From contig CABJBM010000017.1 of the NCBI GenBank assembly GCA_902363835.1, positions 62,001 through 126,000 on the forward strand: a stretch of 64,000 nt of DNA, read 5' to 3'. The position numbers and the translations under genes are program-made. The stretch is from Lachnospiraceae bacterium (GTDB lineage Bacteria; Bacillota; Clostridia; Lachnospirales; Lachnospiraceae). Numbering within the stretch: the stretch's first letter is position 1; each line of letters opens with the position of its first letter. Of this stretch, positions 1 to 64,000 are shown piece after piece. The notes below the pieces were generated by a model. That model ran no database searches. It was not told the DNA's origin and was given only the letters and a program-made list of their open reading frames with translations.

Positions 1-340
1 AAAGAAGTTTTCTTTCCACCTCATTCATAGAAATACAGATTACCTTCCCATAAGTAGGAGAGCCCTTTCTCAAATCCACTGAGTAATTATCCCATTCCCC
101 GCAGAGACAGTAATATAACTTACACTGGGTATAGGGAGGTCTTTGATAATGAAATCCGCGGATAACATTTTTATGAAGGTTGGTCGTAATCATGGTTTCA
201 CCAAAATCACATTTAAGCCCTTTTTCCAGGAATGTTTCCTTATGAAACGTCTTCATATTGCTCCCTCTTTCATCCTGATGGTAATGAGGTTTTACAATAT
301 AAAGTCCTGAAATCTGAGTTTCTTCAAATGTAAATGCCAT
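1..340 (-). CDS. RmlC-type sugar 3,5-epimerase (partial, runs off the left edge)
   Basis: The reading frame opens at the ATG at 340, preceded by a GGAGGG ribosome site that overlaps the end of the radical SAM gene, and stays open to base 1; about 113 residues are visible. They include the RmlC-family signatures HQDERGS near residue 21, RGFHYQRPP near residue 60 and VDLRKGSPTYG near residue 88. RmlC enzymes epimerise C3 and C5 of a nucleotide-linked 4-keto sugar (dTDP-4-keto-6-deoxyglucose, or GDP-4-keto-heptoses in some bacteria). The gene starts 2 bases after the radical SAM gene, so the two are almost certainly co-transcribed and probably translationally coupled. The family is clear; the substrate is not. 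The heptose-like enzyme upstream makes a heptose epimerase a reasonable alternative to rhamnose synthesis. Confidence 0.85.
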   Translation of the reverse strand, partial: MAFTFEETQISGLYIVKPHYHQDERGSNMKTFHKETFLEKGLKCDFGETMITTNLHKNVIRGFHYQRPPYTQCKLYYCLCGEWDNYSVDLRKGSPTYGKVICISMNEVERKLL

Positions 341-342
341 AA

Positions 343-1446
343 TTATCCCTCCCATTTCGGTGCAAAATCATTTCCGGTCTGAATAAATGCACTTTTCTTA
401 TTCCAATTAGCAAAAGAGGCCTGATAGCAATTCTTACATGGCAAATCCATATCAGATCCATTTACCCGTTTACGAAAATCCTGATACTCTTCTGAGTTCC
501 ACATTTCATCAAAAGAGGCATATTTACTAATATGAAATAACTTTCTGGAAGTGGACATACAGGAGCGTACATATCCATCTGATCCAAGGAAAAAATCACG
601 CCATCCGGTATAGCATTCCTTATGTAGAAAATCACCAGCAGAATCCTCTCCCTGAATACACGGCAGCTTTACTTCGATTCCTAATTCTTCTCCAAGCTTT
701 TCTGCTTCTGCAAAGATTTCCTGAAGTTCCTGCTGTTTTCCATACAGACTTTCGTCCACCATTCTTTCATCAAATGCTGTTAAATAAACTCCTTTTACTT
801 CCTGAAGTCCAAGTTCATGACCTAAACGGACATATTGGGGAAATTCCCTGAAATTGCTCTCCATCATGGTCATTACAATACTTAAATAAGGATAATCTAC
901 CCCTCTTCTTCTCTTTTCTTCTGAAATATCTTTTAATGCACTGGTAATGGAGTCAAAGTCTGCTCCTGCACGGATTTGGTTATTTGTTTCCGCACAAGCC
1001 CCATCCAGACTAATAGTCAGCAACTCCACCTCATTGTTAAATATATCCTCTTTTAATTCTTTCAGCCTTGTACCATTGGTACAGAAAAACTTTCTCAGAC
1101 TATGCTCCTTCGCCCATTTAAGAAAATCACTAAATTGGGGATGCAATGTGGGTTCTCCCCAACCAAGCAAAGTCACTTCTTCAATTTTCTCCGCCGCCGG
1201 CTCTAATAGCTGAAGCCACTCCTTGTTAAATAATGTAGGCTTAAATTCTACAGAACTGCGCCCACACATTTTGCAATGAATGTTGCAGGCACTTGTCATC
1301 TCCAATACAATCCGTCTGGGATAGGATTGTAACAATGTTTTACCTGAAAGCGCTTCTTCTCTGTTTATCTGGCTATTTTCTCTCTGTACTTCTGACAATT
1401 CTCCGATATCTTTTAAATCCAGTGTTTTGGCTCTGATCAAACTCAT
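343..1446 (-). CDS. Radical SAM protein with SPASM-like C-terminus
   Basis: A 367-residue protein with the radical SAM cluster motif CNIHCKMC (Cys54, Cys58, Cys61), which binds the 4Fe-4S cluster that cleaves S-adenosylmethionine. A later cysteine-rich stretch (around CYTGW, RSCMS and LPCKNC, residues 277-345) looks like a SPASM domain carrying auxiliary clusters. LLGWGEPTLHP (about residues 93-103) is the glycine-rich SAM-binding segment. The start is supported by AAGGAG 8 bases upstream. It sits between a nucleotidyltransferase/phosphatase and an RmlC-type epimerase, downstream of flagellin, so modification of a nucleotide sugar or of the flagellin itself is likely. Radical SAM/SPASM genes in polysaccharide loci are usually of unassigned reaction; I do not assign one here. 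Confidence 0.85.
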   Translation of the reverse strand: MSLIRAKTLDLKDIGELSEVQRENSQINREEALSGKTLLQSYPRRIVLEMTSACNIHCKMCGRSSVEFKPTLFNKEWLQLLEPAAEKIEEVTLLGWGEPTLHPQFSDFLKWAKEHSLRKFFCTNGTRLKELKEDIFNNEVELLTISLDGACAETNNQIRAGADFDSITSALKDISEEKRRRGVDYPYLSIVMTMMESNFREFPQYVRLGHELGLQEVKGVYLTAFDERMVDESLYGKQQELQEIFAEAEKLGEELGIEVKLPCIQGEDSAGDFLHKECYTGWRDFFLGSDGYVRSCMSTSRKLFHISKYASFDEMWNSEEYQDFRKRVNGSDMDLPCKNCYQASFANWNKKSAFIQTGNDFAPKWEG

Positions 1447-1495
1447 TTTTTTCTACTCCTTCACTTACATTTTAGACTATCCGGAGTTGAAAGCG

Positions 1496-2701
1496 TCATT
1501 CGGAAACTTCCTGTAGATACTTAACAACCTGCTTTTTCAAACTATTTTCCTCTGTTACTTGCATTACCTTCCGGCAACCGGCAGCCTTTCCCGCTTCCAG
1601 ATCTCTTTCATCATCCCCAAATAAAACACAATTTGATAAATCCAGGGATAAATCCCGCTGTGCCTGAAACAATAACCCTGGCTTTGGCTTTCTGCAAAAA
1701 CAACCGTCATTCCATCCATGAGTACAGACATATATCCCATCTATCTGGATTCCTTCAAAGGACAAATCTTTCTGCATTTTTTCATGAATCTGTTTTAATG
1801 TCTCTTCTGTCAGATAACCCCTTGCAATTCCCGGCTGATTGGTAACTAAAATCAGGGTATATCCATTCTTTTTCAATAGTTTAAGTGCTTCGATGGCTCC
1901 ATCCAGCCATACAAACTGATCCGGGGAAACTATATACTCCCCTTTTGACGCCCTTACATTTAATGTGCCGTCACGATCCAAAAAAACAATTTTCTTAGGG
2001 CTAAAAAACTCTTTCGCCAAACGAATACGGTCCCAAGAGCCAACACTGTAATAACGATGTTCCACTTTAAATGCGTATAAAAGTCCACGATCTGCTAAAG
2101 GCGAATAAATGGCCTTTTCAAAATTGACATTGGAATCCGGCAGCATATTCAATACATCTTTGCGAACCAGAGCGTAACCAATATCAACCATTGAAAGACC
2201 TTCTTGGATCCTGCTTTTATCGTAGACGGTTATCTTTCCCGTTTCATCTGCACAGAGATTATTCTTTGTGTAGAAATCTCTATTGGCATAAGCGGTAATT
2301 TGTACCAATGCTTTAGAAGAAAAAAACTTCTTTTCTGCCTCCTCTAAATCCATAGGACAATAATTATCACAGTACATAAGCAAGAAATGACCTTTTATCA
2401 ATGGTTCGGCATGTTTTAATCTGGCACCGGTATCATATTCCGACGGTGTGATATCATATGTGACACGCAGCCCATACGCTGAGCCATCGCCCACAAACTC
2501 CTGTATTACCTGAGGCAGATAACCAAGAAGAAGAAGTACTTCTTTTATGCCGAATTCTTTAATTTGACGTAAAAGATAGTCCAAAAATGGGCGCCCCTCA
2601 AACTCATACATTGGCTTTGGTTTCGTATCAGTAAATGGCTGCAAACGAGTTCCATAGCCACCCGCCAATATTACAGCTTGTGAAATCATGCGTTCTTTCA
2701 A
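1496..2701 (-). CDS. Fused sugar-phosphate nucleotidyltransferase and GmhB-type HAD phosphatase
   Basis: Two enzymes in one 401-residue chain. Residues 7-232 are a nucleotidyltransferase (LAGGYGTRLQ, KPKPM, metal-binding CDN at 111-113) of the type that activates sugar 1-phosphates, close in pattern to HddC guanylyltransferases. Residues 237-400 are a HAD-IIIA phosphatase: FLDRDGTLN with nucleophile Asp242 and acid/base Asp244, TNQPGIARG, a zinc site CTH...CFCRKPKPG (Cys326, His328, Cys334, Cys336) and GDDERD. The zinc loop is typical of GmhB, which removes the 7-phosphate of heptose 1,7-bisphosphate. Together they would perform the last two steps to GDP-heptose; that substrate is inference. 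AGAGGG lies 9 bases before a TTG start; an ATG four codons later is the alternative. Confidence 0.85.
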   Translation of the reverse strand: MKERMISQAVILAGGYGTRLQPFTDTKPKPMYEFEGRPFLDYLLRQIKEFGIKEVLLLLGYLPQVIQEFVGDGSAYGLRVTYDITPSEYDTGARLKHAEPLIKGHFLLMYCDNYCPMDLEEAEKKFFSSKALVQITAYANRDFYTKNNLCADETGKITVYDKSRIQEGLSMVDIGYALVRKDVLNMLPDSNVNFEKAIYSPLADRGLLYAFKVEHRYYSVGSWDRIRLAKEFFSPKKIVFLDRDGTLNVRASKGEYIVSPDQFVWLDGAIEALKLLKKNGYTLILVTNQPGIARGYLTEETLKQIHEKMQKDLSFEGIQIDGIYVCTHGWNDGCFCRKPKPGLLFQAQRDLSLDLSNCVLFGDDERDLEAGKAAGCRKVMQVTEENSLKKQVVKYLQEVSE

Positions 2702-2723
2702 TTTTCTTGTCCCTCTATGTAAA

Positions 2724-4235
2724 TTATATTTTAGTCATGGTAAACCAAAAAGTTTCTGCCATTAACCTCTGCAGGCATTCGTCGGTTTGCATTTTCTTTT
2801 CTATACTGTTTTTAATATAAGTAATATCCGAAGTCCCTAACTGATACTGCCTCATGGTAATCCCATCAATCTGACACTGATTTTCCAATATGGCTTTTAG
2901 TGTTTCCAATGAAATGTTATACGAAAATTGAGAATTATAAATACTTCTGTCTCCCAGAATATTCAGATATTCATAAAAACTAAACGTATTATAAAGGGGA
3001 ATTATAATCTGAGCTTCTTTTTTTGCCAGGCTAAGCAAATCATTTATTATCTTTTGTGGCTCGTTATACATGTTGATAGGATGCCCCAAGACAATATAAT
3101 CATAAAAATTCTCCGGTAAATTATCACGCAAAAATTCCTGTCTGTCACAAGCTACAATATCTTCACATATGGTCTTTAAATCTGTTTGATACCTTGCATC
3201 TTGTGTAAAAGCCGACAGTTTTGCATCATAACAGCCGAACTCTCTAATTTTATTTTTTATATCCAGAATTGGGGTTCCGCATTTCACATCAATCCCTAAT
3301 ATTTTGATGTTTTTCTTTTCCCTTGTTTTCCTTATATATTTTGCAGCATCTATTATGTAGTTGTTGACATCCTCCCAAGCATCAATTTCATGATATTTTT
3401 CTTGAAAATTCTTTCTTCCGTTTTCCAAAGAGTGTTGGAAATCCTCTACCTTCTTATCTTCCAGATTTCTGTAATCATGATCGTGATAGACCCAAACATC
3501 TCCTGCCAAAACAACTTTATAACCTGACCTTCTTATGCGAAAAGATAGATCATCATCGCTATAATCATGATAAAATCCACAGTCAAAAAAAGGATAGCCA
3601 ACCGCAAGGAGTACTTCTTTTTTTAGCAATGTAAGAATCGTAACAAGGCGAAGCCTTTCCTGCCATTTAGACGGATCTGATTGATTATAATTACGGGCCT
3701 TCTCCATCATATCGTTATAATCACCAAAGTCTATTTTGACTTCCTGTAAATTGCTTACATTAGAAGAAGCTGCACAAACCATTCCTATTTTTTCATCGGA
3801 CTGAGCGCATAACAACATATTTTTAAGCCAGTTTGGAGTAACAATAACATCATTTGGGACTAGAACAAAATATCTACCTAATTCAACCACACTATTTATA
3901 GTAAGAGCAAGCTGAAGTCCCGCATTCTTCTTAATACTTATAATTCTTTTATTTTCGCATATAACACCTTTAAAGTATTCTAATGTTCCATCTGTAGAGC
4001 CATTATCAATTAAAACTAGTTGATAATCAATATTTATTGTATTTTCTATAATGCTTTCTATGCACCGTCTTGTCTTTTCCAGGCGGTTGTATGCGATCAC
4101 CATAATACTTACATAAACCCTGTTTACTTGATAATGAATATCTGACATTGACTTTCTTGCTTGGAAAAGTGTATCTCCAGATAGCTTAAACGTACCCTGA
4201 ATATTATCAATATAAGTAATTTGATTCTCTGCCAC
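2724..4235 (-). CDS. GT2 glycosyltransferase with methyltransferase-like C-terminus
   Basis: The first ~260 residues are a family 2 glycosyltransferase: VSIMVIAYNRLEKTRRC near residue 40, LIDNGSTDGTLEYF near 75, and an acidic segment around FYHDYSDDDLSFRIRRSGY. Residues ~310-490 resemble a class I SAM-dependent methyltransferase (ILGIDVKCGTPILDI where a GxGxG motif would be, then FYDYIVLGHPINM), but the cofactor motif is degenerate, so that half may be inactive or structural. It starts at GTG with AAAGGA about 10 bases upstream, 84 bases after the GT2-FkbM gene and 22 bases before the nucleotidyltransferase, inside the run downstream of flagellin. Role inferred: adding a sugar to the flagellin glycan. 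Confidence 0.8.
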   Translation of the reverse strand: MAENQITYIDNIQGTFKLSGDTLFQARKSMSDIHYQVNRVYVSIMVIAYNRLEKTRRCIESIIENTINIDYQLVLIDNGSTDGTLEYFKGVICENKRIISIKKNAGLQLALTINSVVELGRYFVLVPNDVIVTPNWLKNMLLCAQSDEKIGMVCAASSNVSNLQEVKIDFGDYNDMMEKARNYNQSDPSKWQERLRLVTILTLLKKEVLLAVGYPFFDCGFYHDYSDDDLSFRIRRSGYKVVLAGDVWVYHDHDYRNLEDKKVEDFQHSLENGRKNFQEKYHEIDAWEDVNNYIIDAAKYIRKTREKKNIKILGIDVKCGTPILDIKNKIREFGCYDAKLSAFTQDARYQTDLKTICEDIVACDRQEFLRDNLPENFYDYIVLGHPINMYNEPQKIINDLLSLAKKEAQIIIPLYNTFSFYEYLNILGDRSIYNSQFSYNISLETLKAILENQCQIDGITMRQYQLGTSDITYIKNSIEKKMQTDECLQRLMAETFWFTMTKI

Positions 4236-4319
4236 GTTTTCTATTTCCTTTCATTTTCACAATATACAATATAAATACTGTTTGATACTCCCAGAGAACA
4301 ACAAACTTCAAGCATGATA

Positions 4320-6635
4320 TTAAATTGCATATAACACAAAATTTGTCGGAATCAAATCTCCCCCATAATAGCGCAAATAGAATTTATAATCAGGATTCAT
4401 TTCCGCCACTATTTTAGGTATCTGTATCACATCCTCAAAGTTGTGATATAGTGCAACGATTAAATTAGGACTTTCCAATTTTATATGATTTTCTGCTCCC
4501 GCCAAAACCTGGTCTTCACATCCATTGACGTCAATTTTCAAAATATTGATTGTTTCAGTCATATCCAAGTCAAGAGATTCGGTCCTAACTGGTATATTCC
4601 CCTTATCAGAGGAAATATAGGCCATAATGGGATCATCGTCGCTTGTATTAAGAAACTTTTCCCCTTGAACTGAATCAAGCCCTATTGGTCGTACCCGAAC
4701 GTTTTCAAATCCCTTGAAATTCTCTTCCAGCTTTCTCACTGAAACCTCATTGGGTTCATAGCAGATGATCTCCCTGTAGTCTTTCCCATAGGTTTTGATA
4801 TAATTAAGGCTGGTATCTCCAAAATAAGCACCGGCATCCACAAAAACCTTTCCTCTCCCTTCTGGGATAAGGTCCAGATCATAATAATCATCCTGTGTTT
4901 TTTTTACCCGAGAAAGCCTGTCTGTATCTAAAAAGATCCAGTTTTTCAAAATTGCTGTAAGCACCTTTTTTGACTGGTAATCCGACAGCTTCTGATAAAA
5001 CCATAAAAGGTCCTTCCTGTTATTTTTCACACAGGCAATTCTTCTCTCCAATGGTTTGTAATCATTTTCTTCCGGTTTTATTTGTCCCCAAAGTTGGAAA
5101 CGAGAAAAGTTTTCCACGTAAGCATCTACTACTCCACCGCCGTAAGTCTTGTTTAAATCAAAAAGCCTGCTTTGGAAAAGGTCTATCATTTCAGAAATTT
5201 CTTTTGAACCAACCTCTTTTATAAAATCCAAATACTCCTGATCCAATTTATTCTTGCATTCAAACCCAGGAAACTCTTCGTTGCCCCCTTCCTCTAAACT
5301 AGAATAAGCCGGTGACTGATTCTGGCTTAAAAGTTCCTTTTCTTCCGAAGACAGCAGATCATAAATCCGCCCTTCTAAAGCAGAAAAATAAGATAGCTTA
5401 GAGGCTTTTAACAAGAAAAAGCGGTCCTTTGCAGAAGAAAGATTATAAAGCTTAGATAAAAATCCAAAGGTAGCGTGAGCTGATTCCTCTTCCCCTGCCT
5501 CCTTTTTTAAAAGGAGCAGAATATCTTTTAACACAGCTTCCTGATAAGGATCCGCCCTTAATGCCAGAACCCCGTACCGAATCATATCCGAAGGCTGACC
5601 CAGTTTTTTATAGGACAGGAAAACTTTCTGGTATACATTGGGGAGGTCCCCCGTAATAGTCAGGTTGCTGATTATTCGGCGCTGATCCAGAAATGAAAGT
5701 GCCAGTTCCAGATAAAACCGTCCCTTCTCATCTTCTCCCTGCTGGTAAAACCAGAATCCCAGCCAATATTCCAGATCCGGGGAAGTACATCCATGATCTT
5801 TGGCCTTTTGATAAATGAAGAGAATTTCTTTCTCCCCTTCCCACCGGATGATGTACTTGATCCTGAGCAGATTACAAAAGGTCGCATCTTTCCTGTCTTC
5901 CATAACAGACTCTCCCATATGCTCCATCACTCGACTGTAAGCAGACTCAGCCTCCTCAAACTTCCCCTCTGCCAAAAAGGTATCTCCCAGATAGGACCAC
6001 ATATTATAATCTTCCGGATCCCGTTTTACTTCCTGTTCCAGCAAAGAGAGATTACGGTTTATCTTTCCCGTTTCCTTATAGGCTGTAGCCGCATAACCAG
6101 TATGGTAGATAGTAAGCAGATCCGTTGCGTCAAGAGTGATAATCTTCTTACTCTCGGCATGGGAAAGCTGTTCATGAATTCGATTCTCGTAACGGATCAG
6201 CGGAGTATTCTTAAAGATCCGGCTCTGCATGGCAGTAGAAAATACTTTTCCCGTATCATCCAGGTTAGCCAGCATAGCTCTTACAATCTGAGGTCTTTCC
6301 AATGGGGAAAATTGCTTCTCAAATCCCTTTAATAAATGTGGAATCTTCTTGGCATCCTCTTCAGAAAAATACTCATCTGCATCCAGAAACGCAATCCACT
6401 CCCCTTTTGCCTGCTCCAGAGCAAAATTCTTGGCAGCAGAAAAATCATTGTTCCAAGGAAAATGAAATACTTTTGCCCCCATCTCCTCCGCGATCTGGAC
6501 AGTTTGGTCAGAGGAACCGGTATCCACAACAATTTGCTCGCAGACAATCCCCTTTCCCCAGCTCAAAGCGCGTCGGATATTCTTCTCTTCATTTTTAACA
6601 ATCATACACTGGGAAAGCCGAACTGCAGACTTCAT
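4320..6635 (-). CDS. GT2-TPR-FkbM fusion: glycosyltransferase and methyltransferase
   Basis: A 771-residue three-part protein. Residues 5-230 are a GT2 glycosyltransferase (QCMIVKNEEKNIRRAL, VVDTGSSDQT, then FLDADEYF with the DxD metal motif at 85-87). Residues ~190-400 are helical TPR-like repeats. Residues 595-771 are an FkbM-type methyltransferase (FVDAGAYFGDTS, CYEPN, ILKIDVNGCEDQVLAGA), a family that O-methylates sugars. Start supported by AGGAGG 8 bases upstream. It is the first gene after the flagellin terminator, the position held by flagellin glycosyltransferase genes in other clostridia. A chain that both transfers and methylates a sugar would fit an O-linked, O-methylated flagellin glycan; that substrate is inferred from position. 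Confidence 0.88.
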   Translation of the reverse strand: MKSAVRLSQCMIVKNEEKNIRRALSWGKGIVCEQIVVDTGSSDQTVQIAEEMGAKVFHFPWNNDFSAAKNFALEQAKGEWIAFLDADEYFSEEDAKKIPHLLKGFEKQFSPLERPQIVRAMLANLDDTGKVFSTAMQSRIFKNTPLIRYENRIHEQLSHAESKKIITLDATDLLTIYHTGYAATAYKETGKINRNLSLLEQEVKRDPEDYNMWSYLGDTFLAEGKFEEAESAYSRVMEHMGESVMEDRKDATFCNLLRIKYIIRWEGEKEILFIYQKAKDHGCTSPDLEYWLGFWFYQQGEDEKGRFYLELALSFLDQRRIISNLTITGDLPNVYQKVFLSYKKLGQPSDMIRYGVLALRADPYQEAVLKDILLLLKKEAGEEESAHATFGFLSKLYNLSSAKDRFFLLKASKLSYFSALEGRIYDLLSSEEKELLSQNQSPAYSSLEEGGNEEFPGFECKNKLDQEYLDFIKEVGSKEISEMIDLFQSRLFDLNKTYGGGVVDAYVENFSRFQLWGQIKPEENDYKPLERRIACVKNNRKDLLWFYQKLSDYQSKKVLTAILKNWIFLDTDRLSRVKKTQDDYYDLDLIPEGRGKVFVDAGAYFGDTSLNYIKTYGKDYREIICYEPNEVSVRKLEENFKGFENVRVRPIGLDSVQGEKFLNTSDDDPIMAYISSDKGNIPVRTESLDLDMTETINILKIDVNGCEDQVLAGAENHIKLESPNLIVALYHNFEDVIQIPKIVAEMNPDYKFYLRYYGGDLIPTNFVLYAI

Positions 6636-6667
6636 AGCAAAAATCCTCCTGATTTACGATAAAATGA

Positions 6668-6693
6668 CCCCCGGAAGAAAATTCTTCCGGGGG
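6668..6693 (-). terminator. Flagellin terminator hairpin
   Basis: A perfect inverted repeat, CCCCCGGAAGAA and TTCTTCCGGGGG, lies 16 bases past the flagellin stop codon. On the minus strand it is followed by a short TCATTTTATC tract rather than a long U-run, so some read-through into the glycosyltransferase genes is plausible. Confidence 0.75.
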
Positions 6694-6708
6694 AAATGAA
6701 AGAGACAA

Positions 6709-7962
6709 TTACCGTAATAACTGTAATACTCCCTGAGGAAGCTGATTTGCCTGAGCAAGCATAGCCTGGGAAGACTGCACAAGGATATTGTTCTTTGTAT
6801 AGTTCATCATTTCCTGAGCCATGTCAACGTCACGAATACGGCTCTCGGCTGCTGTCATATTCTCAGAGGTTACACCTAAGTTATTGATAGTATGCTCCAA
6901 ACGGTTCTGTAAAGCACCTAAGTCACCACGGGTGGAAGATACGGTATTAATAGCGTCCTTAATCACCTTTAAGGCAGTAGACGCACCGCTTTGAGTACTT
7001 AAGTCAACCCCGTCAATTCCCAAGGATTTAGAACTCATACTCTTGACACTTACTGTCAGCTTATTAAAGTCATCAGCCGTATCACCAATCTGCAATGTCA
7101 GACCCGTACCATCGCCTTTGGCATTAGGATCTGCCACTGGTGATGCTTTTCCTGTATATTTGCCTACAAGACCAAGTACAAGTTCATCTGCTTGATCCCC
7201 ACTGGCTGTAGCAGTAAATTCAATCTTACCCAGACCGGCCTCCGTCAAATCGATAACACCGGTATCTCCAGAACTAAGGGAACCAGTTCCAAGAGCTGTT
7301 CCATCTGATTTTTTAACTGCATCCTTAAGGTCAATAACAATATCCTTAGAAGAACCATCTTCCTTTGTAATTTTAACAACGATCTGATTCTCCTTGCCAC
7401 CTGTTGTACCATTTGCTGTAATTGCAACTGTATCACCTGATGCCAAAGATATTCCAGAAGCTTTTGTAACCACTGTGCTTCCAATCGTAGTTCCTACCGT
7501 AGGTTGGTTACCAGTACCAAGCGTAACTGTTGACTTGCCCATACTGCCATCTAACAGATTGATACCGTTATAGTTTGTACCCTGAGAAATACGGTCAATT
7601 TCATCTTTTAAAGATTTTACTTCTGACTGGATATTCTCACGGTCAACTTCATTCTTATATGTACCGTTAGCAGACTGACCAGCTAACTCAACCATACGAT
7701 TTAACATGGAGTGAACTTCTGTCAAAGCACCTTCTGCAGTCTGGATTAAAGAAATACCATCATTAGCATTCTTCTTAGCTGTTTCAAGACCTGTGATCTG
7801 TGCTCTCATCTTCTCAGAAATAGCCAGACCGGCAGCATCATCACCTGCACGGTTGATTCTGTAACCAGAAGATAATTTTTCAAGGTTCTTGCCTACTGCT
7901 GTGTTGTTATTTCCTAACTGTCTGTAAGAGTTTAAAGCTGCGATATTGTGTTGAATTCTCAT
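6709..7962 (-). CDS. hag: Flagellin
   Basis: A 417-residue flagellin, the subunit of the flagellar filament. The start MRIQHNIAALNS at 7962 follows AAGGAGG at 8 bases; an in-frame ATG 43 codons further up has no family support. Residues 1-~165 are the conserved D0/D1 helices (LEKLSSGYRINRAGDDAAGLAISEKMR is recognisable across residues 28-54) and the last ~90 the C-terminal D1/D0 (RIRDVDMAQEMM, ending QGVLQLLR). The middle ~160 residues, rich in Thr, Ser, Gly and Asp, form the variable surface domain and would present O-glycosylation sites. The gene is flanked by a structured leader and a terminator and is followed by sugar-modification genes. Confidence 0.97.
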   Translation of the reverse strand: MRIQHNIAALNSYRQLGNNNTAVGKNLEKLSSGYRINRAGDDAAGLAISEKMRAQITGLETAKKNANDGISLIQTAEGALTEVHSMLNRMVELAGQSANGTYKNEVDRENIQSEVKSLKDEIDRISQGTNYNGINLLDGSMGKSTVTLGTGNQPTVGTTIGSTVVTKASGISLASGDTVAITANGTTGGKENQIVVKITKEDGSSKDIVIDLKDAVKKSDGTALGTGSLSSGDTGVIDLTEAGLGKIEFTATASGDQADELVLGLVGKYTGKASPVADPNAKGDGTGLTLQIGDTADDFNKLTVSVKSMSSKSLGIDGVDLSTQSGASTALKVIKDAINTVSSTRGDLGALQNRLEHTINNLGVTSENMTAAESRIRDVDMAQEMMNYTKNNILVQSSQAMLAQANQLPQGVLQLLR

Positions 7963-7987
7963 AGATATTTCCTCCTTGAATGTGTTA

Positions 7988-8034
7988 CAGGGAATTCCTT
8001 TTCCCTGCCTGATATGTTTCCTAATACTAGGAAA
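7988..8034 (-). promoter_or_regulatory. Two hairpins in the flagellin leader, one CsrA-site-like
   Basis: Two perfect 7-bp hairpins sit just upstream of the flagellin ribosome site. The proximal one (7988-8007) reads on the minus strand CAGGGAA-AAGGAA-TTCCCTG, with GGA exposed in the loop and the AGGAGG site 9 bases further on. The distal one (8017-8034) is TTTCCTA-GTAT-TAGGAAA. CsrA binds GGA in hairpin loops, and hag mRNA of Bacillus subtilis is a known CsrA target with one site at the ribosome site and one upstream. That this leader is CsrA-controlled is inference; no csrA or fliW lies in the window. Confidence 0.5.
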
Positions 8035-8430
8035 ATAAGTAAATAATATTGGCGGAATCCTGCGGGGTACCAGCCGCATTCGTGATTCCAAACTTTTGAC
8101 ACTTGTGTCTTTCGGAAGCGTACCAACATAATATTCTGATGAATTTAACTATGTATTTATGTATCTTCCTTTCATGTACATTATCGTATCAAAAGAAAGA
8201 AAAGATAAGTCTTTTTTTTAATATTTTAAAATATTTTGTCGTATCAATGACTTTCTAGAAATCATTGTTATATTGCCTTATATCTCTCCTGATTTTTAAT
8301 CACTTTTGTGACTGTATCGTATAACAATAATTTAGGAGTCATTATAATTATCATATCAGCCTGCCGGCAGCCGGAAGAGAACGAATTACCATATCATTGT
8401 CTGCAAAAATTTTATACGTCGACAGATAGT
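8035..8430. other. AT-rich intergenic region upstream of flagellin
   Basis: No gene seen. The stretch 8161-8300 is very AT-rich and holds two near-identical boxes, TTATCGTATCA at 8181 and TTGTCGTATCA at 8236. On the minus strand the first reads TGATACGATAA, resembling the CGATAA part of a sigma-28 (flagellar) -10 element, but no TAAA box sits 15 bases upstream, so the promoter is only a candidate. Confidence 0.3.
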
Positions 8431-8459
8431 AAAAAGGAGATATGCTTTCCCATATCCCC
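8431..8459 (-). terminator. Terminator of the YjfB-like gene
   Basis: On the minus strand GGGGATATG pairs with CATATCTCC (one G-U pair) around a short loop and is followed directly by TTTTT, 13 bases past the stop codon. Confidence 0.7.
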
Positions 8460-8472
8460 TCTCCCACTAAAT

Positions 8473-8664
8473 CTAAGCTCTTACATCCACAATCTGCCCA
8501 ATCCCATCTACAGGCACTTGTTTTGGGGCCGCAGCCTCCGCCATCTTGAGCAATCCATCAGCAGCAACTTCCTGTGAAGCCATAGCCTTCTTTGCAACGC
8601 TGATTCCCGCACTTTGCTGTACTCTTGCAAGGCTTATTTCCATGCTCATTGCACCAATATCCAT
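8473..8664 (-). CDS. yjfB: YjfB-like putative motility protein
   Basis: A 63-residue protein beginning MDIGAMSMEISLARVQQSAG, the pattern of the small YjfB family found next to flagellar genes in Firmicutes. It has no signal peptide or membrane segment and is rich in Ala, Met and Gln, suggesting a short helical protein. The start is the family start; AAAGGGG lies about 10 bases upstream. Its biochemical role is unknown. Position upstream of flagellin and its own terminator suggest a single-gene transcript co-regulated with motility. Confidence 0.75.
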   Translation of the reverse strand: MDIGAMSMEISLARVQQSAGISVAKKAMASQEVAADGLLKMAEAAAPKQVPVDGIGQIVDVRA

Positions 8665-8765
8665 TCCTCACATTCCCCTTTCATGTAATACCCGTCACCT
8701 TGATTCCTGTTTCATTTAAATCCTTATATAACTATATCGGCCAACTTCTACTCCAGGATAACCAA

Positions 8766-10304
8766 TCACAAACTTTCCTTATAACAATCCAAAGTAAACC
8801 AAAACTCCACCCCACCCTTCACATTCCGAACTCCACAAGACTTCCCATGGGAATCCATAATAGCCTTAACAATAGAAAGCCCAATACCGCTCCCACCATA
8901 CTCTCTGGTATGTGCCTTATCCACTTTAAAAAACTTAGTCCAAAGATTCGGCAAATCCTCTTCCGGAATATTCTGGCCGGTATTAAACACGGTTACAAGA
9001 GCTTCTTTTCCATCATCTTCCGCCGTAACCACAATCCTTCTATCTCCCTCCAAATGATTGAGGGCATTATTTAAATAGTTTGTAATAACCTCTTCTATTT
9101 TAAATTCATCAGCAAATACACAAATGGGACCGCAATCCTCCAACTTCACCTCTGCCCTCTTCTGCTGGATCAAAATACCGGCCGAATTAATGACGCCCCG
9201 GATCAGCTCCGTTAAATCGAAACGTTCCGGCTGAATGCTGTCATTGCCGAATTCAAGAGCAGTGAGATTAAGAAGCTGGCGGACCATGGTATTCATTTTG
9301 CCAGCCTCATCCATGATGACTCCGCAGTAATAGTCCCTGCTGTCCGGATCTTCTGCCATCCCTTCCGTAAGGCCCTCCGCATATCCCTGAATAAGCGCAA
9401 TCGGCGTCTTCAGTTCGTGGGAAACATTGGCGATAAAATCTTTACGCATCTCATCAATTTTTATCTTTTCATCAATATCCTTCTGCAGTTTTTCATTTGC
9501 TGCCCGCAGCTGCCCAATGGTATCCTTTAACGTGTCAGACAGTTGGTTCATGCTGTTTCCCAGCACTCCGATCTCATCTTCCTCTGCGCCGGTGTATTTG
9601 GCATCAAAGTCCAGAGCTGACATCTTTTCTGACAAATTGGCAAGCTGAAGGATAGGGGAAATAACTCTTTTTGTTGTAAGATATATGAATATACTTCCTA
9701 TAAACAAAGCTGCTCCTCCCACGTAAGCGAGGAACCGGTTGGCTAGCAGCACACTTTCCCGGATGCTGGCAAGAGGTACGGAAATGAGAAAAATAGTTTT
9801 ATTGTCAGAAAAGTATCCCCAGCTTTCCAGATAATAAGAATCGGAACGCCTGTCATAGGTTTTCTGGACAATATAATTATCATGTTTTTTTAAAACGCTG
9901 GCTTCCGGCACGTTTTTTCCGAATATATAGGCTTCCACTCTGTTTTTTAAAAACTGCTGATCTCCGTTTGTGGACATAAGGGCCTCGTCTGTGGTGCTGT
10001 CGATCAGCACCATCATCAGATTGTATTTTTCTCCCATGATCCGGAACATCTTCTGGGCAGGGCCTTCATTTTTAAAATTTGGGTCATAGGAATCCCTGTA
10101 AAATTCGATGATCCCTTTCCCGCTCTCATTGGCCTGTGTTACTACCTTGTCGATCTGCGTATAGGCTCTTTCCAGAGTACGCACCTTGTCACGGGTGTAA
10201 AAGCTCTCCAGAAACCAGTTGTTCACACACCATGTGGATATAAGGACAAAGGCCATCAGGCATACAAAAATTATGGCAAAACGCGCCTTAATGGAATGCT
10301 TCAT
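8766..10304 (-). CDS. Two-component sensor histidine kinase
   Basis: A 512-residue membrane sensor kinase. A first membrane helix (about 9-28), an extracytoplasmic sensing region of ~155 residues, a second helix (about 190-211), a HAMP linker (ISPILQLANLSEKMSALDF) and a coiled stretch lead to the HisKA domain with phospho-acceptor His296 in NVSHELKTP, then an HATPase domain with N-box NYLNNALNH and G2 box GGSGIGLSIVK. It starts 27 bases after its response regulator ends, with GAGGTG upstream, so the two form an operon. The external signal cannot be read from the sequence; no recognisable ligand fold stands out in the sensing region. Confidence 0.93.
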   Translation of the reverse strand: MKHSIKARFAIIFVCLMAFVLISTWCVNNWFLESFYTRDKVRTLERAYTQIDKVVTQANESGKGIIEFYRDSYDPNFKNEGPAQKMFRIMGEKYNLMMVLIDSTTDEALMSTNGDQQFLKNRVEAYIFGKNVPEASVLKKHDNYIVQKTYDRRSDSYYLESWGYFSDNKTIFLISVPLASIRESVLLANRFLAYVGGAALFIGSIFIYLTTKRVISPILQLANLSEKMSALDFDAKYTGAEEDEIGVLGNSMNQLSDTLKDTIGQLRAANEKLQKDIDEKIKIDEMRKDFIANVSHELKTPIALIQGYAEGLTEGMAEDPDSRDYYCGVIMDEAGKMNTMVRQLLNLTALEFGNDSIQPERFDLTELIRGVINSAGILIQQKRAEVKLEDCGPICVFADEFKIEEVITNYLNNALNHLEGDRRIVVTAEDDGKEALVTVFNTGQNIPEEDLPNLWTKFFKVDKAHTREYGGSGIGLSIVKAIMDSHGKSCGVRNVKGGVEFWFTLDCYKESL

Positions 10305-10331
10305 TTACTCACCTCAAATGATATCCTTTCC

Positions 10332-11003
10332 TTACACTTCAAATTTATATCCCATTCCCCATATGGTCTTTATATAATCGCCCTTATCACCCATCTTGTT
10401 TCTCAGTTTTTTTACATGGGTATCTATGGTCCGGGCATCTCCAAAGTAATCGTAATTCCATACATTGTTCAGTATCTTTTCCCTGGAAAGGGCAATTCCC
10501 TGGTTTTCCAGGAAATAAGCCAAAAGCTCAAATTCCTTGTAGCTTAAATCAATGTCCTTTCCGTCAATGGTGACCTGATGGGCCGCTTTGTCAATGCATA
10601 TCCCTCCGATTTCCACTGCATCTGCTGCAACAGCATTGCTGCGCCTTAATATGGCATCCACCCGGGCCACCAGGATTTTAGGGCTGAAGGGCTTTGAAAT
10701 GTACTCGTCTACCCCCAGGTCAAAGCCCTGAAGCTCGTCACGCTCTTCGCTTCTTGCAGTCAGCATGATGATGGGAACCTGGGAATATTTACGGATGGTT
10801 TTACAGGTTTCCCATCCATCCATTTTAGGCATCATCACATCCAGAATAATCAGTACAATATCCTTTTGCTCAAAGAAGATATCCACAGCCTCTTCTCCAT
10901 TGGAGGCCTCTACCACAGAGAAACCTTTCACGCTTAAAAAATCCTTAACCAGCTTTCTCATTCTGGCTTCATCATCCACTACCAATATCTTTAACTGTTC
11001 CAT
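10332..11003 (-). CDS. OmpR/PhoB-family response regulator
   Basis: A 223-residue DNA-binding regulator. Receiver domain residues 1-115 with the acidic pocket Asp10-Asp11, phospho-acceptor Asp55 in ILDVMMPKMDG, Thr82 and Lys104. The winged-helix domain (about 130-222) has the usual SYKEFELLAYFLENQG and DTHVKKLRNKMG segments and ends in IKTIWGMGYKFEV. It is the first gene of the pair with the histidine kinase, and AGGAGG precedes its ATG. No target promoter can be assigned from this window. Confidence 0.95.
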   Translation of the reverse strand: MEQLKILVVDDEARMRKLVKDFLSVKGFSVVEASNGEEAVDIFFEQKDIVLIILDVMMPKMDGWETCKTIRKYSQVPIIMLTARSEERDELQGFDLGVDEYISKPFSPKILVARVDAILRRSNAVAADAVEIGGICIDKAAHQVTIDGKDIDLSYKEFELLAYFLENQGIALSREKILNNVWNYDYFGDARTIDTHVKKLRNKMGDKGDYIKTIWGMGYKFEV

Positions 11004-11178
11004 AATAACCTCCTGAAATCAGATCCTTTATATCACAAAGTATTTATTAGCCATATTGTATCAAATTGAAAGGCAGATTTCTACATTTTCACAGAGATTT
11101 CACACGGTTCGAAAAGAAATAGCTGATCACCAGATTATTCCCCTGGCCTTGAAGCACTATTCCCATTCCGGAAAAGCA

Positions 11179-11213
11179 AAAGACAGATGCGCCGTAAAAA
11201 ACGCATCTGCCTT
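11179..11213 (-). terminator. kduI terminator
   Basis: On the minus strand AAGGCAGATGCG pairs with CGCATCTGTCTT (one mismatch) around a ~10-base loop and is followed by a T-rich CTTTTGCTTTTC tract, 15 bases past the kduI stop. Confidence 0.65.
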
Positions 11214-11227
11214 GTTATAAATAATAA

Positions 11228-12070
11228 TTATCTTAATTCAGTTGTAGGAATGGTATCCATATCATCAAATGCCTGATTCTCTCCGCCCATTGCCCAGACA
11301 AAGGTATAATTGCTGGTGCCTGCACCGGAATGGATGCTCCAGGATGGACTGATCACTGCCTGCTCATTCTGCATAACAATGTGCCTTGTCTCATTGCCTT
11401 CGCCCATCATATGAAATACCACGTTGTTCTCCGGGATCTCAAAGTACATATAGATTTCCATACGTCTTTCATGGGTATGGGATGGCATGGTGTTCCATAC
11501 GCTGCCAGGATCCAGAACTGTCATACCCATAGATAACTGGCAGGTCTCCAGTACGTCCGGATGGATAAACTGGTTGATCACACGCTTGTTGGATGTCTCC
11601 ATAGCGCCAAGAGGCTTCTTTGCTGCCTTTTCAATAGGAATAAAAGTGGTTTTGCAGGATTTATGAGCCGGCGCACTTACCATATAGAACTTTGCCGGGT
11701 TTGATCCGTCTTCACTTGAGAAGGTCACTTCTTTTGTTCCCTTGGTGATATATAAGCAGTCCTTATATCCCATCTTGAATTCTTCCCCATCTGCAACGAT
11801 CTTTCCGGCGCCTCCAATGTTGAAGATACCAACCTCACGTCTTTCAAGGAAATAGCTTGTACCAAAATTTTTCCAGATATCAATTCCCTTGTCAATGGAA
11901 ACTGTCTCTGTTGTAGGCATACAGCCTAAGGTCACCATGCGGTCTACGTGAGAATATACAGCAACTACCTCATTGGCAACATATAAATTTTCAATTAAAA
12001 ATTCATTTCTGGTTTCTTCTGTTGTGTAACGCTTGAAATCCCTCTGATTTGCGGAATAACGGATATCCAT
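11228..12070 (-). CDS. kduI: 5-keto-4-deoxyuronate isomerase
   Basis: KduI interconverts 5-keto-4-deoxyuronate and 2,5-diketo-3-deoxygluconate, a cytoplasmic step in using pectin or unsaturated uronates from glycosaminoglycans. The 280-residue length matches the family, and the cupin zinc ligands are visible as His198 and His200 in PSHTHERRMEIYMYF, Glu205, and His247 in WSIHSGAG, offset by two from the E. coli numbering. RBS AAGGAGG precedes the ATG. No other uronate gene (kduD, kdgK, lyases) is adjacent; it lies alone between a receptor and a two-component system, with its own terminator, so its pathway partners must be elsewhere. Confidence 0.96.
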   Translation of the reverse strand: MDIRYSANQRDFKRYTTEETRNEFLIENLYVANEVVAVYSHVDRMVTLGCMPTTETVSIDKGIDIWKNFGTSYFLERREVGIFNIGGAGKIVADGEEFKMGYKDCLYITKGTKEVTFSSEDGSNPAKFYMVSAPAHKSCKTTFIPIEKAAKKPLGAMETSNKRVINQFIHPDVLETCQLSMGMTVLDPGSVWNTMPSHTHERRMEIYMYFEIPENNVVFHMMGEGNETRHIVMQNEQAVISPSWSIHSGAGTSNYTFVWAMGGENQAFDDMDTIPTTELR

Positions 12071-13741
12071 TTATAAAAAACCTCCTTATTTAATTGATTT
12101 AGAAATAACTGACCAACTTCATCGTATCATAATGAGATTTTTAATTCAACATCTTCTTGGATATATCGTCAAAAAGAACATAAAAGCCTGTTTTTCACTT
12201 GAAAAATGAACAAATATCCTATGAATGATCCACTTCCTCCGGAGCTGCAATTTTAAATTTGCTCACTTCTTCCCGCAGCAAATTAGCCTGAGCAGAAAGC
12301 TCTTCGCTGGAAGCGGAGCTTTGTTCAGCTGTTGCTGCATTGCTCTGCACTACCGCGGATATCTGGGTGATACCGTAAGTCACCTGATTCATTGCAATAG
12401 TCTGCTGGCGGGAGGCCTTTTCTACGTTTTCCATAAGCTCACGCACATGTCTTGTCTGGCTGGAAACTTCCATGAGAATGGATGCATTTTCCTGAGCAGT
12501 GTTCATTCCTTCTTTTACTGCATTGGAGGCGTTTTCAACCAGTACAGACGTCCGTTTCGCTGCCTGGGCTGCCTTGGCAGCAAGGCTGCGGACCTCATCA
12601 GCCACAATGGCAAATCCCTTGCCGGCTTCTCCTGCCCGTGCCGCTTCCACAGCTGCATTCAGCGCAAGAAGGTTTGTCTGGGAGGCAATTCCATCTACAT
12701 CCTTGGTGATTTTTCCGATTTCATCTGAGGTCATTTTAATCTCATCCATTGCGTTCAGCATCTGCTTCATTTTATCATTGCTTTCTTCAACCCGCTCAAC
12801 GGTCTGTTCCACGCACCCGGTTGCTTCTTCTATATGAGAGGAGCTTAGCTCCACCTGTGTGGAAACCTCTGTTATTGATGCTGAAAGCTGCTCAATGGTT
12901 CCGGCCTGCTCAGTTGCTCCTGCAGCCAGCTCCTGTGCAGCGTCAGCTACCTGGGAAGCTCCTGCACTCACCTGATCTGCCGACTGGTGAATGGCCAGAA
13001 GCGTCCTGTTAAGCTGCTGATAAATCAAAAGAAAAGAATCATGAATAGGCGCAAAATCACCGGAATACTCCTTTTCCACGGCAAGAGTCATATCTCCCTG
13101 TGCCATATGTTCCAAATGTACGGTAATATCGTCTACCACATTACGTATCTGATTTATCAGCTCATCCGTTGCCTGAGACAGCACCTCCATCTCATCCTTT
13201 GTCTGGCTGATGGGTATGGGAGGTGTATGTACATCTCCTGCTGCCAAAAGCTTCAGACGGGCAGCAATTGGACTTAGAGGTGAGGTTACGCGGGTCAACA
13301 TGGCGGCAAGCACTAAAAGACCGACCACACAGATGCTTATGGAAACTCCAAGAAGCAGCAGTATTTCAAATACCTTCTGTTTCTGGTAATCTGCAACGGC
13401 ATTGTCAATATCATCGATGTAATTTCCTGTGCTTATATACCAGTCATAGGGTTCAAACTTTAAGGTATAAGCCCTCTTTGCAAACATGCCATCCTGCCCC
13501 GGTTTTGTAAAATAAAAATCAGTATACCCGCCACCAGGCTTTGAACCGTTCCCAATTAAATTACGTATGTAATAATCTCCGGCCAGATCCTGTTCATCAT
13601 ACCGTTCTTTTCCTTCGTAATCGGGATTCATATGGACAGCGCATAGTCCTGCAGATGTATCCGCCCAGAAATAACCTTTTCCGTCGCCATAACGGGTATC
13701 CCTTACAATGCTCTCCGCATTTTTACGTGCTTCCTGCTCTG

Positions 13742-19642
<5,901 letters not shown>

Positions 19643-19914
19643 AGATTTTCCGTTTTCATAGTATCTATAATTGTCATCTGACACGCGTACAAGGCTTTTC
19701 ACTGCTGTTTTTATATTTGTATCAAAACTTTAATAAATTGAATTAATCTAATACTCAGGTTAAACCCTACATAAAAAATTTTCATTAATAGAAAAATTAC
19801 ATTGAAATACAAAACACCCACAAAGAATATAAGTTTGCCTCTTACCTGCAATCCATTTCTTTTCTGTTCATCCATGCTGTGCATCCTTCGTAATTGCATA
19901 AACTTTACTTTCAT
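19643..19914 (-). pseudogene. Remnant of a chemoreceptor gene, N-terminus only
   Basis: Codons from 19914 downward match the start of the intact receptor: the order MHSMDEQKR then LQVRGKLI is kept, followed by a similar but altered membrane helix. The frame closes at 19711, and homology continues in broken form to about 19643, where it ends. Ribosome-site bases that are intact in the receptor (GGAGG) are changed here to GAAGG. The Cache, HAMP and signalling regions are absent, so no function is expected. Confidence 0.8.
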
Positions 19915-20158
19915 GCAATATCATATCTCGCCTGGAAAGTTATTAATGCAGCCTTACGCAGAATTGTATGAAACTATTTAACATTTTTCTCCTTCATATG
20001 AAAATACTTCGGAAAATGAATAACCCTTTCGAAATAATCATACTGTATCTATAATATACCTTACTCCATTAAATCATAGACATTGGAACGTACAATTCAA
20101 ATAAGAACATTGTCAGGGTCAAAAAAATAATAAACAAACATGGACAATTCATAAAATT

Positions 20159-20226
20159 AAGTTATCCCAAAGTTTCTGCCCATACTTTAATGATATAAAG
20201 CATTTGCCTAAACTTCGGGATAACTT
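20159..20226 (-). terminator. Second copy of the 17-base-arm stem-loop, now downstream of the catechol operon
   Basis: Arms 20159-20175 and 20210-20226 are identical to those of the 14270-14337 element, and the inner TTTA/TAAA pairing is also kept while the surrounding sequence has drifted. On the minus strand it is followed by AATTTTATG. Being about 125 bases past the dioxygenase stop codon, it may now terminate the catechol operon. Confidence 0.55.
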
Positions 20227-20350
20227 TCATAAAATGGCTAAATATGAAATTCTAATCTTCTTATACTATGCGATCCTGTGAACCGCCAGATCCTTTAAAC
20301 CTGTAAACACTCAATTAGAACCATCATACTCATAAATTTATGTATAAAAC

Positions 20351-21277
20351 TTAAGTAACAACCTGCAGAAAACTTGGAATAAGCTCACCTTCATAATAGA
20401 ACAAACCGCGCCCAAGCTGTTCGGAATCCCAAACGCGCTGGGGGTTGTCGGGATAGGCGGTGTAACCGCCTGCATAGACCTCAATGCGGTTGCCGGAAGG
20501 CTCCCAAAAGTAAATGGTCTGGCCGCGGGTAATGGCATGGCGGGTGGGGCCTACGTCATGTTTCAGTTGATGAACAGCCATCAAATCTGCTGCATGGCCG
20601 ATGTCACTCCAGTCTTGGAGCAAAAATCCCACGTGATGCATTTTTCCGGGCTTATCATACTCCACAAAGGCCAAATCATGAGGTTTGTTTGAGCCGGTAA
20701 TCCAGGAAGCAAGACGGTTCCCATCCGGTGTATTGCATATCTCAGGTACAAACATGCCTAAGACCTCTTTGCAGAAACGCTCTGCCTCAGCAATGTTTGG
20801 CCCGTACAGCAGGAAATGATCCAAACGCTGTGCACGCATTCCGTGGGGCTCTGTGGTCCAGATATTGGGATTATGAACCTGGGGCTGTTGCCGGGCAGGT
20901 TCAACCTCGGCGTAAATTTCCAGACGGTGGCCCGTACTGATAGTAAAGCCGATGCGTTTGCCAAAACCGGGCTGATTGGAATTGGGAGGGACGATATCCG
21001 TCTTATAGCCGAATTTTTCAATTTCCTCTGTCATGTGTTCAAGGGTTTCCGGAGAATCCACCTTAAAAGCGGCATATTCAAAGCCGGGTTCATCAGCCAG
21101 CCGAAGCGTAACCGAGTGATGGTCAAACTCATCGTAAGCCTTGAGGCAGACTCTGCCATCTTCTGTGCGGCATACTTCAATTAAACCGAGAATGTTTTTG
21201 TAGAAATCCAATGTTTTATCAAGGTCCAGTACGCGAATTTGAATTAAACCGGGCCGCAGTGTTTTGTTCAATGCCAT
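20351..21277 (-). CDS. xylE: Catechol 2,3-dioxygenase, XylE/DmpB type
   Basis: An extradiol dioxygenase that opens a catechol ring next to the diol using O2 and Fe(II). The 308-residue protein (start MALNKTLRPG at 21277, AAAGGA 10 bases upstream) aligns end to end in pattern with XylE of Pseudomonas: RVLDLDKTLDFY, then iron ligands His154 (RLDHFLLYG), His215 (KMHHVGF) and Glu266 (SGNRIEVYAGG), each one residue off the XylE positions 153, 214 and 265. GPTRHAIT and QTIYFWEPSGN are also conserved. It is the last gene of the meta-cleavage operon, 105 bases after the ferredoxin. All catalytic residues are intact, so an active oxygen-dependent enzyme is expected, which is unusual in an anaerobe. 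Confidence 0.95.
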   Translation of the reverse strand: MALNKTLRPGLIQIRVLDLDKTLDFYKNILGLIEVCRTEDGRVCLKAYDEFDHHSVTLRLADEPGFEYAAFKVDSPETLEHMTEEIEKFGYKTDIVPPNSNQPGFGKRIGFTISTGHRLEIYAEVEPARQQPQVHNPNIWTTEPHGMRAQRLDHFLLYGPNIAEAERFCKEVLGMFVPEICNTPDGNRLASWITGSNKPHDLAFVEYDKPGKMHHVGFLLQDWSDIGHAADLMAVHQLKHDVGPTRHAITRGQTIYFWEPSGNRIEVYAGGYTAYPDNPQRVWDSEQLGRGLFYYEGELIPSFLQVVT

Positions 21278-21382
21278 TGTTATTCCATCCTTTCTGGGGG
21301 CGTCCTGAAACCTGTAAAACATTTTTATTTCTGCTTTTTTAGATTCAGATATGCCCTAATCACTTGAGATTACCTTGTTTCG

Positions 21383-21706
21383 TCATACTATATTTTCTTC
21401 AAACGAGAGAATCAGGTCGCTTATGGGTTTCATACAGCAGAGTAACATTATACCTTTGCTTTCGTCCTGCACAGAAATATGGGCCCGACTCATTTTTTTA
21501 AAGATATGATATTCGCCTTTTATAATCCTGGCCTTGCAAATACCACAGCCGCCGCCATGGCATCCGAAATGAAGCGGTCCGAGATGGGAGCGTATCATGG
21601 CCTCCAATACGCTTTCATCTTCCCGGCACAAAAAGCTTTTCCCGGAACCTTGCAGGGAAATAACGTGACTTTCCGTCTGCTCATTTCTTTTTTTATCAAC
21701 TTCCAT
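21383..21706 (-). CDS. xylT: XylT-type [2Fe-2S] ferredoxin
   Basis: A 107-residue plant-type ferredoxin with cluster ligands Cys49, Cys54, Cys57 (GCHGGGCGICKAR) and a fourth at Cys90 or 91. The segment KKMSRAHIS, just after the cluster loop, is characteristic of XylT-like ferredoxins, which reduce the oxidised iron of catechol 2,3-dioxygenase back to Fe(II) after suicide inactivation. It sits between the aldolase and dioxygenase genes. The ATG at 21706 overlaps the aldolase stop, pointing to translational coupling; a TTG at 21727 would add seven residues. The presence of a dedicated repair protein argues that the dioxygenase really meets oxygen. Confidence 0.9.
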   Translation of the reverse strand: MEVDKKRNEQTESHVISLQGSGKSFLCREDESVLEAMIRSHLGPLHFGCHGGGCGICKARIIKGEYHIFKKMSRAHISVQDESKGIMLLCCMKPISDLILSFEENIV

Positions 21707-22703
21707 GGTTTCTGAGCTGATGGGCAATGTTTAATATCATATCTTCCTGCCCTCCTATTATTTTTCTCCGCCCCAGCTCCACGAGAATATCTCTGGGCTC
21801 CAGGTTATATTTCTTTGCAGCATCATATACGTGAAGCAGGAAGCTGGAATATACACCGGCATACCCAAGCATCAAAGAGCCGTTGTCTACTGTTTGCGGG
21901 CGCAGCATCAAAGGATCCACACATTCCTGGGCCACATCCATAAGGCCGTAAAAATCCGTATTCGTGAGAATTCCCTTGCGCTTGAGTACTCCGGATAAAA
22001 CTTCAATTTGCGTGTTTCCTGCTCCCGCACCAAGTCCGCGCAGTGTCGCATCAATATATACTGCGCCTGCCTCTACAGCGGCAATTGAGTTGGCTACGGC
22101 CATGCTTAAGTTGTTATGAGCATGAAAGCCTACAGGAATCTTAACCGCATTCCGTACTGCGGTTACCCGGGCAGTCACTTCATCCGGCAGCAGATAACCT
22201 GCGGAATCCGCCAGATTGATATATTCCGCCCCATAGCTTTCCATCTTTTTTGCTTGCTCAGCAATAAGTTCCGGAGAGGACGTATGGACCATCATTAAAA
22301 AACCCACGGCCATCATTCCAAGTTTTCTGGCGGCACTTATGTGCTGTTCACTGACATCCGCCTCCGTAACATGAGTTGCCACGCGAACCGCCTGTGCACC
22401 GCAAGCATGGGCCTTTTTCAGATCTTCAATGGTGCCGATCCCCGGAAGCAGAAGCACTGTAAGTTTCCCGTTTTTAATCACTTCCGCAGCAGCCTGTATC
22501 AGGAGAAATTCATCATTTTTGGAAAAACCATAGGTATAACTGGAGCCGCCCAAGCCGTCTCCGTGAGAAATCTCAATGAGCGAAACGCCGCATTGGTCAA
22601 GCCCGGAGGCAATGGCACGAACCTGCTCTTGTGTAAAACTATGGCGAACAGCATGACTGCCATCCCGCATGGTTGTATCAACAATCCGAATCGTTTGCTC
22701 CAT
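21696..22703 (-). CDS. dmpG: 4-hydroxy-2-oxovalerate aldolase
   Basis: Cleaves 4-hydroxy-2-oxovalerate to pyruvate and acetaldehyde, a lower meta-cleavage step. The 335-residue TIM-barrel shows the HMGL-like opening RIVDTTMRDGSHAVRHSF (catalytic Arg and metal Asp), GDGLGGSS, and the metal-binding GFHAHNN; C-terminal helices (about 280-335) form the part that binds the partner dehydrogenase in DmpG-DmpF. The ATG at 22703 has AGGAGG 8 bases upstream, better than the longer frame. It lies one base after the dehydrogenase gene; in DmpFG complexes acetaldehyde is channelled directly between the two. Confidence 0.96.
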   Translation of the reverse strand: MEQTIRIVDTTMRDGSHAVRHSFTQEQVRAIASGLDQCGVSLIEISHGDGLGGSSYTYGFSKNDEFLLIQAAAEVIKNGKLTVLLLPGIGTIEDLKKAHACGAQAVRVATHVTEADVSEQHISAARKLGMMAVGFLMMVHTSSPELIAEQAKKMESYGAEYINLADSAGYLLPDEVTARVTAVRNAVKIPVGFHAHNNLSMAVANSIAAVEAGAVYIDATLRGLGAGAGNTQIEVLSGVLKRKGILTNTDFYGLMDVAQECVDPLMLRPQTVDNGSLMLGYAGVYSSFLLHVYDAAKKYNLEPRDILVELGRRKIIGGQEDMILNIAHQLRNHGS

Positions 22704-22704
22704 T

Positions 22705-23586
22705 TTATTGTCCTCCTTCCTCAAGCATTTGTGCTGCTATCTGCTCGGCGGCAGCAACCGCTGCTGCGTTAATAATATCCAGATTCCCTGAATATTTAGG
22801 GAGAAAATCCCCCTGACCCTCCACCTGTATAACGCAGGTCACCTTATCTCCCTGTAAGGAAGGAGGAACCAGCAGCCGGTAGCCAGGCACATACTGCCTG
22901 ATATCTTCTACCATTTCCTGAATAGATTGTGTGATTTTTTCTTCGGAAATGCCGGTATCTTTAATGCGCACCATAATGGTGTTGGTCATCAGAACCGGCG
23001 GATCTGCCGGATTGAGAATGATAATGGCTTTTCCCTTATCAGCCTTACCTACCATTTCAATCGCTTTGGAAGTGGTTTCCGTAAACTCATCCATATTGGC
23101 TCTGGTACCAGGGCCGGCACTTTTGGAGGAAATGGATGAAATGATTTCCCCATAGGCTGCCCCTGCCACACGGGATACTCCATAGATAATGGGTATGGTT
23201 GCCTGCCCGCCGCAGGTGACCATATTGATGTTCTGCTCCCCCTTTAACTGAGTCAGATTAACGCCGGGTACACAGTATGGGCCAATAGCGGCAGGTGTTA
23301 AATCGATGACAGTTTTACCTGCTTCTTTCAGTGCGGGTGCATTGATATTTTGATGGGCGGCAGCGCTGGTGGAGTCAAATACGATTTTAATGTCCTCCTG
23401 GGCTGCTACAGCGCGTACTCCCTCAATGGAAACGGGTATGCCGTGAGACCTGGCACGCTTGATTCCCTCTGATTCCACGATTCCGGCCATCATTGCCATT
23501 TCCAGATTTTTGCTGCGGAATATTTTATACATCAGATCGCTGCCAATATTCCCCGGGCCGATTACAGCTACTTTAATTTTACGCAA
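22705..23586 (-). CDS. dmpF: Acetaldehyde dehydrogenase (acylating)
   Basis: Converts acetaldehyde, NAD+ and CoA to acetyl-CoA. The 293-residue protein has the Rossmann opening [14 protein letters not shown], the catalytic cysteine in [12 protein letters not shown] (about residue 129), and [14 protein letters not shown], all typical of DmpF/MhpF rather than the large AdhE-type enzymes. The gene is immediately upstream of the aldolase, its stop lying next to the aldolase start, so the pair is probably translated together as the channelling complex. The product enters central metabolism, so this arm would yield pyruvate plus acetyl-CoA from the ring-cleavage chain. Confidence 0.96.
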
Positions 23587-23626
23587 AAAAACTCTCCTTT
23601 CCCTTTAACAGTTGAGTAAAATATTG

Positions 23627-24403
23627 CTATACAAAGACTGCTTTGACGCTTCCCAACCCGGAAAAATGTGCTTCAAAGGTATCTCCTTTAAAGGCCGCAG
23701 GTGCGGAAGAAAAAGCCCCGGATAAAATCACCTCCCCCTTTTTCAGGGAAACGCCGTAATCCCATAAACGGTTGGCAAGCCATGCCACAGACCGGCAGGG
23801 ATCCCCCAATACATCCCTGCCGGTGCCCTTGCCGACAAGCTCCGTTCCGTTCCGGTACAGCTCCATGGTTACCCATGGCAAATCCACCTGACTTAGTGCA
23901 AATTTTTGGGTTCCTAATATGTAGCATCCGGAAGAAGCGTTGTCGGCAATGGTATCGGGAAGCTTAATCTTCCAGTCTGCGATGCGGCTGTCAACAATTT
24001 CAAAGGCACCTGCAATATAATCCGTTGCCCGGTATACATCCTGGGCTGTAACCCTGCCGCCGCTTAAATCATCTTTTAGAACAAAGGCGATTTCCGCTTC
24101 AATCTTGGGCTGAATCAGCACTTTTGCCGGAACCTCCAGTGAATAGGCCATGTGTTGGAATAAATGACCATAATCCGGTTCGTTTACGCCCAATTGCTTT
24201 TGAATCCCCTCCGAAGTCAAACCGATTTTCTTACCGGAAATAACCCGCCCCTGCTCCTGTTCTTTTTTGACATTTTCAAGCTGTATGGCGTAAGCTTCAT
24301 CTACACTTAAGTCAGGGTCTTCCTGGGTTAAGGGAGGGATTGGGATCTTACTGTACTGTGCCTGGTAAAGTGCCTGGGCAAATCTTACTATTTTCTGATC
24401 CAT
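23627..24403 (-). CDS. dmpE: 2-hydroxypenta-2,4-dienoate hydratase
   Basis: A 258-residue member of the hydratase/decarboxylase family: GKKIGLTSEGIQKQLGVNEPDYG near residue 58, the metal-site acidic pattern IEAEIAFVL near 102, and FEIVDSRIADWKI near 135. Members either hydrate 2-hydroxypenta-2,4-dienoate (MhpD/DmpE) or decarboxylate 4-oxalocrotonate (DmpH); the sequence alone does not separate them for certain. The hydratase is preferred because the operon has a ring-fission hydrolase but no semialdehyde dehydrogenase or tautomerase, so its substrate would be the dienoate. It lies 15 bases after the hydrolase and 40 before the dehydrogenase. Confidence 0.88.
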   Translation of the reverse strand: MDQKIVRFAQALYQAQYSKIPIPPLTQEDPDLSVDEAYAIQLENVKKEQEQGRVISGKKIGLTSEGIQKQLGVNEPDYGHLFQHMAYSLEVPAKVLIQPKIEAEIAFVLKDDLSGGRVTAQDVYRATDYIAGAFEIVDSRIADWKIKLPDTIADNASSGCYILGTQKFALSQVDLPWVTMELYRNGTELVGKGTGRDVLGDPCRSVAWLANRLWDYGVSLKKGEVILSGAFSSAPAAFKGDTFEAHFSGLGSVKAVFV

Positions 24404-24418
24404 ATTTCCTCTCCTCTC

Positions 24419-25264
24419 TCACGCCTTGGCATAGGGCGGATCAATTGTCAGGAAGTTATGCACCAGGGCAGCAAACTCTTCTGTGCGCTCAATCTGCGTC
24501 CAGTGGCCGCATTTTCCGAACACATGAAGCTGGGCATTTTCCAGATACTCAATCAGTTTCATAGAGGTTTTAAGCGGAATCACCCTGTCTTCACGCCCAT
24601 GGACAATCAGAGTTTGATGGCGCACTTCACGCAGGTAAATTTCATATTTTGCCATGGCTTCCACACTGTTTTGCCGCGGGGCTGGAAACATGGAAGAAAA
24701 ACTTTCCTGAAAGCCCGGTTGTATGCTGCCTTCATAGCGTGCCTGGGCCAGCTCAGGCGGCATCATTTGTCTGTTATAGGCAAACAGGCCGATAAGCTCC
24801 TGCATATGTTCCAGCGACGGCTGATAGCCCCATACACGGTCCAATCCGTAGCTTAGGGGGAAGGTAACGCCCATGCTGCCCATTAAAACCAGCTTGCGGA
24901 CACGCTGGGGATGGGTAATGGCAACAGCAAGCGCCAGTGCGCCGCCAAATGAATTTCCAACTAAATCTGTTTTTTCAATGTGGAGCGCATCCATAAAATC
25001 AATGGTTTGTTTTATCCACACATCCATGCCATAGTGAATCCCCTCCGGGCGGTCTGTGTAGCCAAAACCAACCATATCTGGCGCCAGTACACGGTGATGA
25101 GGAGATAAAAGGGGAAATACCTTGTTCCAGTTTGCCCAGGCGGATACGCCAGGGCCTGAGCCGTGAAGCATTACCAGTGGGAAACCGCTTCCTACATCGT
25201 GATAGTTGGTGTTAAAATTACCTGTGGGGATTGATTTGGAAATTTCGGGCTTTTTTTCTGACAT
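24419..25264 (-). CDS. dmpD: Meta-cleavage product hydrolase (alpha/beta hydrolase)
   Basis: Hydrolyses the yellow ring-fission product (2-hydroxymuconic semialdehyde or a 6-substituted analogue) to 2-hydroxypenta-2,4-dienoate and a small acid. The 281-residue protein carries the hallmark oxyanion segment HGSGPGVSAWANW of meta-cleavage hydrolases, nucleophile Ser105 in GNSFGG, Asp226 in GREDRVIP and His254 in CGHWTQ. The ATG at 25264 (MSEKKPEIS) follows AAGGAGTG; the longer frame starting in the regulator gene is not supported. First structural gene after the regulator. Confidence 0.92.
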   Translation of the reverse strand: MSEKKPEISKSIPTGNFNTNYHDVGSGFPLVMLHGSGPGVSAWANWNKVFPLLSPHHRVLAPDMVGFGYTDRPEGIHYGMDVWIKQTIDFMDALHIEKTDLVGNSFGGALALAVAITHPQRVRKLVLMGSMGVTFPLSYGLDRVWGYQPSLEHMQELIGLFAYNRQMMPPELAQARYEGSIQPGFQESFSSMFPAPRQNSVEAMAKYEIYLREVRHQTLIVHGREDRVIPLKTSMKLIEYLENAQLHVFGKCGHWTQIERTEEFAALVHNFLTIDPPYAKA

Positions 25265-25307
25265 TTTAATCACTCCTTCTAATACATCATATTGGTTGCT
25301 TAAGCTT

Positions 25308-26111
25308 TTACATTTTATTACCCATTGCGGCGGAGATGGAAGCGGCGGTCTCCTTGACAAGAGTGATAACTTGCGGAAGACGGTCTCCACTTAACTGATT
25401 GCACATAGCGGAAACACTGACGGCATATTTCACCTGGCCTTTGCCGTCAAAAACGGGAGCGGCAATGCAGCGCAGACCCTCCATGATTTCCTGGTCATCC
25501 ATGGCATAGCCCTGATCACGGACCTTTTCCAGTTCTTTTTCCAGCATGGGCAAAGAGGTGAGGGTATACGGCGTAAAAGAGCGCATACCATGCTGGCGGA
25601 TAATCTGTTTCACGCGGCTTGCCGGAAGATAAGCCAGCAGACATTTGCCCAGGCCGCTGCAATGCATTGGCAGGCGCCGGCCGATTTCAGAAACAATCCG
25701 GATTAAATGGGTGGAGTCAATCTTTTCCAGATAAAGGACTTCTCCGTTATCTTCAGTGGCCAGCTGAATCATTTCCCCCAACCGATTGTTTAGTTTTTGC
25801 ATGTAGGGTTTTGCTACGGCCCGTATGTCCCAACTGTGTCCAATTTGACTGCCCAGTTCAAAGAAACGGATACCTAACCGGTAACAGCCGGTTTCCTCTG
25901 ACTGATCCACAAAACGGTAATCCCTCAGTGTGGAAAGCAGGCCGTAAACAGTGCTTTTCGGCCAATTTATTCTGCTGGAGATTTCCGTAAGGGAAAGTTC
26001 TTCAGATGCACCGGCCAACAGTTCAATCAGTATCAGAGCGCGTTCAACAGATTGTACATGAGACGACTTTTTTTCAGACATTTTGTTCGATTCCATTTTG
26101 TTTGCTTCCAT
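25308..26111 (-). CDS. IclR-family regulator of the catechol operon
   Basis: A 267-residue regulator: N-terminal winged helix (ALILIELLAG, SLTEISSRINWPKSTVYGLLSTL) and a C-terminal effector domain (RRLPMHCSGLGKCLLAYLP and a GLRCIAAPVFD segment). IclR proteins often control aromatic catabolism and bind the pathway substrate or product. The ATG at 26111 has AGAGGA 5 bases upstream. It is the first gene of the operon, 43 bases before the hydrolase, so it is likely autoregulated together with the pathway. A sigma-A-like promoter and a palindrome lie just upstream. Confidence 0.92.
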   Translation of the reverse strand: MEANKMESNKMSEKKSSHVQSVERALILIELLAGASEELSLTEISSRINWPKSTVYGLLSTLRDYRFVDQSEETGCYRLGIRFFELGSQIGHSWDIRAVAKPYMQKLNNRLGEMIQLATEDNGEVLYLEKIDSTHLIRIVSEIGRRLPMHCSGLGKCLLAYLPASRVKQIIRQHGMRSFTPYTLTSLPMLEKELEKVRDQGYAMDDQEIMEGLRCIAAPVFDGKGQVKYAVSVSAMCNQLSGDRLPQVITLVKETAASISAAMGNKM

Positions 26112-26148
26112 CTTGTTCCTCTTTTGGTTTGTAATCTTTATATAAAAA

Positions 26149-26177
26149 ATAATACCATGCAAAGAAAAAAAATTCAA
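26149..26177 (-). promoter_or_regulatory. Sigma-A-like promoter of the catechol operon
   Basis: On the minus strand TTGAAT (26172-26177) and TATTAT (26149-26154) are separated by exactly 17 bases, placing the transcript start about 30 bases before the regulator ATG. Confidence 0.55.
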
Positions 26178-26197
26178 CGCAATCGTTCCCATATACA

Positions 26198-26209
26198 GAA
26201 TTATAATTC
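26198..26209. promoter_or_regulatory. Palindrome, candidate IclR operator
   Basis: A perfect 12-base palindrome, GAATTATAATTC, lies 20 bases upstream of the -35 element of the putative regulator promoter. Position and symmetry suit an IclR dimer; the binding is not shown. Confidence 0.35.
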
Positions 26210-26356
26210 CCAAATACCGCAAAATGTTCTGAGGTTTTAACATGCATCTCTTTATGCCGGTGATTCATAGGTTAAAGGGGAAATCTCTTATGGTGTGTCA
26301 AAGGAAATAAGGTGTTGCAGTTTACTTTTATTACGAAATTCATCAGTAATCTGCAC

Positions 26357-26388
26357 AAAAAAAAGCAGCGCCTGAACATGCGGCAGCT
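26357..26388 (-). terminator. Terminator of the glycosyltransferase/mini-collagen unit
   Basis: On the minus strand AGC-GCC (one bulged base) pairs with GGCGCT and is followed by a run of eight T residues starting two bases later. The stem is short, but it lies between the mini-collagen gene and the regulator, where a terminator is expected. Confidence 0.45.
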
Positions 26389-26536
26389 ACTGGAAATTGG
26401 CTTTCAACAACCTTTGGGAATCACAAGAATACAGATAAATGAATAAGGAAGATTTTGATTGAACATACAGGATAAATCACTCAATGCTTATGGAAACGTG
26501 ATTTAACAAAACCGCATTTTTACAGCGATTTTTTCC

Positions 26537-26740
26537 TCACATAAAAACTCCCGTGGCACCCTGGGAGCCAATTAAGCCGGCTGAGCCTTGACAGCCTCCC
26601 GGCTCAATTGGCCCAGCCGGTCCCTGGGGACCGGTTGGGCCTGTAGGACCGGAACAGAGGACCCGTTTACATCTGCGAACATGATCTGAAGATTCCTTTT
26701 TTAAACTCCCTAAAGAAATATTGATAATGTCGGCAATCAT
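26537..26740 (-). CDS. Small collagen-like protein
   Basis: A 67-residue frame: ~30 non-repetitive residues (MIADIINISLGSLKKESSD) then about eleven collagen-like triplets ([14 protein letters not shown], later GSQGATG) interrupted by EPGGCQ. It starts 11 bases after the end of the preceding glycosyltransferase with a weak AAGG site. It may be a short structural partner of the spore-surface collagen or the cut-down 5' part of a longer gene; the interrupted triplets suggest decay. Its place downstream of two glycosyltransferases links it to the collagen theme of this region. Confidence 0.5.
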   Translation of the reverse strand: MIADIINISLGSLKKESSDHVRRCKRVLCSGPTGPTGPQGPAGPIEPGGCQGSAGLIGSQGATGVFM

Positions 26741-26751
26741 ACGTTCCGGCC

Positions 26752-27870
26752 TTAAGGATTATCTGACTTTAGCACGGCAGCAACAATATTATAATTGTTT
26801 TTCAGCCGTTCATTATCGGGAGCATATTCAAGAGCACTCTTTGCATGTTCCAGGGATTCCTTCCTCAGCCCCAGCCAAAAAGCAGCTATGGAGCAATAAT
26901 CATCCGGAGTATAGTCCCAGGAATACCCCATATTGACAAATGTTTTTGATTTGTTTTTTATCTTCAAAGCTTCTTTTGTCAAAAAGTATGCCATTGCCCA
27001 GTCTTGTAAATCGTAGCACATTCTGGAAAATTCCACATAGGGATCACGCATATCCGGAACTTCTGCAATGGCTTTATAATACCAGGCATATGCCCCTTTT
27101 AAATCTCCTATTTTATAACAGGATTTGGCGATCCAGCGCATTGCGGCACCTCTCTCATCATTCCATACGGCAGCCGGCAAAGCAAGATATTCCTTAAGTG
27201 TCTCAATACTTTTCCTCCACTGGCTCTTATACATATATTCTCTGCCAAGATAATACCGCATCCTTTCATCTTCCGGGGCCTCTGCTACAGCAAGTTCCAG
27301 AAGGGGAAGATAAGAACCACGGGACTTTTCACGGTCAGGATAATGGTTGAGTACCATGCCTTCGATATATATGGTTTCAAGGGGCAATTTCCCTGTGTAT
27401 TGGAGAAATTCATGAACAGGGCATTTCCAGGAAAATCCCTCACGGCTATGCACCTTAAAATAATAAAATTGAATATCAGGAGTTCCATCTTCCTTAAGGC
27501 TCCAGTTATAAAGGTATCTTCCCATTTTTGCAGTTGGTATGGGTTTGGCCTGCTTATGGTTAAGCCATGTTTCTTCCAGCCTGTTACGCCACCCTGGCTC
27601 AAATAATTCATCCAGATCCGTACAGACGCAGATGTCTACATCCCCGGGAACATGATCCAGCGAAATATTCCGTGCCACATCAAACCGCCACGGCTTTACT
27701 ATGTCCACGTACACAACTGCTCCACGTTCTCTCAGCTTTTCAACGGTTCCATCCTCAGAACCTGTATCCGTAACAACAATCAAATCAGCCTCACTCATGG
27801 AGTCCATCCACTTATCTACAAATTGAACCTCATTTTTGCAGATGGCATAAACACAAATTTTTAATTTCAT
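26752..27870 (-). CDS. GT2 glycosyltransferase with TPR tail (paralogue 1)
   Basis: A 372-residue protein: GT2 domain (KICVYAICKNEVQFVDKWMD, VVTDTGSEDGTVEKLRERGA, then CTDLDELFEPGW with a DxD-like acidic pair) over ~210 residues, followed by TPR-like helices (YYLGREYMYKSQWRKSIETL, WYYKAIAEVPDMRDPYVEFS). It overlaps its paralogue by four bases (ATGA), so the two are translationally coupled. Such GT2-TPR proteins are often found beside exosporium collagen genes; acting on the giant or mini collagen-like protein is inference from position. Confidence 0.85.
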   Translation of the reverse strand: MKLKICVYAICKNEVQFVDKWMDSMSEADLIVVTDTGSEDGTVEKLRERGAVVYVDIVKPWRFDVARNISLDHVPGDVDICVCTDLDELFEPGWRNRLEETWLNHKQAKPIPTAKMGRYLYNWSLKEDGTPDIQFYYFKVHSREGFSWKCPVHEFLQYTGKLPLETIYIEGMVLNHYPDREKSRGSYLPLLELAVAEAPEDERMRYYLGREYMYKSQWRKSIETLKEYLALPAAVWNDERGAAMRWIAKSCYKIGDLKGAYAWYYKAIAEVPDMRDPYVEFSRMCYDLQDWAMAYFLTKEALKIKNKSKTFVNMGYSWDYTPDDYCSIAAFWLGLRKESLEHAKSALEYAPDNERLKNNYNIVAAVLKSDNP

Positions 27871-28985
27871 GAGGAACCCTCCGCTTTTTCCTGTTTTTTA
27901 ATCCGGTCCTCAACCAGAAAGAGATTATTTTGCAGCCTCTTGTTATCAGGGGCCATGCTCAGGGCCTTCCTGGCATAATCCCTGGCCGTTTCATACATAC
28001 CCATATTATAAGCACTGATGGAAGCGTAATCATATAAGGCATATCCCCAGCTCTCCGGTTCCACCAGATAACTCCCTGTATTTTCCGCGATGGCTAACCC
28101 CTTTTCAGCCATAGCATAGGACAGGGGCCAGTTCTTTTCCTTATAACCCAGTTTTACCAGCGCAAGATATGGTTCCCGTACATCCGGGCATTCTCCCAGA
28201 GCCCTAAAGAGCCATGACCTGGCCTCTTTTAAATTCCCTTTTTCTTCATAGCATTGAGCAATAAAGCGCATGGATGCGCTGCGCTCCTCATTCCATTTAG
28301 CTGTTGAAAGAGAAAGATGTCTTTTTAACGTTTCAATTCCCTTGTCATAATTTTTGTAAAACACATACTCTCGTCCAAGCCAGAACGTAGCTCTGTCATC
28401 AAGGGGATTCTCCTGAACTGATAATTCCAAAAGGGGAAGGTATTGGCTTCTTGGTTTTGATAAATCAGGATAATGATTGAGGACCAGTCCTTTGATCCAG
28501 GTGATACTTTCAAAATTGGGTCCGTTGTATTCCAGAATCTCATGAACCGGATGTTTCCAGTGATAGCCATGGCGGCTGTGGATTTTTTCCATGGGATACT
28601 GTTTTCTTGGTGTGCCGTCAGGATTACAGGCAAATGTAAATAAGTACCGCGCACGGGTCTGTTCCGGTCTCCACTGGTCTTCCAGCTTTTGCCGCCATCC
28701 AGTCTCAAAGACCTCGTCTAAGTCGTTTGAAACACAAATATCCGCATCCTCGGGGACATGATTTAATGCCACATTGCGGGCCGTATCAAACCTCCACGGC
28801 GATATGGTCTCTTCATAAACGATGGCGCCTCTTTCCCGAAGCCTTTCAACCGTGTGATCCGTTGAGCCTGTATCTGTTACAATGACGGCATCGGCTTCGG
28901 ATACGGCATCCATCCAGCGGTCTACAAACTGCTCTTCATTTTTACTGATTGCATATACGCAAATTTTATATTGGTTCACTTCCAC
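27867..28985 (-). CDS. GT2 glycosyltransferase with TPR tail (paralogue 2)
   Basis: The same architecture and length (372 residues) as the downstream gene: KICVYAISKNEEQFVDRWMD, VVTDTGSTDHTVERLRERGA, SNDLDEVFETGW and TPR-like helices such as FWLGREYVFYKNYDKGIETL. The pair clearly arose by duplication and has since diverged. AAAGGAG precedes two possible GTG starts, at 28985 and six bases further in; the second has better spacing. First gene of the unit, 47 bases below a sigma-K-like promoter, suggesting late sporulation expression in the mother cell, where spore-surface proteins are glycosylated. Confidence 0.85.
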   Translation of the reverse strand: MEVNQYKICVYAISKNEEQFVDRWMDAVSEADAVIVTDTGSTDHTVERLRERGAIVYEETISPWRFDTARNVALNHVPEDADICVSNDLDEVFETGWRQKLEDQWRPEQTRARYLFTFACNPDGTPRKQYPMEKIHSRHGYHWKHPVHEILEYNGPNFESITWIKGLVLNHYPDLSKPRSQYLPLLELSVQENPLDDRATFWLGREYVFYKNYDKGIETLKRHLSLSTAKWNEERSASMRFIAQCYEEKGNLKEARSWLFRALGECPDVREPYLALVKLGYKEKNWPLSYAMAEKGLAIAENTGSYLVEPESWGYALYDYASISAYNMGMYETARDYARKALSMAPDNKRLQNNLFLVEDRIKKQEKAEGSS

Positions 28986-29031
28986 CGACTCCTTTAAGCA
29001 TTCTTATTGGCCTTATTTTACTCTACTGATT

Positions 29032-29061
29032 CAATATATGCATCTTGCAGCTTATCTTGTG
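29032..29061 (-). promoter_or_regulatory. Sigma-K-like promoter of the glycosyltransferase pair
   Basis: On the minus strand CACA (29058-29061) is followed after 17 bases by CATATATTG (29032-29040), close to the sigma-K consensus mACm, 16-17 bases, CATANNNTA. The last base differs. It would start transcription about 40 bases before the first glycosyltransferase. Confidence 0.4.
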
Positions 29062-29251
29062 AAGAAACAACTTTCATTCTAAAACCAAAAGAAGGCTCAT
29101 AAATACTGATTGCCGGGGAGAATTCCTAATCTTAGTATAACGGCACATATATCTTTCATTTTTGGCCGTGGTTTCCATACATTCTGGGAAACCCATGACT
29201 TTGTCAACACCTGGAACTTGGCCTGGAGCTGTATAAGACTTGTATAAGCCT

Positions 29252-29518
29252 TTATTTATCTTCCAGCAAAATTAAGCAAAAAACAACATACCCATTGTCA
29301 GGACAGGCTAAATTCCTTTTGGATTTCGGGTTATCTTCAAAATGGAACCTGGCCCCATTATGTAAAGCAACTTGAATAGGGAACAAAGCCATATATGCTC
29401 TCCCGCAGAAAGGAGCCGTAGGCGTATTCATTCCCTCACAATGGAATACATCTCCGACCTTATACCCGCACGAACAGTAACCGGAAACTTTTTCAACCAT
29501 ATATTCAAAGCGTTTCAT
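29252..29518 (-). CDS. TIGR04076-family protein
   Basis: An 88-residue protein with the family pattern VSGYCSCGYKVGDVFHCEG near the start, a central CGRAYMALFP and a terminal CPDNGYVVFCLILL. Four or more conserved cysteines suggest a metal or redox role, but the family has no assigned function. Its start overlaps the end of the preceding ABM-like gene by 14 bases, so they are co-translated. Confidence 0.8.
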   Translation of the reverse strand: MKRFEYMVEKVSGYCSCGYKVGDVFHCEGMNTPTAPFCGRAYMALFPIQVALHNGARFHFEDNPKSKRNLACPDNGYVVFCLILLEDK

Positions 29519-29831
29519 AATTCTGTTTCCATAATTTTATCTGTGGTGCTATTGTCATTTTTACGCTTTCAGGATCGAGAGACTTGACAAAAGCTTCTGC
29601 GGCTCTGTCTTTGAACATCTTTTCAGAAGCAATCTTTAATTGCTCCAGTGATTCCCAATGCTGAATCATTATCCATAGATTGTTTTCTTCATCATAGAGC
29701 AATTCCGTATCAATGAACCCCGGCTGCTTAGAGTGAAAATTCTTTTCCAGGCCATCTGCAATGAAAATGAATTCTTTCTTTGTGATACCATCTGCTGATT
29801 TAAGGATTACCAGTTCTGTTGTAATGCACAT
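29505..29831 (-). CDS. Antibiotic-biosynthesis-monooxygenase-like (ABM fold) protein
   Basis: A 108-residue protein whose layout (beta strand CITTELVILK, helix, GFIDTELLYDEENNLWIMIQHWESLEQL) fits the dimeric alpha/beta-barrel ABM fold. The ATG at 29831 has AGGAGG 7 bases upstream; the longer frame lacks any site. ABM proteins range from quinol monooxygenases to stress proteins of unknown role, so no reaction is assigned. It lies between a truncated AraC-type regulator and a TIGR04076 gene. Confidence 0.65.
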   Translation of the reverse strand: MCITTELVILKSADGITKKEFIFIADGLEKNFHSKQPGFIDTELLYDEENNLWIMIQHWESLEQLKIASEKMFKDRAAEAFVKSLDPESVKMTIAPQIKLWKQNYETL

Positions 29832-29899
29832 AAAAATACCTCCTGTTTTTTTACAAGTATAGTAGAAAAAAAGCAGGGGGTATTGAACAAAAGGGACAC

Positions 29900-30370
29900 T
29901 CAACGATAATTATATTTTGTATTTTCTTTTACTGTGATTTTTTCCTGCTGAAAAGTACAGGGGGATGATCCCGAAAATTTACGAAATTCTCTTATGAAAT
30001 GTGCCTGATCTGCAAAGTCATTATCATATGCTATCCCGGATAATTGCTGTGACCTTTGGTAAACCAGTTGATTTCCGGCCCTTTGAAAACGTCTTATAGA
30101 TTGCAGGATTTTTGGTGCGTACCCTGTAAAATAAAGAACATTACGCATAAGGGTTTTTGTGCTTATCCCGTGCTCCAAACAAAATGATTGTATAGTGGAA
30201 TCATTGTCCATTTCTAAAAATTCCCGTATTAGATTCGCCTTTTTTTCGTAATCATCTGTTATTTGAAATTCCAGATACAGGGCCTTTTCGATACTTTCTA
30301 TTATATCTTCCATAGCAGTCTGATTGGAAACTGCAAGCTCCAGTTTCTTTGCCAAAGGGATTGCAGACAA
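29900..30370 (-). pseudogene. AraC-type regulator remnant, N-terminal half missing
   Basis: The 156-residue frame holds only the C-terminal AraC DNA-binding half: DSTIQSFCLEHGISTKTLMR then GIAYDNDFADQAHFIREFRKFSG. It begins at a TTG with no ribosome site and is closed in frame just upstream by TAA and TAG, where full-length relatives continue for another ~100 residues of sensor domain. A neighbouring frame (about 30380-30440) has residues that could be the lost part, suggesting deletion plus frameshift. A functional short regulator is possible but less likely. Confidence 0.55.
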
Positions 30371-30436
30371 ACACTATTCTTATGGAGTAAAATCCGCAGA
30401 ATTCCCCTAATCTGATGCAGCGGCATAAATCGGAAT

Positions 30437-31033
30437 CTACACACCGCTTTCAATGAAGTGAACCTTTGAATTATTCCAGTATTTTTTATAAATCCGTTCA
30501 TTCTCTCCATCAAAGTTCAGCTGATACATTCGGAATGTAACCAGTATATCTTTAGGCTGCCATTGTTCTTCGTAAGAATATTGATAACTCATGCCCAATT
30601 GTTTCATCACCTGGCCGCTGCGGGGATTTTTAACATCATGGGTGGCGGTAATATAAAGGAAACCGTCGTTTTTCAGCTGTTCAACAACAGCTTTGCCTGC
30701 CTCTCTTGTAATCCCTTTGTGCCAAAACTCTTTACGCAGTCCATATCCCAAGTCATGGCTGTCCTCCATACTTACATGAACATATCCAATGGGTACATTA
30801 TCACTTTTTAAACAAACAGCATATTTATATCCGCTTGGATTCCTGTATGATTCAAGATATTTTTTCTCAAAAAATAGTTTTGCTTCCTCTAATGATTTCA
30901 AAGGAAACCAGGGCAAATAGGTATTTACATCTTCATCTTTGTAAATAGCAAACATGGCTTCCATATCATCTTTATTAAATCTTCTTAATATCAGTCGCTC
31001 CGTTTCCAGCGCAGGCGTATTTGTTAATTCCAT
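30437..31033 (-). CDS. GNAT acetyltransferase, RimJ/RimL type
   Basis: A 198-residue N-acetyltransferase: ETERLILRRFNKDDMEAMF at the start, KYAVCLKSDNVPIGYVHV, and the acetyl-CoA loop around GLRKEFWHKGITREA. The ATG at 31033 (MELTNT) follows GAGGGAG. The RimJ/RimL branch acetylates ribosomal-protein N-termini or small amines; the substrate here is unknown. No clear link to its neighbours. Confidence 0.85.
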   Translation of the reverse strand: MELTNTPALETERLILRRFNKDDMEAMFAIYKDEDVNTYLPWFPLKSLEEAKLFFEKKYLESYRNPSGYKYAVCLKSDNVPIGYVHVSMEDSHDLGYGLRKEFWHKGITREAGKAVVEQLKNDGFLYITATHDVKNPRSGQVMKQLGMSYQYSYEEQWQPKDILVTFRMYQLNFDGENERIYKKYWNNSKVHFIESGV

Positions 31034-31301
31034 ATCTTTATCTCCCTCTTCAACTTCTGATCTGGTCATCTGGATCATTTAGCGGGACCAGTTTCCCATT
31101 CCATCTCATTACAGATTACAGAAGCAATTCCTTGATTATCATAATCCTTATGGATAAACAAGCTTTATATGTTCACAACCCCCGATTCATTTCATTATTA
31201 CAAAAATAAAGTTAAAAATAGAGAGCTGAATATTTATAACCAATCTGTAATTCTGTACCTGAAAAATCAACTTCCTGATTTCATTTCTCTAACAAATGAA
31301 T

Positions 31302-32168
31302 TTAATCCCGCTGCGTACACATCATTTCTTCCACTGCCTGTTTCCAATATTTTTCCGGAACATTTGGCCATATACAATTTCCGGTTTCATCATCACACAA
31401 TGACATTGCTCTTTTCAGCACCGTGCTGTGCGGTATATTGCCGTTACGCAACAAATTTTCAGTGACCATACACCAATATGGCGCATGGTTATGAAGTCCT
31501 GATGCACGTATCTCTTCTATTACCCTTTCCACATCATATTCCAGGCTGACAAATTCCTCTTTCCATTGATTGTCCATTTCATGTAATATCAAAAACTGTG
31601 ATTTTCTGTTACTGTTCATAGGGAGTCCAACTGCTCCTGCATTTAATACCATTTTCCCTTTATTCTCAATTTTACCTTGAATATGTGTATGGCCGCATAA
31701 TATAACAGAAGAATCCAGCCCTTCCATAATGTCAAATGTTTTATCGTTGGTTGGAAACAGATTTTCATTTGTTTTGTAAGGGGAACCGTGGCATATTGTT
31801 ATCTGAGGCATGTTTCCCAGGGTAATATTCTGAGATATTGGAAGCCCTTTAAAAAAATCAAGGTCTTTTTGAGACAAATGCTTATATGCATACAGCAAAC
31901 AACCGGTTGTAGAATCATTATCCAGCCATAGGAACCGGTTATTTTGATAATCTATCCAATAATCTTCTTTGTTGCCCTTGATAAAATAACATTCATAATC
32001 AGCGGACAGTGCATAAATTCTTTCCATGGTCTTTTCCGGGTAAGCCATCTCACCGATATAATCACCTAAAAAAATAAATGTTCTTATATTTTTTGATAAT
32101 GCGTAATTAATGCATGTTTCCAGTGCGATATAGTTGCTGTGAATATCTGATAAAACTGCTACAGCCAT
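31302..32168 (-). CDS. Metallophosphoesterase, YfcE/Icc-like
   Basis: A 288-residue calcineurin-like phosphoesterase with all metal motifs: SDIHSN, FLGDYIGEM, IKGNKEDY, CHGSPY and CGHTHIQGK, the last followed by LNAGAVGLP. These bind two divalent ions to hydrolyse phosphoesters. It ends with a ~70-residue extension rich in charged and aromatic residues. RBS AGGTGG upstream. Substrate not predictable. Confidence 0.88.
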   Translation of the reverse strand: MAVAVLSDIHSNYIALETCINYALSKNIRTFIFLGDYIGEMAYPEKTMERIYALSADYECYFIKGNKEDYWIDYQNNRFLWLDNDSTTGCLLYAYKHLSQKDLDFFKGLPISQNITLGNMPQITICHGSPYKTNENLFPTNDKTFDIMEGLDSSVILCGHTHIQGKIENKGKMVLNAGAVGLPMNSNRKSQFLILHEMDNQWKEEFVSLEYDVERVIEEIRASGLHNHAPYWCMVTENLLRNGNIPHSTVLKRAMSLCDDETGNCIWPNVPEKYWKQAVEEMMCTQRD

Positions 32169-32272
32169 TTTATGGTCACCACCTGTTCTTCTGTTCAGGA
32201 ATTGTATAAATGTTTCATTAACTTTTCAAGTTTACTAAGTCTTCCTGGTAAATTGACTTTTTTATTTAAAAG

Positions 32273-32794
32273 CTATAAATATTTACTGTACTCTCCAATT
32301 GGAAAAGGACACTCTAATCCCAATACTCTCGGCCATAAGCCTGTGTCATCAATAATAAAGCCCATGATCATTCCCATATGGCTATGTAAGTGCCTGAACT
32401 GCGCTAAAATCAAAGTGAATCTATTATATTCGCAATCCGGCGGAGTATCCAATAGCTGGTTATCCGTTAATGTTGAAAGATAGGCTTTTATTTTTCTATC
32501 AATATCAGCAAAATAACAATCTATTTCTTCCCTTGAAAGATATTTTCCTGGTCTTACCTCTAAGCTGTTCAAATCAATTTCATGTATATCAGGCTCTGCA
32601 TACCCTTTATCTTTTGGATTGATAAACCATAGATCCAGAGAATGAAGCATATGATAAATATGTTTCCAACACGGCATTTCACAATAGGCTTTATTCCATA
32701 ACTCATCCGGTACACAATCGATCACATTCTTCACTTCCCATAAAGCACGGCATGTCTGTTCTTTTATAATTTCAACTAATAAATTCTCTTCCAT
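32273..32794 (-). CDS. DinB-like protein
   Basis: A 173-residue mostly helical protein with the spaced histidines of DinB-like four-helix bundles (CWKHIYHMLHSLDLWF near residue 43 and FRHLHSHMGMIMGF near 132), which bind a divalent metal in characterised members. Start at 32794 (MEENLLVEI) with AAAGGTG upstream. DinB-family proteins include thiol-dependent transferases and damage-induced proteins; the role here is unknown. Confidence 0.7.
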   Translation of the reverse strand: MEENLLVEIIKEQTCRALWEVKNVIDCVPDELWNKAYCEMPCWKHIYHMLHSLDLWFINPKDKGYAEPDIHEIDLNSLEVRPGKYLSREEIDCYFADIDRKIKAYLSTLTDNQLLDTPPDCEYNRFTLILAQFRHLHSHMGMIMGFIIDDTGLWPRVLGLECPFPIGEYSKYL

Positions 32795-32853
32795 ACCCAC
32801 ATCACCTTTCAAGTCCAAATGAATCCGTATTATAAATATAATGGAAACCTATT

Positions 32854-33312
32854 TTAATTTCTCAGCTTCTTCATTACATGGTAACACAGATAATGGCCAT
32901 TTTCCGTTTTTATGCTATGATATTCCATGGGAACATACCCTCTGTGAACATACATTCCGTAGGCAGGCAAGGAGGCGTCTAACAGAATCTGGGAGTGGTT
33001 GCAGAAAACGATTCTTTCCAGTTCATCCATCATGGCAGTGCCGTATCCTTTGCCCTGATATTGGGGCAATACAAACAATCTGCTTATTTCGTTTCCATTT
33101 ATGCTTCCAGTTCCCATGATTTTGTCGTCATCCCGAATCAGATACACCGCCTCAGCAATGACAGCCTTTTTTATCTCTTCATCAGAATGATGGCAAAGAA
33201 AAAAGTCAACGGCCCCTTTTGGATAATAATCAGGGTACACCGTTTCAATCGTAGTTTTTACTATAAATCTCACTGCATGAAAATGGTCATTGGAGGCTTT
33301 TATCAGCTTCAT
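32854..33312 (-). CDS. GNAT N-acetyltransferase
   Basis: A 152-residue acetyltransferase with the core acetyl-CoA motif RLFVLPQYQGKGYGTAMMDE and a C-terminal YGMYVHRGYVPMEYHSI. AGGAGT precedes the ATG. Substrate unknown. It is transcribed in the same direction as the DinB-like gene with a 59-base gap. Confidence 0.85.
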   Translation of the reverse strand: MKLIKASNDHFHAVRFIVKTTIETVYPDYYPKGAVDFFLCHHSDEEIKKAVIAEAVYLIRDDDKIMGTGSINGNEISRLFVLPQYQGKGYGTAMMDELERIVFCNHSQILLDASLPAYGMYVHRGYVPMEYHSIKTENGHYLCYHVMKKLRN

Positions 33313-33414
33313 TGGAGACTCCTGATATAAATAAGTTTGTAGTTTCAGGTTCTGACTTTGGGTTTTACCCGTAAACGGATCTGCAAATTGAATTTTTAAG
33401 AATCTTGGGTATTT

Positions 33415-33945
33415 TTATAATGAAAATATGGATTTAACATCTCTCCATAATCTTTTAGAAATAATATTGATGATCAATTCTTCTACCGCTGAAATGCTTG
33501 CAATAAAACAAACCAAAATGATTGTTGTGTATAATCCCAACCAAATATAGAGAAATGGAAAACAAAACAAAGTGATCCCCGCCGCCTTATTCCCATACGT
33601 ATGCAAAAAGGCCAGCTGCCTGTATCGTATAAAGCCAACCCCTAAGGATGCCAGGCGAATGGCGGCAATTATAATGATCCAGCATATGCCCCATAAAGGC
33701 AACTGAAGGCCGGGAATAAATATAAACAGCAAGGCTGCAATCATAAATACATCTGCAATGCTGTCCAGAACCTGCCCCTTTTTGCTTACCACCTTCATCT
33801 TCCGGGCAATCATTCCGTCTAAAACATCACTGATGCCGCATAAAAAATATATAATCAGAAATTGTCCTGAAAATGGTTTTATAACCAATAAAACCGCTGT
33901 TCCTAACATTCTTGTTATGGTAATCAAATTGGGAATGTTCTTCAT
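33415..33945 (-). CDS. CDP-alcohol phosphatidyltransferase
   Basis: A 176-residue membrane enzyme with the complete CDP-alcohol motif in SDVLDGMIARK...GQVLDSIAD (DxxDGxxARx8GxxxDxxxD, about residues 39-61 of the short form) and about five hydrophobic helices. These enzymes make phospholipids such as phosphatidylglycerol phosphate or cardiolipin. The ATG at 33945 has GGAGG 5 bases upstream. It is shorter than typical PgsA, and whether it is the main PgsA or an accessory copy cannot be decided here. Confidence 0.85.
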   Translation of the reverse strand: MKNIPNLITITRMLGTAVLLVIKPFSGQFLIIYFLCGISDVLDGMIARKMKVVSKKGQVLDSIADVFMIAALLFIFIPGLQLPLWGICWIIIIAAIRLASLGVGFIRYRQLAFLHTYGNKAAGITLFCFPFLYIWLGLYTTIILVCFIASISAVEELIINIISKRLWRDVKSIFSL

Positions 33946-34042
33946 TTGAACCTCCGGCGCTTTAATAAATATAAGATTTCCTGCCATATGAAGCCGGCAT
34001 GTCACCGGCTTCTCTGACAGTCCATGGCTCTATTTTCAACCT

Positions 34043-34570
34043 TTACTCGGATTCCACGCCATATACTATTTCATAAATTTCTTTCTTATATGGCTTAAAC
34101 TCCTCTTCTGTCAACGGCTTTCCATGGCTCATGACCCACAATGGAGTTGGCCTGTCCACAGGCTTTAAAGGCATCTGCTCATAGTAAAAAAAGTTGGGGT
34201 GAAATCCCAGCCTGCTGTAAAATCCTGCCCTGCTCCTGGTCATGGGATCTTTTTCTGTGATTGGTTCTATTTCCAAAAACACAGGCTTTTCCGTTTCTCT
34301 CATAACCTCCTGCACCAGCTGTTTTCCATACCCTTTTCCCCTGCAGGCTTCCGTAGTCGCCAGATGCTCCAAAAAAATGCAGGAGGGAAGATCCCAATAT
34401 CCCAGAAATGCCAGAATCTTTCCTTCCTCTTCTATCACTCGTACGCCATAACAGGGATTACCGAAAACCCTTTTCTGATCGTCTTTGGTCCGGCGCTCAA
34501 TATCAGGAAATGACTCCTTATAAATCCGGTATATTTCCTCAAAACGGGTCTGCGGGTTCTTTAACAACAT
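34043..34570 (-). CDS. GNAT N-acetyltransferase
   Basis: A 175-residue acetyltransferase: HLATTEACRGKGYGKQLVQEV carries the acetyl-CoA site, and AGFYSRLGFHPNFFYYEQMPL the C-terminal GNAT pattern. AGGAGA 8 bases before the ATG. Third acetyltransferase of this small-gene stretch; substrate unknown. A hairpin terminator of the upstream 5'-nucleotidase gene separates it from that gene. Confidence 0.85.
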   Translation of the reverse strand: MLLKNPQTRFEEIYRIYKESFPDIERRTKDDQKRVFGNPCYGVRVIEEEGKILAFLGYWDLPSCIFLEHLATTEACRGKGYGKQLVQEVMRETEKPVFLEIEPITEKDPMTRSRAGFYSRLGFHPNFFYYEQMPLKPVDRPTPLWVMSHGKPLTEEEFKPYKKEIYEIVYGVESE

Positions 34571-34650
34571 AATATCAATCTCCTAATCTTTTAGCTATAA
34601 TTGTTTCTGCCTTTAAGTGTATCATCTTCAGCCAAAAGAAGCAATGGAAA

Positions 34651-34678
34651 AGCCTGCTCCGTGTTACCAGAGCAGGCT
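34651..34678 (-). terminator. Terminator of the 5'-nucleotidase gene
   Basis: AGCCTGCTC and GAGCAGGCT pair perfectly around a ten-base loop 14 bases past the stop codon. On the minus strand the stem runs into TTTTCC; on the plus strand it is also followed by T-rich sequence, so it may work both ways. Confidence 0.65.
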
Positions 34679-34691
34679 GCTTTTCCTTTTT

Positions 34692-36521
34692 TTATTTAAT
34701 GGTAATTCTGCCCTGTCCTGCCGGATTTGCATAATCTGCACCTACATTTCCGCCTAAATTGCTGCGGATATAAGTAGAAAGCAGATCTACATCAGTCAAC
34801 ACATCATCCAGAAGAACCTTGCTTCCCTTAAACATGGTCATGCCGTCACCCGCGGCCTTTAACATGTAGTTATGGGAGGCAACTTTATAAGTTTTATTCA
34901 CATCAAGAGGCGCACCGCCCACCGTGATATCGGATACCCGGTATGCTCCGTTTACTTTTACAAAATTGCCTTTTTCATCTACCTGTACGTTGGAAGCCTT
35001 TGAGGTATCAATGGTATAGGTAAGACCGGATACCTGCAGGAAGCCGCCGTTCTCCTTCGGACAGTTCCTGGAGGCCATTTCCAGGGCATCTTTGATCTGC
35101 TGACCGGTCGCCTCTACAACACAGCCCATATTTCCAAAGGGGAATACGGTAAGAGTATCATTGTAGGTAATATTTCCGGCCTTTATGCTGGCTCTCACGC
35201 CGCCGCCGTTGGATAAGCCGATATCTGCCCCAAGTACATAACGGTATGCATCGGCAGACAGATCGCCAAGGTTTGTTTCTGCGCTTCTGACCGCACGGTT
35301 TCCGGTTGCCGGATCATTGACCGTAAGTTCTACATCCGTATGTCCGATCACAGTCTTTAATGTCTCATTGTACTGGGCCTGGATTGCCTTGATGAACTGG
35401 TCTGTATCATAGTCAATGGCTTTTCCGTCAGCCGTCACAGCACTCTTTCCAGGGATCACCAACTGGACTCCTACTGTAAGGACATTGGGATCTTTAATCT
35501 TGTCTCTGTTTGCATCATAAATTTCTTTCCAACGGTTATAAGAGCCTAATTCTCTTTTTGCGATCCTGCTTAAGGAATCACCGCTTTTTACCGTATATGC
35601 GCTGGTGCCTGCTCCTGCCGGAACCTGTGAAATCAGCTCGCTGGTGATGGTTCCGTCGGTACGGAGAGTCAGTTTTCCAATGTTCTCTAATTTTGTACCG
35701 GTCTGGGTAAGAAGCACGTCCTGGCCATCCTTATTTTTAACGTACTTTCCATATGTTTCATGGGAATGGCCGTCAATCAGCACATCAATGCCCGTGGTAT
35801 TCTTGATCACGCTGTCAGAGGTCCAACGGTCTGTTGTTCCGTTTTCGCCTAAATGACCGACTAAAATCACGTAATTAACGCCTTCTGCCCTGGCGCTGTC
35901 TACAGCTGACTGGATCTGGGTGTAGAGCTTTTGTCCGCTCTCATCTTCACAAAAGCCGTAAATGTAATTTCCGTTTCCATCCTGGAAATAAGCCGGTGTG
36001 GATTTGGTAAAGCTTTCCGGTGTAGTAGCTCCCACAAACGCAACCTTTGTGTCCCCATATGTAAAAATCTTATAAGGAGCAAATACCGTGGAGCCTGTCC
36101 TTAAATCCATAAAATTGCTGGAATAGTAGCCGCAGCTTAACTTTCCTGCCAGTTCCAGAAAACGGGGCATCCCATAGTCATACTCATGGTTGCCCGGTAC
36201 TGCGAAATCATAACCGACCTTATTCATAATGTCGATCAAATACCCTCCGTCTGACAGTGTTCCAATGGGCGCGCCCTGAATGGCGTCTCCGTTGTCAACC
36301 AGCGTCACATAAGGAGTCTGGGCCTGCATCTCTTTTTTATAAAGAGCCAGTCCCGCATATCCTATGTTGCCGTCAACTCCGCAGTGGACATCGTTGGTGT
36401 AGAGGACCACAATATCCTGGTCTGCTGCCAGAGAGGAAAAGGATATGCCCGTTGTCAGGGACAGGACCATGAGCAGGGCCAGCCACAGTGACAGAAACTT
36501 TCTTTTCTTACTTCCTTTCAT
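34692..36521 (-). CDS. Secreted 5'-nucleotidase/metallophosphatase with internal LysM
   Basis: A 609-residue exported enzyme of the UshA/YfkN family, which removes phosphate from extracellular nucleotides and related esters. A signal peptide (KKRKFLSLWLALLMVLSL, cleavage near SLAADQD) is followed by the metallophosphatase domain (VLYTNDVHCGVDG, GNHEYDYG, DGHSHETYG). A LysM repeat (YTVKSGDSLSRIAKRELGSY to VGVQLVIPG) then lies in the linker, before the 5'-nucleotidase C-terminal domain (FPFGNMGCVVEATGQQIKD). LysM binds GlcNAc in peptidoglycan, so the enzyme is probably held in the wall. Start at 36521 with AAGGAGGG upstream. An internal LysM is an uncommon position. Confidence 0.93.
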   Translation of the reverse strand: MKGSKKRKFLSLWLALLMVLSLTTGISFSSLAADQDIVVLYTNDVHCGVDGNIGYAGLALYKKEMQAQTPYVTLVDNGDAIQGAPIGTLSDGGYLIDIMNKVGYDFAVPGNHEYDYGMPRFLELAGKLSCGYYSSNFMDLRTGSTVFAPYKIFTYGDTKVAFVGATTPESFTKSTPAYFQDGNGNYIYGFCEDESGQKLYTQIQSAVDSARAEGVNYVILVGHLGENGTTDRWTSDSVIKNTTGIDVLIDGHSHETYGKYVKNKDGQDVLLTQTGTKLENIGKLTLRTDGTITSELISQVPAGAGTSAYTVKSGDSLSRIAKRELGSYNRWKEIYDANRDKIKDPNVLTVGVQLVIPGKSAVTADGKAIDYDTDQFIKAIQAQYNETLKTVIGHTDVELTVNDPATGNRAVRSAETNLGDLSADAYRYVLGADIGLSNGGGVRASIKAGNITYNDTLTVFPFGNMGCVVEATGQQIKDALEMASRNCPKENGGFLQVSGLTYTIDTSKASNVQVDEKGNFVKVNGAYRVSDITVGGAPLDVNKTYKVASHNYMLKAAGDGMTMFKGSKVLLDDVLTDVDLLSTYIRSNLGGNVGADYANPAGQGRITIK

Positions 36522-36661
36522 TTTTAAAACCCTCCTTTTGAAAAGTACGTTTTTCTCTATTATATCAGATAAATTCAAAAATGGTATCCTATTTTTTCGC
36601 TATATTTAAATTATTTCTCCCTTTTCTCAGGCTTCTTTAACAAATCAAACGACATAAATAC

Positions 36662-36716
36662 AAAAAAAGGATGTCCTTCCGCCTTAAACTGACACTTTCG
36701 GCAGAGGAACATCCTT
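36662..36716 (-). terminator. Terminator of the aspS unit
   Basis: Minus-strand arms AAGGATGTTCC and GGACATCCTT, with inner pairing TGCC/GGCG, form a long stem followed by TTTTTTT, 11 bases past the aspS stop codon. A strong intrinsic terminator closing the housekeeping operon. Confidence 0.85.
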
Positions 36717-36726
36717 CATAAATCAA

Positions 36727-38517
36727 TTATTCATTTTCTTCGCTTATTTCTATTCCCAGTTCCACAAGCTGTTTGGAATCCACCGGTGCAGGGGCCTCTG
36801 TCATAAGACAGGAAGCATCCTTAACCTTGGGGAATGCGATTACATCCCTGATGCTGTCTGAACCCACCATCAGCATGACCACCCGGTCCAGACCGTAAGC
36901 AAGTCCTGCGTGAGGAGGAACCCCATATTTGAACGCATCTAAGAGAAAGCCAAACTGGTCCTTGGCCTGTTCCTTTGTAAAGCCCAGCACCTCAAACATC
37001 TTGGACTGGATATCGCTTTGATGGATACGGACGGAACCGCCGCCTAACTCTGTTCCGTTTAACACGATGTCATATGCCTTTGCCCTGACAGCACCAGGAT
37101 TGCTGTCAATCAGCGCCCAGTCCTCATCCATTGGCATGGTAAAGGGATGGTGCATGGCAGTAAAACGGCCCTGTTCTTCGGAATACTCCAGCAGCGGAAA
37201 TTCTGTTACCCATAAGAACTTAAAGTCATCTTTCTTCAGAAGATCGAGCTGTCTTGCCAGCTCCAGCCTTAAGTTGCCTAATACGTCAAATACCACCTTG
37301 TCCCGGTCTGCCGCAAATAAAAGTAAGTCTCCCGGTTTTGCTCCCATTGCTTCTGCCAGAACGTGAAGCTCTTCCTCTGTCATGAATTTTGCAAAGGAGC
37401 ATTTATAGGTTCCGTCTTCATTCACAGCCAGGTAAGCCAGGCCCTTTGCGCCAAAGCCCTTTGCATACTCCACCAGGGCATCGATCTTTTTACGCGGCAT
37501 TGCCCCCTGTCCCTGGGCATTGATTCCGCGGACAGAACCTCCGTTTTCCAGTGCGCTCTTGAACACGGCAAATTCCGTATCCTTTACTACCTGGGAAACA
37601 TTTTTAAGCTCCATTCCAAAACGCATATCCGGTTTGTCGGAACCAAAACGGTCCATGGCTTCCTTCCAGGTTAATCTGGTAAGGGGAAGCTGGATATCAA
37701 AATTGCAGATTTCTTTAAATAAGTTCTTTAACAGTCTTTCATTGACCTCCAGCACGTCCTCTACATCCACAAAGGACAGCTCCATATCAATCTGGGTAAA
37801 TTCCGGCTGTCTGTCGGCACGCAGATCCTCATCCCGGTAGCATCTGGCTAACTGGAAATAACGGTCATAACCGGAACACATCAGCAGCTGCTTAAAAAGC
37901 TGTGGAGACTGGGGAAGGGCATAGAAAGAGCCTGGGTGAACACGGCTTGGAACCAGATAATCCCGGGCGCCTTCCGGCGTGCTCTTAATGAGAGTGGGCG
38001 TTTCAATCTCCAAAAATCCCTCTTCCGCCAGAAATGCCCTTGTTAAAGTAGCCACCTGGCTTCTCACCTTAATGTTCCTCTGGATGTCCGGTCTTCTAAG
38101 ATCCAGGTAACGGTATTTTAATCTCAGTTCTTCTTTTGTCTTGCTGTTTTCTTCAATTGGGAAGGGAGGTGTTTCAGATTCAGAAAGGATCCTTAAGCTT
38201 GTTGCCCGCACTTCAATGCCACCTGTTGCCAGGTTCTCATTCACGCCGCCTGCCCTGTTTTCCACTTCACCTGTCACTGCGATGACAAACTCGCTTCTTA
38301 ATTTTTCAGCTTTTGCAAAGTTTTCAGCTCCGCAGTCGCTTTCCTCAAAAATAATCTGCAGAATTCCGGAACGGTCTCTTAAATCAACGAAAATGATTCC
38401 TCCCTTATTCCTGCTTTTCTGAACCCAACCCATAATCGTTACTTCGCTGCCCACATTGGCTTTTGTAACCTCTGTGCATCTATGGGATCTTTTTAATCCT
38501 AACATTGACTCTGCCAT
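36727..38517 (-). CDS. aspS: Aspartyl-tRNA synthetase
   Basis: Charges tRNA with aspartate. The 596-residue class II enzyme has the OB-fold anticodon domain (VTIMGWVQKSRNKGGIIFVD), motif 2 (CYRDEDLRADRQPEFTQID), the bacterial GAD insertion (about residues 300-420) and motif 3 (HAGLAYGLDRVVML). The ATG at 38517 (MAESMLGLK) has GAGGA 5 bases upstream; the longer frame is not supported. Last gene of the hisS-aspS pair, followed by a strong terminator. Whether it is discriminating or also charges tRNA-Asn is not evident from the sequence. Confidence 0.98.
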   Translation of the reverse strand: MAESMLGLKRSHRCTEVTKANVGSEVTIMGWVQKSRNKGGIIFVDLRDRSGILQIIFEESDCGAENFAKAEKLRSEFVIAVTGEVENRAGGVNENLATGGIEVRATSLRILSESETPPFPIEENSKTKEELRLKYRYLDLRRPDIQRNIKVRSQVATLTRAFLAEEGFLEIETPTLIKSTPEGARDYLVPSRVHPGSFYALPQSPQLFKQLLMCSGYDRYFQLARCYRDEDLRADRQPEFTQIDMELSFVDVEDVLEVNERLLKNLFKEICNFDIQLPLTRLTWKEAMDRFGSDKPDMRFGMELKNVSQVVKDTEFAVFKSALENGGSVRGINAQGQGAMPRKKIDALVEYAKGFGAKGLAYLAVNEDGTYKCSFAKFMTEEELHVLAEAMGAKPGDLLLFAADRDKVVFDVLGNLRLELARQLDLLKKDDFKFLWVTEFPLLEYSEEQGRFTAMHHPFTMPMDEDWALIDSNPGAVRAKAYDIVLNGTELGGGSVRIHQSDIQSKMFEVLGFTKEQAKDQFGFLLDAFKYGVPPHAGLAYGLDRVVMLMVGSDSIRDVIAFPKVKDASCLMTEAPAPVDSKQLVELGIEISEENE

Positions 38518-38614
38518 AATTTCCTCTTTCCTGCCCATGTTCTTTGGGCACATAACTTATGTCCTCAGGGCGTTCCTCCTGATATATTTTCTTAAATAAA
38601 TTTAGACATCACTT

Positions 38615-38647
38615 ACTAAGCCAGGCCAAGCACTGGGCCTGCTTAGT
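38615..38647. other. Inverted repeat between hisS and aspS
   Basis: ACTAAGCCAGGCC and GGGCCTGCTTAGT pair with one bulged base around a short loop. No T-run follows on the minus strand, so it is not a standard terminator; it may stabilise or process the hisS-aspS transcript. Confidence 0.35.
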
Positions 38648-38679
38648 TCAGCAAATCAGCCCTTTGATGAGCCAACGGC

Positions 38680-39936
38680 TTATCGAGCTTCTTTGTAAAA
38701 CTCTTTAAACAGCGTATATCCTTCCTTCTGAAGGATTTCTTTCTGGAATTTTTTATTTTTATTCATCTGGGAAACCAGAACGGTCACACCCTTTGCCCGT
38801 TCTTCCATTGCCGCTTTGATGGCTCCGTTCATCACATCATCGCTGACACCTTTTTCAATCAAGAATGCCACCTTATCTTCCTTTCCGGGAACTGTGAAGC
38901 CTTCATCCATGAGAATGGTGATGATCCGTTCAAACCCAATGGAAAAGCCGCAGGCAGGCGTATCCATGCCGGTGAATTTTCCGATCATCTTATCGTAACG
39001 GCCTCCGCCGCCTACAGAACCTGGAAAACCATCCACCTGGATCTCAAAAATAGTTCCCGTATAATAGGACATCCCTCTTACCAAAGTGGGGTCAAAGACA
39101 ATGTGAAACTGGCTGGTGGAAATCTGGCTCACACTGTCAATAATTGCCGCCAGGTTTTCCGCCAGTCCCTGATCCATCACATCCTTTAAGGCTGAGCCCA
39201 GGCTGCGCACTCCGGCGGCATCAGGGGTCACTGTTTCAAAAAGGGCCAGGTATTTTTTGATATTTCCCTCATCATACCCTGCTTCCGCCAGTTCCTTTGC
39301 AACGCCCTCTGTGCCGATCTTGTCCATTTTATCCAGAATGATGAACACCTGGTCGTAAGCTTCTTCTGAAAAGCCGCAGAAGGCAGCCATTCCTTTTAAG
39401 ATATTCCGGTCGTTGATCCTTACGGTATATCCCTTAAAGCCGATCTTTCCAAGAAGGGTTGTGGTAGCCAGGATAAGCTCGATCTCCGCAAGCCTGGTGG
39501 AATCTCCCAGTATGTCAATGTCGCACTGGACAAACTGCCTGAAACGTCCTTTCTGGGGACGGTCCGCTCTCCACACGCTTCCCATTTGAAGGGATTTAAA
39601 TGGAGCAGGAAGAGATGCAGCATTATTGGAATAATATCTTGATAAGGGAACGGTCAGATCATACCGGAGACCGCTGTCAACCAGATCGTTTTCCGCCTGT
39701 GCCGTCTCCAGGTTCAGCTTTTCCCCCCGCTTCATGATCTTGAAGATCAGCTTTTCATTGTCCCCGCCCTGTTTGCTGGTCAGGTTCTCGATGTGCTCCA
39801 CACAGGGAGTCTCAATGGAATGAAAGCCGAAGCCGCCATAGGTTTCACGTATCTGGTTCATTACATATTCCCGCACCTGCATCTCGGCAGGAAGAATATC
39901 CTTCATTCCGGTAACCGGTTTCTTTTTTAATGCCAT
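38680..39936 (-). CDS. hisS: Histidyl-tRNA synthetase
   Basis: Charges tRNA with histidine. The 418-residue class II enzyme shows GMKDILPAEMQ, motif 2 region RYDLTVPLSRYYSNN and MGSVWRADRPQKGRFRQF, the histidine-A motif (GMSYYTGTIFEIQ) and motif 3 (GFSIGFERI). The ATG at 39936 has GGAGTG 6 bases upstream. It precedes aspS by 162 bases and follows hemZ, a gene order common in Clostridia. An anticodon-binding domain fills the last ~90 residues. Confidence 0.98.
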   Translation of the reverse strand: MALKKKPVTGMKDILPAEMQVREYVMNQIRETYGGFGFHSIETPCVEHIENLTSKQGGDNEKLIFKIMKRGEKLNLETAQAENDLVDSGLRYDLTVPLSRYYSNNAASLPAPFKSLQMGSVWRADRPQKGRFRQFVQCDIDILGDSTRLAEIELILATTTLLGKIGFKGYTVRINDRNILKGMAAFCGFSEEAYDQVFIILDKMDKIGTEGVAKELAEAGYDEGNIKKYLALFETVTPDAAGVRSLGSALKDVMDQGLAENLAAIIDSVSQISTSQFHIVFDPTLVRGMSYYTGTIFEIQVDGFPGSVGGGGRYDKMIGKFTGMDTPACGFSIGFERIITILMDEGFTVPGKEDKVAFLIEKGVSDDVMNGAIKAAMEERAKGVTVLVSQMNKNKKFQKEILQKEGYTLFKEFYKEAR

Positions 39937-40015
39937 TTCGTTCACTCCGTTATTTTCTTATTTTATAGTAAAGTTTCATTTGACTTTCTTAAGCAAATCA
40001 TGCCTCTATTGTAAA

Positions 40016-41470
40016 TTACATTTCCAATTTTGCAAGCATTTTTTCTTTTCTTTCCAGCATTTCATCGATTCTTCCAATATACTGTTCCACATCTTTGACA
40101 TTTTCCACCCGTTCCAGACGGTTTTCTGCAGGAAATACCACCTTGGTGGTGGTTCCCGCCCCACAGGCTGCAATGGTCTGCTTTTCTTCCATGATCAAAA
40201 TATTATAGATACAGGCTTTGCCTGGAAGGGAATAACCGACGTTTTCAAAATTGCCTGCCATATTCTTCTGGCGGTACAGATAATATGGCTCCTGTCCCAT
40301 GCGCCTGGCATAGGCCGCAGTTAAATCGATCATTTCCTGGGTATTGGTAATCTTTAAATCCCCGTACTTTTCCTTAAACATGTTAAGCCGGGCCGCACGT
40401 TTGATTGCAAGGGAATGGACGGTAATGCCATCAGGGCCCAAAGCCTGTATTTCCTCCATGGTGCGGATCACATCTTCCATACCTTCTTCCGGCAGGCCGA
40501 TGATCAAATCCATGTTGATGTTATCAAAACCAAGGGACCTGGCCATGTGGAACCTGTCTTTTACCATGTCAACGGTATGGCGGCGGCCGATGATATCCAG
40601 GGTTTCCTGCTTCATTGTCTGGGGATTAATGGATATACGGGTCACTCCGTGGCCTTTTAAAACCTGGAGCTTTTCCATGGTAATGCTGTCCGGACGTCCG
40701 GCTTCCACGGTAAATTCCTTGACTCCGGTAAAATCAAAGGTGGACTTCAGCCTGACTATGAGCTTATCCAGATGAAGGGCGGAAAGAGAGGTTGGCGTAC
40801 CTCCGCCAATATAAACCGTGTCCAGGGTCCTTCCTGCCATTTTCTCCGCCGTATAATCCATTTCTTTAAATAAGGCTTCCAGATACTGTTCCATGCGCTT
40901 TTCCCATTGTCCGATGGGAAAGGAGGTAAAGGAGCAGTAAAGGCAGGTGGTTGGGCAGAATGGAATTCCTATATACAGGCTGTAGCCGCGGCTGTAATCA
41001 ATGGGAGCAAGCAATTCCATCTCCCGCCTGGCAATCTCCAGGCTTAAATCTATTTTTCCGTCACTGGTTAAATAGGTATCCTTCATGTATCTGCGGACTT
41101 CGTCTTCCCCATACCCTTGAAAAAGCTTTGTCATGGCTATTTTAGTTGGCCGGATCCCTGTTAAAGTTCCCCATGGCAGAGATGTCCCTGTAAGTTCCAG
41201 GACCATGGCATAAAGCATACGTTTGATCCTGTTTTTGGTATCAAAGCGATCCGAAAAATCCGCCTTTGTTGATGAAGTCCTTGTGATCTCCTTCTCAAAA
41301 TCCTGAATGGTCAGTTCAAAGGCGGCTTCCCCGGTCCTTCCCCGGACAAGCAGGCGGTACTCTCCCTCCCCGCTTTCCTTGTGAACAAAACCCTCTCCAG
41401 GATAAAAGGCCATTAAAAGCTCTCTGATATCCTGTTCAAAGGACTGGTCGTCCAATATTAATCCTATCAT
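40016..41470 (-). CDS. hemZ: HemZ-type radical SAM protein
   Basis: A 484-residue HemN-like radical SAM protein. The cluster motif is PFCPTTCLYCSF, with GIPFCPTTC leading and VYIGGGTPTSLSALHLD following. An N-terminal ~150-residue domain is typical of HemZ. HemZ is annotated as oxygen-independent coproporphyrinogen dehydrogenase, but for many HemN-like proteins this reaction is not shown, and no other haem gene lies nearby. It starts with GAGGAAAT, 86 bases after the metallo-hydrolase. Confidence 0.93.
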   Translation of the reverse strand: MIGLILDDQSFEQDIRELLMAFYPGEGFVHKESGEGEYRLLVRGRTGEAAFELTIQDFEKEITRTSSTKADFSDRFDTKNRIKRMLYAMVLELTGTSLPWGTLTGIRPTKIAMTKLFQGYGEDEVRRYMKDTYLTSDGKIDLSLEIARREMELLAPIDYSRGYSLYIGIPFCPTTCLYCSFTSFPIGQWEKRMEQYLEALFKEMDYTAEKMAGRTLDTVYIGGGTPTSLSALHLDKLIVRLKSTFDFTGVKEFTVEAGRPDSITMEKLQVLKGHGVTRISINPQTMKQETLDIIGRRHTVDMVKDRFHMARSLGFDNINMDLIIGLPEEGMEDVIRTMEEIQALGPDGITVHSLAIKRAARLNMFKEKYGDLKITNTQEMIDLTAAYARRMGQEPYYLYRQKNMAGNFENVGYSLPGKACIYNILIMEEKQTIAACGAGTTTKVVFPAENRLERVENVKDVEQYIGRIDEMLERKEKMLAKLEM

Positions 41471-41556
41471 GTTTATTTCCTCTTAATCCTTCCATGGTCT
41501 GTGATCACTACCTGCCCGGCTTTACCGGGCACAGCAGTACACCTGGAAGGTGCTTC

Positions 41557-42201
41557 CTATCCTTTGTATAATGCCACCGGGTTATACACCTTTTCATGCC
41601 CAATGGCGGTCATATCTCCATGACCCGGGTAAACCATAGTATCCTCAGGCAGGGCAAAAAGCCGTTCTCTGATGGACCTTATGATCATAGACTGATTTCC
41701 CGTAGGAAAGTCCGTTCTTCCCAAAGACTCTGAAAAAAGAGTATCCCCGCTTATGAGGACGCTTTCCGATGGGATCAGATAACACACGGAACCTGATGTG
41801 TGGCCGGGAGTGAAGAGAACATGAAAAGTCATTCCCCCAAGGGAAAGGATGGCTCCATCCTCCGCATATTCGTCTGCCTCCACCCTACAGGCCTTTCCAA
41901 AAGAGGAGGACAGATTAACGGCCGGGTCAGTCAGCAGTCCCTTTTCCTGATCTCCGGCAATAATCTTTGCCTCAGGGAATGCCTCTTTGATATCACTCAC
42001 AGCCAGAATGTGATCAAAATGCCCATGAGTCAGCAAAACTGTCTCCGGTATGAGGGAAAGCTCCCTGCACATGTCCAGGATATGTGCCCCGTCTCCGCCC
42101 GGATCCACGATTACCGCCTTTTTAAATGATTCGCGGTACATCACATAACAGTTGGTTCCAAGCTGACCCACAGGGCAGGTCTTTATTCTGAAATCGCTCA
42201 T
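41557..42201 (-). CDS. Metallo-beta-lactamase-fold hydrolase
   Basis: A 214-residue GloB-like hydrolase with the zinc motif THGHFDHIL, then GDTLFSESLGRTDFP and PGHGDMTAIGHE. It hydrolyses thioesters such as S-lactoylglutathione in characterised relatives; Clostridia often carry it between relA and hemZ. The true substrate in a glutathione-poor organism is uncertain. AGGAG precedes the ATG. Confidence 0.9.
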   Translation of the reverse strand: MSDFRIKTCPVGQLGTNCYVMYRESFKKAVIVDPGGDGAHILDMCRELSLIPETVLLTHGHFDHILAVSDIKEAFPEAKIIAGDQEKGLLTDPAVNLSSSFGKACRVEADEYAEDGAILSLGGMTFHVLFTPGHTSGSVCYLIPSESVLISGDTLFSESLGRTDFPTGNQSMIIRSIRERLFALPEDTMVYPGHGDMTAIGHEKVYNPVALYKG

Positions 42202-42276
42202 GTTTTTATCTCCTAACTGAAATTGTCTTTATGTAAACCTTAGTATAAATCCGGGGCGCAAAAAGAGAAAACTGCG

Positions 42277-44601
42277 TTATCCCGCAGTCCTCTCAATGTC
42301 TATGACCCCTTCGATTTGTCTCAGCTTATCAACCAGCTTTCTCAGCTCTTCCACGCCATGGGTATCAAAGGTCATGGTAATGGTCGCCTTGCCCTGCTTG
42401 TTGGTTCTGGAGTTCATGGAGGTGATGTCGATCTGCCTCTCTGTGAATACCTTGGATATGTCAACAAACATGCCGATCCGGTTATTTGCAAATATCTTGA
42501 TTTCCGCGGAATACCGCTCCTTGGTGTCGTCCCCCTCTGCCTGCTGCCATTCCGCATCAATCAGACGGTTCCGTTCATCCTCCGGCAGGTTTAAGACGTT
42601 GACGCAGTCTGTTCTGTGAATGGAAATTCCACGTCCCCTGGTGACAAAACCCACGATCTCATCTCCCGGTACCGGGCTGCAGCACTTGGAAAAGCGGACC
42701 GCAAGGTCATGGATTCCCTTTACCACGATTCCGCTGCCGGAACGTCTCTTTACAGGGAGCCTGCTGCTCATATCCTCAATATCATTTAAAATGCTGTTGT
42801 CCGTAACATCCTTCTTAAGCTTCTTATTCCGCTCATCAACCATCTTATTGATGACCTGGCCCTCTTTTAAGCCTCCGTGTCCGATGGAGGCAAGGACGGA
42901 TTCCCAATCACGGAAGGCATAGCGCTTCATGACCTTTTCCTGGTATTCCGACTTGTTGATATCAGAATAATTGATTCCCTTTGTCTTGCAGTAACGGTCT
43001 ACCATTTCCTTGCCGCGAAGGATGTTATCTTCTTTCAGTTCTGTTTTAAACCACTGGTTGATCTTGTTCTTGGCCTGGGTGCTCTTCACCATATTCAGCC
43101 AGTCCCGGCTGGGACCTCTGCTGTTCTGGGAAGTGATGACCTCCACCTGGTCTCCGTTCTCAATCACGTATTCAATGTTCACCAGTTTTCCATTGACTCT
43201 GGCTCCCACCATCTTGTTGCCTACTGCACTGTGGATGGAGTATGCAAAATCAATGGGCGTGGAACCGGCAGGAAGATTCTTCACATCCCCGGAAGGCGTA
43301 AAGCAGTAAACACTGTCTGAGAACAGATCCAGGTCTCCTTTTACCATATTTAAGAATTCCTTGTTGTCGGACATGTCCTTCTGCCATTCCAGAATCTGGC
43401 GCAGCCAGCTTAGCTTTTCTTCCTCTTTGCCTGCTGCCACCTGTCCGCTGCCGCTCTCCTTATACTTCCAGTGTGCGGCGATTCCGTATTCCGCGGTACG
43501 GTGCATCTCATAAGTACGGATCTGTATCTCAAAGGGCTGCCCGTTGTTTCCGATAAGTGTGGTGTGAAGAGACTGGTACATGTTGGGCTTTGGCATTGCA
43601 ATATAATCCTTGAAACGGCCTGGAATAGGCTTATACATCTCATGGATCACTCCAAGGGCAGCATAACAGTCCTTTACACTGTCCACGATGATCCGCACCG
43701 CAAATAAGTCATAGATCTGGTCCAGGGTCTTGTTCTGATTCACCATCTTCTTGTAGATGCTGAAAAAATGCTTTACACGGCCATCCACCCTGGCATCGAT
43801 CCCGCCGGATCTTAAGTGGTCCTGCACCTCATCCACAATGCTCTTTACAAAGGTTTCCCTGGCATCCTTTTTCAGTGATATTTTTTCCGCCAGCTCGTAA
43901 TAAATCTCCGGCTGCAGATATCTTAAGGACAGGTCATCAAGCTCGATTTTAATTTTGGAAATACCAAGGCGGTGGGCAATGGGAGCATAGATTTCCATGG
44001 TCTCCTTTGCCTTTTCCTTTTGTTTTTCCGGTTTCATGTACTGAAGCGTCCGCATATTGTGGAGGCGGTCCGCCAGCTTAATGATGATAACCCGGATATC
44101 CTTTGCCATGGCTAAAAACATTTTCCGCAGGTTCTCGGCCTGGATCTCCATCTTATCCATGGACCAGGATATCTGGGTCAGCTTGGTGACGCCGTCCACT
44201 AAAAGGGCCACCTCTTCCCCGAATTCAGCCTTCAGCTCATCTAAGGACATAATGGTGTCCTCTACCACATCATGAAGGATTCCTGCGGCAATGGTTTCCT
44301 TATCCATTTCCAAGTCAGCCAGAATAATGGCAACACAAAGAGGGTGAATGATATACGGTTCACCCGATTTGCGCCTTTGGTCCTTATGTGCGTCATCCGC
44401 AATATGATATGCCTTTTCTATCATGGTGATATCATCGGAAGGGTGATATCTCCTTATACTGTGGACCAGTTCTTCATAAAGTTCGTCCGGGCTGGTAAAA
44501 TCAGCCGGAGCCTCCAGATCCACATCTACCTTCCGCGCCTCCGGACGTTCCATCTCCAAAGCTGCCAAATTATTCTTTTCCATTGTTGGATTATCTGCCA
44601 T
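42277..44601 (-). CDS. relA: Bifunctional (p)ppGpp synthetase/hydrolase
   Basis: The long Rel enzyme of the stringent response, 774 residues. In order: HD hydrolase (IIHPLCVAIILADL, ILHDVVEDT, intact), RelA/SpoT synthetase (GRVKHFFSIYKKM, then YQSLHTTLIGNNGQPFEIQIRT), TGS domain (VYCFTPSGDVKNLPAGSTPIDFAYSIH), zinc-finger/helical region with RFSKCCSPVPGDEIVGFVTRG, and a C-terminal ACT domain. Intact HD and synthetase motifs predict both activities. AGGTG precedes the ATG. In the conserved add-relA-hydrolase-hemZ neighbourhood. Confidence 0.97.
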   Translation of the reverse strand: MADNPTMEKNNLAALEMERPEARKVDVDLEAPADFTSPDELYEELVHSIRRYHPSDDITMIEKAYHIADDAHKDQRRKSGEPYIIHPLCVAIILADLEMDKETIAAGILHDVVEDTIMSLDELKAEFGEEVALLVDGVTKLTQISWSMDKMEIQAENLRKMFLAMAKDIRVIIIKLADRLHNMRTLQYMKPEKQKEKAKETMEIYAPIAHRLGISKIKIELDDLSLRYLQPEIYYELAEKISLKKDARETFVKSIVDEVQDHLRSGGIDARVDGRVKHFFSIYKKMVNQNKTLDQIYDLFAVRIIVDSVKDCYAALGVIHEMYKPIPGRFKDYIAMPKPNMYQSLHTTLIGNNGQPFEIQIRTYEMHRTAEYGIAAHWKYKESGSGQVAAGKEEEKLSWLRQILEWQKDMSDNKEFLNMVKGDLDLFSDSVYCFTPSGDVKNLPAGSTPIDFAYSIHSAVGNKMVGARVNGKLVNIEYVIENGDQVEVITSQNSRGPSRDWLNMVKSTQAKNKINQWFKTELKEDNILRGKEMVDRYCKTKGINYSDINKSEYQEKVMKRYAFRDWESVLASIGHGGLKEGQVINKMVDERNKKLKKDVTDNSILNDIEDMSSRLPVKRRSGSGIVVKGIHDLAVRFSKCCSPVPGDEIVGFVTRGRGISIHRTDCVNVLNLPEDERNRLIDAEWQQAEGDDTKERYSAEIKIFANNRIGMFVDISKVFTERQIDITSMNSRTNKQGKATITMTFDTHGVEELRKLVDKLRQIEGVIDIERTAG

Positions 44602-44658
44602 ATGCCGTCACCTTTTTTTGTAGCATTCCTGGTTTTCACCTGCTTTTAAACGTAGTTA

Positions 44659-45651
44659 TCATTCATTATAATTATTTTTGTCGAAAAATGCAATTATTTT
44701 TTCTTTCTCCCCTTCTTCCAGGAAGGCGCCCTCCAGGGCGTACCGGTTCATTTGTCTTAGATCCGCTTCCGTAAATCCCATGTGTTTCTTAAGAAGTTCT
44801 GCTTCCTTTTCCAAAGTAGTATCTGAAACAGTCATATTATCCGTGTTATAGGTAACTCTGATTCCCCTGTCATAAAAAGCCTTTAAGGGATGCTCCTCTA
44901 TGGAGGGAACTGCCTTTGTCTGAAGGTTGCTGATTACACACATCTCTAAGGTAATCTTTTCCTTTTTTAAAAGGTCCATACATGCTTCTGACCGGATTGC
45001 AGCACATCCGTGCCCAATCCGTTTTGCCCCGTAATGGACCGCTTTCATGATATTTTCATAATCTCCGCATTCTCCCGCATGAATGGTAAAGGGAATTCCT
45101 TTCCGTCCTGCCTCCTTAAAAAGAGGCTCAAAATGCTCCATGGGGATCATTCCTTCCGGCCCTGCAAGATCCACCCCTGCAACGCCCTTCCCAAGATAGG
45201 CCTGGGCCAGCTCAAAGGTTTCCTCATTTTCCCGGTCAATTCCGTTTACCATGGCACAAAGAAGAATCCCTGCTTTCATCCCGGACTTTTCTGTGCCCTT
45301 TTTCACTCCCCTTATGACCGCTTCCACCGCCTTTTCCTTTGTCAGGCCCTTTCCCCTGTGGAGCTGGGGAGCAAAGCGGATCTCGCTGAGGATCAGCCCC
45401 TGTAAAGCCAGGTGCTCCGTTAAATGAAAGGAAGCGAGTTCCAGGGCTTCTTCTGTCTGAAGCAGCTTTCCCGGCAGATCAAAGCAATTTAAATATTCCA
45501 CCAGGCTTTCACAGTTTTCTCCTGCAACCAGACTTTTCATTCCCCCATGTCCTTCAAAGTCATATCCGATCTGCGCCGCAAGCCACCTTACCGTTTCAAT
45601 GGATAAGGATCCGTCCAAATGCAGATGGAGGTCTGTTTCCAATCGTTTCAT
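44659..45651 (-). CDS. add: Adenosine deaminase
   Basis: Deaminates adenosine to inosine in purine salvage. The 330-residue TIM barrel shows ETDLHLHLDGSLS (zinc ligands), FTIHAGECGDY, RIGHGCAAI and VTYNTDNMTVS; the last position of the usual NTDD motif is Asn, as in several bacterial deaminases of this branch. The ATG at 45651 has AAGGAGG 7 bases upstream. It lies 57 bases before relA and may be read with it. Confidence 0.93.
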   Translation of the reverse strand: MKRLETDLHLHLDGSLSIETVRWLAAQIGYDFEGHGGMKSLVAGENCESLVEYLNCFDLPGKLLQTEEALELASFHLTEHLALQGLILSEIRFAPQLHRGKGLTKEKAVEAVIRGVKKGTEKSGMKAGILLCAMVNGIDRENEETFELAQAYLGKGVAGVDLAGPEGMIPMEHFEPLFKEAGRKGIPFTIHAGECGDYENIMKAVHYGAKRIGHGCAAIRSEACMDLLKKEKITLEMCVISNLQTKAVPSIEEHPLKAFYDRGIRVTYNTDNMTVSDTTLEKEAELLKKHMGFTEADLRQMNRYALEGAFLEEGEKEKIIAFFDKNNYNE

Positions 45652-45811
45652 AACGATTCCTCCTTCATATTTAACTAATGAAAACATTCTATCATACTAC
45701 GGGGAAAGTAACAATTATTTCCTGGCATCCTCCCAGTTTTATGCCGCATTTGGGATCAGCCGGCTGTAGATTTATCTATCCTGCTCAAAATAAAAAGCTT
45801 CCCTGATAGTT

Positions 45812-45840
45812 AAAAAACGTGCCCCAAAAAGAAGGGCACG
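45812..45840 (-). terminator. Terminator closing the amino-sugar operon
   Basis: On the minus strand CGTGCCC pairs with GGGCACG around a nine-base loop and is followed by TTTTTT, about 80 bases past the nagZ stop. Confidence 0.85.
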
Positions 45841-45922
45841 TAAATTATACGTTAAAAAGGAGGGCACATGTCTTCCATCAGGGTGCCATATGCGGTTCCA
45901 TGGAATTTCCCCTTTTACAGCC

Positions 45923-47443
45923 TCACTGCTTCAGCAACGGCACAACCGCTTCAAAGGATTGCCTGCTGTATTCATATGCCGCTATTTTATCAACCTCATC
46001 TCCGACTTCGTCCAGATCATAGGGATTCCGGAAGGCTGCCATAACCATTGGTATCCTTAACTTTTCCAGTTCTTTTGCAAGGGAACTCTGCCCCCTGTTA
46101 AGATGTCCGTTGTAAGTTCCCATCACAAGATTTGTATATTCCTTACTTTTTACCTTTTCCAGTATTTCATTTATTTCTCCGTAATCCGGATCTATGGAAA
46201 AAGAACACGCCTCTCCGCCAAACCGTTCCTGCATAAATGATGCAAACAGCAGATCATCCATTACACTGCTGGAGGCCAAGGTGGAGCGGTAGGCATAACA
46301 ACTTAAAAACAGTGGATTTTCTCCCAGAAGGTGGTTATATCCTCTTTCCCGGTTCGTAAACCGTATGCTTTCGCGAAACAGTGATTTTACAAAGTCCCCA
46401 GGCTCCTTTTGGGATTTCTTTTCCCCTTCAGAATCAGGTGAGGCATATCTTTTTTTGTATGCAAGGATCCGTTCCACGGCATCATCTATCCTGGATATGG
46501 AAATCTCCCCGGATTCCACTGCCTTTTCTATTTCCCTTGCTGCTTCTGCTGCAAGGCTTGCCGTATGGGAAATAAAGATCAGATCCACGCCTGCCATAAT
46601 GGCCTTTTTGGCTCCGAAAGCAGTGCCAAAATATTCTTTGATGGCATTCATTTCTAGGCAATCCGAGATCACCAGCCCTTTAAATCCCAGCCTGTTTCTC
46701 AGAATTTCCCTGATCATGGTTTCCGACATGGTCACCGGTAAATTTTCCTTTCCGATTTTTGGAAACAGAATGTGAGCAAGGGTTACTGCAGTGGCCCCCC
46801 GCCGGATGGCTTCTTTAAACGGAATCAGCTCCTCCTGTTCCAGATCTTCATAGGATTTCCGGATGCAGGGCAGGGAAAGATGGGAATCCACCGCCGTATC
46901 CCCATGTCCCGGAAAATGCTTCACCGAACACATGATTCCGGAATCTAAGTATCCTTTCACCATTTCACAGCCGTATTCGGTTACAACGGCTTTGTCCGGT
47001 CCAAAGCTTCGCACACCGATTACCGGATTATGGGGATTGTTATTAATATCCAGAACCGGAGCCAGATTAAAGTTAATCCCAAGCTCTCTTAATTCCTGCC
47101 CGGTAAGCAGTGCAGCTTCATATGCATTTTCCTTATTTCCGGTTTGTGCAAGGGCCATTGCTCCCGGTATGTTAACCGATCCTTCCGGAAGCCGTCTTAC
47201 AACGCCCCCCTCCTGATCAATGGTGATAAAGGCATATTCTCCTGTTTCTTCCTTTACCAGCTTTTGAATGGAACCGCAAAGCGTCTTTAGCTGGTTCCTG
47301 CTTTCAACGTTATGGGAAAACAATATCATGTTCCCTATTTTATGCTCCCTTACCAGTTGTATCGTTTCTTCACTTAATTCCCCGGCCGGAAAACCGGCTA
47401 CAATCATCTGTCCGATCTTCTGCTTTAATGTCATTTCTCCCAT
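45923..47443 (-). CDS. nagZ: Beta-N-acetylhexosaminidase NagZ (GH3)
   Basis: A GH3 enzyme that removes GlcNAc from muropeptide or GlcNAc-MurNAc fragments. The 506-residue protein has SVKHFPGHGDTAVDSHLSLP, the GH3-NagZ segment with the His/Asp acid-base pair, ITIDQEGGVVRRL and the nucleophile region GLVISDCLEMNAIKE. The C-terminal ~170 residues are an additional domain, as in Bacillus NagZ rather than the short E. coli form. It starts at 47443 (MGEMTLKQK) and lacks a signal peptide, so it would act in the cytoplasm. Last gene of the operon, 16 bases after namZ. Confidence 0.93.
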   Translation of the reverse strand: MGEMTLKQKIGQMIVAGFPAGELSEETIQLVREHKIGNMILFSHNVESRNQLKTLCGSIQKLVKEETGEYAFITIDQEGGVVRRLPEGSVNIPGAMALAQTGNKENAYEAALLTGQELRELGINFNLAPVLDINNNPHNPVIGVRSFGPDKAVVTEYGCEMVKGYLDSGIMCSVKHFPGHGDTAVDSHLSLPCIRKSYEDLEQEELIPFKEAIRRGATAVTLAHILFPKIGKENLPVTMSETMIREILRNRLGFKGLVISDCLEMNAIKEYFGTAFGAKKAIMAGVDLIFISHTASLAAEAAREIEKAVESGEISISRIDDAVERILAYKKRYASPDSEGEKKSQKEPGDFVKSLFRESIRFTNRERGYNHLLGENPLFLSCYAYRSTLASSSVMDDLLFASFMQERFGGEACSFSIDPDYGEINEILEKVKSKEYTNLVMGTYNGHLNRGQSSLAKELEKLRIPMVMAAFRNPYDLDEVGDEVDKIAAYEYSRQSFEAVVPLLKQ

Positions 47444-47459
47444 GCTCCTGTCACCCCTT

Positions 47460-48602
47460 TCACTTATAAAGATGATATGCCTTTTTGCGTTCTGAAAACG
47501 CTTTTTCATCTCTTTCAAATTCAGCCAGCAATTCTTCCTTTGAAGCGGTTTTCTCTGTCAGCTGGTCTGATCCGAACAACAGATCCTCCATCCGCCTGGT
47601 GCTTCCCTCATAAGGATCCAGAAAAGCAAAGCGGTCTTCATAAATGGTCCGGATTGTATCAAGAAGCTCCAGACCACAGACCACAGACCGGAAAGCACGG
47701 CTGTCCGTAACATGAATATGGACCCCTTCGCAGGCTTCTCCCTTAAATTTTGAAAAATACGGAGTGAAATAAGCCGGAGAAAACAACACGCCCGGAAGCT
47801 TTTTCTCTGTCATATGCTTCACAAGTTTCCCTGCATCCACAAATGGCGCACCGATTATTTCAAAAGGCGCCGTAGTCCCCCTTCCTTCTGAAATATTAGT
47901 TCCTTCAAAAAGACAGGTACCTGCATACATCAATGCAGTTTCATATCTTGGCATTCCCGGGCTGGGCATCACCCACACATGGCCGGTCTCCGGATGCATG
48001 GTTTGCCTGTTCCAGCCCTCGCAAGGAATTACTGTCAGCCGGCAGCCAAGGTTTTTCTCCTCATTTACCATAAGGGCCAGTTCTCCCACCGTAAGTCCAT
48101 AACGCATGCAAAGAGGATATACCCCTACAAAGCTTTCAAATCCGGGTTTTAAGCAGTTTCCCTCCACCAGATCCCCAAGAGGATTATAGCGGTCCAGAAT
48201 AATAAGCTCCTTTTCAAACCTCGCACACTCTTCCATTGCATAGATCATTGTTGATATAAACGTGTAATATCTGACTCCAAGATCCTGAATATCATATACA
48301 ACGGCATCTACCTGATCAAGCATTTCCCTGGTCAGCCTTTTTGAATTTCTCCGGTACAGACTGTATACCGGCAATCCGGTGCAAGGGTCCATGTAATCCT
48401 CCACATCGCCCCCTGCCCCTACATTGCCCCTGACTCCGTGTTCCGGCCCAAACAGAGCCGTTAACCGGTACTTTGCATGAAGTATGTCAATGGTAGAATT
48501 TAAATGCCTGTCAACGCCTGAAACAGAAGTGATCAGACCCAGACGTTTCCCGTTTAAGACCTTATGCCAGCGGTCCACACAATCAATCCCGTTTTTTACC
48601 AT
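47460..48602 (-). CDS. namZ: NamZ-type exo-beta-N-acetylmuramidase (DUF1343, GH171)
   Basis: A 380-residue DUF1343 protein with the family signatures GLITSVSGVDRHL, LFGPEHGVRGNVGAGG, VVYDIQDLGVRYYTF and LDRYNPLGD. NamZ of Bacillus subtilis splits MurNAc from the non-reducing end of glycan fragments and works with NagZ. Unlike the secreted Bacillus enzyme this one starts MVKNGIDCVDRW with no signal peptide, implying use on imported fragments. It follows the PIG-L gene by 11 bases and precedes nagZ by 16, so it is fully embedded in the salvage operon. Confidence 0.93.
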   Translation of the reverse strand: MVKNGIDCVDRWHKVLNGKRLGLITSVSGVDRHLNSTIDILHAKYRLTALFGPEHGVRGNVGAGGDVEDYMDPCTGLPVYSLYRRNSKRLTREMLDQVDAVVYDIQDLGVRYYTFISTMIYAMEECARFEKELIILDRYNPLGDLVEGNCLKPGFESFVGVYPLCMRYGLTVGELALMVNEEKNLGCRLTVIPCEGWNRQTMHPETGHVWVMPSPGMPRYETALMYAGTCLFEGTNISEGRGTTAPFEIIGAPFVDAGKLVKHMTEKKLPGVLFSPAYFTPYFSKFKGEACEGVHIHVTDSRAFRSVVCGLELLDTIRTIYEDRFAFLDPYEGSTRRMEDLLFGSDQLTEKTASKEELLAEFERDEKAFSERKKAYHLYK

Positions 48603-48613
48603 ATTTTCCCTCT

Positions 48614-49330
48614 TTATAATTCCGATAATATAACCTTTTTTTGTTCCTGATCCACATTAAATGCTTCCGCATACTCTTTTCTTGCAAGACAGCCGTTTAC
48701 CCTCATGAGATGCTCGTAATACTCTTTATAGGGAAAGGATGTGCTGTGTATTGTAAACCAATGGGTGTCAATGGCCTTTTTCCACAGTTCAAAGCCTTCC
48801 TTTGATACTTCTAAGTAAATATATTTTTCAAAACCTGCCGAATCTTCCCAGTTCTCCGCATAGTAGGGTCCTTTTGCAAAATGAGCCCTGTCTTTCCTCT
48901 CAATTCCCGGAAGCCCTGCAAAAAACTGAGCATCCTTTACGATCCTGTGGGTTGCTTCATGATCCTTGTGCATGCTGTTCTTCCAATGGGTCAGCAGTGC
49001 AACCGGTCTGTATTGCCGGATTATATCGCAAAGCTGAAACCTTACCTCATCATTGTCCGGCAATTCTCCGTCTGTGTAAGGAAATACCACTGCTTCTCCT
49101 CCCAGCATTTCAGCAAAGGAGGAGGCTTCCTTTTCTTTTTGTATTCTGTATTCTTTTACCGGCATGCCAGGCGGATTCCCTCGTTCCCCGCCGGTCAATG
49201 CTACGGTGACAATCTTATAACCTTTTAATGCCATGGTCGCCAGAAATCCGCCGCTTGTCAGCTCCGCATCCCCTACATGGCCGCCTATTGCCATGATGCA
49301 CTTTCTTTCCCCGTTCATCCGTTTTTCCAT
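48614..49330 (-). CDS. PIG-L family deacetylase with altered first motif
   Basis: A 238-residue PIG-L/LmbE-type protein; the family removes acetyl groups from GlcNAc-like sugars using zinc. The second motif HKDHEATHRIV (His-x-Asp-His) is intact, but the first, normally AHPDDE, reads GHVGDAE: the metal-binding His and second Asp are kept while the Asp that acts as general base is Gly. Activity may therefore differ. The start at 49330 has GAGG upstream; 49318 and 49366 are alternatives. It overlaps the GNAT gene by 16 bases, indicating coupling within the operon. Confidence 0.82.
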   Translation of the reverse strand: MEKRMNGERKCIMAIGGHVGDAELTSGGFLATMALKGYKIVTVALTGGERGNPPGMPVKEYRIQKEKEASSFAEMLGGEAVVFPYTDGELPDNDEVRFQLCDIIRQYRPVALLTHWKNSMHKDHEATHRIVKDAQFFAGLPGIERKDRAHFAKGPYYAENWEDSAGFEKYIYLEVSKEGFELWKKAIDTHWFTIHSTSFPYKEYYEHLMRVNGCLARKEYAEAFNVDQEQKKVILSEL

Positions 49331-50295
49331 TCCTTCCTCATATCCGCCCAGGTTCTCACAATACAAAATCCTGCGGCTTCATAAATATTTCTTGCCGGAT
49401 TATTTTCCCCGGTAAAAAGGCTCATAAAAGCTGCCCCCATTTCCTTTAAGCTTATGCACAGCCTGCAAAACAGGACCGTTGATATCTTTTTCCCCCTGTA
49501 ATCGGAATCCACGCCGATTCCGCAAAAAAATCCTCTCCCGCTCTTTTCCACATCCAACGGCCCTGTAAATCCGATCACCTTGCCATTGTGTGCTGCGATC
49601 AGAATGGGACGGCTGTCTTTTCCTTTTGCCGCCTCTCCCAGAATGTCTCTCTCCCACAGGGGATTATTGAACTTATGTATCATTTCCTCCATGCCGTAAT
49701 GCCTGTCAGAATCATAAACCTCAATGGTGATTCCCTCTTTTTCCAGCTTCTGTATAATGTCTGCCGCAAATTCCGGCACATGATAGTCCTCAAGGTCCAG
49801 GTAATAGCTGTTCTGCATTGCATAATCCCTGTACCTGCAATTTTTGAAGAAAAGATAAGCGTTGCTTCCCACATCCACTCCCGGAGTATTGGGATGGTCC
49901 GCCGTCTTTTTCCCGGGAATATACCAGGAAAAGGTCATGGGATTAAAAAAGACGATCTCTATTTTTGAAACTCCGCTTTCTTTCCGGAGTCTGTCTTCCA
50001 GGCAGGCAAGCATTGCTCTTCCGATCCCCTGTCTCTGCATTTCCTTTTTTACAATAATCATGGAAACATAAGCCCTGTCCTGGCCGTTTACAAAGCAGCC
50101 GGACGCAAATCCCCGGCCATGTTCCTCCAAAATGGTGATTTTATGCACCTCATCTGACTGGTTTTCCATAAAAAATCTGTAAAAGGCACTCTGGTTTTCA
50201 AACGGCCGGAACAATACTTCTTTTGCCCTGACAGTATCTTCAAACAATTCATAGGCGGTTTCTGCATTCTCCTGGTTCAAATTCAAAAATTTCAT
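49315..50295 (-). CDS. Tandem-GNAT acetyltransferase
   Basis: A 326-residue protein with two GNAT modules: the first with VSMIIVKKEMQRQGIGRAMLACLE (about residues 80-100), the second with FFCGIGVDSDYRGKKISTVLF (about 260-280) and a closing YEAAGFCIVR. The start at 50295 follows AAGGAG at 8 bases. It lies between GH4 and the PIG-L deacetylase, so acetylation of glucosamine-type products is a plausible role, mirroring the deacetylase, but this is inference. Confidence 0.82.
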   Translation of the reverse strand: MKFLNLNQENAETAYELFEDTVRAKEVLFRPFENQSAFYRFFMENQSDEVHKITILEEHGRGFASGCFVNGQDRAYVSMIIVKKEMQRQGIGRAMLACLEDRLRKESGVSKIEIVFFNPMTFSWYIPGKKTADHPNTPGVDVGSNAYLFFKNCRYRDYAMQNSYYLDLEDYHVPEFAADIIQKLEKEGITIEVYDSDRHYGMEEMIHKFNNPLWERDILGEAAKGKDSRPILIAAHNGKVIGFTGPLDVEKSGRGFFCGIGVDSDYRGKKISTVLFCRLCISLKEMGAAFMSLFTGENNPARNIYEAAGFCIVRTWADMRKEWKNG

Positions 50296-50300
50296 ATATA

Positions 50301-51617
50301 TCACTCCTTATGGTCAAAAAACTGAGGCAGATAATCTTTATGGGCTTCCAGCAGCTCATCCAGTACGGCTTTTGCTTCCTTCTGGGAGGCCACAAGGGGA
50401 TTAATCATAAGCGCCAGCAGGGCCTTTTCCCGGCTTCCTGTTACCGCTGCCTGACATCCTGCTATTTCAAAGGATTTGATCTGCTGCAAAAGACCGTTGA
50501 CCGTCCATGGCAGTTCCACGTTCTGTACCGGAATTGGTCCTTCCTTTGTGATCCTGCAGCTGACTTCCACAATCTCATGATCCCCGAAATTTTTTATGGC
50601 ACCTCTGTTCACAGTGTTTACCACCTGAATGTCTCCCTTGTCATTATAAATGGAATTAATCAGATTACATGCCGAATCACTGTAAAAGGCACCGCCCCGC
50701 TGTGACAGCAGCTCCGGTTTTTCATTCAATTCCGGATCCTGATACTGCTCAAACAGCTTTTTTTCCACCTGCTCCACAAGCTCTGCTCTTGTCTCATGTT
50801 TTTCATATTTTTCCAGGGCTTCTTCTAAATATTCTTTTGCCATATAATAATATCTGTGATAGGAGCACGGCAGCACTCCAAGCTCTTTCACAAAGTCATT
50901 GTCCCAGGTGACTGCCTTTATATTCTTTACAACGCCGCCAGCCCCCCAATGGCTGACCACATCTTCCGTAATGTCCTTTCCATCCGCTTCCACTCTGGTG
51001 ACATAAACCATATGATTCAGACCACCCATGGTAACGTTCACCTCTTCCATGGACCGGCCAAGCTGATCTGCCACCGCTTTATGCATGCCGTAAGGCACGT
51101 TGCACAGTCCGATGAACTTCTGAAAGCCGCTGTAACGGTTCACTCCCTCCATGACCATGCCAACCGGATTCGTAAAATTAATCAGCCATGCATCCGGGCA
51201 CAGTTCCTCCATGTCCTTACAAATATCCAAAATAACCGGTATGGTTCTCATTCCCTTAAACAGACCGCCTGCACCATTGGTTTCCTGACCAAGGAGCCCG
51301 TGCTTTAAGGGGATTCTTTCGTCTTTCACCCTGGCCTGGAGCTGTCCCACCCGCAGCTGGGTGACCACAAAATCAGCCCCGAAAAGGGCCTCTCTCCGAT
51401 CCAGAGTTGTATGAATTTCCATTAAAACTCCTGCTTTTTTTACCATGCGCTTTGCAAATTCAGCTACAATACGTAACTTTTCCCTGCCCTCCGGAATATC
51501 CACCAGCCACAGCTCTTCCACAGGCAATGTTTCGTATCTTTTTAAAAATCCGTCCACCAGTTCCGGTGTGTAACTGGACCCTCCTCCGATTGCCACGATT
51601 TTCACACCTTTTTTCAT
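50301..51617 (-). CDS. GH4 NAD- and metal-dependent glycosidase
   Basis: A 438-residue family 4 glycosidase (6-phospho-beta-glucosidase type): the NAD-binding start VKIVAIGGGSSYTPELVDGF, VTQLRVGQLQARVKDER, NFTNPVGMV, and the metal-binding IGLCNVP and GLNHMVYV. GH4 enzymes use an oxidation-elimination route and act on 6-phosphorylated sugars. It overlaps the ROK kinase gene by four bases (ATGA), so the kinase and glycosidase are translationally coupled: a disaccharide would be phosphorylated by one and split by the other. The exact sugar is unknown. Confidence 0.93.
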   Translation of the reverse strand: MKKGVKIVAIGGGSSYTPELVDGFLKRYETLPVEELWLVDIPEGREKLRIVAEFAKRMVKKAGVLMEIHTTLDRREALFGADFVVTQLRVGQLQARVKDERIPLKHGLLGQETNGAGGLFKGMRTIPVILDICKDMEELCPDAWLINFTNPVGMVMEGVNRYSGFQKFIGLCNVPYGMHKAVADQLGRSMEEVNVTMGGLNHMVYVTRVEADGKDITEDVVSHWGAGGVVKNIKAVTWDNDFVKELGVLPCSYHRYYYMAKEYLEEALEKYEKHETRAELVEQVEKKLFEQYQDPELNEKPELLSQRGGAFYSDSACNLINSIYNDKGDIQVVNTVNRGAIKNFGDHEIVEVSCRITKEGPIPVQNVELPWTVNGLLQQIKSFEIAGCQAAVTGSREKALLALMINPLVASQKEAKAVLDELLEAHKDYLPQFFDHKE

Positions 51618-52495
51618 GACTGAACGCCTCCTTCTTTGCTTTGCAGCAATAAATACAGGGCACCGATTCTCCCTGCCATATTTCCCTGCTCACAGGCCTC
51701 TATGGCCGTATATTCTTCCAGATGGGGATACAGGGCGTATACCGCTTCTTTCATATCTCTTATAAATATCTCATTTTCACTGATTCCCCCGCCGATCAGC
51801 AGGATCTGGGGATCCACCGTGACTGCAAAGTTGCCCACCACCATTGCCCCTTTGTAAAGCCATTCCCGGTATACCCGGTCAATATCCGGATGGTCTAAAT
51901 GGTTGAAAATATAGGATCCATCCACTTCCCTTCCAAGGATCTCTGATACAGTTCTGACCAGAAGAGAGGTTGCTCCTGCCCCTTCTGCCACCGGCTTTCC
52001 GGAAATATCCCCAAGACCGACTCTGGTAAAACCCACCTCCCCGGATTTAAAATGGCTGCCCCGGTATAATTCCCGGTTTATGATGATGGCACCGCCGATC
52101 CCGGTTCCAAAAGTGACCATGCAGATATCCTGGCAGCCCTGCCCTGCTCCCCGCACCATTTCTCCCAATGCAGCACAATTGCTGTCATTTTCAAGCACTA
52201 CCGGAATCTGATATTTTTTATTTATCTCTTCTTTTAAATGATAAGCCCTGAAATTGGCCCCAACGCTGAAATCCGTGTTTTCTCCTGTCACCGGATGAAT
52301 AAAGCCGCCCATGCAGATTGCAACGCCGCTTACCTGATCTCCATAAGTTTCCACGATCTCCATGAACTGCCGGAGAAACCGGGGCGGCTGTTTTTCCGTT
52401 GGCGTACTTCCCTCATGAAGGACCCGGTATTCCGAATCCATAAGGCTGTACTTTATGTAAGTTCCTCCTATATCAATTGCCAGGTATTGCTTCAT
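51614..52495 (-). CDS. ROK-family sugar kinase, BglK-like
   Basis: A 293-residue ROK kinase with the phosphate-binding LAIDIGGTYIKYSL and VTFGTGIGGAIIIN. The CxCGxxGC zinc motif of ROK glucokinases and repressors is absent, as in the beta-glucoside-kinase branch that phosphorylates disaccharides at C6. There is no DNA-binding domain, so it is an enzyme rather than a regulator. Start near 52495; it overlaps the BadF kinase by 23 bases and the GH4 gene by four. Confidence 0.88.
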   Translation of the reverse strand: MKQYLAIDIGGTYIKYSLMDSEYRVLHEGSTPTEKQPPRFLRQFMEIVETYGDQVSGVAICMGGFIHPVTGENTDFSVGANFRAYHLKEEINKKYQIPVVLENDSNCAALGEMVRGAGQGCQDICMVTFGTGIGGAIIINRELYRGSHFKSGEVGFTRVGLGDISGKPVAEGAGATSLLVRTVSEILGREVDGSYIFNHLDHPDIDRVYREWLYKGAMVVGNFAVTVDPQILLIGGGISENEIFIRDMKEAVYALYPHLEEYTAIEACEQGNMAGRIGALYLLLQSKEGGVQS

Positions 52496-53420
52496 ATCCG
52501 TTCCTTTCCGCTGTCTCCCGTAATATGATCCTAAGGGCTCCCTGGGCAGCTTCCCCTCTCATCTTCATGATTTCCAGCCCCGGAAATCTTTTTTTCGTCT
52601 TTTTACAAAACAGGTCGTATATCTCATTATTTTTCATCAATACGCTTCCGCTTACAACCAGGGAGACGGGAGATTTGAAATGGGCCAGTACGGCTCCTGC
52701 AAGCTCCGCCAGTTCCTCCCCGCAATGATCCAAAATCTCCATGGATGCCTGATCCTTCTCCCTGACCCCTTCTTCTAACAGGGGCGCCAGGGCAGCGATC
52801 TCCTTTTTGCTTCTTCCTGGCTGATAAAGCCAGGTAATCAGATCTCCCACAGAATCTGCCTTTAGAAAACGGAATGCTTTTTCCGTTAATACAGTCTGTT
52901 TCTGCCTGCCATCCGCTGCTCTCACCACTGCTCTTAAAATATCCTTTCCAATGGCATAGGCACTTCCGGCGTCATCGATGATGTGCCCGTATCCGCCGGC
53001 CCGGAACCTGGCCCCTGACTCATTGATCCCGTAACAGATGGAGCCGGTCCCTGCAATCAAAATGACGCCGGCCGGTTCCTCCAGGGCTCCTGCCAAAGCA
53101 GTCTCATGGTCTCCCACCAGTCTGATCACTCCCTCCAGCCCCTGTTCTTTTAAACTCCGGGTAAGTAGCACTGAGGTATCCCGGTTGCTGATTCCGGCGG
53201 CGCCGATGCAGATTCCTTTGCAGTCACTCATATGCAAACCTGACTTTTCCAGTTCTCCCTTTAACTCCGCCAAAGTATCTTCTGCCGCTTCCCGGGACTG
53301 TCCATTGATGTTTAAAGGTCCCAACCGGAATTGAGCCATAAGATTGCCTTGAAGTCCGCTTACCATTACGGTGGTGGCAGTACCGCCCCCATCCATTCCT
53401 ATTACAAACGGTTCGTTCAA
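52473..53420 (-). CDS. BadF/BadG-type amino-sugar kinase (NagK/MurK-like)
   Basis: A 315-residue ASKHA-fold ATPase: FVIGMDGGGTATTVMVSG, ETALAGALEEPAGVILIAGTGS, and AGGYGHIIDDAGSAYAIG. This family includes GlcNAc kinases and the MurK of Clostridium acetobutylicum, which phosphorylates both MurNAc and GlcNAc. Next to namZ and nagZ, phosphorylation of released MurNAc or GlcNAc is the best guess. TTG start with GGAGGAAA upstream. Second kinase gene of the operon, 25 bases after the permease. Confidence 0.88.
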   Translation of the reverse strand: MNEPFVIGMDGGGTATTVMVSGLQGNLMAQFRLGPLNINGQSREAAEDTLAELKGELEKSGLHMSDCKGICIGAAGISNRDTSVLLTRSLKEQGLEGVIRLVGDHETALAGALEEPAGVILIAGTGSICYGINESGARFRAGGYGHIIDDAGSAYAIGKDILRAVVRAADGRQKQTVLTEKAFRFLKADSVGDLITWLYQPGRSKKEIAALAPLLEEGVREKDQASMEILDHCGEELAELAGAVLAHFKSPVSLVVSGSVLMKNNEIYDLFCKKTKKRFPGLEIMKMRGEAAQGALRIILRETAERNGYEAIPGN

Positions 53421-53445
53421 TTTATTTCCTCCCTTTTTCCTTCTG

Positions 53446-54309
53446 TTATCCCTTCACCGCACCAACCGTTACTCCCTCCAGAAAATACTTCTGCAGGGTA
53501 AAGAACAGAATAAACATGGGCAATGCTGAAATGGTTGCCCCAGCCATCATGGGTGAAAAATAAGTGGTATTAGCAAAGCTGAAATTTTTAAGCCCCACCT
53601 GGATGGTCTGCATCTGCTCGTTGTTGCAGACGAGAAACGGCCAGAAAAAGGTATTCCAGTTGCCCATAAAGGTCATGATTGCCATAACAGATAAAATTGT
53701 TTTTGAAATTGGCATTACTATTTTTATCAGGATCTGAAACTGATTGCAGCCTTCTGTTCTTGCCGCTTCCAAAATGGAGGTGGGAAGAGAGGAAAAGAAC
53801 TGCTTTGCCATAAATACGTTATAACAGGTGACCAGAGACGGCACAATCAATGCGGTATAAGTATCTGTCAGCTTCAGCACATTGGCTACCAGTATGTAAA
53901 GGGGAACCTGTGTGACCTGATAGGGCACCATCATGGCAAACAACAGCAGGAAAAATAATATTTTACTTCCCGGAAACTTTATTTTAGCAAATGCATATCC
54001 TGCCATTGCGGCAAAAACCACATTACTTACTGTGACAGTACCTGCAACGATCATGGAATTTACGATCCATCGAAACGAGCTTTTGCTGAATCCAAAAAAG
54101 AATTTATAGGAATCCAGTGTTACATATTTGGGGATTAGAGAATAACTGGCTGCCCCGGTCTCATTTGGCGCTCCAAAGGAAGAGATGATCATGTAATAAA
54201 TCGGAAACAGAGTCAGGACGCCCAACAGGAGCAGAAGGGCTCCCATTGCACTGTTTCTTAATACTAATCTGTGTTTTTGATCGTCTCCATATTGTCTGAA
54301 TAAACCCAT
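53446..54309 (-). CDS. Sugar ABC transporter permease (MalG type)
   Basis: A 287-residue inner-membrane permease with six hydrophobic helices and the EAA loop ILEAARTEGCNQFQILIKIV, which docks the ATPase, and a C-terminal EGVTVGAVKG. It pairs with the MalF-type permease just upstream (14-base gap) and the binding protein. No ATPase gene lies in the operon, so a shared MsmK-type ATPase is likely. GGGAGGAAGG precedes the ATG. Confidence 0.94.
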   Translation of the reverse strand: MGLFRQYGDDQKHRLVLRNSAMGALLLLLGVLTLFPIYYMIISSFGAPNETGAASYSLIPKYVTLDSYKFFFGFSKSSFRWIVNSMIVAGTVTVSNVVFAAMAGYAFAKIKFPGSKILFFLLLFAMMVPYQVTQVPLYILVANVLKLTDTYTALIVPSLVTCYNVFMAKQFFSSLPTSILEAARTEGCNQFQILIKIVMPISKTILSVMAIMTFMGNWNTFFWPFLVCNNEQMQTIQVGLKNFSFANTTYFSPMMAGATISALPMFILFFTLQKYFLEGVTVGAVKG

Positions 54310-54323
54310 ATCAACCTTCCCTC

Positions 54324-55217
54324 CTAGTACTCTATGTCTGCTGCCATTACCTTAAACTGGAAGACCGCAAAGACTGCGATAATTCCTGCCAATAATAATG
54401 CCTGTGCGCATGCCTCCCCATAGTTAAAGTATTTAAAGGCATTGTTAAATATCAGTAACCCCACCATTGTCGTGGCATTATCCGGCCCGCCTCCGGTCAT
54501 TAAATACGCCGTCTGAAAGGCCTGAAACGCATTGATCACTCCGGTTATTGCCAGAAAAACAGTGGTCGGCTTGACCATGGGCCATACAACGTATTTGATT
54601 CTCTGAAGAAAGGTCGCACCGTCAATATTGGCAACCTCATAATAGGTGGGATCAATCCCAAGCAATGCTGCCACATAAATAATGACAGTAGAACCCATGC
54701 CTGAGAATATTGTCATAATAATCAGGGAGAGCATGGCCGTATGGGAACTGCCCAGCCAGTTCTGATTATGGATCCCAAATGTACGGATCATGGAATTTAA
54801 CAAGCCGCTGGGCAGAGGATCAAAAATCCACTTCCATACAAACGAGAGAGCGACTCCTGATGCAATTCCTGGTAAATAGAACACTGCTTTAAAAAATGAC
54901 TGGCTTCTTTTCTTAAAAGGAACCAATAGAATGGAGACGACGAACGCCATCAGAATGGAGACGGGCACTGTTATGGCCGTATACACGACCGTGTTCCAGA
55001 TGGATTTAAAGAAAAGTCCGTTTTTTAATGTGTTAATATAATTGGCAAATCCCACAAACTCTGTTTTTAAGGGCTTATAGGCTTGAAAACTTACAATCGC
55101 CGCCTGTACAACAGGATATAAGGTGAATATAATAAATGACACAATGGGCACGAATACGAAAACATATCCCCATTTGGCATCATTGTTTAATCGTTTTCTT
55201 CTCTTTGCTGTTTGCAT
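54324..55217 (-). CDS. Sugar ABC transporter permease (MalF/UgpA type)
   Basis: The partner permease with six helices and the EAA loop YEVANIDGATFLQRIKYVVWP. The preferred start at 55217 (MQTAKRRKR, 297 residues) has AAGGG 7 bases upstream; ATGs at 55223 and further up at 55259-55262 are possible. Part of the carbohydrate-uptake CUT1 family, which takes up oligosaccharides, consistent with import of muropeptide-type sugars. Confidence 0.92.
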   Translation of the reverse strand: MQTAKRRKRLNNDAKWGYVFVFVPIVSFIIFTLYPVVQAAIVSFQAYKPLKTEFVGFANYINTLKNGLFFKSIWNTVVYTAITVPVSILMAFVVSILLVPFKKRSQSFFKAVFYLPGIASGVALSFVWKWIFDPLPSGLLNSMIRTFGIHNQNWLGSSHTAMLSLIIMTIFSGMGSTVIIYVAALLGIDPTYYEVANIDGATFLQRIKYVVWPMVKPTTVFLAITGVINAFQAFQTAYLMTGGGPDNATTMVGLLIFNNAFKYFNYGEACAQALLLAGIIAVFAVFQFKVMAADIEY

Positions 55218-55349
55218 ACTCATTCCCTTCTTTCTTCTTTCTTTTTTTCTAATAAACATCATAATTCCGCCGATAAGAAATGGGCATTGGCACCTGTTAC
55301 GATTACCAATGCCCCATAACTCATGAAATCCTAAGGATTTCATTTCCCA

Positions 55350-56765
55350 TTAATCCATGACACAGCCGTCCTCACCAAAGGCCTCTACCGCAGCCTTTTT
55401 AATGGCTTCGTACATCTGCTCCGGAGTGATTTCCCCTGCTAATAAGCCCTGGAATTTCGGCAGAATAACCTCTTCCTCGATTTTTATGGCCTTTGCCCCT
55501 AAATCAGCCGGGATGTCAGGTCTGGCTTCCGCCACCTGGGAGGCAAGATTTTTAACTGCATTTGTGTTATTCTCATTTTTGCCTTCAATAGGAGTAAGGG
55601 ACGCAAATGCTTCCTCTCCGGATTTACATACAGGGCTGATATAAAGCTCCTGGCAGGTCTCTGCTGCTCTTTTTCCGCTTGCCAGGAAATAAGCGGCCTT
55701 TGCCACGTTCTTTAAATGTTCCGGACTTGGTTCATCTTTGCCGCGGAAGCAGACATATCCGTCTACTGCTCCCTGGGCCTGCTGTTTATTTCCCTGGAAC
55801 GTAGGAACCGGCAATACGATGTATTCCACTTCCTGACTTCCTTCTACTGCACTTCCGTCATTTGCAGCCAGCTTTTTATTATTATCGGTAGCAGACTTTT
55901 CAAACACTGACAGTCCTTTTCCGGTGATCATAGTCTGCCCGGTCAGGAACATATTCCATCGTTTCCCCGCATCCACGGAACTTAATTCTTTCGGCATGGA
56001 GCCATCGTCGATTAAGGCTCTGATGTCCTTTAAAAACGGTACCAATTGACTGCTTGTGTATGTATATTTCAAATCCTTGTCAAAAGCGGCAGGCATACCT
56101 GCATTTTTTACAAAGATGGAAAAGTAATCCTTTGCAGCTACGCCGGAGCAGGCATACACAAAGCCGTACCGGGAATAGTTATCTCCATCCTTTACAACGC
56201 CTTTTTTAATGGCTTCCCGAAACTCTTCATAGGTCCAGCCATTTTCCTGGACTGCCTTCCAGTCGATTCCCGCTTCCTCCAGCATTTCCTTATTTCCGCC
56301 GATTGCCTGCACCTCCACATAAGCAGGGAATCCATACAGTCCGTCACCGTTTTTGAAATAGTTGATAATATCCGGGTTATAATCTTTTATCATTTCCTCA
56401 TCAGCATATTGGGAAATGTCTATCATCATATCCGTATCCAGATATTTCGTGATCCCGCTGGAACCGATGAATGCAATATCCGGCGGAGATCCTGCGTTTA
56501 CCTGAACATCCAGCTTTTCCTTCATATCTTCCCAGCTTGCCGTTGTGATCTGCAGCTCTATATCAGGGTTGGCCTCGTTAAATTCCTTTGCATATTCCAC
56601 CAGTTTATCCTGATAAGATGCGGAAACAGGCGGCAGCAATGCCTTAACAATGTCTTTTCCATTGCTTTGCTGTGCCACAGTGCCCTTTGATGTATTACTG
56701 CATCCAGCCAGTGTACCGGCCATAACAGCTGCCGCCAATAGTAAGGATAAGTTTCTTTTTTTCAT
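55350..56765 (-). CDS. Extracellular sugar-binding lipoprotein
   Basis: A 471-residue solute-binding lipoprotein: signal peptide with lipobox TLAGC (Cys22), then a CUT1-type binding fold (VEYAKEFNEANPDIELQI, KLDVQVNAGSPPDIAFIGSSG, NGWTYEEFREAIKKG). It is tethered to the membrane outside and hands sugars to the two permeases. GGAGG precedes the ATG. First gene of a ten-gene unit and so the most strongly expressed; its 265-base leader is unusually long. Confidence 0.95.
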   Translation of the reverse strand: MKKRNLSLLLAAAVMAGTLAGCSNTSKGTVAQQSNGKDIVKALLPPVSASYQDKLVEYAKEFNEANPDIELQITTASWEDMKEKLDVQVNAGSPPDIAFIGSSGITKYLDTDMMIDISQYADEEMIKDYNPDIINYFKNGDGLYGFPAYVEVQAIGGNKEMLEEAGIDWKAVQENGWTYEEFREAIKKGVVKDGDNYSRYGFVYACSGVAAKDYFSIFVKNAGMPAAFDKDLKYTYTSSQLVPFLKDIRALIDDGSMPKELSSVDAGKRWNMFLTGQTMITGKGLSVFEKSATDNNKKLAANDGSAVEGSQEVEYIVLPVPTFQGNKQQAQGAVDGYVCFRGKDEPSPEHLKNVAKAAYFLASGKRAAETCQELYISPVCKSGEEAFASLTPIEGKNENNTNAVKNLASQVAEARPDIPADLGAKAIKIEEEVILPKFQGLLAGEITPEQMYEAIKKAAVEAFGEDGCVMD

Positions 56766-57037
56766 TTTTTCTCCTCCATTATCTTTTTATATCTGCTCTA
56801 TGGCATAACGCACATGTCCACGTGCCTTTGCTAACTTTTCCCGCGCCTCCCGGGCCTTGCATCCCGATAAAATGGATACAAAAAATGTTTATTAATGTAT
56901 CAAGTATATAAAATACGGACCTGAAGCGGATCAGTTCTTTTTCCGCCCCACCGGCGTTTCTTATACTCCTGTAATCTTATAAAAATGCTTCTCATATCTC
57001 CTCCCCAAATGTCTTTCTTTTTTCCTGAGATGTTTCC
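56766..57037. other. Long untranslated leader of the amino-sugar operon
   Basis: No gene seen between the promoter at 57038-57065 and the binding-protein start. Near the ribosome site (56810-56825) is the near-palindrome GCACATG-TC-CACGTGC. I recognise no known riboswitch fold by eye. The length leaves room for RNA-level control. Confidence 0.4.
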
Positions 57038-57065
57038 ATTATACATTTGTGCACTTTTTTGTCAA
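57038..57065 (-). promoter_or_regulatory. Sigma-A promoter of the amino-sugar operon
   Basis: On the minus strand TTGACA (57060-57065) and TATAAT (57038-57043) are both perfect and 16 bases apart, the strongest promoter seen in the window. It drives the binding-protein, permease, kinase, GH4, GNAT, PIG-L, namZ and nagZ genes. Confidence 0.75.
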
Positions 57066-57088
57066 CGAATCTCCATTACTACGAAATC

Positions 57089-57109
57089 TTATTTCATCCT
57101 TTGAAATAA
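57089..57109. promoter_or_regulatory. Palindrome upstream of the operon promoter
   Basis: TTATTTCA and TGAAATAA form perfect 8-base arms 5 bases apart, 24 bases upstream of the -35 box. This is the usual location of an activator site; the regulator is unknown and not encoded next door. Confidence 0.4.
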
Positions 57110-57263
57110 ATCATCAAATATCAACATAGTTTTTGATGCTTTTTTATGCATTTTTTCATACTATACTTCATTGGTACATTTTTAACAATGCAATCTGATG
57201 GAACCTCTTTTTCATCACCGCCTGATCTTTTTTATTACCTCTGGTTTGATGCATCCATAATAC

Positions 57264-57307
57264 AAAAACAGGCCGGAAACGTCTTAAATATAAGATATTT
57301 CCGGCCT
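57264..57307 (-). terminator. Terminator of the giant surface-protein gene
   Basis: On the minus strand AGGCCGGAAATATCTT pairs with AAGACGTTTCCGGCCT (one mismatch) around a six-base loop and is followed by GTTTTTG, 58 bases past the stop codon. Confidence 0.8.
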
Positions 57308-57364
57308 GCAACAGCAGCATGGCCAGGGGCAATTATAATGGAATCATCCCCGCCAAGCTTTGTA

Positions 57365-60300
57365 TTACCTGATTTGTACTACTCCATCCACGATCCACTC
57401 TCCATTTGCATTGACAGTGTAACCGTCTGGGGTGATGCCGCTCCTAAACATAGCGCCATATTTGTATTGCGTTGCCTGAATATCCGGATTAAAGTAGTAA
57501 CATTTTCCGTTAATCCATTTCCATCCCATAACCATAGCGCCGTATGAGCCATCATGATTTTCACTCATGTAGTACCAGCTGCCGTCTCCGTCTAAATACC
57601 AGCCTGAAATCATATACCCTTCTGTATCAAAACGGTACCACGACACCTGACCATTATAGGAACACTGATACCATTCATTTTTCGCATATGTTCCATCCTT
57701 CTTTGCAGCCTGCCAGCCTCTGGCATTCTGTTTCCATTCTGCATTTATGCCGTAATCTTTATCTCTGTCTGTGTCACTGGGACGGTCTGGTTTTTCTGGA
57801 ACTTCCGGCTTCTCAGGAACTTCCGGCTCCTCGGGAATCTCCGGTTCCTCTGCAAGCTTCACATCATCTCTGTCACGAATTCGTATACGAGCCACAGAAT
57901 CCTCAGAGTCACCTATGACAGTTCTGGATGAAAGTCCTGCCGCAGACATATATGCACCGATTTCCAGCCCCTCTATCACCTTATCCTTGGTAATATATCC
58001 GTCGATAAATATTCTTGCGGGCTTACCGGACTGATCCTGCAGCATAATTGTTTCTACCAGATTATTCGGCGCATCAATGGAAATAACCTTTCCGCTTACC
58101 TTGACTAAGCTGCCCAGGTTTTTGCCCTCAAATGCTTCTTCCGTAGTTTCTTTAACAGGCTCCGGAAGTTCCTTTATATTCTCATCAATTACCATAATCT
58201 TCTCTACTGCCAGCTGCCTCTCTCCCTGATAAGAAGAAGTTTTTCCAAATACCCTGATGGTCTGGCCCGCTCTAATATCTCCTGATACAGGAAAAAGATT
58301 AATTCCTCCAGTTTCATCCTGCACATAGATACTGTCAAAGAAAGCAGTATTTTTATCATAACCGGAAGCATTGGATGTGGCTATGCCTTCGATAACAAAC
58401 CGTTCACCCTCACCGGCCGCCTGCACTTCCTTAACAGGCGTAACCTGCAATTGATTTGTCTTATCTAATAAGTTTGCCATAATCTGATAATTACTGTAAT
58501 CATTGGTGGCCGCACTGTCAAATGTCAGCTGGAAATCACTCATGGTGGAACATCCTGATAAATAGAGGGTTGAGGATTCGCCATCGCTGAAATAAAGTTC
58601 CTGCGTCGCTGCCAATACAAAACGCCCATCTAATTTTGTCAATGCGTCTCCTGATAATCCTACGCCGTCTTTATCCAGGCTTTTCGTATCTGCCGGCGCA
58701 TATACCAGTGCTGCCGCTCCCGTGGGAAGCATGGCGCTGTCACTGACCGGATTTCCGCTTTCATCCATTGCATAAATGTCCGCATTGCCATAGGTGTTGA
58801 ATTTAAGACCTGCATCCACTCCGGCCATATACGGGTTCAGCTGATTATAATCCTTGCCCAGGATCCCAATCACTCTGCCGTCATTGCTGGAAGTGCACTG
58901 TAACTCATCATCTGCAAAACGGAATGCACTTCCAAGAGCTTCCAGTATCTTGTTCTGCTGGGCCGACATATGATCATCTGCCTTGGACTTATCACCTATG
59001 AAGCCATCATATGCCTCATAAGTATCGCTCCAGGCACAGACCATAATCGTCTTGTCGCCCTTTTTGGCAAAGGTTCTGACAGCTTCAATCTCTTCCTCTG
59101 TATAATTCTTATAATCCTCCCGCAGCTTCGTACCATCACGTCTGGAAGGTGCATTTAACAAAAGTCCGACATATTTATCGTCCTTTAAAGCAGCTATCAG
59201 TTCCTCGCTGGTGTTAAGGGTGACCATCCTGATATTGTAATCCCCTGCTAAGGTGGTGAAATTTCCCATACTGTCCTTATAATTTCCATTCACATATTCA
59301 TTATAATGACTGGCATCTATCCCAAAGTACTTCATCTTTGAACTGTCACGTACTTCTATTTCAAGAGTAAAGCTGAATACCTTGCGTTCGCCTTCCAGTT
59401 CCATTTGGGCAGTGACTTCTATTTCATTTACTCCTACCTTATCAAGTATAAACGCTTTATTTACGGTGTAAGTTCCAAGTGACTTTAAACTCACGTTCAG
59501 CTCTTGGTTTTCCAGCACCTTATCACCGGATTTAAACGTCAGTCTGGTAAGTGTGGCATCTGATTCTTCATTGTTGAAGGCTGTGACTGTAAACTTCACC
59601 GGATCGCCTGTCACCGGTACGTCCGTATCACAAGTGAAGGAAGATATGCCTGCTTTTGCAGCCGAACCATACCACACAGGAGCCGTTACGGCGATATTTT
59701 TATCAGCCTGGGTAACACGTATGTAATAATATCCTTTTTTCGCAGGAAGCTCAAATGTGAACTCTCCGCTATTTCCGGTGCCTTCTTTTTTTCCTGCTAT
59801 TGCGCCGCCATTTGTCACTACTTCCACACTTTTAATGACATCTGACGGATCCGGGTCGTCTACGCTTACATAAATATTCAGGGTTTTTACATCATCTGAT
59901 ACATCCAGGATGCTTCCCATAAGCTCATCATTCAACGTATACATGATATTCATGTTTTTATCTTCTGTCGCGTATACACGCCTGTCTTTAAGCCCATTTA
60001 AAATCCCTGTCTCTGAAAAATCATCTGTGAGGACAACTGTCCTGGCCGTGTTGGCATTGCCCCAACGCCCTTTATGGTTATCCTGGTTATTGGTGGGCGC
60101 CACATGCCAGCCCTTATCCAATGCTTTTGTATATTCATTGTAACTTGGGAAATATCCGCCTGAACCGATAGAGCCTTCCCCATTGCCAACTTCTACTGCC
60201 ACCATTTTGGCGTCTCTTGCCGGCGTATAGTAGGCAAAGTCTGCAAATGTACCAAACGTCTTGCCCGGGTGGTTAAACTGTGAAAGATTCGCCAGCGGGT

Positions 60301-63121
60301 CTGAATCAGCAGTCAGAAGGTCATAATACGCCTTCAAACCTGCATCATTTTTCTTGTCATTGAGCGTGGTATTGTTGCGGCTGACCAGTCCTGATGAGCC
60401 AAATGTATTGATGTGGCCGGGGCCGCCGGACCAGGTCATCTCAAAACCGGAAAATGCCTTTCTGGAACTGGTTTCATTAAACGTTTCCGTCTGCTCCCTG
60501 TATTCCTCCCATATGGCCCTGCTCTCAGGTGTCATAAGAGACGGATCATTAAGCGCCTCTTTTGGATTAGGTGCATCTTTTGTATCAAAATAGTTGGAAT
60601 GATCCGTAAAGGATATAAAATGTACATTGTCTTCTTCCGGTATGCTGGCAAGATAATTAAGACCATCTTTGACAGACCCGGAACCATCGGAATAGTTGGT
60701 ATGTCCATGAAGCTGTCCGAAATACGCAGTAAAGGCAGACTTGCCTACGGTAAATTTCCAATTCTCAGTAAAAGACACCTTATCTTCCCGAAGGACTGTG
60801 ACCTGTGCGTTATAATTGCCGTCTTCCAGAACCTTGGACGAAAAAGCATATGTTACACTGTCAGCGGCTGTCTCTTTTAGATTCATGGGCTGATCTGTAT
60901 AAACAACAGTGCCATCTGTCTTAGTAAGAGAGAGACTTACCAATGGGTTATTTCCGATATTTGTCAGTCTGATGGAAATCTCAGGCGCCTTCACATCTCC
61001 TGTGGCTTTATTTCTCTCAGGAGTAACCGCCAGTACCTGGGGTTTGTCATTGATGGCAATTGTAACGGTCCCACTCTCTGCTTCGAGACCAGTTTTATCT
61101 ATTGCTTTGAATTTTATGTACAAGGCCTGCTGCCCTTTAGCAAAATTTTCTGCCGGGATAACAGCCTCATAGCTGTTCGTATCCTGATTAAATGTCATGG
61201 ATAGTGACTTGCCCAGGGTATCCTCTGAGGAACCGAAAAAAACCTCCACACTGGCCACGCCCACGTTGTCCCTAACCTGGACTGAAATGGGATATTCCTG
61301 GTCCGGTCTTGCATCAATATAGGTGCCTAAGGTAATGACCGGTGGCTTGGTGTCATTTTTCACATAATAGACAGGAAAACCATTTTTCTCTTCTGTGCCG
61401 GTGTATAGCTGAATCGTCTGATTATATCTGCCTATCATGGCAGTTAAATCCACGGTCTCTCCTTCTTCCACACCTTCCGGATATGGAGCTGCCTGGTAAA
61501 TATTAATCGTGCCTGTTGCGTCTGTTACAGGCGTACTGCCTGATGTATTGAGCTTGCCAAGGGTGACATCCTCTATGAGAACAACTCTGTCAATAAGTCC
61601 GCTTTTCTCTAAATCAGCGGTATCTGCCATTGCTTTTATCTGATTGATGGTATACTTCACCGGCGTTATGGATGCCTCATCCTGCTTAACAGCGATTTTT
61701 GCTTTATCTTTGGTGGAGGTTATCTGAGGCATACCATAGCGAATCTGGAAATCTCCTGTGATTTCCAGTATATCACCTATTTGGGCGCCATCGGGTGCCG
61801 CTCCAAAAATATAGATGCTGTACTGGCTGCCATCTATCATGGACTGGAGCACCGGATTTCCATATGTTGTGGCCAGATATGACAATTCCCCTATAACGGT
61901 CACATCTTTTGTGTCCTTTCCCAGCGCCAGCACATCTTTAATCGTCATCACTTTGCCGGATTCACGGATTGTATAAGAAAACACAGATATTTCACTTTCC
62001 TCCAGCCCTTCCTTAACTGCGCGCACATAGTATGTAACCGGTTCATCAATTATCAGCTTGTCATTAGTTGAATATGTGGTCCATTCTTTGGCAGTCTCAG
62101 ACTCAGTATTATACTCTATTGCAGCACCTGAGGTAGCCGTAGAAAATGTGAGCTCCGTACCTTTCAGTACCGCTCCTGCAGCCGGTGATGCAGCAGGCGT
62201 GCTGCATTTCGTTTCTTCCGGTTGATTCCCGCCGCCTTCCTCATAGGAACTGTTGCGGGGCTCAGGCTTACCAATCTTGAAATCAGCGCTGTTGTTGTCG
62301 GTATCCACTGCCGGGTCCTTGCGGATGGCGGCGGTAGCATTTGACATTGGGGAGGTTTGTTGGGTCTCATACTCCTTCGCTGCGCCAATTCCTACTAAAT
62401 CAACGAGATTCTCATCACTTTTATCTGTTAATTTTACGATGTCTTTGGACAATGCCGCTGCCCCATCGGTTGCAGACATTGCGATAACACCTATGGCATC
62501 AGGTTCCGGAAGTTCTGGCGCATCTTTATTCGTTCCATCCGCTTCCTTTATCAGGTAGTAGCCGCCGGCTTCAATGGTCCCTGAAAGTTTCGTCATCTGG
62601 CCGTCGCCCACAGGATTATAGTCGCTGAACGTGCTTTTAGCCAGCCACTGTATTGACCACCCATCCAGGCTCACATCTTCATCCGTAGGATTGTACAATT
62701 CAATAAAATCACTTTTCCATATACATTTACTATTGCCTCCGCCGCCATATACCTGACTGATCACTACGTGGTCTGCCAGACTGATGTCGCTAAGTGCGGA
62801 CTTATCTTCTACAGGTTCCATGGTACTGGCTTCCTCTTTTACAGCGCCAGTATCTCCCTTGTCCTCCGTATCCTCCTTATTGCCTGTATCTCCCGTATCT
62901 CCCTTGCTGCCTGTATCCTCTTCCATCTTTTCCGGAATGTCTGTATCCGTGTCCTTGTCTGCCTCACTGGGGCTGGCTTTATTATCTCCCCCACCGGAAC
63001 TTTCTGCCCCATACCCGTTTGTCAGGTTTGAATCTGTCTTCATCGCAAAACCAGGCACGACTAACAGATTCATACACATGGCAACTGACAGAAACAAACT
63101 TAACAGCTTCCTTAAGTTCAT
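57365..63121 (-). CDS. Giant wall-bound protein: lamin-tail, PHP phosphoesterase, choline-binding-type repeats
   Basis: A 1918-residue exported protein. In order: signal peptide (LLSLFLSVAMCMNLLVVPGFA), an acidic Asp/Gly/Thr spacer, a lamin-tail domain (ELYNPTDEDVSLDGWSIQW), a chitobiase C-terminal-like Ig domain (TPAASPAAGAVLKGTEL), OB-fold segments, a CehA/McbA-type PHP metallohydrolase (GQLHGHTNYSDGSG, SFTDHSNYF, NNQDNHKGRWG), Ig-like domains, a further OB-fold and three or more C-terminal choline-binding-type repeats (GWQAAKKDGTYAKNEWYQ, GWYLDGDGSWYYM). The PHP part hydrolyses phosphoesters and the OB/lamin parts suggest nucleic acid or nucleotide as substrate; this is inference. RBS AAGGAG 10 bases upstream. 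Confidence 0.88.
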   Translation of the reverse strand: MNLRKLLSLFLSVAMCMNLLVVPGFAMKTDSNLTNGYGAESSGGGDNKASPSEADKDTDTDIPEKMEEDTGSKGDTGDTGNKEDTEDKGDTGAVKEEASTMEPVEDKSALSDISLADHVVISQVYGGGGNSKCIWKSDFIELYNPTDEDVSLDGWSIQWLAKSTFSDYNPVGDGQMTKLSGTIEAGGYYLIKEADGTNKDAPELPEPDAIGVIAMSATDGAAALSKDIVKLTDKSDENLVDLVGIGAAKEYETQQTSPMSNATAAIRKDPAVDTDNNSADFKIGKPEPRNSSYEEGGGNQPEETKCSTPAASPAAGAVLKGTELTFSTATSGAAIEYNTESETAKEWTTYSTNDKLIIDEPVTYYVRAVKEGLEESEISVFSYTIRESGKVMTIKDVLALGKDTKDVTVIGELSYLATTYGNPVLQSMIDGSQYSIYIFGAAPDGAQIGDILEITGDFQIRYGMPQITSTKDKAKIAVKQDEASITPVKYTINQIKAMADTADLEKSGLIDRVVLIEDVTLGKLNTSGSTPVTDATGTINIYQAAPYPEGVEEGETVDLTAMIGRYNQTIQLYTGTEEKNGFPVYYVKNDTKPPVITLGTYIDARPDQEYPISVQVRDNVGVASVEVFFGSSEDTLGKSLSMTFNQDTNSYEAVIPAENFAKGQQALYIKFKAIDKTGLEAESGTVTIAINDKPQVLAVTPERNKATGDVKAPEISIRLTNIGNNPLVSLSLTKTDGTVVYTDQPMNLKETAADSVTYAFSSKVLEDGNYNAQVTVLREDKVSFTENWKFTVGKSAFTAYFGQLHGHTNYSDGSGSVKDGLNYLASIPEEDNVHFISFTDHSNYFDTKDAPNPKEALNDPSLMTPESRAIWEEYREQTETFNETSSRKAFSGFEMTWSGGPGHINTFGSSGLVSRNNTTLNDKKNDAGLKAYYDLLTADSDPLANLSQFNHPGKTFGTFADFAYYTPARDAKMVAVEVGNGEGSIGSGGYFPSYNEYTKALDKGWHVAPTNNQDNHKGRWGNANTARTVVLTDDFSETGILNGLKDRRVYATEDKNMNIMYTLNDELMGSILDVSDDVKTLNIYVSVDDPDPSDVIKSVEVVTNGGAIAGKKEGTGNSGEFTFELPAKKGYYYIRVTQADKNIAVTAPVWYGSAAKAGISSFTCDTDVPVTGDPVKFTVTAFNNEESDATLTRLTFKSGDKVLENQELNVSLKSLGTYTVNKAFILDKVGVNEIEVTAQMELEGERKVFSFTLEIEVRDSSKMKYFGIDASHYNEYVNGNYKDSMGNFTTLAGDYNIRMVTLNTSEELIAALKDDKYVGLLLNAPSRRDGTKLREDYKNYTEEEIEAVRTFAKKGDKTIMVCAWSDTYEAYDGFIGDKSKADDHMSAQQNKILEALGSAFRFADDELQCTSSNDGRVIGILGKDYNQLNPYMAGVDAGLKFNTYGNADIYAMDESGNPVSDSAMLPTGAAALVYAPADTKSLDKDGVGLSGDALTKLDGRFVLAATQELYFSDGESSTLYLSGCSTMSDFQLTFDSAATNDYSNYQIMANLLDKTNQLQVTPVKEVQAAGEGERFVIEGIATSNASGYDKNTAFFDSIYVQDETGGINLFPVSGDIRAGQTIRVFGKTSSYQGERQLAVEKIMVIDENIKELPEPVKETTEEAFEGKNLGSLVKVSGKVISIDAPNNLVETIMLQDQSGKPARIFIDGYITKDKVIEGLEIGAYMSAAGLSSRTVIGDSEDSVARIRIRDRDDVKLAEEPEIPEEPEVPEKPEVPEKPDRPSDTDRDKDYGINAEWKQNARGWQAAKKDGTYAKNEWYQCSYNGQVSWYRFDTEGYMISGWYLDGDGSWYYMSENHDGSYGAMVMGWKWINGKCYYFNPDIQATQYKYGAMFRSGITPDGYTVNANGEWIVDGVVQIR

Positions 63122-63235
63122 AACTTTTCTTCTCCTTCCATTTTTGTTGGTATTCCCTAACTAAACCTTATTATGATGAATTATAAAAAAGTACCAATTT
63201 TATACATGATTTTAATACAAAATATGTGAATATCG

Positions 63236-64000
63236 TCACTGTTTTTTCCTTTGTTTTCTATTCTTTTCATTAACCGCCATAACCAGCCTGTCCACCCCAT
63301 TCTCCCTGCTGCACATAAACGCACTTAGGAATGCTACTAATGGCACAGTCATTACAATACCTATGGAGCCTGAGATACCCTGTATAATCTCCAACGCCAT
63401 CATGTCACTGTTAATGATCTGCAAATATGGATAATCAAAGATTCTGAACAGTATCAACATATTGAGTGCCGAGCCGGCAAAAGCTAATATCAGCGTGTTA
63501 GCCATAGTCCCCATGGCATCCCTGCCTATATTAATACCAGACTGAATCAGTTTTTGTCTGTTCAGCTCCGGATTCAGCTGATGCATCTCAAATACTGCAG
63601 ACGTAATCGTCAAAGCCACATCCATGACCGCACCTAGTGCAGCTATGAGAATGGCGCTGATCAGTAATCCGCTGATATTCAGGCTTGTCCCATCTGCGCG
63701 GAGAATTAATTCTTCCGCCTCCGACATATTAAAACCGTTTATGGGTGTAGCAGCTGCCGTAAGAGCTGCTGCGACTCCAGCCATCGCTACACCGCCTACG
63801 CACCCAATGGTTGCACATAACGTTTTCATGGACAAACCATTTAACAGTACCAATGAAACAGCTGTGGTAACAGCTGCTATGACAACAGATGAAAATATAG
63901 GATCAATGCCATGCCTTATCATGGGTATAAGCAAAAACCAGATATCTACAATCGCAAATGCAAGCCCCAGTATGGCGGCTATTCCCTTTTTTCCCCCGAA
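63236..64000 (-). CDS. YibE/F-like membrane protein (partial, runs off the right edge)
   Basis: The frame is open to base 64000 (about 254 residues visible, C-terminal end included) with six or so hydrophobic helices. FGGKKGIAAILGLAFAIVDIWF at the edge, then IPMIRHGIDPIFSSVV, and GAVMDVALTITSAVFEMHQLNP are YibE/F family patterns. The N-terminus lies beyond the window. The role of YibE/F proteins is unknown. Transcribed with the giant surface-protein gene, 114 bases upstream of it. Confidence 0.85.
   Translation of the reverse strand, partial: FGGKKGIAAILGLAFAIVDIWFLLIPMIRHGIDPIFSSVVIAAVTTAVSLVLLNGLSMKTLCATIGCVGGVAMAGVAAALTAAATPINGFNMSEAEELILRADGTSLNISGLLISAILIAALGAVMDVALTITSAVFEMHQLNPELNRQKLIQSGINIGRDAMGTMANTLILAFAGSALNMLILFRIFDYPYLQIINSDMMALEIIQGISGSIGIVMTVPLVAFLSAFMCSRENGVDRLVMAVNEKNRKQRKKQ

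What the first reader, a model, noticed from the sequence alone, without database searches (positions are those of the whole stretch)
20351..26111. Complete catechol meta-cleavage operon with an oxygen-dependent dioxygenase in an apparent anaerobe
Seven contiguous minus-strand genes encode an IclR regulator, a ring-fission-product hydrolase, hydratase, acylating acetaldehyde dehydrogenase, aldolase, a XylT-type ferredoxin and XylE-type catechol 2,3-dioxygenase. All catalytic residues I can check are intact (dioxygenase iron ligands His154, His215, Glu266; hydrolase Ser105, Asp226, His254). Meta-cleavage needs molecular oxygen, yet the surrounding genome looks clostridial. Possible roles are microaerobic aromatic use, oxygen scavenging, or detoxification of catechols from plants or host. 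The operon borders decayed AT-rich DNA, which fits horizontal transfer.
Basis: partly seen in the sequence, partly recalled or inferred. Interest (0 to 1): 0.9.

Follow-up and report, generated by a model that had tools for sequence, protein, structure and literature searches.

The report
Oxygen-using catechol operon in anaerobes
A Lacrimispora-like bacterium, presumably an anaerobe, carries seven adjacent intact genes predicted to split catechol with oxygen and likely to feed the pieces into fermentation; the same gene set recurs in clostridia, spirochetes and other presumed anaerobes, and one like it was already reported from a termite-gut spirochete.

Summary
In detail: seven adjacent minus-strand genes (20351-26081) encode an IclR regulator, hydrolase, hydratase, acetaldehyde dehydrogenase, aldolase, XylT-type ferredoxin and catechol 2,3-dioxygenase (C23O), with the named catalytic residues intact. 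The host is Lacrimispora or close kin (RelA 93% identical to L. xylanisolvens). It is not a one-off: a capped genome scan gave 79 loci, 68 from Clostridia, Spirochaetes, Synergistaceae, Erysipelotrichaceae and one Actinomycetes bin; the 65 usable ones fall in one C23O clade, and 32 of 40 with enough contig keep the six catabolic genes in order. Carriers checked: haem-copper oxidase 0 of 32, cytochrome bd 5 of 32, Rieske or phenol hydroxylase 0 of 34, pyruvate:ferredoxin oxidoreductase 30 of 34. The cassette apparently starts at ready-made catechol and runs the hydrolytic branch only, most likely turning catechol plus trace O2 into formate, pyruvate and acetyl-CoA; nothing was assayed. The kind is in print for Treponema primitia (2014; title seen, abstract recalled). 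Added here: breadth, gain, loss and xylT loss within Lacrimispora, and signature residues. Recent transfer from an aerobe is not supported.

The parts
20351..21277 (-). catechol 2,3-dioxygenase (C23O), 308 aa from the ATG at 21277
   Evidence: TIGR03211 355 bits, cut-off 320; nearest solved structures 3hpv and 1mpy; His154, His215, Glu266, His200, His247 in 70 of 70 anaerobe-clade rows, Tyr256 in 69
21383..21706 (-). XylT-type [2Fe-2S] ferredoxin, predicted to re-reduce C23O iron
   Evidence: Fer2 domain; 34% identical to XylT of pWW53; Cys49, 54, 57 and 90 in 58 of 58 rows (2 of them aerobe rows)
21696..22724 (-). 4-hydroxy-2-oxovalerate aldolase (ORF from TTG; a likely ATG lies at 22703)
   Evidence: TIGR03217 506 bits, cut-off 286; DmpG_comm domain
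22705..23586 (-). acetaldehyde dehydrogenase (acetylating)
   Evidence: TIGR03215 422 bits, cut-off 282
23627..24403 (-). 2-oxopent-4-enoate hydratase-like protein
   Evidence: best match TIGR03220, 267 bits, below the cut-off of 409
24419..25264 (-). meta-cleavage-product hydrolase, Ser105/Asp226/His254
   Evidence: nearest solved structures 2d0d and 1iun (CumD), 351 and 349 bits; 58% identical to the XylF-position hydrolase of pWW53; triad
25308..26081 (-). IclR-family regulator (the ORF runs to 26243; start uncertain)
   Evidence: IclR_C and HTH_IclR; 78% identical to the gene heading the L. xylanisolvens operon
20159..20226 (-). long hairpin below C23O, candidate terminator
   Evidence: 31-nt arms, 81% complementary; stretch 20130-20240 folds at -40 kcal/mol, z -6.8
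19644..20282 (-). decayed duplicate of the start and upstream region of the chemoreceptor gene 12219-14021
   Evidence: 79% identical to 13743-14394; translation with stops

Best explanation
Seven adjacent genes encode an intact catechol meta-cleavage pathway, hydrolytic branch only, which likely lets a presumably fermenting Lacrimispora-type bacterium use trace oxygen to open ready-made catechol rings and turn them into formate, pyruvate and acetyl-CoA. Predicted steps: C23O adds O2 to catechol or a 3-substituted catechol; the hydrolase cuts the ring-fission product into formate (or a short acid) and 2-hydroxypentadienoate; hydratase, aldolase and acetaldehyde dehydrogenase give pyruvate, acetyl-CoA and NADH. 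The ferredoxin likely re-reduces C23O iron when it is oxidised, and IclR likely controls the set. Inferred benefit: one reaction removes a toxic phenol and O2 without spending reducing power, and its products can be fermented. Shown: gene content, order, intact residues, low non-synonymous change, one C23O clade across several phyla, and carrier genomes without haem-copper oxidases or ring hydroxylases among those checked. Not shown: activity, substrate, expression, working O2 range, regulator ligand, host physiology.
For: Gene content and residues. Core six genes in the same order in 32 of 40 anaerobe-clade loci with at least 5.8 kb upstream, and xylT next to C23O in 58 of 68. Carrier genomes: haem-copper oxidase 0 of 32 against 7 of 7 aerobe C23O hosts; Rieske hydroxylase 0 of 34 against 7 of 7; phenol hydroxylase 0 of 34 against 2 of 7; pyruvate:ferredoxin oxidoreductase over cut-off 30 of 34 against 0 of 7. 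The two Lacrimispora genomes searched for oxidases (G001, G002) have neither cytochrome bd nor haem-copper oxidase. Semialdehyde dehydrogenase absent from the window and from anaerobe loci apart from a 55-residue weak match, present in 9 of 16 aerobe loci.
Against: No enzyme or growth test. The window's own genome is not held. Cytochrome bd is in 5 of 32 carriers, so some may respire O2. Three Lacrimispora genomes lack xylT, one genome has lost almost the whole operon, and only 4 of 25 genus genomes have an intact C23O and 3 of 397 in the family draw, so it is dispensable. Four loci with full contig room hold only part of the set. No catechol source or uptake gene was found beside the operon.
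Confidence: 0.65

Rival explanations
1. Ordinary microaerobic growth on aromatics: the carriers are not true anaerobes, and the operon serves respiratory growth on catechols at low O2.
For: Cytochrome bd in 5 of 32 carrier genomes, namely three Peptococcaceae bins and two Treponema bins; homologues of all steps are catabolic in aerobes.
Against: Haem-copper oxidase in 0 of 32, cytochrome bd absent from 27 of 32, pyruvate:ferredoxin oxidoreductase in 30 of 34; no ring hydroxylases.
Confidence: 0.15
2. Pure protection: the operon exists to clear toxic catechols (or O2) on exposure, and the carbon gain is incidental.
For: Patchy presence, loss and gain within one genus; no hydroxylase feeding it in the genomes checked.
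Against: Hydratase, aldolase and acetaldehyde dehydrogenase are kept in order in 32 of 40 loci; detoxification alone would not obviously need them.
Confidence: 0.15
3. The enzymes have been repurposed to an O2-independent reaction, or O2 is made inside the cell.
For: Presumed anaerobic habitat; residues next to the active site differ from aerobic-type C23Os.
Against: Metal ligands and acid-base residues are invariant or nearly so; chlorite dismutase in 0 of 34 carriers. Nitric oxide dismutase was not tested.
Confidence: 0.03
4. A recent transfer from an aerobe, an assembly error or a decaying relic without function.
For: About 12.6 kb here are absent from the matching L. xylanisolvens site; decayed DNA borders the operon.
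Against: Nearest relatives in the same genus, 68 related loci, conserved order, low dN, no aerobe closer than 50% in the scan.
Confidence: 0.02

Closest known systems
[quoted passage not shown] title seen in reference lists; paper not held; content recalled)
   Same: C23O and other meta-pathway genes in an organism called an anaerobe. The spirochaete loci found here (Treponema and others) share one C23O clade and gene order with the window.
   Different: Host is Lacrimispora-like. The T. primitia sequences themselves were not identified among my loci, so the comparison rests on other spirochaetes, whose loci lack the IclR gene. The proposed direct alphaproteobacterial origin (recalled) differs from my tree, where spirochaetes sit inside Bacillota (AU p 0.022, group named after seeing the tree).
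TOL-type meta operon (xylT-xylE-...) as on Pseudomonas putida pWW53
   Same: C23O (41% identical), XylT-type ferredoxin upstream of C23O (34%), hydrolase (58%), hydratase.
   Different: pWW53 has a semialdehyde dehydrogenase next to C23O and benzoate dioxygenase genes just upstream; the window has neither beside the operon, and the gene order differs.
C23O of Sphingobium plasmid pANTQ-1 and other alphaproteobacteria
   Same: Among the nearest aerobe C23Os found, 46-50% identity and 48%; sister to the anaerobe clade in the quick tree, support 82.
   Different: Rieske dioxygenase and semialdehyde dehydrogenase genes nearby; the careful tree leaves the sister group unresolved.

Membership tests
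Catechol 2,3-dioxygenase (TIGR03211) | score over the curated equivalog cut-off | tested here: met
   355.4 bits, cut-off 320.2
Catechol 2,3-dioxygenase (TIGR03211) | 2-His-1-Glu metal site and second-shell His, His, Tyr | tested here: met
   His154, His215, Glu266, His200, His247, Tyr256 in the window; 70, 70, 70, 70, 70 and 69 of 70 clade rows. That these are the ligands is recalled from the XylE structure.
Catechol 2,3-dioxygenase (TIGR03211) | extradiol cleavage of catechol with O2 | not testable with these tools
   needs an enzyme assay
Dual-branch TOL/Dmp meta operon | hydrolytic branch: hydrolase, hydratase, aldolase, acetaldehyde dehydrogenase | tested here: met
   (hydratase below its equivalog cut-off)
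Dual-branch TOL/Dmp meta operon | 2-hydroxymuconic semialdehyde dehydrogenase branch | tested here: not met
   no match in the window. The rest of the genome is not held. The 4-oxalocrotonate tautomerase probe matched only its own record and says nothing.
Dual-branch TOL/Dmp meta operon | upstream ring hydroxylase feeding catechol | tested here: not met
   none among the operon's neighbours in the window; 0 of 34 carrier genomes; own genome not held
Anaerobe meta-pathway as reported for T. primitia | C23O clade shared with spirochaetes | tested here: met
   careful tree, 100/100, with other spirochaetes; the T. primitia sequence itself was not placed
Anaerobe meta-pathway as reported for T. 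primitia | host is an obligate anaerobe | tested here: inconclusive
   gene content of kin genomes fits, but the window's own genome is not held
XylT ferredoxin | reactivates oxidised C23O | not testable with these tools
   inferred from position (58 of 68 loci) and homology

The most novel reading that the evidence does not exclude
This is an anaerobe-specific O2-sink cassette: one C23O lineage, long adapted to trace oxygen, that travelled as a ready-made operon among Clostridia, Spirochaetes, Synergistetes and Erysipelotrichia. Changes beside the active site (Ala248 next to His247, and Leu292: 121 of 121 against 0 of 240 aerobic-type C23Os) tune it for low O2 and for 3-substituted catechols from lignin, so that anaerobes earn energy from O2 without respiring it.
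Probability: 0.3. Interest if true: 0.8.

Novelty: new member of a known kind. Interest (0 to 1): 0.55.

Why it matters
Why anaerobes would keep an oxygenase pathway is an open question. The window adds Lacrimispora, a genus with cultured members (L. xylanisolvens DSM 3808, L. defluvii), to a trait that I know in print only from a termite spirochete. The genus also supplies natural contrasts: an operon with xylT (window), operons without xylT anywhere in the genome (L. xylanisolvens, L. defluvii, G051), and a pair in which one genome has lost almost the whole operon next to a flank 93% identical to that of a carrier (G045 against G059). That makes the benefit of oxygen-dependent ring cleavage to an anaerobe directly testable.

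Tried and rejected
Rejected: assembly artefact or lone transfer (68 related loci, conserved order). Rejected: internal O2 from chlorite (0 of 34 carriers). Rejected: a conserved extra partner gene; clustering 605 flanking ORFs from 69 loci found no neighbour family in more than 11 loci, and the two largest were response-regulator/GGDEF and ABC-transporter types. Not found: carriage on mobile elements in the collections searched (no relative in viral contigs; plasmid matches all below 60% identity). Led nowhere: promoter scan (16 found, 16.9 expected in shuffles). Literature: searches listed no report that I recognised of this operon in Clostridia; the library lacks most subscription papers, and I saw listings and passages only.

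My errors: the hydrolase and IclR rows are out of frame and void (repeats their dN; their GC3 values are void too). One search skipped rows because of over-long ORF starts and is replaced.

Rows dropped: one search kept the best 80 of 94 relatives. One search left out L015 (stop inside the C23O match), L070, L079 and L089 (partial) and duplicates L086 and L087. One search used 63 of 86 rows; I left out 23 long-branch, partial or near-duplicate rows. The AU test group was named after the tree was seen. Genome searches used 33 of 68 anaerobe-clade loci (one not held) and 7 of 11 aerobe loci, chosen by me for spread and contig length.
Full report
WHAT IS THERE. Seven minus-strand genes lie between 20351 and 26081: IclR regulator, meta-cleavage-product hydrolase, hydratase, acetylating acetaldehyde dehydrogenase, aldolase, [2Fe-2S] ferredoxin and C23O. 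The aldolase ORF overlaps both neighbouring genes by a few codons, which suggests one transcript. The hydrolase is nearest among solved structures to CumD (2d0d, 1iun) and 58% identical to the hydrolase of pWW53; both act on ring-fission products with small side groups (recalled), which points to catechol or 3-alkyl catechols rather than biphenyl-type substrates. The ferredoxin is 34% identical to XylT of pWW53 and keeps four cysteines present in 58 of 58 rows.

HOST. No whole genome is held for the window. RelA/SpoT from the window is 93% identical to that of L. xylanisolvens (genome G001) and 90% and 88% to the next two among 250 genomes of the family. Large parts of the window match G001 in order. 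The host is therefore Lacrimispora or very near it.

SITE. Window 8567-13983 and 26785-29009 match adjacent stretches of G001 with about 220 bp between them, so about 12.6 kb here (a collagen-like gene, AT-rich DNA and the operon) are absent from that site in L. xylanisolvens; 29010-34055 is also without a match there. L. xylanisolvens, L. defluvii (G002) and G051 carry their operon at one shared other site, with flanks 86-95% identical among the three; no flank match of 150 bp or more joins them, or G059, to the window. G059 has another C23O lineage, at the base of the clade, at a site whose flanks do not match L. xylanisolvens. Genome G045 is 93% identical to G059 over 5 kb up to the operon, but there the start of IclR is joined to the last 42 codons of C23O, about 5.4 kb being gone; the match ends just after the C23O stop, so the other flank differs. 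The operon is thus gained, moved and lost within one genus. Of 25 genomes of the genus, 4 have an intact C23O and one has the remnant; of 397 drawn from the family, 3 have it at E below 1e-60. The AT-rich border at 19644-20282 is a 79% copy of 13743-14394, the start and upstream region of a chemoreceptor gene, with stops, and holds a strong hairpin. Operon genes have GC 0.49-0.50 against 0.34-0.49 in 20 flanking genes; GC3 of the four genes read in frame (0.48-0.52) lies within the flanking range of 0.30-0.61.

RELATIVES. The scan of 84,980 species genomes kept the best 80 of 94 relatives, 79 loci. By their titles 68 are from Clostridia and other Bacillota, Spirochaetes including Treponema, Synergistaceae, Erysipelotrichaceae and one bin labelled Actinomycetes, at 58-87% identity; 11 are from Alphaproteobacteria and Acidimicrobiia at 46-50%. 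Some titles name goat, sheep or water-deer gut; I take many other bins to be termite-gut from their codes (recalled, not in the titles). Records not marked as bins include L. xylanisolvens DSM 3808, L. defluvii and Fusibacter paucivorans DSM 12116. Of the 68 loci, 40 have at least 5.8 kb of contig upstream of C23O: 32 have the six catabolic genes in the same order (20 of them headed by IclR, 10 without IclR, 2 with extra copies), 2 have IclR and all but xylT, 2 have C23O alone, 1 hydrolase and C23O, 1 IclR, hydrolase, xylT and C23O, and 2 are rearranged. Of the two lone-C23O loci, one (L026) lies in a bin that also holds a full operon (L005); the other (L036) lies in a bin with another C23O without the set (L061).

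TREES. 65 of the 68 loci were usable; with the window and two more Lacrimispora-group genomes they make 68 rows, which form one side of a branch with SH-aLRT 100, 16 aerobe rows being the other (loci and plasmid records). In a careful tree of 63 rows the anaerobe clade has 100/100 support on a long stem (1.14) and the window groups with L. xylanisolvens at 98/94. Spirochaetes are one group (100/100) inside a mixed Bacillota and spirochaete group (99/98); three Synergistaceae are one group (100/99) joined to Bacillota at 85/95. Holding non-spirochaetes together costs 26 log units, AU p 0.022 (group named after the tree was seen). I read this as one lineage centred on Bacillota, from which spirochaetes and synergists received it. 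Distances of the six other genes correlate with those of C23O (Mantel r 0.54-0.76 for all rows, 0.44-0.76 without spirochaetes, 0 of 999 permutations as high), as expected if the cassette mostly moves as a unit, with room for reshuffling. FastTree on 361 proteins also puts the 121 window-like sequences in one group, support 0.87.

CARRIERS. I sent 33 of the 68 loci and 7 of the 11 aerobe loci to genome searches; one (L051) was not held, leaving 32 and 7. Two more Lacrimispora genomes (G051, G059) were added for four of the searches, making 34. Cytochrome bd: 5 of 32, aerobes 3 of 7. Haem-copper oxidase: 0 of 32, 7 of 7. Phenol hydroxylase: 0 of 34, 2 of 7. Rieske ring hydroxylase: 0 of 34, 7 of 7. 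Pyruvate:ferredoxin oxidoreductase over cut-off: 30 of 34, 0 of 7. Chlorite dismutase: 0 of 34, 3 of 7. Completeness is not stated for these genomes and many are bins, so absences are soft.

MECHANISM. The semialdehyde dehydrogenase found near C23O in 9 of 16 aerobe loci (one being the source of the probe) is missing from the window and from the anaerobe loci apart from a 55-residue weak match in L007 (flanks of at most 10 kb). With no hydroxylase in the genomes checked, the cassette probably starts at ready-made catechol and uses only hydrolysis. Predicted balance: catechol + O2 gives formate, pyruvate, acetyl-CoA and NADH. Unlike flavodiiron or rubrerythrin O2 removal (recalled), this spends no reducing power, and most carriers have the enzyme that ferments pyruvate. 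The ferredoxin would re-reduce C23O iron, a role known for XylT (recalled); three Lacrimispora genomes lack it, so it is useful rather than essential. Possible catechol sources are O-demethylated lignin or plant phenols (recalled, untested); the former Clostridium methoxybenzovorans is now Lacrimispora indolis.

SIGNATURE RESIDUES. Comparing 121 window-like with 240 aerobic-type C23Os (the listed best 120 of 883, 3646 and 4119 hits), Ala248 (next to the acid-base His247), Ala274 and Leu292 are in 121 of 121 against 0 of 240, Met175 in 119 of 121 against 0; Trp192 (121 against 16) and Tyr268 (121 against 9) are shared with some aerobic-type sequences. The sets were drawn by similarity to different queries, so such differences partly mark ancestry and do not by themselves show tuning.

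NOVELTY. Meta-cleavage genes in an 'anaerobe' are in print for T. primitia: I saw the title in the reference lists of PMC6486533, PMC4824777 and PMC9769757 (passages only). The paper is not held; its abstract (transcripts, trace yellow product with catechol and O2, proposed alphaproteobacterial origin) is recalled. PMC5852087 (passages) reports C23O transcripts in a nitrate-reducing consortium, with O2 perhaps from nitric oxide dismutase. I found no report for Lacrimispora or of the cross-phylum clade, but the library is partial.

Noticed in passing
window 14378-19084: A 1568-residue collagen-like protein ([13 protein letters not shown] repeats; PF01391, 578 bits) lies in the same insert as the operon, with glycosyltransferase genes on both sides of the insert.
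   Followed up: no
window 26537-26740: A 67-residue ORF with collagen-like GPTGPT repeats at the upstream edge of the operon, so the operon lies between two collagen-like sequences.
   Followed up: no
window 13743-14394 and 19644-20282: A 652-bp direct repeat, 79% identical, carrying the start of a chemoreceptor gene and a long hairpin; one copy is decayed.
   Followed up: partly
window 343-6635: A radical-SAM/SPASM protein beside glycosyltransferases, one with an FkbM methyltransferase domain, and a heptose phosphatase/nucleotidyltransferase fusion, next to a flagellin gene; perhaps a surface or flagellin glycan cluster.
   Followed up: no
L032 and L033: Treponema loci with two C23O copies (L032) or a second acetaldehyde dehydrogenase and aldolase (L033) in tandem.
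   Followed up: no
L049: A bin labelled Actinomycetes carries the anaerobe-type operon and sits inside a Bacillota group in the tree: mis-binning or another transfer.
   Followed up: no
L095:9874-10095: A scar in genome G045 where the start of IclR meets the last 42 codons of C23O, a natural loss of almost the whole operon.
   Followed up: partly
window 29010-34055: A further stretch of about 5 kb (acetyltransferases, a phosphoesterase, an AraC-type HTH protein) without a match in the collinear L. xylanisolvens region.
   Followed up: no
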